Of a DNA stretch of 64,000 nucleotides, positions 1 to 64,000 are shown piece after piece. The first letter of the stretch is position 1. Every line of letters starts with the position of its first letter. The notes under the pieces are model-generated. The model saw nothing but the letters and a program-made list of their open reading frames with translations, was not told the origin of the DNA and made no database searches. This DNA is from Giardia muris (taxonomy: Eukaryota; Fornicata; Diplomonadida; Hexamitidae). The stretch covers positions 1,054,001 to 1,118,000 of the forward strand of contig CM016929.1 of the NCBI GenBank assembly GCA_006247105.1, written 5' to 3'. A program made the translations under genes and the position numbers.

Positions 1-2184
1 ACCAAAGAGGATGTCGGGGTTGTACCGCGAGATGAGAGAGGCCAAGTGGATATATAGATCGAGTTCCGTATCGACAGGTTTTATGTGGACGGCCACCCTG
101 GCCGTCTCCGATGCTTGTGACTCCTCACTGAAGGTTATGGGCCCCAAGGGAACTTGAACGTCAGATTCGGTGACACTTAAGCGCCCACTATGACGACGGA
201 AGACGACATGCGTCTGTGTCAGGCGTTCAGGCTCATGTGTGGCCCCTTGAAGAGAGTATCCGGGATGGTACGTTACGGTGATGACCAGCGTTGAATCTCG
301 CGCAATGTTCTTGCCACTTTGCTTAATAACGTCTGGGATATGCCGAAATTGAATGCAACAGGCGGACAAAAACGGTAAGGGGAAGGTTGACCCTCGAAGC
401 TTCTCATCTGGCATCTGGAAGGGCCCAACACTCGCTTGAATGTATGTGTTTCCAACCCGAAGGCCATCAAGATGCACGTGCATTTCATGTATGGCAGTGG
501 AGACCGTGCCCTTACAGACCTCAGTGATTATGCTTGCCAGACGACGCTGTGATGCGGGAGGAGCATTGCGATGGCTTTCATACCCCTTCTTGATCGCTTC
601 AAAACGAGTGATATATCGATCCCAATCAATCCCGACGACTGTCAGCCATCCAGGCCCGCTTATTCTGTTTCGAGCGAGCCAATAGTCCAAGGGTGGGATC
701 GTGTGCCCGACGATGGCGGCAACATCCGGTATGGGGTCATGGGCTATTGAGTCGTTATCGGGACGTACCTTGACGCCAATACAATGGGGGCCGAACATAC
801 TTGGACACACGTTTGAGAAATTAGCTGGGTAGGAAACTTCGAGCCAGACCCGAGGCTCTCGTGGAAGAGTCCGAACATTGAAAACGTATCGTCTCCAGAC
901 GGGGCGTACCCGCACCTTTTTGGGATCCACGTTGCAGTGACGTGACAGAGCGCTTAGAATGGCACTACGCACCTTCTCGTAATATCCAACATTGATGAGA
1001 TCGGTTTGATGACGTTCCGCCCCTTCGGGAAGGACCGGAGAGTCCTCACATACGATTCCGTCATTAAATGCGACGTCAGGGCGCTCAATATATAGGCGCG
1101 CGTACAATTCGTTGAGCTCGTCCGTCGACATCGCCGAGGTGCTTAGGAGCTCAATGGGCTCCGAGGGGAGGGCGTAGAAGTACCGACGGAGGCCCTGAAT
1201 GACGACGCACGCGCTTTGCATCGTGTTCGGATACGGAGAGATCGGGACGAGTTGTTTGTAACCGGAGTCCTCGGTCATCACCTTCCCCCAAAGGAGGGCG
1301 ATGTTCTCCAGGGAGGGAACGACTTCGACGTTATAGCAGAAGAGAGTCAATGCACCATTCCTGAGCATTTGGGAGTAGATCTGGTATGGGACGTTCTCAG
1401 TCCCTAGCTGGAAGGGTGTCACCCCATCCTTCACGGTCTGTATCAGCCGTTCGTTAATGACGAAGTCGTTAGGTGCCACGGTAGCACACGTCTCAGCCAG
1501 AAGCCTAGTAAGGACCTCGGGAACCTCTCCAGTCTCCGTCTCAGAGGTCTGCCCAGTCGTCAACAGCATCGCCCGTTCATCATAGGCCGTACTGATCGAA
1601 GGAGGCTGTGGACTTGCTGAAGCTGAGTCTGAGCCTGAGACGAAGGCTGAGATTGAGAGTCCCGAGTTTGTTGGTAAGGGGGCATCTGGCCGTTGCTGTT
1701 CCGTGATTGTGGAGAGTTCCTTTGGGCTAGAGATGTCGATGGAGGTGGCCAAGGCGCTGGAGATGGCATGTGTCTCGGGAGGGTTGGGGCGTTGAATGGG
1801 GGCAGCATTACCAACTTGCTGAGGAGCGGCCTTGGGTGGGAGGCGTGGACCTGGCTGTGATTCGACGGAACGGAAACGTGACTTCGATATGCGTAAATTG
1901 GCCATATCGTTAGCAGTGTTCATGAGGTCTTCGAAGGTGGTATTGACTGCAGCGGCGTCGAGGCCGCCAATGATGCTAGTAAACTTCGAGGGTTTTGTCA
2001 AGGCGTGATGAGTCTGCTGCACAACTTGAGGCTGTGCCTCATCCTTCTCCTCAACCTTTGAGCGGGCTTGCGCCCCGCCGAAGGCAAGATCAGTCTCGTA
2101 GTTCTCGGCCGCGAGGAGTGCGTCACGAGCATATGCCTCCTCATCCTCGGAGAGGAACCCACTGCTCTCGCTATCAGAGGGCAT
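1..2184 (-). CDS. DNA polymerase alpha catalytic subunit, N-terminal 728 residues (3' end beyond window)
   Basis: Translating the reverse strand from ATG 2184-2182 gives 728 codons open to the window edge. Residues 1-220 are low-complexity, acidic and Q/P/S-rich. From about residue 450 the frame matches the polymerase alpha N-terminal and exonuclease-like region: a CPSMFGPHCIG block, then PPLDYWLARNRISGPGWL, the alpha-specific 'S-L-E-x-F-L...K-I-x-G-P-x-W-L' signature, and at the edge SRYNPDILFG, equivalent to the family's 'DPDIIVGHN'. In this family the subunit extends RNA primers made by primase at origins and Okazaki fragments. Where the first exonuclease motif would carry catalytic acids this protein reads VITVTY, as expected because alpha polymerases lack proofreading. 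The polymerase palm lies off the left edge. The gene follows the 1350-residue gene on the same strand after 14 bases. The family call is firm; the exact start is likely. Confidence 0.87.
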   Translation of the reverse strand, partial: MPSDSESSGFLSEDEEAYARDALLAAENYETDLAFGGAQARSKVEEKDEAQPQVVQQTHHALTKPSKFTSIIGGLDAAAVNTTFEDLMNTANDMANLRISKSRFRSVESQPGPRLPPKAAPQQVGNAAPIQRPNPPETHAISSALATSIDISSPKELSTITEQQRPDAPLPTNSGLSISAFVSGSDSASASPQPPSISTAYDERAMLLTTGQTSETETGEVPEVLTRLLAETCATVAPNDFVINERLIQTVKDGVTPFQLGTENVPYQIYSQMLRNGALTLFCYNVEVVPSLENIALLWGKVMTEDSGYKQLVPISPYPNTMQSACVVIQGLRRYFYALPSEPIELLSTSAMSTDELNELYARLYIERPDVAFNDGIVCEDSPVLPEGAERHQTDLINVGYYEKVRSAILSALSRHCNVDPKKVRVRPVWRRYVFNVRTLPREPRVWLEVSYPANFSNVCPSMFGPHCIGVKVRPDNDSIAHDPIPDVAAIVGHTIPPLDYWLARNRISGPGWLTVVGIDWDRYITRFEAIKKGYESHRNAPPASQRRLASIITEVCKGTVSTAIHEMHVHLDGLRVGNTYIQASVGPFQMPDEKLRGSTFPLPFLSACCIQFRHIPDVIKQSGKNIARDSTLVITVTYHPGYSLQGATHEPERLTQTHVVFRRHSGRLSVTESDVQVPLGPITFSEESQASETARVAVHIKPVDTELDLYIHLASLISRYNPDILFG

Positions 2185-2198
2185 TTTCCCTTGAGAGT

Positions 2199-5100
2199 TT
2201 ACATGGTGCTGATTCGAGACGTAGTAATCACCCTGTCGACCTCATCAATGGCGAGACGTTCAAGAACGGAGAGGAGAGCAGCCCGACGTTCCGAGGTTCC
2301 ACAGCTGGCTAAGTGAACGATGTGTGTGAGGGCATCAAGAAGATGTAGGATATCGGAATGCCCATGGAACGTATGCACCAGAAGGTCACATATCGCCCTA
2401 GACAGAGGCCTTTCTTCAAGACTGGGTAGGAGGCTCACTGGGCATTGAATCTCCTCATTCCCATAAGTGCAGGACCTCAAATAACGTAGAGTGTCATCAA
2501 TCAGGGTCGCCACCCCTTGTCCATACTGACGATAGAAGATTTTCGCCCCCAAACCTCGCAAAGAGACGTGTGAGGAGAACAGAAGATGGACCAGAGATGC
2601 CTGGAAGCGCTGATCGTCATATACAAGTATGACATGTGCGAAGATAAGGCCTGCGGCAATAGTCTGACGTACGGTGGCCTCCTTCATCCCAGCCTCCGGC
2701 CGACGATAAATGAGAGTTTCGAGGCTCTTCTTCAGTCTCTGTATGGTCCTCAAGGTCAGACTTCTAGTCAAACCCGTCTCCGTCATGTCGATGTTGTAGA
2801 AGGTCACCTTCGCCACGGTGCCAAATAGCATCTGCCATGCAGTCTGCTCTTCCCAGTCAGTCACCCCAAGCTGTCCTACCGCTGCAAGAAGACATTCGGA
2901 AGAAAACGCTCTAGTAAACCCGCTCCTCTCCTGGTTCAAGGACGCCGCCATAGCATCGGCCAGATGGATGAAGGAGACACGGTTCTCCAAGGAAGAGAGC
3001 CCAGGAACCGACTGTGGGTGTTGTAAGAACTCCAAAAGAAACGTGATCACCGTCTTGGAAAAGCCAGAAAGGAAGGGAAGCTGGGTGAATGCGAGGATGG
3101 CATTAACGACGTTATAGGAGCCCCGACGCCGTGTAAATGCATTGGGCACGTCTGTAAAGTGGTTGAAAATGGACGTTGCGGCTACATGTAAGCGTTCCTT
3201 AAATATGACTAGCCCTTCAGGATCAAGAGCCCCCATCACCTCCCGCAGCGTTAACACAAAGGCATTACGCATCTGCTCCGTCGTTACCTTGCAATTGAGC
3301 GTGAGGAAATAGAATGGGAAAAGACCAAGTAGGTGTGCAGCTCTAGCCTCGTCCACTCTTGCAAGCGTGGTCCAGAACGCCGTGCACGTCACAAGGCACT
3401 TAAGATACTGTGCCGGATAGATTGTATACAGCATGGCAAGGCGTTGGTCCCGTATCTTGAAACGGAAGTCTTCTAAGTAGTCCTTTGGCCCACCCGTGAC
3501 GGAGTACGGTAAGGCACTATTGATACCTAGCGGAGATGCTTTCAAGCTCCCAAGGGGAGGCTGCGCGGCAAGGACGGGAAGGAAGTCGATGGTTTGTCCA
3601 TCACTCACGCCCAACCCTTCTATCAGGGGCATATATGCCTCCCTCACAAGGAGGTCCCCGATAGTTGTGCAAAGAAGCTCGCTTGGGCGAGCGAAGCCGA
3701 AGGACGTCCAGCTCATCGGAACAATTAACGCCTCAAGTGCCAATTTCGGAACTTCATCGCCTACACGCATATCTGCGAGCAGAAACAGGGTATTGAGGAG
3801 GTCGATAAAGATTGGTAGATAAATCCAAAGAAAAGGGTATGCCGCTATGACAAGAGAACCATCAGCCTCCGCCTGAAGTCCATGGGCCTCCACAAGGGCT
3901 GCAGCACAGGTGGTATTGATCACATTGGCATGCCAGATAGCTGCCTGCGCACAGACCTCTTTGGGATTACGGATCGTCAACGTATCACCGAGACAGTCCT
4001 CTGAGATACACAGGAACAGTCTCGACTCACGTCTTTTGAGTTTCCAATGGAGAAGACATTGAAGAATGGCACTTGCGACCTCGTTCTCCTCGCCTTGAAG
4101 CAGCTTGGCACAGCATCCAGCGATGTGCCCGATAAGGCGGCTCAGACGACCAGGAAGCTCTGCTGCCCCCGAGTCAGCCGAAAGGACTGTTTCATAGGCA
4201 CGGAGAGCCTCATTCACGACACCCAATATCAATCCTGGTGTCCGTTCGCTCAATGAGGTGAGGAGGACAGACTCGGCAGTTGAATCGATAAAGCGAGGGG
4301 AGAGATGCTGTAACAGACACGTTGCGACGCAGATGATTGAGAGAGTCAGGTTCTGTGTTAAGGCCACCTTCCCAAGAAGACTTACGGGGCGCTCATCTAT
4401 GGGGATGGAGAAGTAGAAGAGTCCTCCGCGAACCAATAGGTAATGGAGAACATGAACTGAAGCATATTCCGGGTGTTCCGAATTAAGGACGGCTGGAGAG
4501 AGTGCCACGGTGAAGGCCGCCAGATACCGCTCAACAAGCGCGTGTATCTGGTGGATCAGCTCGGAACAGGGGTTTCGAAGAGGATTTTCGAAGACGAAAC
4601 GGAACAGAAGGCCATAATGCTCGTCGGTGAACGTGCCTCCATAGCTATTGAAGACCGCGACCAAAAAGCCATCGAGGCTGAGTTTGGTGCTTGAAAACGA
4701 TGGAGACAACAAGCAATTGCTCGCTTCGTCTTGGATCAGGTCACAAAGATGAAGTTTGACGGCCAAACATGCCCGCAAAGCATCTGCGAAGAGAGCTAGT
4801 GGACACCCATCCACACGTTCGTGTCCAGGTGCGAGGAAGAGTGTCGACCGGAAGAATGCTCGCAAGGCGTCTAGAGAAACTGGCAAGCTTGTGGCCAAAG
4901 AGACTCGAAGGAGCGCATCCCCCTGTAAGACGCTTGTGAACGCCTCAGGAAATGCATCGTACAAGGCAGTAACGCGTGGGGCCAAGAGTTTAGTGTTGGG
5001 GAGGTCCGAGCACATGAAGAAGCTTCCATAGATGCCGACGAGCCTTGCTCGCGCATCCGGAGGGAGTTTTGTCCCATCGATGAGGGAGAGAAACCGAATA

Positions 5101-6251
5101 GCGAAGATGACGGCCTTCGATCTACGCCTAAGAACACGTTGGAGTGAGTCCTGAATGGCAGGGAGGTCCACGTGTCCATAGGCCGTATAGAGGAGGCCGA
5201 GCAAGTGCCAATACACCTTCTCATAGATATAGGAGGTTCCCGTAAAGCGCTCCACGATGCTCGTCAACGTGTTCATATAGATCTGTCTCGCTCCATCTGG
5301 GAGGAAGGTATGTACCCGATTGATGAAGCTACTTCTTGAGAAGCTCGTGCACTGAGCACCGAGTTTATAGAGAGCGATATAGTAAGGTCTGGCGAGAGTG
5401 GGCACGTCTCTACTACATTGAGAAAGTTCCCGAGTGACTAGCTTATCTGCATCCTGAATCATGGCATATAGGAGAGGAGAAGACTGTGGTCTCTCAAAGT
5501 CGAGCAGCTTGACGAGGGATGAGCTCGAATCCATGGCCAAATGTCGAAAGCCATCCGTATCGCTCGCCAACATGAGAAGTAACTCTCCTTGTGTATGAAC
5601 GTCGTTCACCTCCAACTGGAGTGACATCCCGGCACGGCGACACAACTGTAAGGCCGTATTCACCACGGAAAGGTAACAGGGGATATTGACCTCGTCGATA
5701 ACTAGCTCTCGTAGACTCGCCCTCTTCAAGGCCTGCAGAACGCCATAGCAATAGACAGCCATCGGGACCAGATGCATGCGCCTAGTCCTAGCATCAGTGG
5801 ATTCTCCTTTGTACCTCGTAGCGGTTATGAAAAGAGCTTGCAAATACGCGGAAATGGTATCATATAGGACCCGGATAGACGAGACAGGAATGCCCCGTGC
5901 GATAGGCGCCAATAGGTCGCTCTCCGTGAACCTCGCAACAAAGCGGTTCGGTGCATCTGGAGAGTGTGCCAATAACTGAGTGAGAAGGAGCCAGTCGGAG
6001 GGCTCGGAGACGCCTCCCTCGGTGCTCACCTCCGTCCCGATGAGGGCATCGAGCAAGAGGGTGGAGAAGCGTGCCAGAACGTCATCGAACCCCGTCTGGG
6101 ATGCGTATTTCTCATAGAGGGCATCGAGACAACGTCCCAGATGAAGCCTGACGGCTCCTGCGGAGGGGCCGTTCATCGCCGCAAACAGGCCATCCAACGG
6201 GAAGGCATCGGAGCCAGGTATCGCTGTGTAGAGCTCAGGCGAGACCGGCAT
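2199..6251 (-). CDS. Large helical (HEAT/ARM-like) protein of unknown function, 1350 aa
   Basis: An intact 1350-residue frame. I do not recognise a named family. The sequence is almost wholly alternating hydrophobic and charged helical stretches with short loops, no signal peptide, no membrane segment, no zinc motif and no nucleotide-binding loop. That pattern is typical of HEAT- or ARM-repeat scaffolds such as exportins and importin-beta-like carriers, but no diagnostic motif of those families was found by eye. The start codon is preceded on the coding strand by an A-rich tract (caaacgaaa), the usual initiator context in this window. The gene ends 14 bases before the polymerase alpha start and could share a short promoter or transcript region with it. 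A karyopherin is one guess and a checkpoint or integrator-type scaffold another; neither is supported enough to name. Confidence 0.8.
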   Translation of the reverse strand: MPVSPELYTAIPGSDAFPLDGLFAAMNGPSAGAVRLHLGRCLDALYEKYASQTGFDDVLARFSTLLLDALIGTEVSTEGGVSEPSDWLLLTQLLAHSPDAPNRFVARFTESDLLAPIARGIPVSSIRVLYDTISAYLQALFITATRYKGESTDARTRRMHLVPMAVYCYGVLQALKRASLRELVIDEVNIPCYLSVVNTALQLCRRAGMSLQLEVNDVHTQGELLLMLASDTDGFRHLAMDSSSSLVKLLDFERPQSSPLLYAMIQDADKLVTRELSQCSRDVPTLARPYYIALYKLGAQCTSFSRSSFINRVHTFLPDGARQIYMNTLTSIVERFTGTSYIYEKVYWHLLGLLYTAYGHVDLPAIQDSLQRVLRRRSKAVIFAIRFLSLIDGTKLPPDARARLVGIYGSFFMCSDLPNTKLLAPRVTALYDAFPEAFTSVLQGDALLRVSLATSLPVSLDALRAFFRSTLFLAPGHERVDGCPLALFADALRACLAVKLHLCDLIQDEASNCLLSPSFSSTKLSLDGFLVAVFNSYGGTFTDEHYGLLFRFVFENPLRNPCSELIHQIHALVERYLAAFTVALSPAVLNSEHPEYASVHVLHYLLVRGGLFYFSIPIDERPVSLLGKVALTQNLTLSIICVATCLLQHLSPRFIDSTAESVLLTSLSERTPGLILGVVNEALRAYETVLSADSGAAELPGRLSRLIGHIAGCCAKLLQGEENEVASAILQCLLHWKLKRRESRLFLCISEDCLGDTLTIRNPKEVCAQAAIWHANVINTTCAAALVEAHGLQAEADGSLVIAAYPFLWIYLPIFIDLLNTLFLLADMRVGDEVPKLALEALIVPMSWTSFGFARPSELLCTTIGDLLVREAYMPLIEGLGVSDGQTIDFLPVLAAQPPLGSLKASPLGINSALPYSVTGGPKDYLEDFRFKIRDQRLAMLYTIYPAQYLKCLVTCTAFWTTLARVDEARAAHLLGLFPFYFLTLNCKVTTEQMRNAFVLTLREVMGALDPEGLVIFKERLHVAATSIFNHFTDVPNAFTRRRGSYNVVNAILAFTQLPFLSGFSKTVITFLLEFLQHPQSVPGLSSLENRVSFIHLADAMAASLNQERSGFTRAFSSECLLAAVGQLGVTDWEEQTAWQMLFGTVAKVTFYNIDMTETGLTRSLTLRTIQRLKKSLETLIYRRPEAGMKEATVRQTIAAGLIFAHVILVYDDQRFQASLVHLLFSSHVSLRGLGAKIFYRQYGQGVATLIDDTLRYLRSCTYGNEEIQCPVSLLPSLEERPLSRAICDLLVHTFHGHSDILHLLDALTHIVHLASCGTSERRAALLSVLERLAIDEVDRVITTSRISTM

Positions 6252-6826
6252 TTTCGTTTGAGCAAGGACGACTCAACAAGGAATCGTTATCTCCAACTAA
6301 GGCATCGGAACCTGGGCTTCTCTGAGAAAGCTTCTAAAGGGTCGCTCGCCTCACGAAGCCACTGTTCACTCTCGCAGTCCTCAAATCACGAGCCTTCGAC
6401 TCCGCGTAATCGTAATCGCTGAGCATAGCAGTAACTGGAACTGTGGTCCATGAGCCATTCGATCCCTCCATCTCATAGTTGAAAGAGCCATCCGGAATCA
6501 GGAGCGTATTCCGATGGGTGTTGAGTCGAGTCCCATGATGAAGGCTGAGTTATGTCCTTGTTCTTGAGAAGAGGCACTCACTATGCACTACCACTCTACT
6601 ATGCTCCATAGTGATCAGCCATTTAGCTCTCATAACCCGATAAGTTTCTCTCTCTTGAAGAAGAGGAAGCTTAAACCTTCTCTCTGTGATCTTTCTAATC
6701 AGTCCTCCTCACTGCCGTTCTTTCTTCATCCTCTAGAGTTCAGCAAGACCTCGAAAGCTCTGGTTCTGACCTCCCTTTTCTCCTCTCCGCTGCCTCCTTC
6801 ACCCTCCATGCGCTTCACCCCGCCCA
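6252..6826. other. Gene-poor spacer of 575 bases
   Basis: One of the two largest gaps in the window. It lies between the start of the 1350-residue gene (reverse strand) and a tRNA (forward strand). I see no convincing protein gene. The half next to the tRNA (about 6640-6825) is strongly pyrimidine-rich on the forward strand. A box-C-like ATGATGA occurs near 6535, but no box D at a suitable distance. A non-coding RNA cannot be excluded. Confidence 0.5.
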
Positions 6827-6908
6827 GACAGTTTGGCCGAGTGGTTAAGGCGATTGACTAGAAATCAATTGTGCTCTGCACGCGTGGGTTCGAATCCCAC
6901 AGCTGTCG
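6827..6908 (+). tRNA. tRNA-Ser (anticodon AGA)
   Basis: A cloverleaf can be drawn. The 7-bp acceptor stem pairs 6827-6833 with 6901-6907 (one G-U), and the discriminator base is G at 6908. The D-arm carries TGGCCGAGTGGTTAAGGC, the anticodon stem TTGA/TCAA closes the loop CTAGAAA with anticodon AGA, there is a variable arm as in class II tRNAs, and a T-arm GTGGGTTCGAATCCCAC with the GGTTCGAATCC B-box. The long variable arm plus the AGA anticodon identify a serine tRNA reading UCU (and UCC if A34 becomes inosine). No intron and no encoded CCA. It ends 7 bases from the stop codon of the ankyrin-RING gene on the other strand. Confidence 0.96.
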
Positions 6909-6914
6909 CTTTGG

Positions 6915-6920
6915 TTCACT
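6915..6920 (-). terminator. AGTGAA polyadenylation signal of the ankyrin-RING gene
   Basis: Read on the reverse strand, AGTGAA overlaps the TGA stop of the ankyrin-RING gene. AGTRAA close to the stop codon is the Giardia polyadenylation signal. Only six bases separate it from the tRNA 3' end. Confidence 0.65.
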
Positions 6921-8418
6921 CGACTTCCGGTTCCGGTTCATCCCAAGAGATTGGGAAGAGGGCAATCGCCCGACGGCCACAAGTTGTGCACTCGACGCCT
7001 CGACAATTTGGACAGACACGCATATGGCGACAAGGGAGAAAGATGTAGTCAAACCTAGCCTTCTGGCATGCCATACAGAGCAAAGATGCATCCAATTCGG
7101 CGGCGGCGATCACCTGATCAAGTCTTTGCGAGAGCTCGTTTGTGGTGAGACGAAGATCTAGATCATCAAGGGTAAGATAAAGGAGAGCCTCAACGACAGA
7201 CTTCTCACGGATTCGTTCGGAATAGGAACCAGGCCGGCCACGAAGGGTATCGTAGAGTGCACGGCAGAAGCGGTACACCGCCGGAGCTTGAAAAGCGCGA
7301 AGACGCAGACTATAGGGCCGAACTGCAAAGATAACGTTTGTGTCGGGATCTACGTAGTCCATCGGAAGGCCTCCGTCGAGGTCCTTCTCGTTGTATTCAT
7401 CCTCCAGCAGGAGGGGTATCGCGTCGGTCGCACGAGCGCGGATGGCATGGGTCAGGGCCGTACACCCCAAAAGATCATGCATACGCAGTTCCAAGCGCAT
7501 CAAAATCCCGACACAAGCGACGGCGTTGGCGGCCGCTGCATGCATCAGCGCCGTATACCCAAGCTTATCTTGACGTTTGGCCTCATGGGGAGCAAGAAGC
7601 TCCACAATCTGGACCAAATTTCTAGCTCCAGCTTCCATTAAGGCTGTCATCCCATGGTGGTCTTGCAATCCCGACTCCTGTTCAAGAAGAACGTTGACAG
7701 CCTCCGTATGACCGTTACGCGCGGCTAGTAACATGGCGGAAAGTCCATTATCGGTCTGGGCACCAGCTTCGGAATCGGCAAGAACTCGAACACATTCGGT
7801 CCTACCACAGTCTGCCGCGTCCATGAGGGCGGTCCAATCATGCTCGCGCTTCAACCCCTTCTCCCGTGGTAGAAGTGCTCTAACACAGTCAGTATGTCCC
7901 GCACGTGCGGCAAGCATGAGGGCCGTCCCGCCCTCGGCACACTGAGCCCCACCTTCGGCATCTAACAAGATCCTGACCGCGGCTGCTTGCCCACTTAGGG
8001 CCGCAAGCATGAGGGCAGTTCTTCCGCGTGCGTCAACGATATTCTGCTCGACGGGGAGGAGCGTCGTGGTCACGTGCAAGTCTCCGCGTTCTGCAGCCTT
8101 CATTAGGGCGGTCATCCCGTATTGATCTTGTAGACTACCCTCAAGCTCGACAAGAATGGAAGCGGCCTCCGCATGGCCACGGAGGGCGGCTAGCATGAGG
8201 GCGGTTTGGTGGTCCGGGGTCTGGTAACGAGCCTCGACCGGGGCAAGGAGTCGGACGGCCTCAAGGTCATTGCGCAGGACCGCCTTCATAAGGGCGGTCT
8301 CCCCGCGGGAGTCGACGGAGCCTCCGAGTGTTTCGAGGTGCGCCCCAAGGAAAGCGTGGTCTCCGCGCGTCACGGCGTCGAACCACTTGGTGATCTTGTC
8401 GGTGTCTCTGCTCTGCAT
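6916..8418 (-). CDS. Ankyrin-repeat protein with C-terminal RING finger (protein 21.1-like), 500 aa
   Basis: Residues about 20-330 hold roughly ten ankyrin repeats of the diplomonad 'TALM' type (for example ETALMKAV, QTALMLAALRGH, RTALMLAALSG). The last 55 residues contain a RING: CMAC, then LPCRHMRVCPNC, then CTTC, giving the C-x2-C ... C-x-H-x3-C-x2-C ... C-x2-C spacing seen in MDM2/IAP-type RINGs. Between them lies an unassigned helical stretch of about 100 residues. Such proteins usually act as E3 ubiquitin ligases, with the ankyrins binding substrate; that role is inference here. Many Giardia ankyrin '21.1' proteins lack a RING. The gene is divergent from the 936-residue gene, with 21 A/T-rich bases between the two start codons. 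Confidence 0.9.
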   Translation of the reverse strand: MQSRDTDKITKWFDAVTRGDHAFLGAHLETLGGSVDSRGETALMKAVLRNDLEAVRLLAPVEARYQTPDHQTALMLAALRGHAEAASILVELEGSLQDQYGMTALMKAAERGDLHVTTTLLPVEQNIVDARGRTALMLAALSGQAAAVRILLDAEGGAQCAEGGTALMLAARAGHTDCVRALLPREKGLKREHDWTALMDAADCGRTECVRVLADSEAGAQTDNGLSAMLLAARNGHTEAVNVLLEQESGLQDHHGMTALMEAGARNLVQIVELLAPHEAKRQDKLGYTALMHAAAANAVACVGILMRLELRMHDLLGCTALTHAIRARATDAIPLLLEDEYNEKDLDGGLPMDYVDPDTNVIFAVRPYSLRLRAFQAPAVYRFCRALYDTLRGRPGSYSERIREKSVVEALLYLTLDDLDLRLTTNELSQRLDQVIAAAELDASLLCMACQKARFDYIFLPCRHMRVCPNCRGVECTTCGRRAIALFPISWDEPEPEVE

Positions 8419-8439
8419 TTATTTGAGCACGAAACTTGA
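8419..8439. promoter_or_regulatory. 21-base divergent promoter
   Basis: The only sequence between two outward-facing start codons (8418 reverse, 8440 forward). It reads ttatttgagcacgaaacttga, A/T-rich at both edges. Diplomonad promoters are short A/T-rich initiators next to the ATG, so this stretch presumably serves both genes. Confidence 0.6.
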
Positions 8440-11250
8440 ATGGCACAGGAGCCGGTGGCGGGGCTGATGGCCATTGGACGTCGCCTTCTCAGGACCGGAT
8501 GTGCCGTTGAGGAACTCGGGGACCGGGACGTCCTACTCCTGGGGCAGGTCGCGGAGATCGGAGAGCATAACATACATACCCTACATACCATTCTCAATGG
8601 CCCGCTCACCTATGGGCGACTGCGGGGGATCGGGCGGACGATCGCGAACATCCCCTGCGACGTTCTTCTATACTTCTCTCTTGATGTGCGTCTTTGTACC
8701 TACATCAAGGAGTGTTATGAGAGGTGTCGTGCCCAGTCGAGGGAAGACTCGATAACGATGCGCGGCCTCCACGAGGCGGTGATGAACCTCTACTTTGTGG
8801 TTGGGACGCTCTCCAAGGCCGGAGAGTACGCGCGGATCGGAGGGTATGCGCGGGATCGAGAGCTGTTGCGCGCCCTCTCCTGGCTATGCTATGGGTCGCG
8901 CCACAAGGACGATTTCTGCCAGGTTATATGCTTCCCTCTTATCTTAAGCGTGGTTGGGAATATGGAGGCGTCGTTAAGGCTATATGACGTCATAGACCCC
9001 AGTCTCCTTAATGACCTGCTCGCATGTGAGGGTGAGGCATGCACCCAGGGGAACTTTTTCCTGCTCTGTGCAACGGTTGCGAAGCTGGGATACGACCTGA
9101 TGTGTTGCGACATCGGGTCCTCGCACCTCAACCATTGTTTAGTTGGATCGAACGCGATCCTTGGGGACAGGCAACTCCTATCTAGTCATCACCTTGGAGC
9201 CTTGCTTGGTTACTACTTCAGTGTCGTTAATGAAGCGTTCTACGCCTTTTACCTCGGACTGGTCGCGGCCAAACACACGCACGATAGCTCCCCGGAGGTC
9301 TTTCGTAGCGATGTGGTCGATACCATTGCACGCTATACTCTCGATAGAAGGTTTCATATTCTTCCGAGCGTCATGACGCTTGACGAGATTCTTCACTTTC
9401 GAGGCTTCCTCACGGGCGCATATACTGGCCATAACGCAATCGTCACGGCGGCCCAGGTCAACTTCACGCGGATAAGTATCAGCTTCTCCTTCAACCTCAT
9501 TCGGGCCTTGATCACTGGGAGCTTCGGGTACGTCCACTACCTCCACCTCATCAAGGCGCGCGTCCTTCGGTTCTTTTTCATGCTGGTCTCGAGCTACTTC
9601 TCCCACGACATCCTGACCATTGCGACGCTCGTCTATGCCGGCCTTCCGATCTCGAACCTGACGACGGATACTCGTCTTACGCCCAACTACACCGTCGATA
9701 AGAAGTTGAAGAGCGTTTCGAACGGGATGCGGTCGAACCTGTTCAACGTTCTGTATCGTTTCCTCGACAAATGTTTACGGGTGCATTTCCCACTTGCATA
9801 CCTTCTTTCGCCGGAGGAACACAAGATCATGGGCTTTGAGACGCCCCCGAACTATACGATCTGGGGTTGTGGTGCGCACCCTTTGACTGGAAAGGGCTTG
9901 CTCACTACCCTAATTGACCTCTACATCTACCTACCTCTTCAGGATGGGTCCCGTGGGTTTCTTGCTCTTTTTCTCGGGTGTGCCATCAAGGGGGCATCGC
10001 CTCGAGAACGGACCTTCTTTATTCGCTATAAGCTCTTTGAATACATCAAGGAGATGTTCATGGAGAACGACCGCTCCCTCCTCTTCCTGAACGTCGAGTA
10101 TCAGCGGGAGATCATCAACAACTTCGATCTTCTTGCCTACATCCTGCTGGATAACCCCACGATCATCCATCAACTGGATCTCGATAAGAGATTCACTCGA
10201 TTCCTCTTGAACTCCCTCACCAGTAGCGTCGTCCAGACCACGGTGGCCATCCGCTCCATTATCTACATGACGATCAAGACTATTGCTCAGTATGCTCCCG
10301 AACGAGTTCTGCAAAGACTGTTTGGTGAGGAAAGCTCCTTCTCACTCCCACGTGTCCTTGGGGAGTGTCGTAGTCCCTTCCTTGGCTCCTTTTGGGGCCA
10401 TTGGCTCGACTTCCTGTCACTCATCTTCACCTTTCGGTTTGAAAACCTCGAGGCGAACTCCATCTGCATCATCAACACTGCATTGATGCTATTGCACATC
10501 ACCTATCGGACTGGAAGGTACACCCTTCGAGAGCTGTTGGAACGTACGTTTCTGTATCCTCTTTTGCATGTGCACCTGAATTTTGACGTCCTAACACGGG
10601 ACCTGGATAAGGCCCCGATTGTGGAAACCATTGAGAGGCAAAAGGGGATCCGCCTGACACGTAGACATCTTGAGGCACACCTGAGAAATTACTGTCGAAC
10701 ATACATTGATCCCGTTCTTGCGCATCTTTCAGCCCCTCAGAAGGAAGCCAGTTATGCCAGGCTCAAGCGTATGCGAAGCCCACTTGATGCCCCGATGGAG
10801 ATGACCAATGGACAGCGCTATCCTATTCAGTTCCCATGGACTCATCCGGGTCAATATATTGCTCGAGCGATCCTTCTATCTCTTCACTCGCGTGCGTCCG
10901 GACAGATGGATCTGGACCTATTGGAGGAGGCCCTGCTTGAGGATTATACGTACGATCACCTACAAGCAGACACGCTTTGCCCAGATTACTTGGGCCTCTA
11001 TCGCTTCTGCTCCTTCTGGGAGCACGTCTTCTCGGTCCGTGGGCGGGACCTCAACCACTTGCAGTACACGTACGCAATGAACATAACGGAGCTCAGAAGG
11101 TTCTGTGGCCTTCTCCGAACGGAGGTGGACGGGTTCCTGGCCGACGTCCTTGGCCCCGTCGCCTTCGCCCGGATCCGGAGCACCGAGAAGCCCCTCCAGC
11201 CCTTCCTCTTCGGCTTCGAGATCTCTGGGAACGAACGTTATTCCGACTAG
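8440..11250 (+). CDS. Unrecognised helical protein, 936 aa
   Basis: An intact frame from an ATG abutting the divergent promoter. I do not recognise the family. The protein is predominantly helical, with many aromatic and leucine-rich stretches (for example the region near residues 385-400 and around 480) but no clear signal peptide or classical membrane segment, and no zinc or nucleotide motif. I considered the core of Ufd2-type ubiquitin-chain elongation factors because of a faint pattern in the middle, but there is no C-terminal U-box. The gene is followed after 8 bases (cttattaa) by the acetyltransferase gene on the same strand, so the downstream promoter must be minimal or overlap this coding region. 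Confidence 0.78.
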   Translation: MAQEPVAGLMAIGRRLLRTGCAVEELGDRDVLLLGQVAEIGEHNIHTLHTILNGPLTYGRLRGIGRTIANIPCDVLLYFSLDVRLCTYIKECYERCRAQSREDSITMRGLHEAVMNLYFVVGTLSKAGEYARIGGYARDRELLRALSWLCYGSRHKDDFCQVICFPLILSVVGNMEASLRLYDVIDPSLLNDLLACEGEACTQGNFFLLCATVAKLGYDLMCCDIGSSHLNHCLVGSNAILGDRQLLSSHHLGALLGYYFSVVNEAFYAFYLGLVAAKHTHDSSPEVFRSDVVDTIARYTLDRRFHILPSVMTLDEILHFRGFLTGAYTGHNAIVTAAQVNFTRISISFSFNLIRALITGSFGYVHYLHLIKARVLRFFFMLVSSYFSHDILTIATLVYAGLPISNLTTDTRLTPNYTVDKKLKSVSNGMRSNLFNVLYRFLDKCLRVHFPLAYLLSPEEHKIMGFETPPNYTIWGCGAHPLTGKGLLTTLIDLYIYLPLQDGSRGFLALFLGCAIKGASPRERTFFIRYKLFEYIKEMFMENDRSLLFLNVEYQREIINNFDLLAYILLDNPTIIHQLDLDKRFTRFLLNSLTSSVVQTTVAIRSIIYMTIKTIAQYAPERVLQRLFGEESSFSLPRVLGECRSPFLGSFWGHWLDFLSLIFTFRFENLEANSICIINTALMLLHITYRTGRYTLRELLERTFLYPLLHVHLNFDVLTRDLDKAPIVETIERQKGIRLTRRHLEAHLRNYCRTYIDPVLAHLSAPQKEASYARLKRMRSPLDAPMEMTNGQRYPIQFPWTHPGQYIARAILLSLHSRASGQMDLDLLEEALLEDYTYDHLQADTLCPDYLGLYRFCSFWEHVFSVRGRDLNHLQYTYAMNITELRRFCGLLRTEVDGFLADVLGPVAFARIRSTEKPLQPFLFGFEISGNERYSD

Positions 11251-11258
11251 CTTATTAA
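11251..11258 (+). promoter_or_regulatory. 8-base initiator before the acetyltransferase gene
   Basis: The complete spacer between two same-strand genes is cttattaa, directly followed by ATG. It fits the diplomonad A/T-rich initiator; any further promoter sequence has to lie inside the upstream gene. Confidence 0.5.
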
Positions 11259-14200
11259 ATGAAGCGTATTGATTCCCGAGTCTCCCGCCTGGTCGAGAGC
11301 GGGGCCGCGGCCCACCAGCGCTCCCTCTTCCTCGTCGTCGGCGACGGGGCCGAGCGGCGAGTCCCCAGCCTTTACGCCCTACTCAAGCGGGTCATGGTGG
11401 AACGCCTGAAGGTCCTTTGGTGCTATGAGACTAAGCTTGAGGTCTCTTCGTCCCGAGCCAAACGCACCCGGATGCTCGAGCGCCTCCGGCGTTCCGGCCA
11501 GCTGGATGAGGACGAATTGACCGTCACGGCCGAGTTCTTCGCCACCGCAGACATCACCTATCTCCATTACCGTGACTCCTCCCGCGCCCTTGGGACGACC
11601 GTCCACATGCTCATCTACCAGGACTTCACGTCCCTGACGCCCAACGTCCTCGGCCAGACCCTTGAGTGCGTCAAGGGTGGCGGGCTCGTCGTCTTCCTTC
11701 TCAACAACCTTCACAGCCTTGACGAGCTTCATGGTGCCGCCATGCGTTATCATAGCAAGTTCGCGAATCTCCAAACCCGCGTTACCACGACCGACGCCAT
11801 CGCCAATCGATTCGTTGGTCGCTTCGTCAAGCTTTTGGCATATCTGCCTCGGTGTCTCGTCATCGATGATAGCTTTACGGTCCTTCCTCTGACGCAAAAG
11901 ATCAAGGACCTCATGACCAGTCTCGAGCTTACAGACGAGGGACGTGAGGATCGTGACCGGCGTTTCCGTGAGTTCCGGAAGCACCAGGAACGTACCACAA
12001 GCGCCCTCCACTCCGCCTTCATCTCCCGTTGTGCCACTCTTGATCAGGCACGCCTTGTCGTCCAATTCTTTGACCTGCTTGATAAGCTCGCACATACAAG
12101 GGCTACAAAGACTGCAAAGCTCAATCCTGATGCCGATATGGTCGGACCCGGAGACCAGCGCGCCACAAATGCAGAGTCTGGGTCTGAGCCGAAGCGGAAA
12201 AGAACGCTGCGTTCAGATGATGTCATAACTAAAGAAGAGGTGCCTGAAAGTAGCCATGATAGCAGTAGCGATAGGCGCGAAGACGACTCTGTTGGCGTAG
12301 ATGCGGGCACGGAGTTTCTCAAGAGCTGTAATATTCATTCCTCTACCATTCCCATTTGCTCCCTTATCGCCTCACGTGGGAGAGGAAAGTCGGCGGCTCT
12401 TGGGTTGCTGATTGCGATCCTCTTCACTCGCGAGTACAACAACGTCCTCATTTCGGCACCGGCTCCCTCGAACATCCAAACGGTCTTCGAGTTCTGCATC
12501 GTCGGATTGCAGCTCCTTGAATATCGGGAGGGTGTCGACTACGTGGTGGAACGCACGGGGACCAAGGCGGCAGACCCGATCGTTAAGATACAGACTCGGC
12601 GTGCGGTCAAGCAGATGGCCGCCTATATCGACCCCCACTCTCTTGCAGACTTCTGTAGTGAGGTGGAGAGGAGTACGAGTGCCATCGTCAGCTTTGTCGA
12701 CGCGATCATCATCGACGAGTGTGCGGCGATTCCGTTGGAGGTCGTCCGTCGCATCGTCGAGCACATTGAGGCGAGCGTCCTTTGTATCATCTCGAGCACC
12801 TGTCATGGATATGAGGCGTCTGGACGCGCACTCTCCTTGAAGCTGTTACACAGTCTCGAACGGAATGGTGCGGCTCGTGGTCAACCTTTGGTGAAATTGA
12901 CGTTAGAAGAGCCAATTAGGTATTCCCAGGACGACTGTTTGGAGCGCTGGGGGAACCAGCTATTGTGTCTCGACCCAACTCGGACACTATTAAGTCCAGT
13001 CAAGGAAGGGGTGGATGATGCTGAGGTCGCCCCAGTCTTTCCTAAGCCCGAGACATGCACGCTCTACAAGGTGTCAAAGGACGCCCTGTTTAGTGGCCTC
13101 CCACAGACGGAACTCTTCCTTCAGGCTATCTGGGGGATCTTCTCGGCATCGCATTACAAGAACTCCCCCAACGACCTGATCCTCCTCGCCGATAACCCCC
13201 TCCATGACGTCTTTGTTCTGTGTCCTCCCATCACGGACACGAGTCGGCTCCCCCCGATCCTTTGCGCATGCCAGGTGGCGAGCGAGGGGTTTCTTCGGAC
13301 CAGTGTCGTGCGTAACGCACTACAACACCAGCAACGGCACGAGGGGGACATGATCTCGTGGATCGTGGCTCAGCACTACCAGCAGCCATCCTTTGCAGAG
13401 CTTGGTGGGGTGCGGATCGTCCGGATCGCGACAAGCTCCACATATATGCGAGGTGGCTATGGATCCTACGTTCTGAGTCAACTCGGACGCTTCTATCGTG
13501 GAGAGTTGTACAACGCCATCGAGGTCGGGCGGATTGATGAGCGGCTCCGTGCACGAGCGTTGCAGGAGGCTGAGGCCACAGGGAAGAGGGTGGAGGAAGT
13601 GCTTGCCGCCTTGCGAGGACGGGTTCCTGCTCTCTTACAGAAGCTGAGTGTTGTCAAACCTTCTCCGATCGCGTGGATTGGTGTTGGATTTGGCGTCACA
13701 TTAGACCTATTGCAGTTTTGGCGTCGGAACGGATTCGCTCCCGTTTATATCCGTCAGGATGTGAACCCGACGACCGGGGAGCACACAGTTCTCATGCTTC
13801 GGGGCGTCAGAGAGGAAGGGCTGCGGCTCGAAAGATTTACGGACGCCTTTCGGCGTCGTCTGATGCACCTTCTTCGGTACAATCTCTCACGTCTTCCTCT
13901 CGAGGTGGCCTTCAGGCTTCTTTGGCCCGAGAATACCGTCACTCTCAAGGAGGTGACGGATCCAGGGGCCGTCAAGGCACTCATTGAGCCGGAAGACGTG
14001 GGTAGGATCAAGGCCTTTGTTAGTCACCAGCTCGACTTCCTCGCCATCCGTGATCTGATCCCTCCACTGGCCGAGCTAGTTTTCAGCCGGAGAGTGGGGC
14101 CCTTGTCTCTGGGACACGTGGCCGCACGCCTTCTCTTGGGGATCGGGTTGATGGGGATGGAGCAAAAGGCTCTTCTGCAGGAGCTCTCGCTTGTCTCGGA

Positions 14201-14285
14201 TGATGCCTTCAACCAGGCCGACGCCCTGCTCTGCCGGGCACTCGAGCTCGTCATCCCTTGCCTCGAGGGGACCATGACAACCTGA
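11259..14285 (+). CDS. RNA cytidine acetyltransferase (NAT10/Kre33/TmcA family), 1008 aa
   Basis: The full domain order of the family is visible. There is an N-terminal TmcA-like domain (LWCYETKLEVSSSR; DITYLHYRDSSRALGTTVHM), then the LTDEGREDRDRRFREF block, and a helicase-like ATPase with a Walker A-type loop SRGRGKSAA (Lys377) and IIDECAAIPL as Walker B. The GNAT acetyltransferase core runs from about residue 720 (VRIATSSTYMRGGYGSYVLS) to the AWIGVGFGVTLDLLQFWRRNGF block near 805. The enzyme uses acetyl-CoA and ATP to make N4-acetylcytidine in 18S rRNA and, with an adaptor, in tRNA-Ser and tRNA-Leu, and is needed for small-subunit processing in the nucleolus. Length matches the family. Residues about 300-350 form an acidic, serine-rich insertion. 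A tRNA-Ser, a known substrate type, lies 4 kb upstream, probably by chance. Confidence 0.95.
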   Translation: MKRIDSRVSRLVESGAAAHQRSLFLVVGDGAERRVPSLYALLKRVMVERLKVLWCYETKLEVSSSRAKRTRMLERLRRSGQLDEDELTVTAEFFATADITYLHYRDSSRALGTTVHMLIYQDFTSLTPNVLGQTLECVKGGGLVVFLLNNLHSLDELHGAAMRYHSKFANLQTRVTTTDAIANRFVGRFVKLLAYLPRCLVIDDSFTVLPLTQKIKDLMTSLELTDEGREDRDRRFREFRKHQERTTSALHSAFISRCATLDQARLVVQFFDLLDKLAHTRATKTAKLNPDADMVGPGDQRATNAESGSEPKRKRTLRSDDVITKEEVPESSHDSSSDRREDDSVGVDAGTEFLKSCNIHSSTIPICSLIASRGRGKSAALGLLIAILFTREYNNVLISAPAPSNIQTVFEFCIVGLQLLEYREGVDYVVERTGTKAADPIVKIQTRRAVKQMAAYIDPHSLADFCSEVERSTSAIVSFVDAIIIDECAAIPLEVVRRIVEHIEASVLCIISSTCHGYEASGRALSLKLLHSLERNGAARGQPLVKLTLEEPIRYSQDDCLERWGNQLLCLDPTRTLLSPVKEGVDDAEVAPVFPKPETCTLYKVSKDALFSGLPQTELFLQAIWGIFSASHYKNSPNDLILLADNPLHDVFVLCPPITDTSRLPPILCACQVASEGFLRTSVVRNALQHQQRHEGDMISWIVAQHYQQPSFAELGGVRIVRIATSSTYMRGGYGSYVLSQLGRFYRGELYNAIEVGRIDERLRARALQEAEATGKRVEEVLAALRGRVPALLQKLSVVKPSPIAWIGVGFGVTLDLLQFWRRNGFAPVYIRQDVNPTTGEHTVLMLRGVREEGLRLERFTDAFRRRLMHLLRYNLSRLPLEVAFRLLWPENTVTLKEVTDPGAVKALIEPEDVGRIKAFVSHQLDFLAIRDLIPPLAELVFSRRVGPLSLGHVAARLLLGIGLMGMEQKALLQELSLVSDDAFNQADALLCRALELVIPCLEGTMTT

Positions 14286-14299
14286 ATAAAATTCGACGT
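14286..14299 (+). promoter_or_regulatory. 14-base A/T-rich initiator
   Basis: The spacer ataaaattcgacgt between the acetyltransferase stop and the carboxypeptidase ATG. It supports the start at 14300 over an upstream in-frame ATG at 14258 that lies inside the acetyltransferase gene. Confidence 0.5.
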
Positions 14300-16192
14300 A
14301 TGAATGTTCCAGAGCTGTCGTTCGACGCGAACTTCGAGTCCGGGAACCTGGCGTCGACGGAGCGGCTCGACGAGACGGAATACAACGTCTTCATCAGGCC
14401 AGACCTGACGATCAACGTGCGATTCTGGTTCTACTTCCGGGTATCGAACGTCACCCCCGGAATCCCATACATCTTTCACATCCTGAGCTTCTCGAAAGGG
14501 CGGACGACGTTTGCGACCGAGCAGACCCCGCTCATCCGGTCGACGTCGCGCAACCGGTGGGAGCGCGTCCCACGGGCGAGCTGCTTCTACTACGTCTCGG
14601 GGAAGCACCGCTGCTACACGGCGAACGCGCTCCTCAGCGTTCTCTTCCAGTTTGACCGGGACGAAGACTACTTCTTCGCCTTCTCATACCCCTTCACATA
14701 CTCGATGCTCACAAAGTTCAACGCCCGTCTCGTCGCACACAAGCTCCCCTACGTCTCGACCTGCGTCCTTGGAAAGACCTTCGCCGGGAATGACTTCCCA
14801 GTGATTCTCATAGGACAGGACATCCATGACATCTGTGCTGGAAAGCCCGGGCTTCGGAGACATCTCGTCTGGGTCTCTGCTCGTGTGCATTCCGGCGAGG
14901 TCCCATCCTCCTACATTCTCCATGGCCTCCTGGAGTTCCTCATCTCCAACAACCCCATGGCCAAATACCTACGGGAACGAGTCGTCTTCCTCCTACTCCC
15001 AATGATCAACATCGACGGGGTGATCGCCGGGTATTACAGAGGGAGCGCGGCCGGAGTCGACCTGAATAGGACCTATGACGCCCCAGACCCGAAGCTTCAT
15101 CCGGAGACATACATGATGCGCGCTCTCTTTCAGGAGCTCGTACGTGCCGGAAACACTCAGCCCTATCAAGCCCTAGGGACTCCGACCGGCACATCGGGCA
15201 CAACCCTCGACTCCTCAGTCCCCTCGGACTTCATATTCTCTAGCGTCGAGCCGGGAAAGCTCGAGGCCGTCTTCGAGACAAACGAGCTGAATCGGGCACT
15301 CCTGCGCCAGTCCGTCGCGCTCGATCTATACACGGCCACGGAGACGGGCCTTTTGCGCGAGCCCTCGAGCTCCTCAAGGCCTCAGAGCGATAGTCAAACC
15401 GCCCTCGACGGAGACTCGTCCTTCGAAGGCGAGCTGACAGAGAAGTCCGCCCTCAGTGGGATGTCAAGCGCGGAGACCCCCTATCCCGAGTTCCAAGGAG
15501 CCTTGGAGGCTCCAGACTTCCTCCCAAGCGGAAGGACAAAGAGTTCGCGCCCTCAACAGCAGCAGTCACAACAGCAACCATCACAGCCACAACAACAGGT
15601 ACCACAGGCACCACAGGCACCACAGGCGCCACAGGCGCCGCAGGTACCACCCAAGCCGACACACTCATTCCCCTCGGAGATCGTCAACCTTATCGCCCAG
15701 GGGTATAGCTTAGATTTCGTACTAGACTTGCACTCGCACAGTAACCTGGCGGGGGGCTTCCTGTTCGTGAATCCGGACACGGGAGTTTTCAACCGGAACA
15801 AGCGCGCGTCCTGCGAGCTCGTCTTCCCCGTAATGTTAGCCCAGAACTGCCAGGCCTTCGGAGCCTTGGACAAATCATTCAAGAGCTCCAAGGACCGGCG
15901 GGAAGGGAGCCTCCGCCGGGCGCTGATGAACCTTGCGAAGGGGCACGCATACGACAATGCTCCGTACGTCTACTGCCTCGAGGTCTCGAATAGCCACGGG
16001 CCCGACCCAGCCAAGGCGGGGAAAATCCAAAAACTGCGCCTAATCAGCAACGAGTTGGTCGAGAGTGACGAGCTCTCGACGACGGTCAACTGCGACGAGG
16101 CGGAGCGGATTCTCTACACCCCCGCCTCCTGGATGAAGATCGGGGAGAGGGTCTGCTGCACCCTCCACGATGTCTACCGACTCCTTGATTAA
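14300..16192 (+). CDS. Cytosolic carboxypeptidase (M14, CCP/Nna1-AGBL type), 630 aa
   Basis: The N-terminal CCP domain is seen in NLASTERLDETEYNVFIRPD and the following beta-rich part. The metallopeptidase core has the zinc ligands His197 and Glu200 (HSGE), the substrate-binding DLNR near 255, the third zinc ligand in DLHSHS (His478), and the presumed catalytic Glu561 in CLEVS. Family members remove glutamates from tubulin tails (deglutamylation, detyrosination) in cilia and cytoplasm. A Q/P-rich insertion with a PQA tandem repeat lies at residues about 415-455, splitting the catalytic core between DLNR and DLHS, a variable place in this family. The next gene encodes a TTLL ligase, the opposing activity. 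The start at 14300 follows an A/T-rich tract. Confidence 0.92.
   Translation: MNVPELSFDANFESGNLASTERLDETEYNVFIRPDLTINVRFWFYFRVSNVTPGIPYIFHILSFSKGRTTFATEQTPLIRSTSRNRWERVPRASCFYYVSGKHRCYTANALLSVLFQFDRDEDYFFAFSYPFTYSMLTKFNARLVAHKLPYVSTCVLGKTFAGNDFPVILIGQDIHDICAGKPGLRRHLVWVSARVHSGEVPSSYILHGLLEFLISNNPMAKYLRERVVFLLLPMINIDGVIAGYYRGSAAGVDLNRTYDAPDPKLHPETYMMRALFQELVRAGNTQPYQALGTPTGTSGTTLDSSVPSDFIFSSVEPGKLEAVFETNELNRALLRQSVALDLYTATETGLLREPSSSSRPQSDSQTALDGDSSFEGELTEKSALSGMSSAETPYPEFQGALEAPDFLPSGRTKSSRPQQQQSQQQPSQPQQQVPQAPQAPQAPQAPQVPPKPTHSFPSEIVNLIAQGYSLDFVLDLHSHSNLAGGFLFVNPDTGVFNRNKRASCELVFPVMLAQNCQAFGALDKSFKSSKDRREGSLRRALMNLAKGHAYDNAPYVYCLEVSNSHGPDPAKAGKIQKLRLISNELVESDELSTTVNCDEAERILYTPASWMKIGERVCCTLHDVYRLLD
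15602..15646 (+). repeat. 9-bp tandem repeat (5 units) inside the carboxypeptidase gene
   Basis: Five units of ccacaggca and close variants, encoding a P-Q-A/V repeat within a glutamine- and proline-rich insertion. The units stay in frame, so length changes would not break the gene. Confidence 0.85.
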
Positions 16193-16230
16193 ATCCTTTT
16201 TTTGGGCCAAAAAAGACTTCACTTCAGACA
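16193..16230 (+). promoter_or_regulatory. 38-base spacer/promoter before the TTLL gene
   Basis: Contains a run of eight T followed by gggccaaaaaag, then acttcacttcagaca directly before ATG. This A/T-rich stretch is the only candidate promoter and the only 3' untranslated space for the upstream carboxypeptidase gene. Confidence 0.5.
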
Positions 16231-18552
16231 ATGTCGGACGAGTCCGGTGAGTACGGGGAGTTTTCTGAGGACGCATCCGAGGTCAGCGGGAAGGCTAGGG
16301 CCGCCAAACGCTTGGATGGGGACGGGTTAGACGGCGATGGGTTAGACGGAGATGGGGTTGGGGTTGAAGGACGACCCAAGGCGGGGAAGCGAAAGCGCGT
16401 CCGAGTCTGCCTGGACAATTGCAAGTACCCGGTGATCCACGAGATCTGCCGCAACCGGGGCTGGAGGCTCGTTGGAGAGGGTGAGGATTGGAACCTGCTG
16501 TGGAGCGACCGTTCGGTTGCCGCAGAGCGCCTGATGCGGATGCGGACGTACCAGCGGATCAACCACTTCCCGGGGATGTACGAGATCACGCGGAAGGACA
16601 CGCTCGCCAGAAACCTCAACAAGGCGCGGAGGCTCCTCCCTGACGAGTTCGACTTCTACCCCGTCTCCTTCTATCTCCCCGCAGACGCCAACGAGCTCCG
16701 CCAGTACGCCGCTCGGGCGTCTCGGAAGACGGTTTTCATCACGAAGCCCGTCGCCTCGTGTCAAGGAAAGGGGATCCGCCTCTTCAAGAACGTCGACTCG
16801 ATCGACATTACCGAGCCCCAGGTCATCCAGGAGTACATGAGCCGCCCCTATCTGATCGGAGGCTTGAAATTCGACCTTCGAATGTATGTCGTCGTCCTTT
16901 CCGTCGCCCCCTTCATGCGTTTGCTCGTTTACGAGGACGGGATGGCGCGCTTCGCGACAGAGCCCTATGCCGAGCCCACCTCGAAGAACATGCGGAAGGC
17001 TTTCATGCATCTGACGAATTACGCGATTAACAAGCGGAACGAGAACTTCGTCTTCAACGCCGAGGAGGACGAGGACAACGTCGGTTCGAAGTGGGGGTTA
17101 CAGGCGGTTTGGGATAAGATCCGTGAGGATGGGGGAGACCCAGAGCGATTGCGACAGGATATTGATGCCATCTTCATCAAGACGGTCCTTGCCGTCCTCC
17201 CAAACCTCCAGCACACATACGCCTCCTGTAGACCTGCGGAGACGAAGCCCGTGGAGCTTGATGGCCCCGGGATGGACCAGCAGTACCTCGGGTCGAATTG
17301 CTACGAGGTTCTCGGCTTCGACATCATGATAGATGGCTCCTTCAAGCCATGGCTCATTGAGGTTAACCATAGCCCTTCTTTCACCTGCGACACCCCTCTC
17401 GATTACCGAATCAAGAGCACCCTGATCAATGGCGTCCTCGACATCGTCAACGTGACGAATGGGGACCGACGGCAGTATGCGCGGCTCGAACGGCAGCGTC
17501 ACATGACTCGCCTCTATGGGAAGGCTGGCCCGCCCCCTCGTCCCGCTCCTAAGCCTCCCCCACGGAAGGGTGCCTCCGGAGATGCCCCTAAGAAGATCAG
17601 CACCTTCAAGACATATGAGGAGCATGTCCAGCGGTGTCTGGGCCGCTTGCCCTTCTATCAGATTTATCCCCTCCCTAAAGGCTGTCCAGATCCTTACAAC
17701 GGGATTCTCCAACGGATCCGAAACAAAGGCTCCGCTGACTTGTCCGATAAGCCCGTGGTCGTCCAGAAGGCCTCGTCAGCACAAACGGCGGCACTCCAGA
17801 CTGCAGGTGTGCGACGAACGGCATCCGCTACTCCTGCGACTCAGGGTACTGGAGCACGGCAACAGAATCAGGCCCAGTCCCAAGGACAGGGGCAAAATCA
17901 AAGTCAAGGTCAAACTCAGGTGCAGTCGGGAATGGACTCGGGACAGAGCACGTCTTCGCCCTCTCGGACAGACTACATCCAAGGGTCTGCTCCTCCAGCC
18001 TCCAGTCAAGGTCAGCATGGAGGAAATATACGCCCCGAGCCGACGCATGACGTGGAGCCAATGGATTTACTGCTTCGGCGGGCACTGTTGGAGTTCGAGT
18101 ATGGAATTCCCAGCCGTTCGATCATCTTCAAGGGTATCACAGCTCCAGTCCTCTTACCGCAGGGACCACCGCGGAACGACAAGCTCGAGAAGACGCGAGA
18201 CGCAGAGCTCCTGTCCAAGCTACGAGCGATGCTGAAGTTCGGGGTTCGGGAGTATGCAGAGAGTGTTGTCCAGACGGGTCAACGAGGAGGACAAACAAAT
18301 GCTCGGAACCCTCCACCACCACTGCCACAGCCGCGCCAGGACGTTGGGCCATACGTCGTGAATCGTTCGAAGTCCTCCGCGCAGTTTCACACGGCAGGGA
18401 TGCTCCCAAAGACCGCGAACCCGCATGTCGACAGCCACACGGCCTCCGTCTCCCGTGGGACCCACTATGGTACAGCCCGCGTCGTTCGCGCCCACGACGA
18501 GCCAACAATCCAGCCGATCGTTTATCGTGGTGTCACTGGAAAGCGGCGGTAG
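16231..18552 (+). CDS. Tubulin-tyrosine-ligase-like protein (TTLL polyglutamylase type), 773 aa
   Basis: The TTL ATP-grasp domain spans residues about 58-430. Visible signatures are RINHFPGMYEITRKD, TKPVASCQGKGIRLF (Lys172 and the GKGI loop), YLIGGLKFDLRMYV, FMHLTNYAINK, the SKWGL block, and the metal and ATP site IEVNHSPSF (Glu377, Asn379). The order and spacing resemble TTLL6/TTLL13-type glutamate ligases, which add glutamate chains to tubulin tails on axonemes. That subgroup call is inference; initiator versus elongator cannot be read from sequence by eye. Residues about 28-43 contain a DGDGL repeat. The C-terminal 250 residues are Q/S/P-rich and basic, possibly binding microtubules. The gene follows the carboxypeptidase after 38 bases and its TAG stop directly abuts the stop of the convergent next gene. 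Confidence 0.93.
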   Translation: MSDESGEYGEFSEDASEVSGKARAAKRLDGDGLDGDGLDGDGVGVEGRPKAGKRKRVRVCLDNCKYPVIHEICRNRGWRLVGEGEDWNLLWSDRSVAAERLMRMRTYQRINHFPGMYEITRKDTLARNLNKARRLLPDEFDFYPVSFYLPADANELRQYAARASRKTVFITKPVASCQGKGIRLFKNVDSIDITEPQVIQEYMSRPYLIGGLKFDLRMYVVVLSVAPFMRLLVYEDGMARFATEPYAEPTSKNMRKAFMHLTNYAINKRNENFVFNAEEDEDNVGSKWGLQAVWDKIREDGGDPERLRQDIDAIFIKTVLAVLPNLQHTYASCRPAETKPVELDGPGMDQQYLGSNCYEVLGFDIMIDGSFKPWLIEVNHSPSFTCDTPLDYRIKSTLINGVLDIVNVTNGDRRQYARLERQRHMTRLYGKAGPPPRPAPKPPPRKGASGDAPKKISTFKTYEEHVQRCLGRLPFYQIYPLPKGCPDPYNGILQRIRNKGSADLSDKPVVVQKASSAQTAALQTAGVRRTASATPATQGTGARQQNQAQSQGQGQNQSQGQTQVQSGMDSGQSTSSPSRTDYIQGSAPPASSQGQHGGNIRPEPTHDVEPMDLLLRRALLEFEYGIPSRSIIFKGITAPVLLPQGPPRNDKLEKTRDAELLSKLRAMLKFGVREYAESVVQTGQRGGQTNARNPPPPLPQPRQDVGPYVVNRSKSSAQFHTAGMLPKTANPHVDSHTASVSRGTHYGTARVVRAHDEPTIQPIVYRGVTGKRR
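16315..16359 (+). repeat. 15-bp tandem repeat (3 units) at the TTLL N-terminus
   Basis: Three near-identical 15-base units of the form gacggcgatgggtta encode DGDGL repeats. They are in frame and in a non-conserved region, so copy number could vary between strains. Confidence 0.8.
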
Positions 18553-20706
18553 CTATTGGCAAAGGGGGCAGCTGATGTCGTAGGCGGCGTCATACGAGCA
18601 GGCCTCAACCTCTCCAAGCAGATATCGGCTGACGGCGGCTCCACGGCGCTCGAGGCTCTCCCGTGTCTCCCGAAGACAGCAATGGTGGGCGGCGTGGCCG
18701 CAGGAGAACGCATGTGCACGGGTGAGGTCTGCCTCGGGGAGTAGGCGGTCGATGCGGATGACCTTTCCGGCCTCGAGATGGTGTAAGATGGGCTGAGCGC
18801 AGCAGGGGACGAAGAGGCCGGTGTGGCAGGAGGAACAGATGGCCTGGGGGAGGGCGATGCCCTGGCGGAGGGCGGTGAGGCGAGCACCAAGCGAGCGACC
18901 CTGGTCGATCGCGGCCGTTTCGAAGAGGCAGCGGGCCGTCCGGAGCTCGTCTCCAATTGCCTCGGCGATGTACCGGATGGCGTCCATGCCAAGCCAACAC
19001 CCACCCCCTCCAGCCGGGGCTCGCGTGAGCGGGGTGACGGTCTCGAGGAGGCGAGTGCAATCGCCACCGTAGACGTACCGCAAGAGCGAGCGGGCCAATT
19101 GGGTAAAGACGATTGACCGATGGACTTGGGCCTCCCCAGCCTTCTGAAGGAGGGCGGCGGCGAGGTCCGGACCATGTTTTCCGCACCTCTGGAGGTGAAG
19201 AGGCAACGTGCTCGTGACGAATTCTAGAAGCCCAGCCATACCGTTTTCTCCATCCGAAAGGTTTGAGAGGACAGTAGCAAATCGCTCGATAAGGCGCTCC
19301 CGAATCACCCCCGGGTCACAGACCTCGGCGAACCGTGACGCAATCGCAAGCTTCACGTCGTCGGAGAGTATAGGGTTGGCATGGACGCCCTCGTCCAGGA
19401 GCTGCTTGGCACTCTCAGGGGGTAGAAGAGGTAGGAGCATCTCGAGCCAATCAACGATGTGTGAGACAGGATCTCGAATGGTGGGCTCTGAAGTGGCATC
19501 AGAAAGGAGAGTTTCGACCACCCTAGCAACAAATCCCTGCTGTCCTGGAACGAGGACTCCGGACTGTGCATAGAGTTGCCAGTCCTCGGTCGGAGTTTGT
19601 CCATCATCCTCGGTATCAAAGAGGAGGAGGGCGAGACCGTCGACATCGCGTGCGGCCAGACGGGAGCATTCCTTTCTTGCAGACCCGACTCCTTTCCGGA
19701 TGCGAGTATCGACGTCGATATGATCGGGGAAGAGAAATGCCAGGGTAAGCACTATTGCAAGTTGTGCATGTGGGGTATGGCCTCGTTGCCGGAGGGCGAG
19801 CTCAACCATCCTTCGAGGACTATGTCGATAAAGTCGGAGCAGAGTCTCGTAGAGTTCCAGGCCCGGTGTTGCATCTATCAAGTCCATTGCGTCAAGTAAT
19901 CGAGTTAAACGCATTAGAACCACTGCGTCTTCGTTGGCCTCTGTAAAGGCCGCATACTCGGCGGCGACATCTAGAAGTACCCGGTTGCGGGAACGTGGAT
20001 GCTCACCCTCATCTAACAGAGGGAATAAGCTATCAAACGTCTCTACTGTAAGACCCTCTGGGGTTGAGAAGATATAAGAGAGACCAAGGAGCACGTCCCG
20101 CCCCGAGCCTTGGGATGACCGTACTAGCTCGCTCAGAGCCTCAACCAAGGCGGCGATGTCAAGATGAACGACCCAGGTGTACGCTCGTATGAACTCGAGG
20201 AATGGCCTCTGAAAGGTATCGTCGTCGCTACCACGAAGGCTGTTCAGAAGCGTGATCAGTGGATAGCGCCGAATGATGTTCGCTGGAGAATAGGACTGAC
20301 GTGCCTCCTGCGTCGAGAACGCCCGGACAAAGAGGTTATCCTGCTCGTCCCGTTGGAGGGCGTCGAGAAGCTGCTGGCCGTCCTGTAGGACACGAACCAA
20401 GATGAGGAAGACCCAACAACATGGGGGGAGGCAGACAACGATGCTATTCGCGTGGCTACGGTCAATGGTGGGCATTGCAAGGCCAGGAGTATGGGTACAA
20501 AAGGCAGTGGTCTCGGCCGCCAGTCTATCAAAGAGTTGATGAGCGCGCTCAAGAAGAACGTCAAGGTCGCGCTTCCCTTCCGAGCTAAGCATCCGGACGA
20601 AGACCTTGGGGTTCGTGACTGCCTCGACGTCGTAGAGGCGCGCCACGAAGTCCTCGTCGAAGACCTCCGGGACCGTTGCTCTCAAGTCCTGTGGGGCACC
20701 GGACAT
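18553..20706 (-). CDS. Helical protein with C-terminal RING-like zinc finger (possible class C Vps-like), 717 aa
   Basis: Residues 1-610 are helical with no repeats I can name. The last 100 residues carry CSSC, then HAFSCGHAAHHCCL, and a final CPLC two residues before the stop: a C-x2-C ... C-x-H-x2-H-x2-C ... C-x2-C RING arrangement. An alpha-solenoid followed by a terminal RING with 'F-x-C-G-H-x-x-H-x-x-C-L' is the build of Vps8, Vps11, Vps18 and Vps41, subunits of the endolysosomal tethers CORVET and HOPS. The stretch before the RING (ALPQAICSSC) also fits. That assignment is tentative; another RING E3 is possible. The stop codon (18553-18555) touches the TTLL stop with no base between. 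Confidence 0.82.
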   Translation of the reverse strand: MSGAPQDLRATVPEVFDEDFVARLYDVEAVTNPKVFVRMLSSEGKRDLDVLLERAHQLFDRLAAETTAFCTHTPGLAMPTIDRSHANSIVVCLPPCCWVFLILVRVLQDGQQLLDALQRDEQDNLFVRAFSTQEARQSYSPANIIRRYPLITLLNSLRGSDDDTFQRPFLEFIRAYTWVVHLDIAALVEALSELVRSSQGSGRDVLLGLSYIFSTPEGLTVETFDSLFPLLDEGEHPRSRNRVLLDVAAEYAAFTEANEDAVVLMRLTRLLDAMDLIDATPGLELYETLLRLYRHSPRRMVELALRQRGHTPHAQLAIVLTLAFLFPDHIDVDTRIRKGVGSARKECSRLAARDVDGLALLLFDTEDDGQTPTEDWQLYAQSGVLVPGQQGFVARVVETLLSDATSEPTIRDPVSHIVDWLEMLLPLLPPESAKQLLDEGVHANPILSDDVKLAIASRFAEVCDPGVIRERLIERFATVLSNLSDGENGMAGLLEFVTSTLPLHLQRCGKHGPDLAAALLQKAGEAQVHRSIVFTQLARSLLRYVYGGDCTRLLETVTPLTRAPAGGGGCWLGMDAIRYIAEAIGDELRTARCLFETAAIDQGRSLGARLTALRQGIALPQAICSSCHTGLFVPCCAQPILHHLEAGKVIRIDRLLPEADLTRAHAFSCGHAAHHCCLRETRESLERRGAAVSRYLLGEVEACSYDAAYDISCPLCQ

Positions 20707-20830
20707 TTTTTGGGATCAAGGGGACTAAGGAGAATGATGAACTACCTCATCAAGAGGAGAAGGTTCTCGATTCCTGGGTCATACCGCTATACCTCATGTC
20801 AAAGAGGACTACTTGAGAGAAGAAAAAAAC
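20707..20830. promoter_or_regulatory. 124-base divergent intergenic region
   Basis: Lies between the start of the RING protein (reverse) and the Yip1-family gene (forward). Both edges are A/T-rich: a run of six T beside the reverse ATG, and agaagaaaaaaac directly before the forward ATG at 20831. It presumably holds both promoters. Confidence 0.5.
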
Positions 20831-21784
20831 ATGGCCGATTTCGACCCGACAACGTATGTGGACTCTGTGGCGCCATCGGTGGGGGCCTCGGACCCCGACC
20901 CGAAGAAACGTGGGAAGGCGAAGGCCAAGCCGGTCTCGTCGCCCTCGCAACAGCCGCCGCAGTCTCCGAAGCCTCAGACGCCACAGATGAACGACCCCTT
21001 CGCCACCTTTCAGATGCGGTTTGACAATGAGACGAAGGAGGCGGTGGCCGTAGAGGTTTTCAAGCAGGCGACCCGCTATGGGCCTGCCCAGTCCTGCTTG
21101 AGAGTCTTCGATGTCCAATACTATGAGCAGTTCTTCCAGCTTACGACGAAGGACTTCTTCAAGCACCTGTTACAGTCTCTCCTCATCTGGAAGGGGTCCT
21201 TCCTTCACGACATCCTTGAAAGCCCTCCGGACATGTGGGCACCGATCTGGATCTCTCTTACCCTCATCGTCGCCCTGCTCTTTGGCCTTGCCGTTAACAC
21301 GTTCGCGGTGTACATGCAGACCTCGGTGTATGTGGGGTTTCAGGCTGCCGGGACGTCGGTTGGCTTGGCACTTGTCATCTTCATCCCTTATCAATGGCTC
21401 GTACCCCTTGTCTTCTGGGCTGCATGCATCTGTAGTGGGTACTCGACGATGCGCTACCTGGCCATCGCCTGTCTCTATGCGTACTCCTACGTGCCCCTCG
21501 TCCCAGTCTGCCTCGTAGCGGGGGTTTTCTCCATCATTGGGACGAAAAACCTCGTTGGGTGTTACATCGCGGCCGGGATCTTCGCCCTTGCGGGACTATG
21601 GTCATATGCCTTCTATATCACCAATATCATCAAGTACTTCAGGCGGGAGCAGGCCTCACGGAAGCACATCCTCATCATCGGGATCTTCTTCTCGATCCTG
21701 CACCTCGCCGCCTTCGGAGGGATCGGGGCGCTCCTCTTCCTCCCCATGACAGGTATCACATATATCAACATTCCCGGGAAGTAG
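20831..21784 (+). CDS. Yip1-family membrane protein (YIPF type), 317 aa
   Basis: A cytosolic N-terminus of about 140 residues, proline- and lysine-rich, is followed by a conserved block just before the membrane region ([34 protein letters not shown]) and about five hydrophobic segments to the C-terminus. This layout, with 'DLWGPFWI'-like wording before the first membrane span, is typical of Yip1/YIPF proteins. These bind Rab GTPases and act in ER-Golgi vesicle traffic and membrane shaping. In Giardia, which lacks a stacked Golgi in trophozoites, the role is less clear. I chose ATG 20831 rather than an in-frame ATG six codons upstream because it directly follows the poly-A initiator. Confidence 0.88.
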
Positions 21785-21855
21785 AAGGAATAAGAGGGGG
21801 GCCGACCGATTCAAATCGGAATCAGGCCCCGTTAAAAAAATCCCTCCGAAGAGAG
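21785..21855 (+). promoter_or_regulatory. 71-base spacer with imperfect hairpin, upstream of ribosomal protein L27a
   Basis: Contains an interrupted inverted repeat: GGGGCC at 21798-21803 pairs with GGCCCC at 21825-21830, and inside it CCGAT (21806-21810) with ATCGG (21815-21819) around a four-base loop. It is followed by gttaaaaaaa (21831-21840), then the ATG at 21856. It may be a ribosomal-protein promoter element or an RNA hairpin at the end of the upstream transcript. Confidence 0.55.
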
Positions 21856-22305
21856 ATGCCGACGAGGTTGCACAAGTCGCGCAAGCGCCGTGGGCATCGC
21901 CAGATGGGCTACGGTCGCGTTGGGGGCCACCGCAAGCACCCTGGCGGGCGCGGGAAGTGCGGTGGCGAGCACCACCGCCGGATGAACTTCAACATGTACC
22001 ACCCGGGGCACTTCGGGAAGCTTGGGATGCGCTACTTCCACAAGAGGCGCAACATCGTCGACCTCCCGACGATCAATGTCGACCGCCTCTGGGCGCTCGT
22101 CCCCGAGGACCGCCGGGACGCCTTTCTCGAGCGGAAGTCCGCGACTGAGGCCCCGGTCATCGACGTCACTAGGCTTGGGTACCACAAGGTCATAGGGCGC
22201 GGTGTCCTTCCGGACTGCCCCTTGATTGTCAAGGCCCGCATCTTCTCCGAGGGCGCTGAGGAGAAGATTCGTGCGGCCGGCGGCGTCCCAGTCCTCGTCC
22301 CCTAA
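21856..22305 (+). CDS. RPL27A: 60S ribosomal protein L27a (uL15), 149 aa
   Basis: The N-terminus is the canonical [20 protein letters not shown], followed by [22 protein letters not shown]-type basic loops ([17 protein letters not shown]) and the conserved end VIVKA-like [16 protein letters not shown]. Length and motifs match eukaryotic uL15, a large-subunit protein near the tRNA exit site and central protuberance. The frame is open further upstream into the Yip1-family gene, but homology begins at this Met. The gene is convergent with the MAP kinase kinase gene; 30 bases separate the stops and hold polyadenylation signals for both. Confidence 0.97.
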
Positions 22306-22324
22306 GTGTCAGACGCTCGGACCG

Positions 22325-22330
22325 AGTGAA
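22325..22330 (+). terminator. AGTGAA polyadenylation signal of RPL27A
   Basis: Lies 20 bases after the L27a stop and 5 bases before the convergent kinase stop; matches the diplomonad AGTRAA consensus. Confidence 0.6.
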
Positions 22331-22334
22331 AGCG

Positions 22335-22340
22335 TTTACT
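22335..22340 (-). terminator. AGTAAA polyadenylation signal of the MAP kinase kinase gene
   Basis: On the reverse strand AGTAAA overlaps the TAA stop codon of the kinase gene, the position expected for the short 3' untranslated regions of Giardia. Confidence 0.6.
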
Positions 22341-23688
22341 TCTTCTCGACATTGTCAGCAATCCACTTGACGAAGAGCTTGCGGAGGTCTTCCTCCTTCG
22401 CGAGGTACTTCTTGCAGAATGGAAGCTTGAGCAGCTGGGCCGCACTCATGCGCTTTGCAGGATCCTTCTCGAGCATTGCGGCGACGAGATCACAAAGTCC
22501 AGGACTGAACCCGTCATCCTCCTTCAGAAGAGGGGGGTTTCCGTTGACAATGACGTTCATCGCGTCCCAGAAGCTATTCACGCCGTCATATGGGTACCTA
22601 CCCGTCACAAGCTCGACGTACGTCAGCCCCATACTCCAGATGTCGGAATTGAACGTGTAGGGCTGGTTCTGGATGCGCTCGGGAGACATGTACGAGAGAG
22701 AGCCGGCGAAAGTCTTCGTCGCGACCTCCTCGTCATGTGTCAGGACGGAGGACGCAACGCCGAAGTCCGCAAGCTTGCAACGCCCCTCCTCATCGACGAG
22801 AATGTTCGCAGACTTGATATCACGGTGAATGATCTTGCAGGTGTCGTGGAGGTACGCCAAGGCGCGCAGCGTGTCAATGATGAAGACCGCAAGCCCATTC
22901 TCCGTCAGCCGCCCACTCTTCAGGCGCTTCAGAAGATCCTGGGACGACCCATACCCGCAGAATTCTAGCAAGATGTGCAGAATAGAGTTCGGGTGGGCAT
23001 AGATGTTATAGGTCTTCACAACGAAGGGATGAGCCGAGAGCTCGATGCTCGCCTTGATCTCCCGATAGATGTTCTTGCGTGATTGCTCGTCGTCGCTGAT
23101 ACGCAACTCCTTCATGGCCGCGAGCTGGCCCGTCGTGCGGACCCGGACGAGATTGACGGTCCCGAAGGAGCCCGCCCCCAAGGGCCTCAGGGTCTCAAGC
23201 TCGTCCTCCTGGACGTCGAGAAGGACCCCGGCGTTCTCCGCCTTCGCAATCCCCTTGGCGGTGATCTGAAACGACTCGTGCATGCTCGTCAAGCTCCCGC
23301 TCTCTGTCACCTTTAAGGCCTGGGGGTTCGCCGTCACCGCCCCACTGACCTCCTCCACGGCCGCCGGGGCCGGTGCAGACTCCAACGTCAACCCAATCGG
23401 TCGGCGCTTCATGGCCTGGTTTTTTTGGGCCGCCGCTCCCAAGGTGGGAATCGAGGCTGAGAGTGGGGAGAAGGGTGGGGGGAAGGCGTACAGCTCCCCG
23501 CCCTCGCCCGACGCCCCGAAGCTCCGCCCCGCCCCCATGGCCTGGCCATGGGCGCTTGGTGAGGGCGTCGCGTGAAGGACGTGGACCGGGCTCTGGATCA
23601 GGGCACCAAGGTCTGAAGATGAGCCCATCGGCATTGTCGTGTCGATAGGCTCCGGCTGTATGCGGCCAGGACGACTAGAGCCCCGCAT
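22336..23688 (-). CDS. MAP kinase kinase (MEK/STE7-like) protein kinase, 450 aa
   Basis: Residues about 165-440 form a complete kinase domain: glycine loop GAGSFGTV (171-178), the VAIK-type Lys193 (AAMKEL), HRDIKSANIL (288-297), DFG (308-310), and an activation segment TKTFAGSLSYMSPERI whose 'S-Y-M-S-P-E-R' wording is diagnostic of MAP2Ks. Thr324 and Thr326 are the likely phosphorylation sites. MAP2Ks phosphorylate Thr and Tyr of MAP kinases in the cytoplasm. The first 160 residues are proline-, serine- and alanine-rich and may hold docking sites. I chose the ATG at 23688: it follows an A-rich tract and avoids the Cbf5 gene, whereas an in-frame ATG at 23841 would overlap that gene by 127 bases. 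Confidence 0.9.
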   Translation of the reverse strand: MRGSSRPGRIQPEPIDTTMPMGSSSDLGALIQSPVHVLHATPSPSAHGQAMGAGRSFGASGEGGELYAFPPPFSPLSASIPTLGAAAQKNQAMKRRPIGLTLESAPAPAAVEEVSGAVTANPQALKVTESGSLTSMHESFQITAKGIAKAENAGVLLDVQEDELETLRPLGAGSFGTVNLVRVRTTGQLAAMKELRISDDEQSRKNIYREIKASIELSAHPFVVKTYNIYAHPNSILHILLEFCGYGSSQDLLKRLKSGRLTENGLAVFIIDTLRALAYLHDTCKIIHRDIKSANILVDEEGRCKLADFGVASSVLTHDEEVATKTFAGSLSYMSPERIQNQPYTFNSDIWSMGLTYVELVTGRYPYDGVNSFWDAMNVIVNGNPPLLKEDDGFSPGLCDLVAAMLEKDPAKRMSAAQLLKLPFCKKYLAKEEDLRKLFVKWIADNVEKK

Positions 23689-23714
23689 GGGAACCTTTTT
23701 CCCCGACCGCTCGC

Positions 23715-24986
23715 CTAGGTTTTCAAACCCCTTTGCCCTCGGGTCGAGGACTCCGGAGCCGTCGCCGCGTTCGCGCACGTGTTCCCTGCGGTCGCCAGGA
23801 AGCGAGCTTCGGCCTCGGGTGAGCGCCAGCGCTCGATCCACTCACGTGGGGTTTGTTCAGTCGGAGCACCATACTTGTCCAATAGCCCTTGAGCTATTAG
23901 AGCCTTCCGCTCCTTTGCCATCGGCCCGAGGCCCCATTGTTTCTCATAGACATCGCGGTCCATAATCACTCTCTTCGTCGTCGCCACCACCCCATGCGAC
24001 GCTCCCATGATGTCTGGCGCACCCATTACGGCAACTCCCAGGGCAATGGCCTCGCCCTTGGTCGTGACCAGGACGACGGCATCTCCGGTACAGATGGTTG
24101 GCTCATACCGAAGAAGTCCTGGGATACGCAAGGGCGCGCCATACGTGATTGCATTGACGGCGGAATCCTTGACGAAAAGACGCTTCATCCCTACCAGAAG
24201 GTATTCTAGAGGCATGACCACCCGTCGCAAATAAGCCTCCTCTCCAAGATTCTTGTAGCGCCAATATGCATCCAGTACATCATGCATGGTCACTAAGTTC
24301 GTCTTTTCCGTCAGACGGCCCGTACGAACCCGTCTCAGCTCGAGCATGTATGCCTCCTGGCCTAGGAGCAAGCCAATGTGTACGCAAAGAGTCCGCATGT
24401 ACGTCCCAGCTTGGCAAGCCGCCCGAACGATCGCTCGACCCGTGGAGAAGTCTAGTTCAATGAGCTCAAGCTCGTAAATCTCACGAACACGAAGCTGCCG
24501 TTTGACGGCGCATCCCTCCTTCGGAGGGATCTGGAGTTGTGCACAGGTCAGCAGCTCCAAGGTACTTGATAGACGTCGTTCGAAATCCGCACGAGCGTGC
24601 TTATCCGCTGCCACTAGGTCTTTGAACTGGACAACACAGACATACTCCTTCCCGAGCACCTGTTGGGACTTGACAAGCCGTGTTGCACGCTCAAGACAGA
24701 CCAGAAGACAACCGGTGACGTTAGGGTCGAGAGTCCCGGAATGGCCCGTCTTCTCGAGCTCGAGGATGCGCTTGACCCAGGCAACAACCTCATGGGACGA
24801 GGGCCCAGCAGTCTTATCGAGGTTGATAACGCCGTAGCGCAGATGCTCCTGGATAGGTCGGGCCAGGGGGGAGTGGCCGCAGGTGCTCGGACTGTACGCC
24901 GAGGACTTGACGTTGAGCGTGGTGAAGCCGCGGAGGAGGAGGGGGAGTGTTTCCGGGTCTGGGACGTGTTGAATATCACAAGCCAT
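23715..24986 (-). CDS. CBF5: H/ACA pseudouridine synthase Cbf5/dyskerin, 423 aa
   Basis: The N-terminal region (TLPLLLRGFTTLNV) and the TruB catalytic domain match Cbf5: GVINLDKTAGPSSHEVVAWVKR, KTGHSGTLDPNVTGCLLVC with the catalytic aspartate in the T-L-D-P motif, ERATRLVKSQQ, and KEYVCVVQF. RRVRTGRL and the MPLEYLL stretch lead into the PUA domain (residues about 270-355). Cbf5 is the RNA-guided pseudouridine synthase of H/ACA snoRNPs, acting on rRNA in the nucleolus and stabilising these RNAs. The start at 24986 (MACDI...) fits homologue N-termini and follows aaaagaatgaat. In-frame ATGs at 24992 and 25022 are alternatives. The lysine-rich eukaryotic C-terminal tail is short. Confidence 0.94.
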   Translation of the reverse strand: MACDIQHVPDPETLPLLLRGFTTLNVKSSAYSPSTCGHSPLARPIQEHLRYGVINLDKTAGPSSHEVVAWVKRILELEKTGHSGTLDPNVTGCLLVCLERATRLVKSQQVLGKEYVCVVQFKDLVAADKHARADFERRLSSTLELLTCAQLQIPPKEGCAVKRQLRVREIYELELIELDFSTGRAIVRAACQAGTYMRTLCVHIGLLLGQEAYMLELRRVRTGRLTEKTNLVTMHDVLDAYWRYKNLGEEAYLRRVVMPLEYLLVGMKRLFVKDSAVNAITYGAPLRIPGLLRYEPTICTGDAVVLVTTKGEAIALGVAVMGAPDIMGASHGVVATTKRVIMDRDVYEKQWGLGPMAKERKALIAQGLLDKYGAPTEQTPREWIERWRSPEAEARFLATAGNTCANAATAPESSTRGQRGLKT

Positions 24987-25156
24987 ATTCATTCTTTTGA
25001 GGACGTTTTTAAGGTTCAGCATTTCCTCCCTCCCAGGGGCAGGAGGGGTAAAACACCGAGGTCATCACAGCCCCATACCAGCTACCCTGTAGTCCTGCAA
25101 TATTTGCACCCCCGAGGTCAAGACCGCGTCAATCCGGGCGCGCATTTGAAAATTCT

Positions 25157-26149
25157 ATGCTTCTCGTCACTGGGGCACAGGTCAACCAGGTCTACACGAT
25201 GGCTGATGCCGTCGCAGCAACGGAACGGGCGTTTATCCTTTACTCTCAAAGAAAGTGCGACACGCCCCTCCGAGTCTGTCTTCAGGTCGGCTCCCATGGG
25301 TCCACCCTCTTCATGCCAGCCTGTACCGACGCGGGTGCCGGGGTCAAGGTCGTGTCGGTCCGCCCGGATAATCGCAAAAAGGGCCTCCCCGTGGTCCCCG
25401 CCACATACCTTGACATCAATGGGGAGACGGGTGTGATTCAGGGACTAATCGATGGGGTTGCCCTCACGTACTTGCGCACGGGGGCCGTCAGCGGCGTTGC
25501 CGCGAAGTACCTTGCGCGCCCGGACTCGAAGACGATGCTCGTCTGTGGTTCCGGGATGCAAGGTAGAGCAGCCATCGAGGCCATCATGTGCACCTGCCCT
25601 ATGATTCAGACAATACGCCTCTTTGACGGGATGATGGAACGTGCTCAGGAGCTAGCCGAATGGGTGCGGAAGACCTATTCTGAGCGCAAGCTTGAGGTCA
25701 TTGGTGAGTTGTCTAGCTATGAGACGATCACCCGCCATGTCCCTGAGGCAGATATTATCGTCACTGTCACTACTTCGCGAGAGCCTCTCTTCGATGGTGC
25801 CACAGTTCGCCCAGGTACGTTTGTCTCTTGTGTTGGCGCTTATCTTCCCGATTGCCGCGAGGTTGACACCGCGCTCATCCGTCGGGCACGTGTCTACGTT
25901 GATACTCGCGAAGGAGTCCTTAACGAGGCTGGGGATTTGATCATCCCAATTACCGAGGGTGCCTTTACCGCTGACGCCGTCGTCGGCGAGATTGGGGAGG
26001 TCGCTTCCGGAGTCGTGCCTAGCCGCCAGACACCTGAGGAGATCATCGTCTTTAAGACAACTGGCTCTGCTATTCAAGACCTCACCGTCGGACACGAGAT
26101 TTACGAGCGTGCACGTGCGGCAGGCGTTGGAACCAACATCGACATGTGA
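25157..26149 (+). CDS. Ornithine cyclodeaminase / mu-crystallin family protein, 330 aa
   Basis: The fold is complete: an N-terminal substrate domain with the GVKVVSV and LPVVPATYLDINGETG blocks, the LTYLRTGAVSGVAAKYLARPDS motif, the Rossmann loop GSGMQGRAA (NAD(H)-binding), DIIVTVTTSREPLF, and VGAYLPDCREVD. Family members convert ornithine to proline and ammonia using bound NAD+, or act as imine reductases or ketimine reductases. In Giardia an ornithine cyclodeaminase fits beside the arginine dihydrolase pathway, which produces ornithine. Such enzymes are mostly bacterial, so ancient lateral transfer is plausible but not shown by this sequence. Substrate cannot be fixed by eye. Length is normal for the family. 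Confidence 0.9.
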   Translation: MLLVTGAQVNQVYTMADAVAATERAFILYSQRKCDTPLRVCLQVGSHGSTLFMPACTDAGAGVKVVSVRPDNRKKGLPVVPATYLDINGETGVIQGLIDGVALTYLRTGAVSGVAAKYLARPDSKTMLVCGSGMQGRAAIEAIMCTCPMIQTIRLFDGMMERAQELAEWVRKTYSERKLEVIGELSSYETITRHVPEADIIVTVTTSREPLFDGATVRPGTFVSCVGAYLPDCREVDTALIRRARVYVDTREGVLNEAGDLIIPITEGAFTADAVVGEIGEVASGVVPSRQTPEEIIVFKTTGSAIQDLTVGHEIYERARAAGVGTNIDM

Positions 26150-26279
26150 ACGTGTGAATTTATTGACCGAGCACCAAGTCCTGTGTTGTTCTTCAACAGG
26201 GAGCACATTAAAGAAACGTCTGAGTCTCAAGCCTCCAGGTGGAGCTGAGCTTCACGACCTGCTTCAGCCAAGTACAGAG

Positions 26280-27128
26280 TCAAAGGATGGAATATGTAGG
26301 ACCATCGGATTGTGGACGTAGAATAGTCGGGTTTGTGGGCAAGGAGACCCCATCAAGAACACCATTGAGACGCAGGCCGGCCTTAGAGGCACGACTTGCG
26401 GCGAGATAGAGATTATCAATACGACTGGTCTCAACAGACGTGTTGGAACGTGATTTGGTAAAGATCGATGAAATGGTCTGTTGTGGCATTGCAGCCGTTC
26501 GCCGCATAGCCCCAGTCGTTAGCCCAGTGCTACTAGCTGGTTCTGAGTTGATGGTCGCTTGAAGCCTTGTCGTTGCAGATGTCGTAGAGGGAGTTTGCAG
26601 AATTCCCGAAAGCGATGTGAAGTTCGGCTCCGAAAGCTTCTTTTGTACGGTCTTCGGGGTCGGATCGACCTCGTGTTCCTTCTTGTCAAGCTGACGCTGA
26701 AGCTCTAGGAGTTGCATCGTCATCTGAAGCTGGGCGACTTGCTGTGCATCAGAAACCTGAGGGTGGTTCTGCATATGTGTCTGCCCAGCCGTGGGGAAGC
26801 TCCCGCCGAAGCATGGAGTCGTATGTTGGGGTTGTTGGAAGGTTTGACCCCCAAGTCCAAAGGCATTCCCAGTTCCCGCTCCTGTGCCAAAGCCCGTAGT
26901 CCCACCTCCAAACCCCTTCCCAAAAACATTCTGAGAGGGCTGTGCCCCTTGAGCCCCTCCCCAAGCAGTCCCCATGGAGGTCGGATTCTGACCAAGATTT
27001 GATGCCCCCCAGCCACTTGGAGTCACCCCCGTTCCCGACGGCATCGGGCATCGCTGATAGAAGATCCGCTCGAGTAGTCGCCCACTCGGGGCCGACTGTG
27101 GTTGAATTGCAGATGGTTGGTGGAACAT
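26280..27128 (-). CDS. FG-repeat nucleoporin-like protein, 282 aa
   Basis: Residues about 30-115 are glycine-, glutamine- and threonine-rich with five FG dipeptides (NVFGKGFG, TTGFGTG, NAFGLGG, CFGGS). A helical, glutamine-rich coiled-coil-like stretch (about 125-155) follows, then a serine/threonine-rich C-terminal third. FG regions form the permeability barrier of nuclear pores and bind transport receptors. The combination of a short FG domain and a coiled coil recalls Nup62-complex or Nup98-like proteins, but no autoproteolytic HFS site is visible. An unrelated low-complexity protein is possible. Convergent with the cyclodeaminase gene; divergent from the dynein-like gene with 99 bases between. 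Confidence 0.7.
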   Translation of the reverse strand: MFHQPSAIQPQSAPSGRLLERIFYQRCPMPSGTGVTPSGWGASNLGQNPTSMGTAWGGAQGAQPSQNVFGKGFGGGTTGFGTGAGTGNAFGLGGQTFQQPQHTTPCFGGSFPTAGQTHMQNHPQVSDAQQVAQLQMTMQLLELQRQLDKKEHEVDPTPKTVQKKLSEPNFTSLSGILQTPSTTSATTRLQATINSEPASSTGLTTGAMRRTAAMPQQTISSIFTKSRSNTSVETSRIDNLYLAASRASKAGLRLNGVLDGVSLPTNPTILRPQSDGPTYSIL

Positions 27129-27227
27129 CCTAATGCCTTATTTTTTTAGGGTGGCATCGGCTTGGGCCGAGAGGTGCGTAAACGATGACATGAAACCCTT
27201 CATAGGCTCTTCTAGTACCCAAAATAA
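27129..27227. promoter_or_regulatory. 99-base divergent promoter region
   Basis: Lies between the nucleoporin-like gene (reverse) and the dynein-like gene (forward). It holds a run of seven T (near 27140) facing the reverse gene and acccaaaataa directly before the forward ATG. Confidence 0.5.
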
Positions 27228-30200
27228 ATGGAGGAACCAATTGACCTCGAAGGTCTCACATCTCCGGCCTTCCCGGCAATCCCCAAGCCTCCGGGGGCGA
27301 CTGCCGTTGTTCTAGCGCCCGCCCTCTCACTCCCCGGTGCACTCTCCTGGTGCATATGTCCGGCTCTCTTTTATGCAACACCTCGCGAGGTGGACCTTCG
27401 GGCAGGTCGGGCGACTCTCCTTCTGCATCTATCCTCTACCGAGGCCGTCGAGACATCGGTCCCTCTTCATATGCTCTATGCCCTGGCGGAAGCCACTAAT
27501 ACCAGCTCCGATTCCGAGCTTCCTCCCACACCTCTTGTATCCTTCTTACGCCCTTGGAACACCTGCAATCTCACCCTTCCTCCTAGAGAGGCACCTCTGG
27601 ACGAGCTGGGCGAGCGCTTACTAGCCGGGGCCATTCGGAGAGTAGGTTGGCCTACAGACCTTGAAGGTACTGCCAATGATGTTTATAAGACCACGATTGC
27701 AGAAGCTCGGGCTGAGTTGCAGCTGGCTATGGAGGTCACTACGCGATCCATGAGTCATGATGATGAGTCAGATATCCAAGCTCCAGCCAGACTCATCGCA
27801 GCTCTTTGTCCGACGCTCCCGCCCCTTTTTCCTCTATATGGAACTTCCCCAACGGCAACAAGCGTGGTTTCTCAGCAAGGGTTGCCATTTGCCCGGAATG
27901 CCGGGTATGCACCAGAGTTTGCAAGCAATCCTGAGCTTGTTATTTTACGTCGAAAGAAGTTCGCTGTTCTCCAAGCGTTTTTGGGCAACGAGTTGCGTTA
28001 CACACCGACGTTTGTTCTTGAGAAGTCCTTCCTCGAGGAGATGGCCCAGCTGCACGCGGACTTGATCCGTTTCCAGGAGCCTCTCTTCCCCCCAACGCTC
28101 GGGAAGCGCTTTGCGGCGTTCCTCGACCGTCTTGACGAGATCCTTGCTCTTGTCCTCGATCATGAGCGGCGCCTGAACGTTCTGAAGCTGCACGCGGAAA
28201 GTCTCGAGACGCTTGCTCAACGGGTTCGCCGCCATGCAGTCGCTCTCGAGGGTAAGCCCTTTATCCACGCCGCAGAGGTCTTCGTCCACTCTCTCCTTCC
28301 TCTCGGGCTCTTTGCCTTCAACGCCCTCGTGTACCTCCAGCCAAAGACGTTTACGGAGTATCGACTTGCTCAGCTTCTTTCAGAGACCAGAGATGCCCTT
28401 GACGAACTCGTTAACGTCGCCGGCCATTCTAGAGCGATCGCGGATGGAGAAGTCTACCCGCTGGCACGGCGGCATGGGCTCGCGTACCGGGACACTCTTA
28501 CTCGGAAGGCTGCACTTTATTCCTATCTGGCGACTACGAGTGCAACGGTGAACGAGATGCAAACGACGGAGCTTGCGGAGTATATTCAGGGGAGAACGTC
28601 TCAGGATTGGTCATCTCTCGAGGGCTTCGAGGCCGTACGGCAGGCAGGCCGGCTTGGCCGTCATTATCACGGGCATATTCACATGTCCGAGCCTGACGAA
28701 GAGGTCCCAATCCTTCGGCAGCAGGGTGATGCGCTAGGTTCCTTGGGAGCACCACATGGGGTCGGCTCGATGCCTACGGTCGTTCGTGAAGAACGACGCG
28801 TGGAGATTCGGGAGTATCTCACAGACCATTCCTTCATCACCGTTTATATGGTTTCGGTTCGGGCATACGCACAGCTCCTGACCCGTCTCACCGATGAATG
28901 CGAGTACGAGGCGTATCTTCAGCGTATGAGCGACTTCCACACGAAGTTCTGCTTCTCGGAGCTTGTTCTCCTCTCGCGTTCGGATGAGCACGCCGGCACC
29001 TTCTCATTACGGGACGAAATGCGCCTTGTCTCGCCGATCCGAATGTCTCTGAAGTATGATAGGCTTGCCCAGACGGTCACCTTCGATGGAGGTTTGGACG
29101 GCCTGCGCGCTGGACTTCAACCCTACGATTACCTAAAGTTGTTGATGGCGTTCGTTCCCGCATACAATATTTGCGACTTCATTGACCTGAGCCTTTGGCC
29201 GCTCTCACGGCTTATCGGGAACCGCCGTCTGATCGAAAGGCTCAAATACGCCTTCGATGTCGCCTCGGAGCGGACATATGAGTTCCTAACGGACCAGGTA
29301 GCGGCTGGACACACCGTTGCTGCGCCTATGGAGCATTCCCTAGTCGATTCCACACAACTTGATCAATCGTTGAGTGAGTCATCAAGTACCGTTTCACAAC
29401 AGCGGTTAAGCCACACCCAGCTCACCATAGACATTCCGCGCACGGATTCACGCCTACAATCGGTGGATACAGGCTTGCTAACAGATCTTGCCACTTCCCG
29501 TATCATCCCTGCAGCTGCACCACCACAGGTCACTCAGATTTGTCTCGACCTCCCTGGAGAGCGTCTCCAGACCCTGTATTCACGTAGTCGCCTGCTACCT
29601 TTAGTCCAGACCGTTGGGCTTCGAGCACAGCTTGCCTTACCCCTCTTTAATACCCTTTCCACCGTCATCCAGCGCGTTGAAGGGTATTTTCAGCGGGTCG
29701 CATCCGACATCAATGCGGCCGCCTCCGACTTCTTGACGTTCTACTCCAGTAACTCATCGATCAAGGCGATCGCTTCCCTTCAGCTCCAGCACTCGAACAA
29801 GGTCCTCACCTTCGAGCAACTATCACGGTTCATCCTCTTCCAGGATGAGGCAATCGCCTCCGTCCCAGACTTCGAGCAAGTCGCCGAGATCTTGGGCCGT
29901 CTCGATAGCCTTGAGGCGACGCTTCGTGCCCTCGGCCGTTTTGGAGGAGATGGGGCCCCCGAGACCCTTTGCCTTGAACAGGAACAAGATCGAGGTCCTG
30001 GACTGTTCCAGGATGTCCTTTCATCTTTCGACCTCGGATTGGAAAATCCCGAGGCCGAGGGTGTTGGAGAAGGAGAGGGCGAGGATGAGGATGTTGAGGG
30101 ATTAGATGCGTATTTCAAGCTCTTCGCAGTCCAGGATGAGGCTAAGTTTCTAGATCCACTATATGTTGGTCCAGCTGTCATCGATGTCGCCCAGATCGCT

Positions 30201-33200
30201 CGACAGCTCTTTGCACACGTTGTCGAGCTTAAGGCAGATATCCGGGATAAGTGTCACCAATCTCTTCGGCATTTGGCCGATTACCTCTCTTCCGAGGTCA
30301 ATGCCGTCAGAAATCTCTTGACTTCCTTCGTCCTTGATCCGAACGCGCTTCAGAGCATCATCGACGTCAAGGCGTACCTGACCGACGATCGAGTCTCCCG
30401 GGCACTGAGACGGGCGCTTGATTGGCTTTCCCAGTCTCTCATCTGCTGCTTTGGTCCTTTGTCGGTCCAATTGCTTCAGCAGATGGCTGACGTCGAGAAG
30501 GCGCTTCGAACCATACTTGCCCGAAGTGCGAGCGATGTCGTCAACACGAACCGGGTCAAGATGTCCCGACTTGAAGGTTTGGCGCGGACCATTGACAACT
30601 CCAGGACCTTGTGCCCTTGCTTCGTCCAGAGCGGTACTCCCTCTTCACTTTCGGTGGCTTCGGAGTCGAGCACGTCATTCCTGGCCGGACTTCTCATTGA
30701 GGCCCAGGACCTTTCACTTCTCCCACATGATAGCCCTGCCGACTTCTTCCTCTTCGAGCCTTTGATCTCCTTGCTTGAGCTGGCGTCTGCAATAAACGCG
30801 ACGGCAGGAAACTTCCCACAACGACTTCATGCTTATCGTCAGCTTGTCACGCAGGCTCAAAGGAAGATGCTTGGTATCGCGCAATACCTGAGCAACCATG
30901 TCGGAGAGTTGATGCGATTGGGCTACCATGACCTCGAGGCTGCAGAAAAACAGCCTCTTGTCTTTCAGCAACGCTTCCCACACCTCAGTGCCAACATTGA
31001 TCTCTCCCATATACACTTCGAGTTTGCCCTCCGAGCAGATGAGGAGGCAGAGACAGGGACTGATGCTAGCAATGAGGAGAAAGGTGAGTCTGAAGCCCAG
31101 ATACAATCCCAATCCCAGCTTCTGGATTATGAGCGGGACTTCCTGCTTTCGCTTGCGATCAAGACGTCGCTCCCGATTTATAGCACGAACGTCTCACGAA
31201 CGGACCTGTTTGGGCCATCGGGTGGCATAGATTACCTCGTCATGGGAGACATTGACTTTTCCGCCATCGCTGACCGCCAGCGTCATGGTGCCACTGAGGC
31301 GGATGACCCACGCATTTCCTTGCTGCCGGCGACGGGGGACGTTGACGTCTTTGTCCGTCAACTGGACGAATTGCTAGCTATGGAGGTGCATATCAAAGGG
31401 ACTATCCGAGATCTCCGTCGGGTTGCGTTTCAAGGGCATCACCTGGTGGAGAAGGAGACGCAGCTCTCACAAGACCGCTTCTATGTCCGTCCCGTCGTCA
31501 GTATGAAGACGAAGAATGCGTATGACACCCGGCGGATCCTTCTGGAATTGCGGCTAGTTCTGCGGGAGTTTTGCATCATCCAGCTTGGGGTTGACCGTTG
31601 GAACCGGTATGTGACGCGTGCTACCCATGGGACTTGGCAAAAGACCATCTCCCCAATCGAGGTGCTTCTCAATTATGCACTTCCACTCTGTTCTATTGTC
31701 ATCAACCTGTACGACCTTCGAAGATTGCACGGTCGTGGGGTTGATTGGCCCGTCTCGGACTACCCCAGTGATGAGCTGATCCAGATCCTTGAGCAGAATG
31801 TCTCAATGATTCGCACGCTTCATGGACGTATCAATCAACCTGAGCGTTTCTCAATTGTGTTGCCGTTTGCCCTGGATGACGCGACGGAGAATGACTCGGA
31901 TGTGGACCTCTCCCAATGTGCTGCGGCTTCACAGCGGCGCGAGCTCCCGGCCCTGACATACGCTCCTTGGACTGAGTATTTGAAGTACGCCCAGGAGCTG
32001 CAACTGAACTTCGCGGCGCCCGTCGTCCTCATCCACATTCTCCGCATGCCCAATCTTTTTGAGTATCACTACCATGCGATCTCCGACTTCTCGGAACGCC
32101 TTGCAGAGGACCGCTCGGATCTTGCCCGTGCGGGATCCTATAAGGCGCTCGTCCTCTCACATACTCCATCCCGCTTCTTCTTGAGCCACTTCGAGAAGGA
32201 TCATCTCTTCTTCTCAGCCCTCGTCGCGATCGCTAACAATGTCTTGACAGATGAGGAGGCACTTAAGCAACTGAAGATCATTGATGGGATTCTTCATTCG
32301 ATCATCCTCGAGTGCACATATGACATCCCAATCGGGATGTCGGCCTTATCTCAGCCCTGGAACCGTGTGGCTCGTTGCGTTCTTATCACTCCCCCAAACG
32401 CAGACTCTGTCATCCAAGAAGCATTGGCCTCGCTCGCTCCGATCCTAAATAATATTGGATATAGTCACGGGACCGTTCGTGGTGTCCCAGAGTTCCTTGA
32501 AAGACTCTTCTCGCACATAGCTATTGGAAGTCAGATAACTACGACCCGTTACCTTCCACCACGGTACCAGGCGCACCGCGAGATCATCCAGCAGCAACGG
32601 TACACGGCACAGATCGAAGCCTTTGCCCGTTACCTCGAGTGTACGGCCTGGCTCATGTCTTATCTGTACAAGGCGCTTGTCCGCTGTTCCCAGCTTCTAT
32701 ATGCGCTGCTTCAGATCTCGGTCCATGGGAGTACGATCGAGACGGATGCTCGTTGCACGTTCCGCATGCCCGAGACCGCCGAGGAGCGTGCCCTTGCTCT
32801 AGCCGCCCGCCCGCTTTTCCATGACTCATGTCTTATCGCTACCCTCCTCTCCCATACCGAGATTGAGCAGCTCCGCGAGTTCGCGGTCCGATGGATGGAG
32901 ATCTGCACCACCCGTTTTCATCGCCGTTGCTTACCAATGGTCGGGTTGATCTATGACAAGGAGCTTTGCCTCTCGCTTTCGCAGATGTGTCGTGAGCTCA
33001 CACTCATGTATGGCCGACTTACCCGGGGGTGGAGCGAAGGGCTTCTGAACAACCTTCAGCTCATTACTCGGTATGTGACAACCCTGGGAGTCAATCCTCC
33101 TGAGGCAGTGATGGCCTTGCGGCACTCCAACGTCTTCGAAGATTATGTTGTCCCAACATCAAACCCAGTTCGTCCATCGACGGCACCTAAACGCATCATT

Positions 33201-36200
33201 CCCCTCTTCAATGGGAAGCACTACCCCTCCGCCCTCATGTTTGTCCTTTGCCCCAATATTTACTGTGGTAACTTCCTGATCGTGCAACACGTCTTCCGTG
33301 GAATCCCTAGCCTCAGCATTGGACTCCTCCCAGGCGTCGATTCGTTTCTCATCGATCGTACGCGCCGTGCCGTCTCCGACCCGTACCAGGGCCCGGTTCT
33401 CTCCCAGATCGTCGGGATCACATCCGTTGACGAGGTAATGCGCTTCAGTCGGCCCTGCCTGGCCCCCATTCACCCCTACGTCCTTTCTGATACAATTGTC
33501 CCTCTAATGGGAGAGGAAATAGCTCGGAACTCCTCCCTGGCCTGGGCGGAGTTCACTCAGGCGCTTCAGAAGTATGAACGAAGCATTCAAGAGCAGTTAG
33601 CATCTCTCTCGAAGGTGGATGGCCAGGTGGATCCGACACAGCCACCGACGCCCACTGCAGCCATGCCTGGGAATCAGTTTCTTACTCACGAGGCGGTTAA
33701 AGCCCAAGTCCCCCCAAATGGTCCCAACAAGGTGGGCGGAAATGACTTCGCGCGGATTTACCTGGAGGCGTGCAAGCTTTTCGACGAGTTCTTCACGAGT
33801 TATCACTTCCGTTCGATCGTTGTGGTCATCTCGACCTACATCCGTACCGCCTACACGCGGATCCTGGGTGAGGTCGTCGCCGGAAACCCTGCTCCTCGTG
33901 CGCTTGGTTCCTTGATGAACCTACTCGGATATTTGGGAAAGGCAATCGAGCAGGGCGTCATTTGCGGCCGGAAAGGGATCGTCCACCGGCGTGCCGTCGT
34001 TTCGCGCCTACGGGAGTGGTTCGATCTATTGGCCGATGCTCGGAAGCTATTCTCACAATGCCAAGGCCCGGGGGTATTAAGCATAGTCCCGTCATTCCCA
34101 CTCATCTACCTTCAGCACAAACAAAACCGACTTTGTTTGACCTCCGACCGAGGTAGCTACGCCATTGACGTCGGCCCATATTGGTTCGGTGCCGCAAATC
34201 TCTTCGACGCCTTCCTTCGCCTATCCCCACGGCAGCTCGGGTTGATGAACAAGATCCTTGCCGCCATTTTCGAGCGTTCGATCGTCTTTCTTGTCTGTAA
34301 CAGCGAAAAGGGCCATGGTAGCACGGAGCTCTTTTTGGTCATCACGGCGCTCACCCGGTACTTATGCCAACGCCCAACCTTCTGTCTTTTCAGCGAGTTC
34401 ACCTTCGCACGGAACATGCAGCATCTTGTCGCGGCGATCCTAGCGGGAAACATCGCGGTCGTGATAGGACTCGAATATCTTCCAAATTGGCAGCTCCTTG
34501 AGCTATGCACCTTTGCCGAGAACCTTCGGGAAAAGCGGGGCCCGATCCAAGGAGTCCTCTTCACAGATCCCGAAACCCTCGTGACCCGAGCTGCTAGCTT
34601 CGAGGACTTCAAGGATAGGCTCGGGACGGTGATCTTCTTCGTCCCCGAGATGAATGCTAGCACGTGTGTCAACGAGGTTTATTACGTCGAGCCAAATACT
34701 CAGCGGACTGGTGACGCCCCGGTCCTACCGTTGGGTTCTCTTGGGAACGCCCCTGCCGAAGTCTCAGGAACGACACTCCGAGAGCAGAACGTTAGCGACT
34801 ACTACGACTATGTCTTTACTAGCTCGACGCGCCTCGATACGATCGTCCTCCCGTTCCGGGTGCGGACCGTCATCAATTTCGAGACGGAGAGCCCAGAGCA
34901 GGTCTATATCGCCCAGTCTCCGGAATTTGGCCGTGCTTTCTACGAGATCTCGACGTTCCTGCGCGCCTGCAACAATTACACGTACCGGTTCGTGGCCTCG
35001 GATATCCAACTGATCCAGGCCCGAGTCAAGGACCGAAGTAATGCGTTTTATGTGGCGGCACTCACTCTTGACCTGATCCTTCGTCAGAACCTGAACTTTG
35101 TCCTGCGTCCATTGAGCAATGCTAACCTTCCGGAACTCTTTTCGCAACTCGTCTCTTCCGCCTTCGGGCTCGATAAGGTCTCCACTGTCCAACTCCACAA
35201 GATGGGGAAGGCCTTCTGGGGGTACATCAAGACGAACCTCTACGCTCTGAACATGCTCTCTGAACCGACCGTGGATGAGACGTCTATTCTGATGCGAGCG
35301 GGAGCTGCGCGCCAGGCAAGCACGATCAATGTCCACGCCACTTTCACGAAGTACTTTACCGATCACATCTCGAAATATGTCTCTCCACGCTTCTACAATT
35401 ATATCGTCACTTTCAGCCAGCTACATCAGCTTCCTCATCTTCTCGTGACCGATGTCGTCTTCACTGTCGAGCTCCTCAGGAGTGGTCGTCCCTTACTCGC
35501 CGTCGTCCCACAAACGAGCTACGTCCGTGCCTTTGCCTCCGTCCTCTGCTCCCTTCATGGCTGGCACGAGACCTACGTCATCGATGCGCGTTCTCTTCAA
35601 TCCTGCCTCAAAAGGATCACTATTCGTGAAGGACAGGCCGCTCTCAAGGTATCCCAGGCGAACCTTGCGTATCAGGAGGCCATCCATGCTGGAAAGCCCG
35701 CCGAGAAGCCAAGTGCGGAGGCGAGGGTCGAGGAGCTGATCATCATTAGCCCTCCAACGGTTGAGGTTCTTCGCAACATGATGGACCAGATCACGGGGAT
35801 GTTCCTTCATTACCCTGTTCTTATCGACGAGCTGAACTGCACCTTCTATCAGATTGAGCGGGGTAGAGGCCCATACTTCATGATCTGCATCTCTCCAGAT
35901 ACCCTTCGTGAGATGGGAGATACCATAGGACTCTTTACAAATCGCGCCTTTCTTTTTCCATCGATTGAGGGCTCGAGTGGCTGCGCCAAGCTCATCTGTG
36001 GTTCGTTCTCAATGGAGCCCGAGGTTCTATTACGGCATTGCGAACTTAACACGTCTGCTTGGCAGAAGGACCTCTCCCGCATGTCGTTCCGGTCTCCAGA
36101 CCTGCTCCTCTTCAGCCGCGGGTATGAATCCCGCATGCTACACAGTGTTACACGCGAGACGTACCTGCAGAAGGCGGCGGCACGCATCAGCGCGTTACCC

Positions 36201-39200
36201 ATCATCCTTCGAAGCATCGTGACGTACACCTATAATACGTTTTCGCGCGTCCTGAGCTGTGTCAACAGCATCGAGGACGTCTTCGCGATCCGCGCGATGT
36301 TCTACTACTTCCTTCTACGGCTGGGGATCGTCGACGTAGTACGACGACCCCTCCAATCAGACTTTCTCGAGACCAATCTTCGGGACATCTCCCGCTTCCA
36401 AGGGGATGCGGAGGCGGTGATGAACGAGCGCATCATTCGGATCAATGAGTTCAGCGGTTATACCAGCGGTGCCGGCCCGATGGCGCAGATTGGAACCTTT
36501 GGCTATCTTCTCAACCTTTCTTTAACTCAGACGTCTGGGTTTTCTGGCCTCGAGCAGGTCCTCTCTCCTGAACAGCTTTTCATCATTGAGCATTATCGTA
36601 AGACCTTCAAGGAAGAGCGGCAAATCGCCATGCAGACTCCAGAACAGCCATATGAGGTGCGTACTGAGGTTCCCCCACCTCCAGCGAACGCTGATGACGT
36701 TCAGCTCGCCTTTGCGCGCCAGGCGGTCCAGAACTCCCTACAGTGCGCGTTCTATGGGAAATACGCGTCCAATAACAAGACGTTCCTTGCAGACGAGATT
36801 TGGCCCTTCCCAGACGTCGCGGGATTCGCGACGACGGACTTCCAGGCGATCACAGAGGTCATGAAGAGCATGCAAGGGAGTGGGCGTTCACCGGAGACCA
36901 ACGCTCAAGCGGTTCTCGAAAGGCATAGCGAAGGGGCGATCCCACAGCTCGGTCTTGGGTTTTGTGGGTCACTCTCGTTCGACCTCACTCCTACCTTTGC
37001 TCTTAATGCTTTGTTCACTCCCTCAGACCACTTCACGGCCTTTGCGAATATCACCGTCCCAATTGTCGCGGCCCTTTGGAATGCTTGTTCGCTTTTCACT
37101 ACGATCTTCGGAAATGGGAAAATCCATCTTCAAAAGGGGCCTGGAACCTATACGAAATGGTTGGCACGGAAGTATGCAGATTCCCTTAAGCAGCTTCGGA
37201 ATCCTGAGACTGATAAGGTCGCCTTGCACGGGCTCGGCGCACTGGCCGCCTTGGTACAATATGAGCGCGACTCGGACGTGCTTGATAGTGCACTCGCCAA
37301 TCAGTTGAGGACAAACCTTGGGAACATCCCCATCGACTATTCGGGCGTCCCTATGACGCTGACGACGCGCATCTTCACAGAGTTCATGGAGCATACGCTC
37401 TCCGGGCTTCCTAAAGACCTCCCTTCAAAGCTATCCTTCAGGGGCCATGATCTTGCAAGGATCAACTCGGCGGAAACCTGCTTCGGCTATATCGATTATT
37501 CTGGTGGACTGAACACGAATCAGAAGTCAGCAGACTATAACACATTCACTTTTCAGGCCGAGTTCCGCCTTTACGAATTCGGGTTCGGAGTACTTCGGAA
37601 CGTCCATGATGTGAGCGATCGAACACTTCTTGAGCGGGATATTCACGGTATTGCCGAGCGCTTTCTGCATAACAAGTACACGTCTCTCAAGGCCATTAAG
37701 AAGAAGGCAAACCTTGAGCACCAGAAACTCCTTCGAGACCGTGAGGATGCTATGTTCACCCGTCTGATGCCACATGTCCGTTCGCGTGATTCTGATAACC
37801 AGAACAATGCAGATGCCGTAGAGCTACGGAAACTTGCACGGCCTCAACCGGAGGATCCATACATGTCATCGGATGAGGACGATGGTGTTCCAGTCTGGAT
37901 CTCTCCGGAGGAGGCTGAGACCGATGATTCAGATTCAGAAGGTGGTGAGAAGGATCAGATGAATGCGGCAGAACGAATCCAACGTGGGCTTCCCAGGTCC
38001 TTGCACCTGACCTCTGCAGACCGCCTTTATGTCGAGTCCCATCTCCTTCAGCTTGACTCAGGAGAGTCGACGTCTGTACAGAACGTGGCGACGAATCCCG
38101 TGCACTTCAGCCCGCATCACTGCGCGCTGATCGTTGCGATGGGGTGCGCGATGCTTACGCCCTCATCGGTGTGCTTGACGGGTCCTTCGGGGAGTGGGAA
38201 GACGACGATCATGAAGGCCGCAAAGCTAGTCATGCGAGATCTTATCGCCCCAGAGTTTTTCCTTCTCACAGATGGGCACTCGGAGTCGACGGTTCAAGCA
38301 TTGATCCGGACGATTGCGGCGCGGTGCTTACAAAGGAACTATGTCACGGCTGCACGGGCGCGACTTCTGGGGAACTCCGCCCTTTCCGAGCGTGATGACT
38401 ACGTTCTTGATTACACCGACACTTATTGTTATCCGTCACTCCACCTTCATTGCTCCGACATCCGGGATGACGCCCCAGTTGATGGGCATCTTGCTCTACT
38501 TCTTCGAGACCATATGGTGCACTTGGATGAGGGGGGGACGGTTCCAAGTCCGATCTACATTGATGCACCGTTCGACTTGAAGTCAGGCGTCATGACACTA
38601 TCGGACATCTCTTTGCTTGTCGAAGGGACGTCACGTAACCCGTTGGTCAAGTTCTGCAGTCTGACCGCGGAGATGCCAGCACAGACCGAGTCGTTCCTCG
38701 TTGGACTTTACCGCCGCAGCTTTCCACAGCAACCCGAGCTATGGTTCTACCAGTACGTCAGCGGCTTCTTCCTTGCTCGAGGCTCCTTCCCCGAGAGCCT
38801 CACAGACACGTACCCCATCTTCTGCAATATGGTCAACAACCTCATCTCCGCCATCCTCTCGGGCGGGAGCCTTAGCGAAGGGCTCCAGAAGCTGATCAGT
38901 GAGGCGGATGACCAGGCGCGCATTGACGGCCTGACAGATGAATCGGAGCCGAGCATAATAACGCTCCTCCGCCGGAATGGCGACTCATTCATCGGGCGCA
39001 CTGGTGTCCATACCCTCTTCGGCGCTCTTCGTGGTATGCCTCAGATCGGCCATAACGAGATGACGGATATCGGAGAACGCTTCGCTTCCTTATGCTTCCT
39101 TGGCTACCTCGACAGTACTGGGCTCGAGCCTGCAGTCCCGGAGGCCGCTCTTCAACAACAGCAGGCGCAGCCTCAACCGCCACAACAACCGCAACAGCAG

Positions 39201-42200
39201 CCGCCATCGGTCCATATAGTCGAGCCTGGGGCAGTGAAACACGGAGGTTCAGGGCGACGCACGAAGGATATCTCAAAACCAGCGCTCAATGTCGCCAAGC
39301 GTGATGAAGGGCCTTGGTCAGACGTCAAGGCGGCGTTATTGACGCGCTTTGCTCTCTATCCATCATGGGAGGCCTATCTCATCAATCGCTCCATCCATCT
39401 CGGCAGAAAGTTGATTGGAGAGGCTCCCAAGACGGTGTTCGAGCCAGCCGCGTCGCCTCTCACACGTTATATTCCGATCAACAGGCTTCTAAATCCGACG
39501 ATGACTGGAAGTTATTTAGGACATGTGGATGGGATCATTGACGAGCGACCCGCCCTCCTCTCGCTTTCCTATCACACGATCAATGCATTCTGGTTTGCGC
39601 ACATGCTCCTCCTTGTGCGTGCCCTACCCACCTTTGACCCATTCCTCGTCGGCCGCGTCTTTCATACGTTCTTGTATGTACGCTCGATCCGAGAGTTAAA
39701 TCAGGCGCGATTCCAGACCATCATCCGACACCCTCAGTATACTAGGCGTGCTGGGGCGCTATCGGGCTTGCAAAGCGGTGATCCCTTCCATGCTGCACGG
39801 ATGAACATTGCAAAGCGTGCCGTCCCCTTTTCAGGGAAGATCTATGTCTCCATGCACCGTGGGAAGACGAACCTGGCGAAGAAGGGAATCAGTCAGGAGT
39901 TGCTGGATTACATGGACTCAATGGCCATTGCCGAAAACAGAGCTTGGAACCGGACTCTTAGAAAAGCCACCTCTTCACTCGTCGTCGAGGATGGGGTCTC
40001 AGCGGCTGACGAAACGTTGCTGCGCATAGAGATGTTGAACCAAGCGCGAGTCCGTCGAGCGCGAACCCAAGGTCTTGAGGTGATGTGTCTTCCACTCGCC
40101 GCCCTTCTTGCACTTCGCCCTTCAAAGTGCATTCTCTCAGTTATCAATGGAACAAACACTTGCTACGACGCCATCGTGTCCAGCTTCCTTGCGATCTCCG
40201 GCTTCGAACTTCTGACCATAGAACGTCTTCGCTCACTCGACACGCTTGCGGCACAGGGGACCATTCTCATTGACCTGGTCGCTCTCACGCAGGCCGGAAA
40301 CCCCATTAAGAATTACTTGATGGAGATGATCTCATCTGTCGTGCATGACAGTAATGATGCGGAGTTCCTCCTTCTGATCACTATTCTCAGACTTTCCATG
40401 GCTCTTGCGCTCGGGGTGCACCCCACAACCATCTATCCGGTTCAGAAGGTTCCACGAGATGTCACCAACGGGTTCATCACTTGGAGCTGTTTGAATAGCG
40501 GGTTGCCGTATCGAGTCGTCGGGAATGGGCGTGATCTCGCACTTTTGCCAGCCAAGCTCAACTCCTGGTCGGGATTAAGAGGAAAGTCAGTTGAAATGCT
40601 TCGTCAGGACCGTAAGGAAAAGCTTTCGAGCTTTCTTCTTCCGGCGGCACATGACATTGTTGTGACTGCACCGCGCTCTCTCCTGATCTCCTCGGCATCT
40701 GGGAATACGCCGGTTTACGAGCTACTTGCTCGTACCATTGAGCCCCTATGCACCATGGATGGACTTTTCTCGGCGGAGGAGGCTCTCGCAGTGTGTACAC
40801 TCGCCTGCGCTTCTGTTGGGCTTCGAATCACGCCGGATCGTCGTTTCCTTCCGGGCCTTCTTTCCCTCAATTTCACCCTTATCGTTGTTGACGACTTACC
40901 TCTTGGATCTCAGACGTCCACCCTTCCGACTGGGCGTGTCGTCCTTGAAGCCCGCTCCTATTCGGACTATCTTCGAATCCCCTACTTCAACTCGATCAAA
41001 TCTCCCGCCTTCGAACTTCTGCGTCACCTTAGCATGGGGCTCAGGACGTTTCGGCAGGAACAGACGAATACCAACAAGGGGACGACTCAGGATGCCCAGA
41101 AGATGCTGCTGGCCTCGAATAGCAACGTCACGGCTAGGCGCCAGGAGCTACGCCTGAACCTTCTCGAGCACCACTTCACGGACATCTTGAGTATATTCAA
41201 GCTTTCGCGCTGCGGAATCCCCGCAGACCCTCCCAACCGCGTTTTCCGGCGTGGGAATACGGCCCGCCGCGTCTTCCTCGCAACATTCAAGTACACGTAC
41301 GTCGTCGCCGCGCATTCCATCTACGCTTTCGCGTTCCGCTTCACACGGGCTCCGATCCCAACCATCGTCAGGTTTACCCGGCTTTGTGCTCGTCTCACAG
41401 ACCTCATCTACCAGCGGCTCGACAGCTTCTTCGGGTGCATCGAGACACTCAACATGGCGCTCATGGCCTTCGAGGGCTTCGCCGCCTCCAGTAAGACGAA
41501 GTGCCGTGTTCTCGACCTGACCCGGCTCAGCTCGGACCTTATTTCGCGGATAGTTGCGAGTGCCGTAGCGGCGGTCGAGCGGCAGCAGTCGGCTGGAAAG
41601 GCCTTTCAGAGCGCGTATGCGGACAGGACCCGGAACCTCCAGGCGGCAGTTGCGGAGGCCGTGGTAACCCGAGACATCTTGTACTCGATTATGGAGGCAC
41701 TTAAGGTCGAGATCCGCCTATATGAGGCCATCGTTCAGGTCGGGTATCTTGATGCCATCCTCTGCGCCGCGTACCTCTGCTTTTCACAGACTGAGTGCTT
41801 ACCAGAGGACGTGTGTTACCAATGCCTACTCAATGGGGATTGCGGGGACGTCACAGCCTCTCTTCGACACTATATAGGATTGGCGAAGGAGGGGACCATC
41901 GTGAGCGCCTTCACGGCTGCAATGGTCGTCATCCTGAACTCGTCTAGCATCGAGGCACGTGTTCCGCTGTTCAAGAAGACTCAGGAGGCTTTACTCCAGG
42001 ACCATGGGGTGGTAGGGATTCTTGGGAGTGTTCCGGGACGCCCCTTCTTCCTTAGCCATATGTTATCGGTCCTGTCGCTGGACACGCCGATGTTTATAAT
42101 CATGAAGGCCTTGAATATCGCCTGGAAGCCTAGAGATCCCGAACAGGTGGTGCTAAATAGTGCCGCGATCTACGACCTTGTGGGAACTCAACTCTATGTT

Positions 42201-45200
42201 GTAACGCATACTGCTGGCCTCGCGACCGCCGCACTCCTTGAGGGGCTTCATAAGGGCTATCGTGGACACGTTTTTGTCCAAGACACCAAGAAGGTGCTCG
42301 AAAACCTGGCCGATAACACGATGGCGACTAACATCACGAACCTCTATCTGAAGCGCGTCATTCGAGTCGATCTGACGTCTCCTCCAGATGAGTTCAAGCG
42401 TGCACTTCAACTTGATAATCATGATGTGGCTGATTCCGCACTTCGTGAAGGTGGAGGAGAGATGTCAAACCCTCTCGACGTCGAAGACCCGGAGGCGTTG
42501 GTTAATCCATGCGTTGTGTTCGAGGGCATTCCCAAGTACTCCAGAGTATGTTTGATCCACAACTTCGGAGCACCGACGGCGAATCTTGCGAATATCAGCG
42601 TCCTGCGCTCAATCTACTTCGGCAATAGCGAGTCGAGGATGTCTCTTATCTTCGAGCTGCATCCGGGGGTAGATTTCATGACCGCTGCCACTCGGTCGAG
42701 GCTGTTGACGCAGGACGCCATCGACCGATTCAGCGCGCTGGTCCCGATCTACTACTCGCGAACGCCACCCGAGACCGGGGAGGATCAAGACCATCTGGAA
42801 AACATGACTCTCTACATTTCGAGCCTCATCACCGAGGCCCTGTTTGGAGAACGGACCTCTGGACGCGCCTTCATCGAGAGTTTCTTCAGCCACGTTGTGA
42901 CCCTGAGCATTGGGCTCTTCAATCTTGCTCGAGTCCTCAGCGGATATCTTACCAGTATCGCCCCCGGTTGTGACAGCCTAAATAGCCTGTACAGCGCTAG
43001 TGTCGTCCCGGAGCATGCGGCACGTATGGTGCAGGTCTTGAGCTTCAGTCTGAAGTCTCCCGAGGCTAAGGAGGCACAGCTTCAATCCTTGGGCCATATC
43101 ATCCGTCTAGGGGCTTCTGTCACGCACCCGGCCATCGTCAAGCACGCCTTTATCGCGGCTGCCGTTGAGGGCAAGGTGACTAAGCTCGACATCGATACGG
43201 AGTTCAATATAGCCTGTCTCGAATATGCGGTCGTCATGACTACCGGCGCGCAGATCGCCCGCAGCGTCGCTAACGGGATTGCCATCGTTGTTGCAGTCAT
43301 GGAAGAGCTTTCGGCGGTCCACTTCCCGGCCACGATCTTCATATCGAACGAATTACTCGATGACCTGAAACATCGGCTTCAGGTTGCCTCGCAACGGTAT
43401 TCTGGGATGCTCCTTCAGAAGTACAGTGCTGAACCATTGCCGATCCCAAAGGAGCAGATGGTCGCTAAAAAGCTTGTGAGTCTTCGATTATATCGCCCAA
43501 TGATACACGCCGTGCGTGAGAACCCCGCTGGGATCAAGAACTTCCTTTCGGCGACGATTATGCCGCGCCTCAACGAACAGATCTTTAGGCTCGTTGACCC
43601 ACGGATGGGAGCGGCTCTTCAATGCATTCTTTCCGTGCTCTTCTTCTCGACGGTTGACATCTTCGGAGGTGGTGCTGGAGGTGACCAGGAGAATAGCAGC
43701 ATGCGCCGGGCGTGCGCGCAGCTCTTGGCGGGGAGGTGCGTCATCCGCGATATGGTTCGGATGGCGACGTCGCAGCAGCTAGCGAACGCCTTCCTCCTCG
43801 AGAGCCGGTTCTCGGTCCTCAACCGATACACGAAGCAGCAGCTGGCCGCCATTGAAAAGTATGGAAGTGTCACGGAGATAATTCCCGAGATCTGCACGAT
43901 CAGCCCTCGGATCACGTATGCGTGGCTGGTGGTGACCATCCTGTCGCGGTATAACTCGGTCGTGGCCGAGGCCCTCCCTTGGTTCGCCCAGAATCACAGC
44001 TCTTTTGTGGCCTTGGCCCTGACCGATAAGCCCTTGCTTGCCGCCCTGGCTTATTATGCGCAACAGCAACAACAGAGCGCGCCCAAACGTCCGGGGATGG
44101 AGCGCCTCTTACCAAAGGTCCACCAGGAGGCATTGAAGAAGAACGCCATCGTCAACCTCCCTCCAAACATGATTACGCCGACGGGAATCGTCATCTTCGC
44201 CATGTATTGCATCCATATCGTCCTTCGACCAGAGCAGATCACTGAGGCCGGAGAGGACGTTCTAACCTTCATGTCCGCCCTTGTTGGAGATTCCCCGACC
44301 TTATTGTACAATAGGGTTTGCTCAAATGCGTCTTTGGGGACGTCCGGGATCAACCACTCGCCAATAAAGGCGCTCCTTCCACCAAAGGCGTCTGAGACCC
44401 CAGATTCCTCCGATTCTAAGCCCAGTTTGACTCCCAAGCAGAGAATTGTCAACGAGATCCAGCCTGGCTTCGAGTGCTTGTTACGATTTGTCTCTTGTGA
44501 CCCTACCGGCTTCCGATTCCCTGAGAAGCTGATCAGTGACGACTTCTTCTCTCTCTTCGAGATGGCAGACACGGTCTTCGATACCTACGAGTTTCTTCGG
44601 CTCCCCTCGACCACCTCATCCGCCTTGGCCTGCGGGTTGATCTTTTACGATAGCTGTATTGCTGTCGAGACGGTTCTTCAGTTTGTCTTGTTACATACTC
44701 GTAGGGACGAAACGCCCATTCGTCTTCTCAAACTACCAACGCTTGCGGACTTCCTCGGGTCGATCGTCATCCTACCGATTGAGATGGCGTTGGGTGGATA
44801 CGTCCTCATGGACCGTCTGATGGAGCAACTGATCAAACATAGCGTTGCGTCCGAGCACGGGTCTATCAAACCCTTCTTCATCCTCGTCTCGTCCTGCATC
44901 TGTGGGGAGAGCATGTTATATCCGCCACGTGCGGGACGAGTTCGTATGACCCTTACGCACAAGCTCGGGTCAATCGGCGCACTCAAACGCTTCATCGACT
45001 TCGCGCACCCAACGTCCTTCTACTTGCGGATGCCCACGTCGCTTGTCACGGGCTTCACGCATACCTTCTGTTTGGCGGTTGCGATCACGTCGATGAATCT
45101 CCGAACCATTTGGAATCGTGAGGCCATTCCAGAGGTGGCATTACCACTGAACTTTACGATCTCGTTGCGTGGACTTGTCATGCATTGCTTCCGTCAGGCC

Positions 45201-47141
45201 ATTCTAGCCGGAAGAGAGTCCCTGCCATGCAACGACGTCGATACGGTCAACCTATTGACCTCCTGCATGCTAAAGGGATTATCACAAACGAAGTACCCTC
45301 CAATGGACCTCACGAACTTTGCACGTGTTTCCATGGCCGATTCGGCCCAATTCAACCTACCTCCGGATTCCATGTACTCGACGTCTGATTGTCGTTATTT
45401 GACCATCCTCAACAGGCGTATGGCGAAACTGACCCAGGGGGATGCTGAGGGGATAGAGGGGATGCTTCTCAAGGAGCTCGTCGTATCTGCTATAGAGGCC
45501 TATGACCGAATCCTGATGCGTCAGTTACGAGATAAGATGAAGGCGCGGGAGGCGGATGAGAATAGGAAACAGGACTTACATGGGAGTAGCGATTCGTCTG
45601 AAGAGAATGATAACCAATCCACATCGGATTCGCGTTCGACGAGTGCGAGTTCATCAGTATCTGGGGCATCGAGTAGTCAATTGGATACTGGGAGCAGACA
45701 GTCTTCAAGAAGCTCGGTTAGTGGGATTTCCGACGTTCATGATGATTTCGACGATTCTGTTAGTCAGGCACTTAGTTCCGTCTCCAAAAGCTCGTCATTA
45801 TCGACTCAGAGCACGACAATCTTCCGTCGGACGGATGGAGGTCTAGCCTTCGCCGAGGATGAGTACGACATCTATTCCTTCCTGTTACTCGGGATCAAGA
45901 TGACTGATAATTGTCTAGATGGGTCGACCACTGTTAGTACCAGCGACATTGAGAAGTCCGTCATCAATAGCTTACAACCCAAACGGCGGAAGCTTTTGAA
46001 TATAGCGACTCCGAATCTGATCAACCATGCCCTTGCACAATACAAGAGACAACAGCAAGCCGAGGCGGCCCAAGGCGTCATTCTTAAGTCCGGAAGGGAG
46101 AAGGTGGACCCATTCCTTTCCGCGTTATCCTCGGACCTATCTCCATTGGATGTTCCACTAGTGGTTCCAAAGGAATTCAAGACCAGTGCTGACCTGGAGC
46201 TATTCTATACCCAGCTGGAGCTGTACAACGTGACAAGACTGACCTTTAACGAGTCACCCCTGACGGACGAGGAGAAGGACTATGTTGCGACGGGACTTGG
46301 GCATGAGACCTTCAATTTGATCTATCGGATCATTATCTCATCTCCCTTCCTACATCAGGTGATGGGGAAGGCGCTAGGGATAGTTACCACGCGTCCAACG
46401 TATCAGGCCGATGATATGAAGGCGATGCCGCACATCTTCAAGAACTACTTGGTTACCCTTCGCCTTTTTAGGACGATACATTTCGGGATGCATGGGAATT
46501 ACCTCTCCGGTGCCTTCACCCTTGATACCTTCCTCTCCTCGACCTTCAATCTTAGTGCCTTGAAGACTATTGATGGCCATCTCGGCTTTGGTGCGTATGC
46601 GGACCACTGGATCATCTCGGGGCGCGCATATAACAGCGTTCTTGGTGACGTCCTGAACTACCTGCGAATGATTAACGCCATTCTCCTATCTGCGCCATTA
46701 GTCAGGCAGAAGGTGGTTGTCCTGCTGAAGAAGCCGCAGTCTGCGCCGCGGATCCTTGCGGACGGGAGCATTGTCACGGAGAAGGACGACACGCGCCTTG
46801 GTCGACGCCCTCTATTCTATATCACCATCCGTGGGATGGAACTTGTGGGCGCACACTATGACTCGGTGCTTGATACGATCTGTGACGTCTCTCCCGAATC
46901 TCGTAGTGGGTATGGGAGTGCATACGACCTCTACGCCTGCTGCGCTACCGTCGATGATAATGCCGCCACACACATTTCGGAGGTGACTGGACGCCAGATG
47001 CGCCTACCAACGAATATCGTCCCCGTGCCCTTACGGATGGGAGGGTATTGTCAGGCAGTAGTCTACGTCCCTAATCGGACCACCGTCAGTAGCGAGGAAT
47101 GGAGACGACGAAACCCTCGTTTCGTTGCTCGTATGATTTGA
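27228..47141 (+). CDS. Giant divergent dynein heavy chain-like protein, 6637 aa
   Basis: One uninterrupted frame. The dynein order can be followed although identity is low. AAA1 starts near Tyr2318 (YWFGAANL for 'YEYLGN'); its Walker A place reads NSEKGHGSTE (2358-2367) and its Walker B place VVIGLEYLP (Glu2416). AAA2 (P-loop place near 2755-2770, AVVPQTSYV; IIISPPTVEVLRNMM near 2840) and AAA4 (INGTNTC near 4306) lack the motif too. AAA3 has a perfect GPSGSGKTT (3652-3660) and IYIDAP with Asp3779. The stalk place (4714-4840) is only about 130 residues. AAA5 (about 4975-5050), AAA6 (EDEYDIYSFLLLGIKMTDN) and the C-terminal domain (GRRPLFYITIRGMELVGAHYD) follow. Length exceeds the usual 4000-4700 because of a tail of about 2300 residues and several low-complexity insertions. 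Probably a non-motor or highly specialised dynein; function unknown. Confidence 0.85.
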   Translation: MEEPIDLEGLTSPAFPAIPKPPGATAVVLAPALSLPGALSWCICPALFYATPREVDLRAGRATLLLHLSSTEAVETSVPLHMLYALAEATNTSSDSELPPTPLVSFLRPWNTCNLTLPPREAPLDELGERLLAGAIRRVGWPTDLEGTANDVYKTTIAEARAELQLAMEVTTRSMSHDDESDIQAPARLIAALCPTLPPLFPLYGTSPTATSVVSQQGLPFARNAGYAPEFASNPELVILRRKKFAVLQAFLGNELRYTPTFVLEKSFLEEMAQLHADLIRFQEPLFPPTLGKRFAAFLDRLDEILALVLDHERRLNVLKLHAESLETLAQRVRRHAVALEGKPFIHAAEVFVHSLLPLGLFAFNALVYLQPKTFTEYRLAQLLSETRDALDELVNVAGHSRAIADGEVYPLARRHGLAYRDTLTRKAALYSYLATTSATVNEMQTTELAEYIQGRTSQDWSSLEGFEAVRQAGRLGRHYHGHIHMSEPDEEVPILRQQGDALGSLGAPHGVGSMPTVVREERRVEIREYLTDHSFITVYMVSVRAYAQLLTRLTDECEYEAYLQRMSDFHTKFCFSELVLLSRSDEHAGTFSLRDEMRLVSPIRMSLKYDRLAQTVTFDGGLDGLRAGLQPYDYLKLLMAFVPAYNICDFIDLSLWPLSRLIGNRRLIERLKYAFDVASERTYEFLTDQVAAGHTVAAPMEHSLVDSTQLDQSLSESSSTVSQQRLSHTQLTIDIPRTDSRLQSVDTGLLTDLATSRIIPAAAPPQVTQICLDLPGERLQTLYSRSRLLPLVQTVGLRAQLALPLFNTLSTVIQRVEGYFQRVASDINAAASDFLTFYSSNSSIKAIASLQLQHSNKVLTFEQLSRFILFQDEAIASVPDFEQVAEILGRLDSLEATLRALGRFGGDGAPETLCLEQEQDRGPGLFQDVLSSFDLGLENPEAEGVGEGEGEDEDVEGLDAYFKLFAVQDEAKFLDPLYVGPAVIDVAQIARQLFAHVVELKADIRDKCHQSLRHLADYLSSEVNAVRNLLTSFVLDPNALQSIIDVKAYLTDDRVSRALRRALDWLSQSLICCFGPLSVQLLQQMADVEKALRTILARSASDVVNTNRVKMSRLEGLARTIDNSRTLCPCFVQSGTPSSLSVASESSTSFLAGLLIEAQDLSLLPHDSPADFFLFEPLISLLELASAINATAGNFPQRLHAYRQLVTQAQRKMLGIAQYLSNHVGELMRLGYHDLEAAEKQPLVFQQRFPHLSANIDLSHIHFEFALRADEEAETGTDASNEEKGESEAQIQSQSQLLDYERDFLLSLAIKTSLPIYSTNVSRTDLFGPSGGIDYLVMGDIDFSAIADRQRHGATEADDPRISLLPATGDVDVFVRQLDELLAMEVHIKGTIRDLRRVAFQGHHLVEKETQLSQDRFYVRPVVSMKTKNAYDTRRILLELRLVLREFCIIQLGVDRWNRYVTRATHGTWQKTISPIEVLLNYALPLCSIVINLYDLRRLHGRGVDWPVSDYPSDELIQILEQNVSMIRTLHGRINQPERFSIVLPFALDDATENDSDVDLSQCAAASQRRELPALTYAPWTEYLKYAQELQLNFAAPVVLIHILRMPNLFEYHYHAISDFSERLAEDRSDLARAGSYKALVLSHTPSRFFLSHFEKDHLFFSALVAIANNVLTDEEALKQLKIIDGILHSIILECTYDIPIGMSALSQPWNRVARCVLITPPNADSVIQEALASLAPILNNIGYSHGTVRGVPEFLERLFSHIAIGSQITTTRYLPPRYQAHREIIQQQRYTAQIEAFARYLECTAWLMSYLYKALVRCSQLLYALLQISVHGSTIETDARCTFRMPETAEERALALAARPLFHDSCLIATLLSHTEIEQLREFAVRWMEICTTRFHRRCLPMVGLIYDKELCLSLSQMCRELTLMYGRLTRGWSEGLLNNLQLITRYVTTLGVNPPEAVMALRHSNVFEDYVVPTSNPVRPSTAPKRIIPLFNGKHYPSALMFVLCPNIYCGNFLIVQHVFRGIPSLSIGLLPGVDSFLIDRTRRAVSDPYQGPVLSQIVGITSVDEVMRFSRPCLAPIHPYVLSDTIVPLMGEEIARNSSLAWAEFTQALQKYERSIQEQLASLSKVDGQVDPTQPPTPTAAMPGNQFLTHEAVKAQVPPNGPNKVGGNDFARIYLEACKLFDEFFTSYHFRSIVVVISTYIRTAYTRILGEVVAGNPAPRALGSLMNLLGYLGKAIEQGVICGRKGIVHRRAVVSRLREWFDLLADARKLFSQCQGPGVLSIVPSFPLIYLQHKQNRLCLTSDRGSYAIDVGPYWFGAANLFDAFLRLSPRQLGLMNKILAAIFERSIVFLVCNSEKGHGSTELFLVITALTRYLCQRPTFCLFSEFTFARNMQHLVAAILAGNIAVVIGLEYLPNWQLLELCTFAENLREKRGPIQGVLFTDPETLVTRAASFEDFKDRLGTVIFFVPEMNASTCVNEVYYVEPNTQRTGDAPVLPLGSLGNAPAEVSGTTLREQNVSDYYDYVFTSSTRLDTIVLPFRVRTVINFETESPEQVYIAQSPEFGRAFYEISTFLRACNNYTYRFVASDIQLIQARVKDRSNAFYVAALTLDLILRQNLNFVLRPLSNANLPELFSQLVSSAFGLDKVSTVQLHKMGKAFWGYIKTNLYALNMLSEPTVDETSILMRAGAARQASTINVHATFTKYFTDHISKYVSPRFYNYIVTFSQLHQLPHLLVTDVVFTVELLRSGRPLLAVVPQTSYVRAFASVLCSLHGWHETYVIDARSLQSCLKRITIREGQAALKVSQANLAYQEAIHAGKPAEKPSAEARVEELIIISPPTVEVLRNMMDQITGMFLHYPVLIDELNCTFYQIERGRGPYFMICISPDTLREMGDTIGLFTNRAFLFPSIEGSSGCAKLICGSFSMEPEVLLRHCELNTSAWQKDLSRMSFRSPDLLLFSRGYESRMLHSVTRETYLQKAAARISALPIILRSIVTYTYNTFSRVLSCVNSIEDVFAIRAMFYYFLLRLGIVDVVRRPLQSDFLETNLRDISRFQGDAEAVMNERIIRINEFSGYTSGAGPMAQIGTFGYLLNLSLTQTSGFSGLEQVLSPEQLFIIEHYRKTFKEERQIAMQTPEQPYEVRTEVPPPPANADDVQLAFARQAVQNSLQCAFYGKYASNNKTFLADEIWPFPDVAGFATTDFQAITEVMKSMQGSGRSPETNAQAVLERHSEGAIPQLGLGFCGSLSFDLTPTFALNALFTPSDHFTAFANITVPIVAALWNACSLFTTIFGNGKIHLQKGPGTYTKWLARKYADSLKQLRNPETDKVALHGLGALAALVQYERDSDVLDSALANQLRTNLGNIPIDYSGVPMTLTTRIFTEFMEHTLSGLPKDLPSKLSFRGHDLARINSAETCFGYIDYSGGLNTNQKSADYNTFTFQAEFRLYEFGFGVLRNVHDVSDRTLLERDIHGIAERFLHNKYTSLKAIKKKANLEHQKLLRDREDAMFTRLMPHVRSRDSDNQNNADAVELRKLARPQPEDPYMSSDEDDGVPVWISPEEAETDDSDSEGGEKDQMNAAERIQRGLPRSLHLTSADRLYVESHLLQLDSGESTSVQNVATNPVHFSPHHCALIVAMGCAMLTPSSVCLTGPSGSGKTTIMKAAKLVMRDLIAPEFFLLTDGHSESTVQALIRTIAARCLQRNYVTAARARLLGNSALSERDDYVLDYTDTYCYPSLHLHCSDIRDDAPVDGHLALLLRDHMVHLDEGGTVPSPIYIDAPFDLKSGVMTLSDISLLVEGTSRNPLVKFCSLTAEMPAQTESFLVGLYRRSFPQQPELWFYQYVSGFFLARGSFPESLTDTYPIFCNMVNNLISAILSGGSLSEGLQKLISEADDQARIDGLTDESEPSIITLLRRNGDSFIGRTGVHTLFGALRGMPQIGHNEMTDIGERFASLCFLGYLDSTGLEPAVPEAALQQQQAQPQPPQQPQQQPPSVHIVEPGAVKHGGSGRRTKDISKPALNVAKRDEGPWSDVKAALLTRFALYPSWEAYLINRSIHLGRKLIGEAPKTVFEPAASPLTRYIPINRLLNPTMTGSYLGHVDGIIDERPALLSLSYHTINAFWFAHMLLLVRALPTFDPFLVGRVFHTFLYVRSIRELNQARFQTIIRHPQYTRRAGALSGLQSGDPFHAARMNIAKRAVPFSGKIYVSMHRGKTNLAKKGISQELLDYMDSMAIAENRAWNRTLRKATSSLVVEDGVSAADETLLRIEMLNQARVRRARTQGLEVMCLPLAALLALRPSKCILSVINGTNTCYDAIVSSFLAISGFELLTIERLRSLDTLAAQGTILIDLVALTQAGNPIKNYLMEMISSVVHDSNDAEFLLLITILRLSMALALGVHPTTIYPVQKVPRDVTNGFITWSCLNSGLPYRVVGNGRDLALLPAKLNSWSGLRGKSVEMLRQDRKEKLSSFLLPAAHDIVVTAPRSLLISSASGNTPVYELLARTIEPLCTMDGLFSAEEALAVCTLACASVGLRITPDRRFLPGLLSLNFTLIVVDDLPLGSQTSTLPTGRVVLEARSYSDYLRIPYFNSIKSPAFELLRHLSMGLRTFRQEQTNTNKGTTQDAQKMLLASNSNVTARRQELRLNLLEHHFTDILSIFKLSRCGIPADPPNRVFRRGNTARRVFLATFKYTYVVAAHSIYAFAFRFTRAPIPTIVRFTRLCARLTDLIYQRLDSFFGCIETLNMALMAFEGFAASSKTKCRVLDLTRLSSDLISRIVASAVAAVERQQSAGKAFQSAYADRTRNLQAAVAEAVVTRDILYSIMEALKVEIRLYEAIVQVGYLDAILCAAYLCFSQTECLPEDVCYQCLLNGDCGDVTASLRHYIGLAKEGTIVSAFTAAMVVILNSSSIEARVPLFKKTQEALLQDHGVVGILGSVPGRPFFLSHMLSVLSLDTPMFIIMKALNIAWKPRDPEQVVLNSAAIYDLVGTQLYVVTHTAGLATAALLEGLHKGYRGHVFVQDTKKVLENLADNTMATNITNLYLKRVIRVDLTSPPDEFKRALQLDNHDVADSALREGGGEMSNPLDVEDPEALVNPCVVFEGIPKYSRVCLIHNFGAPTANLANISVLRSIYFGNSESRMSLIFELHPGVDFMTAATRSRLLTQDAIDRFSALVPIYYSRTPPETGEDQDHLENMTLYISSLITEALFGERTSGRAFIESFFSHVVTLSIGLFNLARVLSGYLTSIAPGCDSLNSLYSASVVPEHAARMVQVLSFSLKSPEAKEAQLQSLGHIIRLGASVTHPAIVKHAFIAAAVEGKVTKLDIDTEFNIACLEYAVVMTTGAQIARSVANGIAIVVAVMEELSAVHFPATIFISNELLDDLKHRLQVASQRYSGMLLQKYSAEPLPIPKEQMVAKKLVSLRLYRPMIHAVRENPAGIKNFLSATIMPRLNEQIFRLVDPRMGAALQCILSVLFFSTVDIFGGGAGGDQENSSMRRACAQLLAGRCVIRDMVRMATSQQLANAFLLESRFSVLNRYTKQQLAAIEKYGSVTEIIPEICTISPRITYAWLVVTILSRYNSVVAEALPWFAQNHSSFVALALTDKPLLAALAYYAQQQQQSAPKRPGMERLLPKVHQEALKKNAIVNLPPNMITPTGIVIFAMYCIHIVLRPEQITEAGEDVLTFMSALVGDSPTLLYNRVCSNASLGTSGINHSPIKALLPPKASETPDSSDSKPSLTPKQRIVNEIQPGFECLLRFVSCDPTGFRFPEKLISDDFFSLFEMADTVFDTYEFLRLPSTTSSALACGLIFYDSCIAVETVLQFVLLHTRRDETPIRLLKLPTLADFLGSIVILPIEMALGGYVLMDRLMEQLIKHSVASEHGSIKPFFILVSSCICGESMLYPPRAGRVRMTLTHKLGSIGALKRFIDFAHPTSFYLRMPTSLVTGFTHTFCLAVAITSMNLRTIWNREAIPEVALPLNFTISLRGLVMHCFRQAILAGRESLPCNDVDTVNLLTSCMLKGLSQTKYPPMDLTNFARVSMADSAQFNLPPDSMYSTSDCRYLTILNRRMAKLTQGDAEGIEGMLLKELVVSAIEAYDRILMRQLRDKMKAREADENRKQDLHGSSDSSEENDNQSTSDSRSTSASSSVSGASSSQLDTGSRQSSRSSVSGISDVHDDFDDSVSQALSSVSKSSSLSTQSTTIFRRTDGGLAFAEDEYDIYSFLLLGIKMTDNCLDGSTTVSTSDIEKSVINSLQPKRRKLLNIATPNLINHALAQYKRQQQAEAAQGVILKSGREKVDPFLSALSSDLSPLDVPLVVPKEFKTSADLELFYTQLELYNVTRLTFNESPLTDEEKDYVATGLGHETFNLIYRIIISSPFLHQVMGKALGIVTTRPTYQADDMKAMPHIFKNYLVTLRLFRTIHFGMHGNYLSGAFTLDTFLSSTFNLSALKTIDGHLGFGAYADHWIISGRAYNSVLGDVLNYLRMINAILLSAPLVRQKVVVLLKKPQSAPRILADGSIVTEKDDTRLGRRPLFYITIRGMELVGAHYDSVLDTICDVSPESRSGYGSAYDLYACCATVDDNAATHISEVTGRQMRLPTNIVPVPLRMGGYCQAVVYVPNRTTVSSEEWRRRNPRFVARMI

Positions 47142-47314
47142 CCTCTCACTTTAACCTCGGCTCTGACGAGAAAAAGGTCTTACTGATGAGTGATGGCATG
47201 TGTCTGTGAACCCCTTGAGATCCTACCCCACCCTGCATCAGTACGACTTCCCTTCTCGTCCTCCTTCTTCATGGGGAGGGAAGAGAAGAGGAGGTCAGAA
47301 AAAAAGAAAAGGGC
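47142..47314 (+). promoter_or_regulatory. 173-base spacer before the CDK gene
   Basis: No gene seen. The last 40 bases before the ATG are purine-rich (gaagagaagaggaggtcagaaaaaaagaaaagggc), including two A-rich runs. This is the likely promoter/initiator. Confidence 0.4.
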
Positions 47315-48235
47315 ATGAGCTCGACGCCAGCCTCGGCCACCTCGATCGACCGTTACCGAAAGCTGACGAAACTCGGAGAGGGGACGTACGGGGAGGTCTA
47401 CAAGGCGCTTGACACTGTCACGAACGAGACTGTTGCGATCAAGCGAATTCGTCTTGAGCATGAGGAGGAGGGGGTGCCGGGGACGGCGATCCGCGAGGTC
47501 TCCCTCCTCAAGGAGCTGCAGCACAGGAACATAGTGGAGCTCAAGTCCGTGATACACCATAACCATAGGCTTCATCTAATCTTCGAGTTTGCAGAGCACG
47601 ATTTGAAGAAATACTTGGATAAGGCGGAGAGTGTCAGCCCGACAGTCATCAAGGGCCTACTACACCAGCTCCTGCTCGGCGTCAACTTCTGCCACAGTCG
47701 TCGGTGCTTACATCGTGATCTGAAGCCTCAGAACCTTCTCCTGTGCACGAATCCTGACTCGGAGGTTCCTATCCTTAAGATCGCCGACTTTGGGCTAGCC
47801 AGAGCCTTTGGAATCCCCATTCGGCAGTTCACTCACGAGATCATCACGTTGTGGTACCGACCTCCTGAGATCCTACTGGGAAGTAGGCATTACAGTACTT
47901 CGGTCGATGTTTGGTCTGTCGCCTGCATCTGGGCCGAAATGCTACTCAAGGCGCCGCTCTTCCCAGGAGATAGCGAGATCGACCAATTGTTCAAGATTTT
48001 CGAGGTTCTTGGTCTTCCAGACGACAATACCTGGCCAGGCGTCACCAGCTTACCCGATTGGAAGCCTACGTTCCCGAAGTTCCGTGGAAAGACCTTAAAG
48101 CGCGTCATTGGCGACAGACTCGATGATGAGGGGTTTGCACTTCTTTCGGCGATGTTGGAGATGGATCCTGTCCGTCGTATCAGTGCCAAGGCCGCCCTTG
48201 AGCACCCGTACTTCTCGCACGGTCTGGAGGACTGA
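47315..48235 (+). CDS. Cyclin-dependent kinase (CDK1/2/5-like, PGTAIRE helix), 306 aa
   Basis: Every CDK landmark is present: glycine loop GEGTYGEV (21-28) with Thr24 and Tyr25 as the inhibitory phosphorylation pair, Lys43, a cyclin-binding helix PGTAIRE (55-61) in place of [17 protein letters not shown] (133-142), DFG (158-160), activation-loop Thr173 in [14 protein letters not shown], and the [14 protein letters not shown] helix. Cyclin-bound CDKs of this type drive S phase and mitosis. The Ser-to-Gly change in PSTAIRE lies on the cyclin interface and may tune partner choice. Length is that of a minimal CDK with an 11-residue N-terminal extension. The neighbouring BOP1 gene starts 63-69 bases downstream on the same strand. 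Confidence 0.95.
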
Positions 48236-48304
48236 TCTCGTTGGTATTCGTGGGCATGAAGAAGGGGAGAAAGAGGAGGTGTGTAAAACGAAAGAAGAAT
48301 GAAA

Positions 48305-50542
48305 ATGACAGACGATGATAAAGATAGCTCAGACTCGTTCGGGGAGCCTCCCGAGAGCTCGGACTTCACCACGGACAATGACATAAGTAGCCCTCTTGAC
48401 GCCTCAACCCCCTCCGAGTTTGAAAGGTCTGGAGACGAGCTTTCCTCATCCTCGGATAACGGTGGCCATGGAGACCCTTTGGACGAACTCAACCCTCTTT
48501 TTCAGATGGATAAGGATGCCGTCTATAACATCTGGGGTCAAATCGTTGGATCAAGGTCCAAGGACATCGCACCAGATGGTACAAGCCTAGATACCTTTCT
48601 GCAACGGAATCAGAACCCTGAGGACTTCTACAAGACCGTCTATGACCCAGACAAGGGATATGTTCGAGTAGACCTTTCCCCTTCTGAGCTGGAGCTGGTT
48701 CGTGCCGTCATGTTATCCAAAAGTTATGATAAGAGCGTTGCGCGACAAAACGTTCAGACCTGTCTCATCAACAAGAACAAGCCTAGGACTGCTCTCACAA
48801 AGGATGTGGTTGGTCCGAAAAGGAACTACACCCCCAGATCGTACCTCGAGGCTGTCGAGCGTATGCGTGAGAAGATGGAAAGGGGAGAGTACGTATATGA
48901 GCCCGATAAGTACAAGGTCGACGAGAACAGGGAGCTTGGGATCAGCACGAAGGACTTGTGGGACGAAGCAAGCACCTTACCCCCACACTCGGGCGTTGGA
49001 CGAGCAGAGCCGTATGTCAACCCGCTACGGCCCCCTGTTCCAGGACATGCGGCCAGTTACAACCCCCCGCTTGATTACCTCGACGGAGACAAAGAAATCG
49101 TTCCGGTCTCATTGCGCCGCCTCAAGCGCTATGAGGGGTTAGCACAGGAGCAATATGAGAGGTGCGTTCTGCTATATACAAACCCACGCGAACGTCCGAA
49201 GCCACGCGAAGACATTGAGTCACTACTCCCCATTCTTCCCAATCGGGAGCTTCTTAAGCCATTTCCAAGCATGTGCGCGTACCTCATACGGACGGGGACG
49301 CGTTCCATCGAAGGGCTAACGTTTTCTCCAAGCGGGCTGTTCTTTGCCGCTGGCGGGCGCGACGGAGTACTCAGAGTGTTTGAGACCATGTCTGGCCGTC
49401 AGCTCCGCGCAATCCCAGTCCTCTCCCTCAAGCGTTTGCAGGAGAAGAGTAAGGCCTTCACAGAGTACGCCATCAACGATTGCAAGTGGGCACCACGCTT
49501 CGACATCTCCCTCATCGCCGTCTGTGCCGGAGATGAGCTCATCTTTGTTGACCCGGGGGTGACGGAACGCGGAATGTACGGACAGGTGCGCGAACAGACC
49601 AGATCGTTCTTCAATGCACGGCCAGAAGAGGTCGATCCGGCACCACACATGTATTGGGAGCTTCAGGGCGGGATCGCCGCCGGAGGCCATTCGTACACCC
49701 GTGGCTATGTGCATGAGCATGCAGGCCCCATTGGGGAAGGCTCGGAAGATGATGATGCAGAAAAGGAACGATTCCTCAAGGAGAAGTATCAACGCGGACA
49801 TGACGGTGGGATCGACCCTGACGTCTACTCGAACTATTATCGACTCACCCGTTATGTCCTGGCTCGTGTTAAGCACACGAACCTCGTCACCCTGTGTAAT
49901 TGGCATCCCAAAGGAGATTACATCATCTCCCTCAGTACGGGGGAACATAGCCGTGCGGAGCTGACCGTGCATCAGATATCGAAGCGTCGTAGCTTCAACC
50001 CACTTAAGAAGCAGAAGGGGAAGATAGTTAGTGCGCACTTCCTTCCCGACTCGGCTTCGCTCGTCATCCTTTCGGAGAGAAGTATCAGTAACTATAATCT
50101 TCAAGACTTCAGTCGCGAGAAGAAGCTCTATCCATCCGTGGGGAGTATCATGGCATCTACCGTCGGGCGAGGTGATAATCTCGTCGTAGGTGGGTCAAGT
50201 GCTGCGTGTGCATATTTCCCAGGTCTAATGGGACAACAACCAGCCTCTAGACTCCACTACCATACTGCACCGATCAGAAGTCTTGATCTTCATCCCTGCG
50301 GTGGCCTCCTTGCCACCTGCTCCGATGATGGGGTCGTTCACATCTCAAGGATCGTTGATCCACCACTTGCCCAACGAGATAGGGTATTTGACTCACTTCG
50401 CGAGAAGATGCTGCCATGCGTCGTCCTGGCGAAGGAGCAGCGGGAAGGCGACCACGCGGGGATCCATCGGGTGGTGTGGCATCCCTCCCAGCCCTGGTTG
50501 CTTAGCGCTGGAACCGATGGGCAAATTCGGCTCTGGAGGTGA
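48305..50542 (+). CDS. BOP1: Ribosome biogenesis protein BOP1/Erb1, 745 aa
   Basis: An acidic, serine-rich N-terminus of about 65 residues is followed by the BOP1NT domain, whose hallmarks are PLRPPVPGHAASYNPPLDYL (near residue 240), RRLKRYEGLAQEQYERCVLLY and LLPILPNRELLKPFP. WD40 repeats then run to the C-terminus (IEGLTFSPSGLFFAAGGRDG; HPCGGLLATCSDDG; WHPSQPWLLSAGTDGQIRLW). BOP1/Erb1 works with Pes1/Nop7 and Wdr12/Ytm1 in 27S pre-rRNA processing and large-subunit assembly in the nucleolus. Length matches the family. An ATG six bases upstream (48299) is in frame and equally possible. An AGTGAA polyadenylation signal lies just after the stop. Confidence 0.95.
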   Translation: MTDDDKDSSDSFGEPPESSDFTTDNDISSPLDASTPSEFERSGDELSSSSDNGGHGDPLDELNPLFQMDKDAVYNIWGQIVGSRSKDIAPDGTSLDTFLQRNQNPEDFYKTVYDPDKGYVRVDLSPSELELVRAVMLSKSYDKSVARQNVQTCLINKNKPRTALTKDVVGPKRNYTPRSYLEAVERMREKMERGEYVYEPDKYKVDENRELGISTKDLWDEASTLPPHSGVGRAEPYVNPLRPPVPGHAASYNPPLDYLDGDKEIVPVSLRRLKRYEGLAQEQYERCVLLYTNPRERPKPREDIESLLPILPNRELLKPFPSMCAYLIRTGTRSIEGLTFSPSGLFFAAGGRDGVLRVFETMSGRQLRAIPVLSLKRLQEKSKAFTEYAINDCKWAPRFDISLIAVCAGDELIFVDPGVTERGMYGQVREQTRSFFNARPEEVDPAPHMYWELQGGIAAGGHSYTRGYVHEHAGPIGEGSEDDDAEKERFLKEKYQRGHDGGIDPDVYSNYYRLTRYVLARVKHTNLVTLCNWHPKGDYIISLSTGEHSRAELTVHQISKRRSFNPLKKQKGKIVSAHFLPDSASLVILSERSISNYNLQDFSREKKLYPSVGSIMASTVGRGDNLVVGGSSAACAYFPGLMGQQPASRLHYHTAPIRSLDLHPCGGLLATCSDDGVVHISRIVDPPLAQRDRVFDSLREKMLPCVVLAKEQREGDHAGIHRVVWHPSQPWLLSAGTDGQIRLWR

Positions 50543-50548
50543 AATCAA

Positions 50549-50554
50549 AGTGAA
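50549..50554 (+). terminator. AGTGAA polyadenylation signal of BOP1
   Basis: Six bases after the BOP1 stop codon and 45 bases before the eIF5A start; matches AGTRAA. Confidence 0.6.
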
Positions 50555-50598
50555 ATCTGGTCCAGAATAAGGTCGGAAGCACAATAGTACGCAGATAA

Positions 50599-51048
50599 AT
50601 GTCGGCGAGTGGAGAGCCAATGTATCCGAAGCAGGCGGGTAACCTGAAGAAGGGTGACTACATCGTGATGAAGGACGTCTTCCCGTGCAAGGTCAGCGAG
50701 ATCTCGACCTCGAAGACCGGAAAGCATGGCCATGCGAAGTGTTCAATCACTGCCATCGACATCTTCACCGGGAAGAAGTATGAGGACTCATGCCCATCCT
50801 CCCACAACGTCATGTGCCCGAACGTTTCCCGCACGGACTACCTCCTGATCAACCTGGACGATGAGTATGCCTTCTACTTCGACCAGAATGACGCCGAGCA
50901 GCAGGTCAAGCTCCCGCTCGAGAACGACGAGCTGATGACGGAGCTTCGCGCTGCCTTCGAGGCCGGTGACAAGAGTGTCCTCATCAACATCCAGCGTGCC
51001 ATGAATACTGAGGGTATCGTCGGCTTCAAGACAGAAAACATCAAGTGA
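50599..51048 (+). CDS. EIF5A: Translation initiation/elongation factor eIF5A, 149 aa
   Basis: A complete eIF5A: N-terminal SH3-like domain with GDYIVMKDVFPCKV and the hypusination loop STSKTGKHGHAK, in which Lys42 is the residue modified by deoxyhypusine synthase, then the OB-fold domain to the C-terminus. The factor binds the ribosomal E site and relieves stalling, for example at polyproline, and aids termination. The length is close to the usual 155-160. The gene is convergent with the NAA15 gene, with 77 bases between stops and an AGTGAA signal inside. Confidence 0.97.
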   Translation: MSASGEPMYPKQAGNLKKGDYIVMKDVFPCKVSEISTSKTGKHGHAKCSITAIDIFTGKKYEDSCPSSHNVMCPNVSRTDYLLINLDDEYAFYFDQNDAEQQVKLPLENDELMTELRAAFEAGDKSVLINIQRAMNTEGIVGFKTENIK

Positions 51049-51068
51049 TCAGGTAAACAGATGGTCAA

Positions 51069-51074
51069 AGTGAA
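51069..51074 (+). terminator. AGTGAA polyadenylation signal of eIF5A
   Basis: Twenty bases after the eIF5A stop; matches AGTRAA. Confidence 0.6.
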
Positions 51075-51125
51075 TCCTGAGGACTCATATCCCTCTCAAA
51101 CAGGCCCTTGTACCGACTTTCCCGT

Positions 51126-53897
51126 TTACGATAGCCTCGAGGTAAGGCGTCTCCGAAGCTGTTCTGTTGGAGCGGCCTTGAGAAGTGCTTCCTGACCTGT
51201 CTTAAGGAGGGACGATGGGGTCTGAGCTAATCCAAGACCCGCTCCCATTCCAACAACAGCTCCTAAGTCCAATTCTTCGAAGTCCTTAGCGGTCTTCAAG
51301 GCCAGTAACAACTTCCCGGCCGCCGCTTGCTGGAGAGCCAATCCACGCAAGTCCTTTGGATGATACACGTGCGTAATACACCAAACACACGCATAGAACG
51401 CGTTCTGACCCGCGGTCAGGCGCCGGTTAAGATCGGGAGTCGTGAGAAGCATCAGGAAGCAGTCCGCACCGGATGCATCGCAATCCCGGACCCGGTCGTT
51501 TGCATACTCATCTCCCTTGCTTTTCTCGACCCGGTGTGCGTATTCCTCCTCCAACACACTCCCTGCTGCCCTCACGGCCGTCTCAATGCGCCCCATTTCA
51601 GCGTCATCTGTCAGAGAATAGACGTAACTAAACACCTCAAGGAGGAACTCAAGAGCAGGCTGAATACACTCCTGAGCATGCAAGGAGGCGCGGAACGACT
51701 GCTGCCCGCGTCCAAACGCATAGAGACAACCCGTACGCGTCGCAAAGCTCATGAAATCGGCGAGGTCGTAGGATTGGCTCTCAATGATCTTAGCGACTTC
51801 AACTGCGGCTTTAAAACGTCGTACGAAGCGACCAGCAGCCTCGGAAGAACGCAATATGTCCTCCGGGCCCTCCCGAATGGCCGAGACGATGTCTGTAAGG
51901 AAGGTCACATCCTGGGTCTCAACAGCCGTGATCCATGGATCTGATGCATAGACGAACTTCCCATAGAGGGCAAAGCCAGTGTCAACGCTATAAGGTAATA
52001 CGGCACGCGCCGTCAGACGACTGAGATACCTATCCCCATTGTCCATGAGCGTTGCGAGCTCCATCAAAGCCACGGCAGTACGTGGTCGTGACGCAAACCC
52101 CGCCATTCGCGAAAGAATGAGGCACTCATCCGCCGTAATGGTCTTCTTCAGGGCAAGCGCCTCTGTACGCTTGGCCAGGAGGCCTGCATAGAGTTTCGAA
52201 AAGGTCTCCTTCTCCACCGCAAGCTCTTCGGCTGTGAGGCCGAACCTGGACTTCGGGTTGTTGGGTTCCTTGTCCATCTTTTCGGCACGTTCTAGTATCT
52301 CATTCTCGTCCAATGGGGTATTCAGATAGAGCTTCCTAGTGCACTCATGATCCGACTCGGTGGATAGGGTGACCAGCCCATCCTCAACTCCCACGTAATC
52401 CTTAACGATCGAGCAGCACTCATCCACGGGCGGGTCTGGTAAGGCTATCAGAAGGGCGCCATATTGGCAAACAAAGGCGGACTCCGTGGTTACGTTCTTC
52501 TTCAACTCGCATAAGACGTCGTCCGCCAGACCCTCCACCGATGATAAAAGGCGAGCAACATAGCGCGCTAAGCCTGCGGCCGGGTAATTCTTTCCACGAG
52601 CCTCAAGGCAAGCAAGAGCTTCCGCCTTCAGGGCTTCCCGATTCCGCGCCAAGGCTGCTAAGCGTGCACGGAGAGTCACCACAAAATACTCGGACGGACC
52701 TTGGAAATCCTTGGTTGCGTTGAGGCAGCTAAGAGCACTATCACTGGGACTAGTAAATCCACGAGCAACATGACCCACGAAGGCGTCATATAGCAAGGCA
52801 TACAGAGGCGCATGCTCGAGAAGTAATGACGAATCATCAGCGGTTAGAAGGAGATTCGGCTTGAAGGAGGAAACGTCAATGTCCCCGTCCCCATGTAAGC
52901 GTACATACTCCCGAAAGACCTCCTCATAGATGGATAGGTCCATGGGATTCTTAGAAAAGCGGAGACGAAGAGCCGTCCAGTATTCAACCCGGGCATCGGT
53001 TGCACGCTTGTACTCCGCATATGCTTGCAGCACCTGATCCCGATCGAAGCATTTCCGAGTCCCTCCGATCGCGGAGACCTTCTTGTCGAAAGAGGCAAGA
53101 AGTCTTGCATAAAGCTCGGGTTCAGGCCGACATTGCGCAATGACGCGAAGCTTCTCGACGAGCGACACGGTAACCTCATGCCAAGGGAGACGATAAAGAC
53201 TCACATCACGGTGAGCGGCGGATTCCGCTAAGCTCTCGTTTGCGGCCCTATGGAGCGCGGAGTAGATCGGATCCAGGTCCTGAAGCATTTCGGAGCACTT
53301 TTCTTGTGCATAGTGCATGAGGTAGCGCGTGGCATAGGCGTAGCGGAGAAGCTGTGCCGTCGACCCGGATGTGAGGGCCTTGAGAAGGCCAAGAAGCTGT
53401 TCATGGCATTTCTTGTAGTCCTGACTGTGATAGTAGAGCGTGGCGAGGTCTCGGTTGAGGACAGCGACGTTAGGGGCGACCACGAGAGCCTTCTTGAGGT
53501 ATTCGATGGCGCGTCCTTCAAGGCGGTCACTACGACATGCAATGCTGGCAATGTGATAGGGCATATAAAGACCCGAATTGCCAGCTGGTATTTGCGCTAT
53601 CGCCCGCTCAATATAGTTCCATCCCTCGACGCGTGCTTGGTCTAAGGCGGTGCGTTCCGGAGCGTCGGGGAGAAATTCCCGGGCCAGTTTCGGTGGGAAC
53701 GAGCAGAGGGCGATCCCCTTCATGCAAAGAACGTCGGGGTTGTTTGGGTGGCGCTCAAGTAGGGACACCGCGTCTGTGTAAAGTGGACCATATGCCCCGT
53801 TGTCGTAGTGCTGGTAGAGGGTGAGGAGAGCCTTCGCGTCCTTGCGTGACATCTCCTGCTCGTGGGAGCGGGTATTATGCCTCCGGTTCCTGCTCAT
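51126..53897 (-). CDS. N-terminal acetyltransferase NatA auxiliary subunit (NAA15/Nat1-like), 923 aa
   Basis: An all-helical TPR protein. The N-terminal third carries the NAA15 pattern: a basic start, EMSRKDAKALLTLYQHYDNG..Y, LLERHPNNPDVLCMKGIALCSF, IAYLKKAL-type IEYLKKALVVAPNVAVLNRDLATLYYHSQDYKKCHEQLL, then YAYATRYLMH. Length is close to the 850-900 typical for the family. NAA15 is the ribosome-binding scaffold that wraps the catalytic NAA10 subunit and acetylates nascent chains starting with Ser, Ala, Thr or Gly. The family call rests on pattern and length rather than a unique catalytic motif, so another large TPR protein remains possible. The ATG is only 6 bases (AAAAAC on the coding strand) downstream of the SLX1 stop. 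Confidence 0.8.
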   Translation of the reverse strand: MSRNRRHNTRSHEQEMSRKDAKALLTLYQHYDNGAYGPLYTDAVSLLERHPNNPDVLCMKGIALCSFPPKLAREFLPDAPERTALDQARVEGWNYIERAIAQIPAGNSGLYMPYHIASIACRSDRLEGRAIEYLKKALVVAPNVAVLNRDLATLYYHSQDYKKCHEQLLGLLKALTSGSTAQLLRYAYATRYLMHYAQEKCSEMLQDLDPIYSALHRAANESLAESAAHRDVSLYRLPWHEVTVSLVEKLRVIAQCRPEPELYARLLASFDKKVSAIGGTRKCFDRDQVLQAYAEYKRATDARVEYWTALRLRFSKNPMDLSIYEEVFREYVRLHGDGDIDVSSFKPNLLLTADDSSLLLEHAPLYALLYDAFVGHVARGFTSPSDSALSCLNATKDFQGPSEYFVVTLRARLAALARNREALKAEALACLEARGKNYPAAGLARYVARLLSSVEGLADDVLCELKKNVTTESAFVCQYGALLIALPDPPVDECCSIVKDYVGVEDGLVTLSTESDHECTRKLYLNTPLDENEILERAEKMDKEPNNPKSRFGLTAEELAVEKETFSKLYAGLLAKRTEALALKKTITADECLILSRMAGFASRPRTAVALMELATLMDNGDRYLSRLTARAVLPYSVDTGFALYGKFVYASDPWITAVETQDVTFLTDIVSAIREGPEDILRSSEAAGRFVRRFKAAVEVAKIIESQSYDLADFMSFATRTGCLYAFGRGQQSFRASLHAQECIQPALEFLLEVFSYVYSLTDDAEMGRIETAVRAAGSVLEEEYAHRVEKSKGDEYANDRVRDCDASGADCFLMLLTTPDLNRRLTAGQNAFYACVWCITHVYHPKDLRGLALQQAAAGKLLLALKTAKDFEELDLGAVVGMGAGLGLAQTPSSLLKTGQEALLKAAPTEQLRRRLTSRLS

Positions 53898-53903
53898 GTT
53901 TTT
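53898..53903 (-). promoter_or_regulatory. 6-base spacer AAAAAC between SLX1 and NAA15
   Basis: On the coding strand the whole gap between the SLX1 TAG and the NAA15 ATG is aaaaac. If the genes are transcribed separately, the NAA15 promoter must lie in the SLX1 coding region and only the initiator is non-coding. Confidence 0.5.
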
Positions 53904-54905
53904 CTATTCGAGGGCTCTAGGAGAAAGGTCTTGGTCTGTGATATCGATGACGCTTGGAGAGGTGGGTGGGAGGCGCACCTGTGGTGTCGAGACGAAGGAG
54001 AGGCCAGGGTGTGTAGGGGTCTGGTCAGAAATCGAGATGACTTCCGTCGAGGAGGGTCGGTCGGATGATTTGGAGAGATCATCGCTAGTAGTTGGGGAGG
54101 GGCTGGAGATGAGAGGTGCGTCTGGAGAGTTCGGTCCGGCTTGTCTTTCCTCTACTAATCGTTTGGTACAATTACGCAGAAGATCTTGCCATGTTAGGGA
54201 ACGACCGCAAAGTGGACAAGGGCCTTGATTCGGAAGCAGGTGATCCGGGTCCGATAGTTTTCGAGCAAGACAGGACATACAGAAGAAGCTTTGACATGTC
54301 GGGCATTGTAGACGGACTTTATGTACCTCCTTCCTACAGAGAGGACAGTTAGTATTGAGAGAGGTATGAGTCGATGCATATACCTCCTCTGGGACTACGT
54401 CCCATCCGGGTTCCACTTGTACCGAACTCGGGTCATCCATAAGATAGACTGGCATTGTTCCGATGAGGGCTTGTCTCAACGGTTCCACTAGTCCATGGTC
54501 AAACGCTACCACATAGAGCGGCTGTTGTGCGTAAGGTGGATTCGTCAAGAGGACGAGCAGTACATTGAGGGTGCTCGTGATCGTCCGCGGCATGGCAAGC
54601 GCACGCGTTGTCCCAGGATAACAGAGCTTATTTGCATACTGACTCTTTGTAGGGTAAGTCCAGATGAACTCGAACTTGAGTGCGGCGATCTTCGTCGGGA
54701 AGCCGCCAACAAACAGGACCATTCGCCACGGCCCACGTCTTGCAGTGCGCTTCGCACCCCCTGCAATCTCCTTGTTATGCTGCCGGAGACGAGTCTGTGG
54801 ATGGTTCGTAAAGCCAATATAGCAGGATCCGCGCTTCTCGTACTCCGGATTCGTACTAACGAGGCAGTAGCACGCGTATAGTCCTTTTGGACCAGATATA
54901 AGCAT
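53904..54905 (-). CDS. SLX1: Structure-specific endonuclease subunit SLX1 (GIY-YIG plus RING), 333 aa
   Basis: The N-terminal GIY-YIG nuclease runs from YACYCLVS to SCYIGFTNHPQTRLRQHN (Tyr29-Ile-Gly31, catalytic-type Arg39/Arg41), with GPWRMVLFVGGFPT and the metal-binding Glu79 in KFEFIW. A SLX1-type RING follows at about 185-245: CPLC, CPTC, FFCMSCL, CPLC. The C-terminal 80 residues are serine- and proline-rich. With SLX4 the enzyme cuts branched DNA such as Holliday junctions, replication forks and flaps. It would also act in rDNA maintenance; that is family knowledge. The gene diverges from the small coiled-coil gene with 18 bases between the start codons. Confidence 0.93.
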   Translation of the reverse strand: MLISGPKGLYACYCLVSTNPEYEKRGSCYIGFTNHPQTRLRQHNKEIAGGAKRTARRGPWRMVLFVGGFPTKIAALKFEFIWTYPTKSQYANKLCYPGTTRALAMPRTITSTLNVLLVLLTNPPYAQQPLYVVAFDHGLVEPLRQALIGTMPVYLMDDPSSVQVEPGWDVVPEEVYASTHTSLNTNCPLCRKEVHKVRLQCPTCQSFFCMSCLARKLSDPDHLLPNQGPCPLCGRSLTWQDLLRNCTKRLVEERQAGPNSPDAPLISSPSPTTSDDLSKSSDRPSSTEVISISDQTPTHPGLSFVSTPQVRLPPTSPSVIDITDQDLSPRALE

Positions 54906-54923
54906 CTCTTGAGCCGTAGAAAA
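54906..54923. promoter_or_regulatory. 18-base divergent promoter
   Basis: The only sequence between the SLX1 start (reverse, 54905) and the small coiled-coil gene start (forward, 54924): ctcttgagccgtagaaaa. It is A-rich only at the forward-gene edge. Confidence 0.45.
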
Positions 54924-55412
54924 ATGTCTTCCTCCAGTTTCGACCCCTTGTCCGAACTAGTTCATAGACTCCTATTCCAGTTCACCTTCGAGCTTGATAA
55001 CTGCTTCGAGGGTATGACCTTCCGTATTACAGACCCCCATGTGGAAGGGACCTCCAGCTATATAAGCTTCGGAATGCGGTTCCCACCAGACGAATATGCC
55101 CAGATGAGGCTACCAACACGAGGGGAGAATGTCCTCCAGGTACCTGAGCGGATGCTTAGCGCCGCCGAGAATGGTGGTCGAACCTTCCAGGAAAGCCTTC
55201 AGGACATCCGTCGACGCTTGAGAGAGCTTCCTTTGAGCTGCTTTGCCGTCCCAGACGTGGATTTGGATGCTCTTCGCCGCGAAAACGTGGCAGCTGAGGC
55301 GGAGTTGCAGGATGAGCTTCGGCAAACACGGGAGCTTGCAGATACTCTCCGTTCATATCGAGCAAGCCTTGCTCGGGCTCGCCTTTCTGCCCTTTCTCAC
55401 GATGCTAGATAG
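54924..55412 (+). CDS. Small protein with C-terminal coiled coil, 162 aa
   Basis: I do not recognise the family. The first 100 residues look globular (ELVHRLLFQFTFELDNCF; ITDPHVEGTSSYISFGMRF). Residues about 105-162 are a predicted coiled coil rich in Arg, Glu and Leu (DLDALRRENVAAEAELQDEL). A small helical start followed by a coiled coil is common among kinetochore, centrosome and tether subunits, but nothing here picks one out. The start at 54924 follows gtagaaaa; an ATG five codons upstream is possible. Its TAG stop is in the same frame as the following long zinc-finger reading frame, with 17 sense codons and no ATG between, so the two could be parts of one gene if the TAG were removed or read through. 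Confidence 0.65.
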   Translation: MSSSSFDPLSELVHRLLFQFTFELDNCFEGMTFRITDPHVEGTSSYISFGMRFPPDEYAQMRLPTRGENVLQVPERMLSAAENGGRTFQESLQDIRRRLRELPLSCFAVPDVDLDALRRENVAAEAELQDELRQTRELADTLRSYRASLARARLSALSHDAR

Positions 55413-58400
55413 TCACTGTTCTATGGCTATGTCCAGGTACGAAGCCGTTCTTATAGTGCTTTCTTGCTTCTACAGACTCAAAAAGAAGCAAATCCAGCCG
55501 CTCAGGCAAACTTCCAGCTCGTCGTCGACTTCTACAACAATAGCCATGCGGTCTACAACCTCAATTACAATTCCCTCAATCGAGAGAAGTACAACCGTGT
55601 CAAGGTCGAGGAAGACCGTTCTCCTGGAGACTGCGCCGTCTGTAACGTCAAGTACGAGAACTACAAACTCCACGTCAGCAGCGCCGACCATCTGAAGAAC
55701 TACCGAAACTACATGGCGCAGGTGTCGGGCCTGACGGAGAACGGAGAGTCAAATGCGATGATTGACGAGCTTCGCTACCTCTCTCTCCAATTCGAGCGGA
55801 TCTCCGCAATCGGGGTTCAGCTCTCGTCAATCGTCTCGACGATCGCTGCAGAGCTCGGTTGCAGTTATGAGTTCGTTGCGGAGATTGTCAACGATCTACT
55901 GAAGGCGACTGGAGGAGACATCGTCATCGACGTCTCAGATATCCCACGAGCGATTTCCCCGAACTGCAAGACGAACGCGTATTTGAAGTGGCGAGAGGAC
56001 TCCTCTCAGCGGCGCCAGCTGTCATTCGAGCAGCTCCTGACGGGCAGTGGTTCTCGAAAGACTGGCTACAAGCGGATTAAGGCCTCGGCAGGGTCGATCC
56101 TTCTGACAGGTTTGATGCTCGATATCAACCGCATCAAGTGGGTTCGGAACACCATTCTTGCGCGCTATCAGAGAGCCAATGGAATGGAACCCACGATTGC
56201 TGCCTCCGCCACGGGGAACCTCGTATCAACGGCCGAGAACGGGAGTTACTACCTCTTCCCGCGACTTCCGACGGAGCAGGAGTACGTCGTTCCGAAGCTT
56301 GTCATCGATCCCCGCACTCACACTCAGTTCCTCTTCGAAGAGGAGGACTTCACACAGCTCATCCGCGTTAGTATGGCGGCTGTCCTTTGGAGAGCGTACG
56401 CAGGCGACGAAGAGTCTCCAAAGGGCGGTTCAAAAGACACGTTGCGCCTCGGAAAGCATACGATCAGCAATTGCAAGACGGATTACACTCTACCTCCGCA
56501 CCTCCAACACCGCTCGACGATGGGCCTTGACGAATACGTCTCGGACGACGAGCTCGACTGCCAACAGACTCGGGTGATTCGGCGGCTCTGTGACGAGACC
56601 CCAATCCTTTCGGGCGCTAGGTATATCCACGCGACAGCAGAGCAGAAACGACTTCGTCACGAGTGCTATCTTGCTCGTGTCCATAGCCACCAACAAGGAA
56701 CCGAGACGGGTCCGATCGATGGCGGGGAGGAAGAGTTTGATGACGAACTGAATCCTGGCCTTCGACGAGGGCGATCTGAGGGCCGTCTGTATCATGTTCC
56801 TCCGATTACGGGACTTGACTTCAAGCTTCTTCGTCAGGACGTCCTCGACGTCGAGCTGGGACATGTGCCCCAACATGGGATGTTAGTACGCCTGGCTAAA
56901 AGCCTCCTTGAAGTCCGAGAACAACGCTCAATTCGGGACGAGGAGCTTGTTCAAATGGCCAATACTCTCTTCAAGGAAGGAGAGCTTGAGGGTGTATTCA
57001 CATCGAAGACTGCCGAATGGCTCAGGAGGCGGATGTCTGAAGGTGCGGGCCGCCGTCCCGTCGAGGAAGGCTCTGACGAGCACTCGAACGAACTCGACAC
57101 GTGTGACGCACGTCTATCTCGGACAAGTCGTCTCCAGATCCCTCGCCTTTACTGGTTTGATCAAGCAAAAGGCCGAATGTACGTTGAAGGTTTCAACGAC
57201 CTCGAGGATGCCTTTGCCCAGCGAGGCTCTGATCGGAGCGGATTTGACGCCGGTAAGCTTAACGCGATTGAGTTTTCTAGAGCTTATGCCCGGGCTGCTG
57301 AGCGGGCTCTTCTGAACGGGCAGAGCGAAATCTCCTTTGTTGATCGTGACGCATCGGGAGCGCTTCTCGATCGCCAGGCATACGAGAGCACTGACCGCTC
57401 GATTCTTGCGAGCCTCCTTGGTCAAGCAACCGAGAAGAGCATTATGGAGAGGGCACGTCCGAGTGCGCTTGCAGGTGGGACTTCCTGTGGTGGGCACCAG
57501 CAGACGACTATGGGATATAATGACTGTGTCCAACGGATCCTTACAGCGATTCCTGCAGCCCGTGTCGATTATGGGATGCTCCGAGCACTTGCCTCCATCC
57601 CACTCGACGTCCTCCAGGCCATCCTTTCGAACTGCCTCGTGATTTCGGGGCTGGCCACTGCTCCCTTCGTCATCAATAACCTGACGGAGGTCGTGAGCGT
57701 CATCCCTGATGTCGTTCACGGAGCTCATTCTCGATCTCTCGAGGACGATATCAACTGCATTGCCCTTCTTCAGGACGAGCGGAATGGGGCCCAGGTCATC
57801 GCCGATGGCTCGGATGTCTCAACAGGAATGGGGCCCATCGCTTTCAGTGCTCTCGGGACGGCGGTGAAGCAATATGGGCTATCCGGACTTGGAGCCGCCC
57901 CGGGATATGCGGACCTCCAGGTCGGAAGGCCTACCGATGCCGGAAGAGCAGATGCAGTCGTCGTCACAGACGCCCTGATGACGACCGTCTCAGCCCAGCT
58001 CGAAGCGCGACGGGCTGGATCGTGTCCAGACTACTTCACTTCTTTCCGAAGCGTCCTCACGGATGAGACGTACTCTGGTTCGACCATCATGCGGATCGCC
58101 CGATCAAACTCTGTCGCAGCTCCGACACGCATCCAGCTTGAGGAGGACATGATCAGCCTCCAACTTCTGGCGGGGATGACGGACGATGCTATCGATACGA
58201 GCCTTCTCGCTTCTGAGACGGAGCATCTGGTGACAACTGGGCATCCGAAGAACCTCGAGCGATACAACAGTGTCCGGGAGACAGCAATCCTTGAGCATGG
58301 CATTGATGTTCGGCCGTCGTACGTCACTGTCAATGGCCAACAACAGCTCAGAGTGACTCGCTATGCTGCCCCGATCCTCTCCCACTTCAACCAGATCGAT

Positions 58401-58958
58401 CCCGGAGCTCCGTTCTTCTCTCCAAAGCACTACGACACGATGATTCCTGTCTCAGACTCGATCTGCAGTGCTATCTATTCGGGTCTCATTCCTTCGTACA
58501 CTGGGACCTCTCGCTTCCTCGAGCAGGTCTCGGACCTCTGGAAGGGAAGTGCCGATGCCTTCCTTGGGAGTTGCGCCAGTGTCTCATCTGTCTATAGTGA
58601 TCAGTCCTTCTACTCGATCAAGATCATTGACCCCTCGACGACGACTCTCATCGCCCTTGCGGCACGGGCCGAGGTTCTTCGTCGGAAGGCTGCTCTGAGT
58701 GCTCCGGGCTTCAACGAGACGAAGGGGATGGTCCCACTCCGTCATGACTGCCGATCTCTCTGGAGGAGCACCGGGGCCTGTCCGATCGTCGTTATGGATC
58801 GAGAGGATAGGGAGGAACTTCTGGGGCGTCTTGGACGAACAGACTCCGACGGAGAGGACGCGGACTTCGACGAGATCAGTGCTCTTGGACCTTTTGATGC
58901 GACCCAGAGCGGAAAGCCTGACGTGTATCTGACCCACACATACCAGTTCGTGAACTAG
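55413..58958 (+). CDS. Large protein with Dbf4-type zinc finger; start codon unresolved, open frame 1181 codons
   Basis: The frame is open from just after the TAG at 55410-55412 to the TAG at 58956-58958. Near its beginning it carries SPGDCAVCNVKYENYKLHV followed by SSADHLKNY: C-x2-C, then H-x5-H with the 'P-G-x-C-x-x-C-x-V-K-Y-x-x-L-x-x-H' wording of the Dbf4/ASK zinc finger, the part of the DDK activator that contacts Cdc7. The first in-frame Met comes after this finger, so the true 5' end must be upstream or supplied by splicing. The rest, over 1000 residues, has helical stretches and two acidic patches but no family I recognise; it is far longer than known Dbf4 proteins. An AGTGAA signal overlaps the stop. 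The reading frame is certain; the start and the Dbf4 link are not. Confidence 0.68.
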   Translation, partial: SLFYGYVQVRSRSYSAFLLLQTQKEANPAAQANFQLVVDFYNNSHAVYNLNYNSLNREKYNRVKVEEDRSPGDCAVCNVKYENYKLHVSSADHLKNYRNYMAQVSGLTENGESNAMIDELRYLSLQFERISAIGVQLSSIVSTIAAELGCSYEFVAEIVNDLLKATGGDIVIDVSDIPRAISPNCKTNAYLKWREDSSQRRQLSFEQLLTGSGSRKTGYKRIKASAGSILLTGLMLDINRIKWVRNTILARYQRANGMEPTIAASATGNLVSTAENGSYYLFPRLPTEQEYVVPKLVIDPRTHTQFLFEEEDFTQLIRVSMAAVLWRAYAGDEESPKGGSKDTLRLGKHTISNCKTDYTLPPHLQHRSTMGLDEYVSDDELDCQQTRVIRRLCDETPILSGARYIHATAEQKRLRHECYLARVHSHQQGTETGPIDGGEEEFDDELNPGLRRGRSEGRLYHVPPITGLDFKLLRQDVLDVELGHVPQHGMLVRLAKSLLEVREQRSIRDEELVQMANTLFKEGELEGVFTSKTAEWLRRRMSEGAGRRPVEEGSDEHSNELDTCDARLSRTSRLQIPRLYWFDQAKGRMYVEGFNDLEDAFAQRGSDRSGFDAGKLNAIEFSRAYARAAERALLNGQSEISFVDRDASGALLDRQAYESTDRSILASLLGQATEKSIMERARPSALAGGTSCGGHQQTTMGYNDCVQRILTAIPAARVDYGMLRALASIPLDVLQAILSNCLVISGLATAPFVINNLTEVVSVIPDVVHGAHSRSLEDDINCIALLQDERNGAQVIADGSDVSTGMGPIAFSALGTAVKQYGLSGLGAAPGYADLQVGRPTDAGRADAVVVTDALMTTVSAQLEARRAGSCPDYFTSFRSVLTDETYSGSTIMRIARSNSVAAPTRIQLEEDMISLQLLAGMTDDAIDTSLLASETEHLVTTGHPKNLERYNSVRETAILEHGIDVRPSYVTVNGQQQLRVTRYAAPILSHFNQIDPGAPFFSPKHYDTMIPVSDSICSAIYSGLIPSYTGTSRFLEQVSDLWKGSADAFLGSCASVSSVYSDQSFYSIKIIDPSTTTLIALAARAEVLRRKAALSAPGFNETKGMVPLRHDCRSLWRSTGACPIVVMDREDREELLGRLGRTDSDGEDADFDEISALGPFDATQSGKPDVYLTHTYQFVN

Positions 58959-58962
58959 TGAA
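58957..58962 (+). terminator. AGTGAA polyadenylation signal of the zinc-finger gene
   Basis: AGTGAA shares its first two bases with the TAG stop codon (58956-58958); matches AGTRAA. Confidence 0.6.
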
Positions 58963-60065
58963 CGCAGCCACAGGAGCCTTTGGGCGCGAGGGTGAAGTGA
59001 GGAATGTGAGGCTGCTCAAGCGGATCTCGGAGAAGGGTCAGGTCACGGCTTCGACGGTTCTGCCTCCTGGAAGAAGGACCATCTCTGCCCTCCCGGTCAA
59101 GATGGGGTAGTTCTCGCTTCCACTGCTGCAGATGATTGGTGGCTCGCGGGACGATCACGCCGCTTCAGTCGCGTGGCGGCGACCGTGAGGTGATTCCGTA
59201 ACGCCTCTGGTGTGCTTGGTGCTATCTCCACTGGTACAGGCGGTGTTCCTTGATCCGTCTGGCGAATGCGATTCTCTTCGTGCTTGGGACCTGTTATCCG
59301 GTCCTCTCAGTCGCGTGCACTGAAGATTCGGCTTCTGACCTGTTCCATGCAATGAACGAGCATCTGTCCGGGTCGTGGCCCGAAACTCTCGTCTAAAGGC
59401 AAGTTGGTGAGAAGAGACGCTCATAACGACTCCTGCCCCTGCGGCTCCGCATAGAAGAGCGCTTAACGATCTTGAGATGATTGTGGGATGCCGCTATTAC
59501 AAGCACAGTTACGCCAGAGGAGCAGAGACTCGCACTGCCATCTGATGTGATCCCCGGCTCCCTCATCAACCGCATCTCCGCTCAGGGAGGAGATGCCGGG
59601 TTTATGACCGTTGTAGGTGACATGGGTTTGTACGGCCACCCGTTGTTGTCTTGAAGTCCAAGGTCGAGAAGTGTGCCTGGTGTAATCCTACGGTCTTCAT
59701 CAGGGCCGTGGTCCTCATACCTTCAAGGTTGGCCGTAACGGCCTTGGAGCTGTCTCTCTCAGTCCCATTCATCAACTCGGTGATTTCCTGAGCATCAAGC
59801 ATCGACCTCCCCATCCCTCCCAGCTCCAGACCCCGACCCCAATGGGAGAGAGAAGGCCCAGCCCACCTGTCACCTCCGGGCACCTTAGGGGATGAGGGGT
59901 GACTGTGTAGGATCCCTCGTCCCTCTCCAGAGAACGAGGAGATGAGCCTCTAACTTCACTTTCTGTCCTGCGCTCACCTTCCGGACTGATGGGCAGGACT
60001 GGAGACCCTCCACATGCTCGTTGAGGCAGCTGCCATCCAGAACTCGGATCGACCACTCTTCTGGG
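58959..60065 (-). pseudogene. Decayed region with ankyrin-repeat remnants (reverse strand)
   Basis: A 1.1 kb stretch without an intact gene. On the reverse strand, 59393-59575 reads GVTVLVIAASHNHLKIVK, a recognisable ankyrin helix pair, after which the expected continuation (LFYAEPQGQESL) appears only after a frame shift and then ends in a stop. A second remnant, MRTTALMKTV, lies at about 59690-59720, also followed by frame breaks. These are the 'TALM'-type ankyrins of diplomonad 21.1 and NEK-like proteins. I read the stretch as one or more dead ankyrin genes separating the conserved gene block from the antigen-gene cluster. The remainder shows nothing I can name. Confidence 0.5.
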
Positions 60066-61025
60066 TCATTGGTGCCTCTCCGCCTTCTTGAGGACGTCCC
60101 GTGCTGTCGGACGTCTCTCGGGATCCTTCGAGAGCATCCGGGAGATGAGGACAGCAAGTTCTGAGGGACGACCCTCGAGAGGAGGAGCAGGCGTGTTTTC
60201 GAGGATAGCTGCTACATTCCTGAATGGACGACCCCCAGTGCACATCTCATATCCAATCACCCCCAGGGCCCAGACGTCGACCGGGAAGGAGTACTGCGGC
60301 TCCGGATCATAGAGCTCAGGGGCCATGTAGAGCTCCGTCCCTGCGATCGTGCTCATCTGGCGAGACCTGGCGGCATCTCGAACGAGTCCGAAGTCTGCGA
60401 GGACGAGCCTTCCATTTGGAGCAAGGAAGACGTTCCCCGGCTTCAGGTCTCTATGGACGAGCCCCCTCTCGTGGAGGTAGGCAAGACCGCTCGCCATCTC
60501 CCGAAGGCATCTCCACACCTCATCGTCCCTGAAGGGCTCTCTCCTCTCCCCGCGCCCCCGGACCTCGTCGAGGAGCGTCCCGGAGCACCACTCCATCACG
60601 AGGTAGGCGGTCCCGTTGTCCGGGTCGTCGTGCACCCGGTGGTAGCGGAGGACGTGGGGGTACTCGAGGGAGGGAATGGTCCCCATCTCCCTTCGGAGGG
60701 AGTCGACGATCGTCCTCTCCATCTCCTCGTACTCGACGACCTTCAGGGCGCAGTTCCCGTGCTCCTCGGACCAGGCGGAGAAGACGGTCCCGAAGGCCCC
60801 CCTTCCGATCTTCCCCGTAAGCTGGAAGGACGAGAGCTCATCGGGAAGGTCGGGGAGGTGGACCTTCTTTCTGAGGAGGGGCGTGATCTTCTTCTTCCCG
60901 TCGGGAAGGCCGTTGGCGACGTCCTCTGCCGTCCTGCCCTCCCCGTCCTTCAGGTCCCTCTCCAGAAGGAGGAGGCCGACGCACTCCTCGTGTCCTCTCC
61001 CCACTGCATGCATCAGGGCCGTCAT
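60066..61025 (-). CDS. NEK-like protein kinase with one N-terminal ankyrin repeat, probably 5'-truncated, 319 aa
   Basis: Residues 1-40 hold a single ankyrin repeat (MTALMHAVGRGHEECVGLLL). The kinase domain follows (about 66-315) with GKIGRGAFGTVF (72-82), Lys95, HRDLKPGNVF (191-200), DFG (211-213) and the APE-type MAPELYDP. All catalytic residues are present, and the loop and 'G-T-x-x-Y-M-A-P-E' wording fit the NEK group, greatly expanded in Giardia. In most Giardia NEKs the kinase precedes the ankyrins; here it follows. The ankyrin array is cut immediately upstream, where sequence homologous to VSP genes begins on the other strand. The frame stays open to 61508, but that part is the mirror of the VSP coding region. 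The ATG at 61025 is therefore the best available start, possibly not the original one. Confidence 0.72.
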   Translation of the reverse strand: MTALMHAVGRGHEECVGLLLLERDLKDGEGRTAEDVANGLPDGKKKITPLLRKKVHLPDLPDELSSFQLTGKIGRGAFGTVFSAWSEEHGNCALKVVEYEEMERTIVDSLRREMGTIPSLEYPHVLRYHRVHDDPDNGTAYLVMEWCSGTLLDEVRGRGERREPFRDDEVWRCLREMASGLAYLHERGLVHRDLKPGNVFLAPNGRLVLADFGLVRDAARSRQMSTIAGTELYMAPELYDPEPQYSFPVDVWALGVIGYEMCTGGRPFRNVAAILENTPAPPLEGRPSELAVLISRMLSKDPERRPTARDVLKKAERHQ

Positions 61026-61141
61026 GCCTGAGGGGTTCGGCTCGGTCGAGGAGTCTTTCAGCCATAGCCGGTGCAGTACTCGGGACGATCGACCGCTCCT
61101 CCGGGAGAGCAGTACCGGAGATCGACGTCCTCGAGGGCTCG

Positions 61142-62878
61142 ATGGGGGTGAAGAACGCGAGAGCCCTCTCGTGTACGGAAGGAGGTGCGTCAGGCAACTG
61201 CAAGACGGGGAGCTGCCTCGACCTCGGGACGCTGGGGAAGGTCTGCAAGGAGTGCAGTGACACGAACCAGGCCTCGATCGACGGGACGTGCAAGGCCCCA
61301 ACAGCAGGCACGGACTGTACGGAGGCCGCAACCACTGGTGTCTGTACGGCATGCACAGGGACCTACTTCCTCTTCTACGGGGGGTGCTACAACCAGGCCA
61401 GTGGAGGCGAGGGCGCTGCTCTCTGCTCGGCGGCATCGAACGGGAAGTGCTCAAAGAGGGCCGAGGATGCGACAGGCATCTTCGTGAAGGGGAGCAAGGA
61501 TGCTCCAACCGGCCTCTACACCTGTGATGATAAGACGAACGGGGTTCCCAACTGCGTGGCCTGTGACTCCCCCGCCACCAACAAGCCCAAGTGCAATGCG
61601 TGCAGGACGGGCTTCCTCCCGGATCAGGACAAGTCAGAATGCATCCAGTCCTCCCTCCAGCACTGCCTCCTGGTGACCGATGCTGACACCTGTCACACCT
61701 GCGAGGATGGGTACTACGTCTCCAACAAGGTCTGCGTCCCCTGCTCCTCGGGCTGCAAGACGTGCGACTCCAGCGGCTGCTCGGAGTGCCTCGAAGGATA
61801 CTACTCCACTGGCACTCCTATCACCTGCACGAAGTGTTCTGTCGAGAACTGCAGGACATGCACAGCCGATGGATGTACCGCCTGCCTCGACGGATATGCG
61901 AAGACAGGAACGGGGACCAATACAAAGTGCATCCCGGTCGGAGGAGCGGACGTCAAGGACCCCCACTGCTCGACCGCCTCGGCTCTCGCTCTGAACGGGA
62001 CCTTTGCGATCTGCAAGGAGTGCCAAGCAGGCTTCGTCCCCGTGGACGGCGTCTGCCAGTCGAGCACCACTGCCCCCGCCAGCAACGTCTGCACCTCCAA
62101 TGGCAACAAGTGCGCCTCCTGCAAGAACGGCTTCATGCTCTACGAGGGCGGGTGCTACTCCTCCTCCAGGGCTGCCTCCCTCGGGATCTGCACCTCGTCC
62201 TTCCTCGTCGGAGACCAGCGGGCCTGCTCCAAGTGTAAGGCCGGGACCGTCCCGATCGATGGGGCGTGTGTCGAGGTCGGGTCGGCTCTCTCGAGGGCGA
62301 ACATCGAAGATGTCTGCAAGAAGAGTGACGACAGCCCCGTCGACGCCTCCTCGACGTCCTGCGACAAGTGCGGGACGAATGGAGGAACAAACTACTTCCT
62401 CCTCAACGGGGGCTGCTACCCCGCAGGAACAAGCAATGCGGGCTCCCTTGGGAACAAGATCTGCTCAACGGCCGCCAATGGGGCCTGCATCCAGACGGCC
62501 CAGGACAGCCCCTTCCTCCTCGAGGGGACCCAGCTTGTCTCCTGCTCCTCAAAGATGTCAGGATGCGTGGCGTGCAGCGATGCCTCGACCTGCTCGAAGT
62601 GCGGGGTCGGGTATGTGGAGACGCCCTCCAGCAACGCCTGCACTCCCTGCTCCGTCGAGAACTGCGCCTCGTGCTCCGATGCCGCCACCTGCACGACCTG
62701 CCTCGACGGGTCCGCCCCCGCCGCCACCGACCCGAAGTGCAAGGCCCTCGAGGCTTCCGGCTCCAGCTCCTCGGGGCTCTCGGGGGGTGCCATTGCGGGG
62801 ATCGTCATCGCCGTCCTTCTGGTCCTGGGAGGCCTCGGGGGCTTCCTCGGTTGGTGGTTCGGATGCAGGGGGAAGTGA
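61142..62878 (+). CDS. Variant-specific surface protein (VSP) without signal peptide, 578 aa
   Basis: A cysteine-rich ectodomain with 20 CXXC motifs and several GGCY-type motifs (YGGCYN, EGGCYS, NGGCYP), then a serine-rich stalk, one hydrophobic segment (GAIAGIVIAVLLVLGGLGG) and the short cytoplasmic tail CRGK at the very end. This is the build of Giardia VSPs, the switching coat proteins of trophozoites. The usual N-terminal signal peptide is missing: the frame begins MGVKNARALSC, which corresponds to mature sequence. Without a leader the product could not enter the secretory route, so this is more likely a silent cassette than an expressed gene. It lies head to head with the truncated kinase gene, and an AGTGAA signal overlaps its stop. 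Confidence 0.9.
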   Translation: MGVKNARALSCTEGGASGNCKTGSCLDLGTLGKVCKECSDTNQASIDGTCKAPTAGTDCTEAATTGVCTACTGTYFLFYGGCYNQASGGEGAALCSAASNGKCSKRAEDATGIFVKGSKDAPTGLYTCDDKTNGVPNCVACDSPATNKPKCNACRTGFLPDQDKSECIQSSLQHCLLVTDADTCHTCEDGYYVSNKVCVPCSSGCKTCDSSGCSECLEGYYSTGTPITCTKCSVENCRTCTADGCTACLDGYAKTGTGTNTKCIPVGGADVKDPHCSTASALALNGTFAICKECQAGFVPVDGVCQSSTTAPASNVCTSNGNKCASCKNGFMLYEGGCYSSSRAASLGICTSSFLVGDQRACSKCKAGTVPIDGACVEVGSALSRANIEDVCKKSDDSPVDASSTSCDKCGTNGGTNYFLLNGGCYPAGTSNAGSLGNKICSTAANGACIQTAQDSPFLLEGTQLVSCSSKMSGCVACSDASTCSKCGVGYVETPSSNACTPCSVENCASCSDAATCTTCLDGSAPAATDPKCKALEASGSSSSGLSGGAIAGIVIAVLLVLGGLGGFLGWWFGCRGK

Positions 62879-62883
62879 GTGAA
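62878..62883 (+). terminator. AGTGAA polyadenylation signal after the first VSP
   Basis: Begins at the last base of the TGA stop of the first VSP and matches AGTRAA. The second VSP cassette begins only about 15 bases later. Confidence 0.65.
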
Positions 62884-62889
62884 TGGTGA

Positions 62890-64000
62890 AGGGGAGGGAA
62901 GAACGCGAGAGTCCTCTCGTGTACGGAAGGGACGGCATCAGGCAACTGCAAGGCGGGGAGCTGCCTCGACCTCGGGACGCTGGGGAAGGTATGCAAGGAG
63001 TGCGCGACCACGACTCGAGCTGCTGAGTTCCCAATCGACGGGGAGTGCACCTCGACCAGTGGGAACGATTGTGTCAATGCGAACAACGGGACGTGCAGCT
63101 CGTGCGGGAATGCAGCCAACAACTTCCTCTTCTACGGGGGCTGCTACAGCACTCAGACAGCTGGAAAGGGGCAGGCTCTCTGCAAGACGGCATCGAACGG
63201 GAAGTGCTCAGAGAGGGCTGATACTGCGACGGGCATCTTCGTGAAGGGGAGCGACTCCAACCCCTCAGGCCTCTACACCTGCGACGACGAGACGAACGGG
63301 GTTCCCAACTGCAAGACCTGCACCTCCCCCGCCGCCGACAAGCCGACCTGCACGGAGTGCGCCTCCGGGTTCGGGCCTGTCGTGGAGAGCCTCGATGCAC
63401 CAACGATCACCTCCTGCGTCAGCTGCTCATCGAACGAGAACTGCAAGAGCTGCATGCAGATCGGGACCAGCTTCGTGTGTCTCGAGTGCAAGGATGCCAC
63501 TCACGTCCCCGTCAACGGGAAGTGCGTCCTCAAGGACAGTGCCTCCTCCTGCACCCCTGCCTCCAGCGCCGGGAAGTGCACGGCCTGCAAGGAGGGGAGC
63601 CTCTTCTTCCACGACGGCTGCTTCAGCCCCGAGAGCCTCAAGAGCCTCGGGATCTGCCTCGAGTCCTTCTCCGTCCCGGGCTGGTCCGAGGTCCTCTGCG
63701 GTAAGTGCGGGAAGGGGCTCGCCCCCGTCGACGGGAGGTGTCTGAAGGTGGAAGGGGGGAAGGCCGATTCGACCAGCTCATGCACGACGAGCCAAAATGG
63801 AACTCAGGTCGGGGTCTGCGACTCCTGTGGGTCCTCGAGCACCTACTTCCTCTTCAACGGGGGGTGCTATGCCCAGTCAAAGGAGCCCGGGAACAAGCTG
63901 TGCACGGCAATGACGACTCGGACGGCAGACGGGACCTGCTCGACCCCGACCTCCATCGCCTTCCTCAAGGACACCAAGCTCTACCTCTGCGGGGACACGA
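62890..64000 (+). pseudogene. Second VSP cassette, no start codon or signal peptide; 3' end beyond window
   Basis: An open VSP-type frame runs from just after an in-frame TGA (62887-62889) to the window edge with about ten CXXC motifs and YGGCY and NGGCY motifs. It begins GKNARVLSC, matching the first VSP from the same point (KNARALSC), and shares further blocks such as GSCLDLGTLGKVCKEC and DDETNGVPNC. No ATG precedes the homology, so this copy cannot be translated alone as a secreted protein. It sits head to tail behind the first VSP after about 20 bases. I call it a donor-type cassette or pseudogene; the rest of it, including any CRGK tail, is not visible. Confidence 0.8.

Follow-up and report, generated by a model that had tools for sequence, protein, structure and literature searches.

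The giant open reading frame and its relatives

The window analyzed here, a 64,000-nucleotide stretch of the Giardia muris genome, contains a giant gene whose frame runs uninterrupted for 19,914 bases, from an ATG at 27228 to a stop at 47141, in keeping with a preliminary description that had reported an intact frame over 19.9 kb; its product, P0001, comprises 6,637 amino acids (Table 1). Elsewhere in the window, a cytosolic carboxypeptidase-like gene (Peptidase_M14 and Pepdidase_M14_N) is immediately followed by a member of the tubulin-tyrosine-ligase family (14258–18552, + strand), a side-by-side arrangement that could represent an eraser and a writer of tubulin tail modification. A protein kinase frame (22336–23841) shares 127 bases with a dyskerin/Cbf5-type frame (23715–25022), both on the − strand; the true start of the kinase probably lies further in. 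A VSP gene (PF03302) is also present, in agreement with the Giardia origin of the window.

Table 1. Features of the giant gene (window positions) and its paralogues (assembly positions)
Feature	Position	Strand	Basis
Giant protein P0001, apparently dynein-derived, 6,637 aa	27228..47141	+	Open frame; relatives of 6,624–7,361 aa
C-terminal linker helices and degenerate AAA1 (predicted), residues 2175–2650	33750..35177	+	AF2 model, pLDDT 60.5, matches dyneins
NSEKGHGSTE, residues 2358–2367, at Walker A position of AAA1, lacking GxxxxGK[ST]	34299..34328	+	AF2 model; SEKG in 6/6
IAVVIGLEYLP, residues 2409–2419, Walker-B-like strand, no Asp before Glu2416	34452..34484	+	AF2 model, strand 2409–2413
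AAA2-like segment, residues 2740–2925, no P-loop motif	35445..36002	+	Low-confidence model and by eye
GPSGSGKT, residues 3652–3659, sole canonical P-loop, AAA3-like	38181..38204	+	Motif scan, HMM-HMM
SPIYIDAPF, residues 3774–3782, candidate Walker B for the P-loop domain, no catalytic Glu	38547..38573	+	Alignment; strand by eye
Short heptad-rich stretch, residues 4749–4854, possible stalk remnant	41472..41789	+	Heptad scan; stalk place by eye
Conserved C-terminal 243 residues, possible dynein C-terminal domain	46410..47138	+	Conservation; likeness by eye
Paralogue B, frame 6,546 aa	C2:1310151-1323227		E 6e-94
Paralogue C, frame 6,446 aa	C2:1764258-1775750		E 3e-5; blastp 3e-12
Paralogue D, frame 7,145 aa, weakly supported	C5:103470-103766		E 0.06; blastp 9e-4

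Protein searches recovered five relatives (P0002–P0006) with intact frames, and relatives named as Giardia lamblia or Giardia duodenalis are among the matches; with P0001, lengths range from 6,624 to 7,361 amino acids. P0002 is 92% identical to P0001; identity between P0001 and P0005 is 38% over the full length, and between P0001 and the lamblia proteins 38–39%. P0006 is nearer to paralogue B (34% identity) than to P0001 (29%). The lamblia orthologues, GL50803_0035341 and GLP15_396, bear the sole name "hypothetical protein," and a further protein search for family relatives returned the query as its only match. The paralogues were found by searching the Giardia muris assembly itself (9.74 Mb, 52 contigs).

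Sequence profiles reveal little of the presumed dynein ancestry. The Pfam search proposed in the preliminary description did not show a relation to dynein: no Pfam dynein model, AAA_6, AAA_7, and Dynein_C among them, passes in P0001, AAA_7 reaches E-values of 0.16–0.24 only, below its cut-off, in a HMMER search whose filters remove most matches above E 0.1, and what remains is a generic P-loop. The P0001 locus is not among the matches when the genome is searched with PF12774, PF12775, and PF18199. Searches of NCBIfam and of PDB sequences gave no dynein evidence in P0001, nor did PDB profile searches with the AAA1 and C-terminal alignments find dynein. HMM-HMM comparison with dynein, over 968 window pairs with a six-protein profile, found nothing beyond the P-loop, as did its repetition with paralogues B and C added and a comparison using HMM segments of the genome's own dyneins, with reversed sequences as controls. 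One match at residues 5290–5364 (74 columns, Prob 24) was dropped, as the wider profile gives Prob 1.7. In the C-terminal 243 residues, identity to P0005 is 54–56% by block; profile search there shows no dynein.

Predicted fold and the altered AAA1 site

The case for descent from dynein comes from fold, not sequence. The fold matches listed for the AlphaFold (AF2) model of the linker end and AAA1 are dyneins; positions 4–474 of the model match residues 1732–2167 of entry 8dyu, which we take to be the linker end and AAA1 of human dynein-1. The linker is followed by AAA1, as in the dynein fold, in a model of moderate confidence with low TM-scores. Within the model, strand 2353–2357 is followed by a loop, helix 2366–2379, strand 2383–2387, a helix, strand 2409–2413, a further helix, and strands 2439–2446, 2453–2457, and 2467–2473. 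This predicted order is that of a P-loop domain, and would set the altered motif at the place of the P-loop (loop 2358–2364, pLDDT <50) and IAVVIG at that of the Walker B strand. The modeling suggested in the preliminary description returned dynein matches for the linker end and AAA1. This contradicts the possibility that the protein is unrelated to dynein, and a second model points, more weakly, the same way. As to the claim that the pattern surrounding the site still aligns to dynein, profile searches did not bear it out by sequence; the AAA1 model matches uphold it by fold. The model predicts that P0001 keeps both the linker end and the fold of AAA1.

The other model (residues 2170–3330, 1,161 aa; pLDDT 37.9) gave weaker dynein alignments, several of which extend to residues 2314–2342 of human entries and so hint at an AAA2. 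It yielded no Foldseek match at E ≤ 1e-3, and its top ranks, held by F1-ATPases, lack significance. Comparisons of AAA2, AAA4, the stalk ends, and the C-terminus with human dynein were first made by eye.

The F1-ATPase ranks, together with the generic P-loop returned by Pfam, would be in line with a different giant AAA+ ring, such as a midasin-type or other six-domain protein. Midasin is kin to dynein and, as Rea1/Mdn1, likewise a giant multi-AAA+ protein. However, it retains several canonical P-loops, where P0001 has one, and it is encoded by a separate gene in this genome (C1:2229000-2244500; PF17865, PF17867). Dyneins make up the fold matches listed for the linker end with AAA1, and such a ring is considered very improbable. 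Neither midasin nor another AAA+ family is among the 50 matches listed in each of two AAA1-model fold comparisons, an absence still compatible with either.

Within this predicted fold, the AAA1 site itself is altered. The residue numbers of the preliminary description are correct for both NSEKGHGSTE (2358–2367) and Glu2416 in IAVVIGLEYLP; LAGNIAVV, which it had placed after the site, occupies 2405–2412 and overlaps the Walker-B-like strand. As it had claimed, the AAA1 loop lacks GxxxxGK[ST] and no Asp precedes Glu2416, so that the catalytic Asp-Glu pair is incomplete. No canonical Walker A was found elsewhere in AAA1; the lone G-x4-GK-[ST] of P0001 lies downstream at 3652–3659, 1,294 residues off, in an AAA3-like domain. 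By these motifs, P0001 lacks the AAA1 Walker A of a dynein heavy chain altogether and the Walker B pair in part.

The orthologue search and AAA1 alignment that the preliminary description had called for found the altered site conserved in P0002–P0006. The aligned rows read NSEKGHGSTE in P0001 and P0002, SSEKGYANPE in P0003, SSEKGHSNTE in P0004 and P0005, and GSEKGHCNPD in P0006; SEKG is invariant in all six, as is E2416. Between P0001 and P0005, block 2301–2400 is 55% identical (rank 6 of 67 blocks). The alteration does not reflect chance or local decay, because it is kept across P0002–P0006, and the site is under constraint; the five intact relatives and the conserved site together support the earlier reading of selected divergence, not decay. 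In their fetched parts, the paralogues lack a canonical P-loop at the AAA1 place as well (B and C by alignment, D by eye). Orthologues conserve this pattern, and the paralogues have most of it in common with them.

Such conservation could also mean that AAA1 is re-wired and not dead, with the SEKG loop binding a nucleotide, ligand, or partner in a nonstandard way and still driving shape changes. The altered loop (2353–2367) is better conserved between P0001 and P0005 than the intact P-loop (3648–3662), at 73% and 47% identity, respectively; SEKG is invariant in P0001–P0006, and paralogue C and, by eye, paralogue D retain a Glu at the Walker B position. However, no chemistry is common to the paralogues: SEKG is missing from B, where Gln takes the Walker B position, and C and, by eye, D carry different loops. 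A re-wired site is considered unlikely.

Dynein motors are present in the same genome as well. All nine fetched motors that span AAA1 keep its Walker A; a tenth dynein (L031) shows none, with a frame that starts within AAA1. One divergent dynein (L033, C2:472165-472968), in a 6,851-aa frame, retains a Walker A in AAA1 (GASGTGKT) along with a pair of long heptad runs; it is long but, judging from these motifs, apparently of working type. Split, trans-spliced genes are known in Giardia, and dynein heavy-chain pieces in short frames, with the motor only partly matched, follow the pattern expected of them at C1:635870, C2:908012, C3:432608, C1:381628, and C2:526691 (2,407, 2,296, 2,691, 449, and 873 aa, respectively). 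A dynein motor fragment also occurs twice with identical scores, at C1:1952452-1954212 and C1:2025150-2026910, ~73 kb apart, in frames of 1,389 and 1,399 aa.

The retained P-loop and the stalk

Each of P0001–P0006 has one canonical P-loop, at the same aligned place, and B, C, and D have one each within the parts fetched, so that a single P-loop is present in 9/9 family members. Among own-genome dynein domains, its best HMM-HMM match is AAA3 (Prob 60–91 by window). In the pieces of B, C, and D searched, Pfam detects neither AAA nor dynein domains at E ≤ 0.1; the first piece of B stops 54 residues past the P-loop start, with the ~2 kb that follow it (L042) outside the search. In the putative Walker B strand of the P-loop domain (by eye), P0001 has IDAP and P0003–P0005 have LDMP, with no catalytic Glu. 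Retention of the P-loop in all nine members suggests a continued need for one nucleotide, which more likely holds or switches the ring than is turned over.

The stalk was assessed with a simple home-made heptad scan, in which a pair was counted as two runs of ≥100 aa. Such a pair occurs in 0/8 family members (P0001–P0006, B, and C) versus 10/10 own dyneins; the longest runs in the eight are 72–102 aa, and B alone reaches 100, once. Paralogue D was left out of the count because its fetched part stops 798 residues after the P-loop; in P0001, B, and C, the place in question is at least 1,034 residues past that motif. A short run within or near residues 4749–4854 of P0001 is common to five of the eight (P0001, P0002, P0003, P0006, and B), with no heptad run there, at the scan threshold used, in P0004, P0005, or C. 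Midasin pieces likewise lack long heptad runs, so their absence is not a mark of this family alone. It seems from the scan that the microtubule-binding stalk has been lost and a short remnant left.

The P-loop in 9/9 members might alternatively belong to a slow or unusual real motor, in which the retained domain hydrolyzes ATP and other parts of the protein contact microtubules. The likely Walker B strand without an Asp-Glu pair (by eye) and the missing stalk-sized coiled-coil pair both speak against this, and a motor of this kind is most improbable.

Place among dyneins and possible role

Hydrolysis at AAA1 and possession of a stalk are the defining features of dynein heavy chains. In an ordinary dynein, hydrolysis at AAA1 drives linker movement, and the coiled-coil stalk bears the microtubule-binding domain (PMC8754002). 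Judged by its AAA1 motifs and, from the heptad scan, by the lack of a paired long coiled coil, P0001 would fall outside the working dynein heavy chains. Compared with cytoplasmic and axonemal dyneins (9dn5, 8dyu, 9e22, 3vkh), it is alike in how the linker end and AAA1 are predicted to fold and to follow one another, and in its downstream AAA3-like P-loop; unlike them, it has no AAA1 Walker A, an incomplete Walker B, no stalk-sized coiled-coil pair, and no Pfam-passing dynein domain, and P0001–P0006 measure 6,624–7,361 aa.

Divergent heavy chains have been described in Giardia: Giala_37985 and Giala_DHC score above a dynein threshold and are placed on the dynein tree (Wickstead & Gull, 2007, PMC2239267), whereas GL50803_0035341 is named "hypothetical protein" only. 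The nearest known orphan dynein found is DNHD1, a human orphan dynein heavy-chain gene or "ghost gene"; it and P0001 are both relatives outside the named motor classes, and no orthology is claimed. As described in passages of two papers, DNHD1 differs in being named as a dynein, and one of them mentions its hydrolytic ATP-binding site (PMC8754002, PMC9916431). No paper on the lamblia orthologues, dynein pseudoenzymes, or degenerate AAA1 was found in the searches made of an open-licence library, and "35341" is absent from the main texts of PMC3986054, PMC3243723, and PMC3877021.

We consider it fairly likely that the gene encodes a descendant of a dynein heavy chain that is no longer a motor, and the former motor has probably been put to another use. 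Loss of ATP hydrolysis at AAA1 would abolish the power stroke, and a protein without a stalk would not walk on microtubules; because AAA1 would be dead and the stalk absent, neither linker power nor microtubule grip could serve. The single nucleotide at the AAA3-like site would be a cofactor that stabilizes the ring structurally or switches it, and P0001 may serve as a giant scaffold, whose place in Giardia microtubule structures is a guess. The wider proposal, that Giardia has a family of four or more giant dynein descendants, stalkless and dead for hydrolysis, each with one structural ATP site and used as non-motor building blocks, a line of dynein pseudoenzymes concealed among hypothetical proteins, stands at just under an even chance.

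These data suggest that profile-based dynein inventories can miss relatives that fold comparison alone finds. If the interpretation is true, the family would give studies of allostery a natural source of "AAA1-dead, AAA3-bound" proteins, would show use of the dynein scaffold without motility, and would explain some of the very large uncharacterized proteins of Giardia, a widespread gut parasite.
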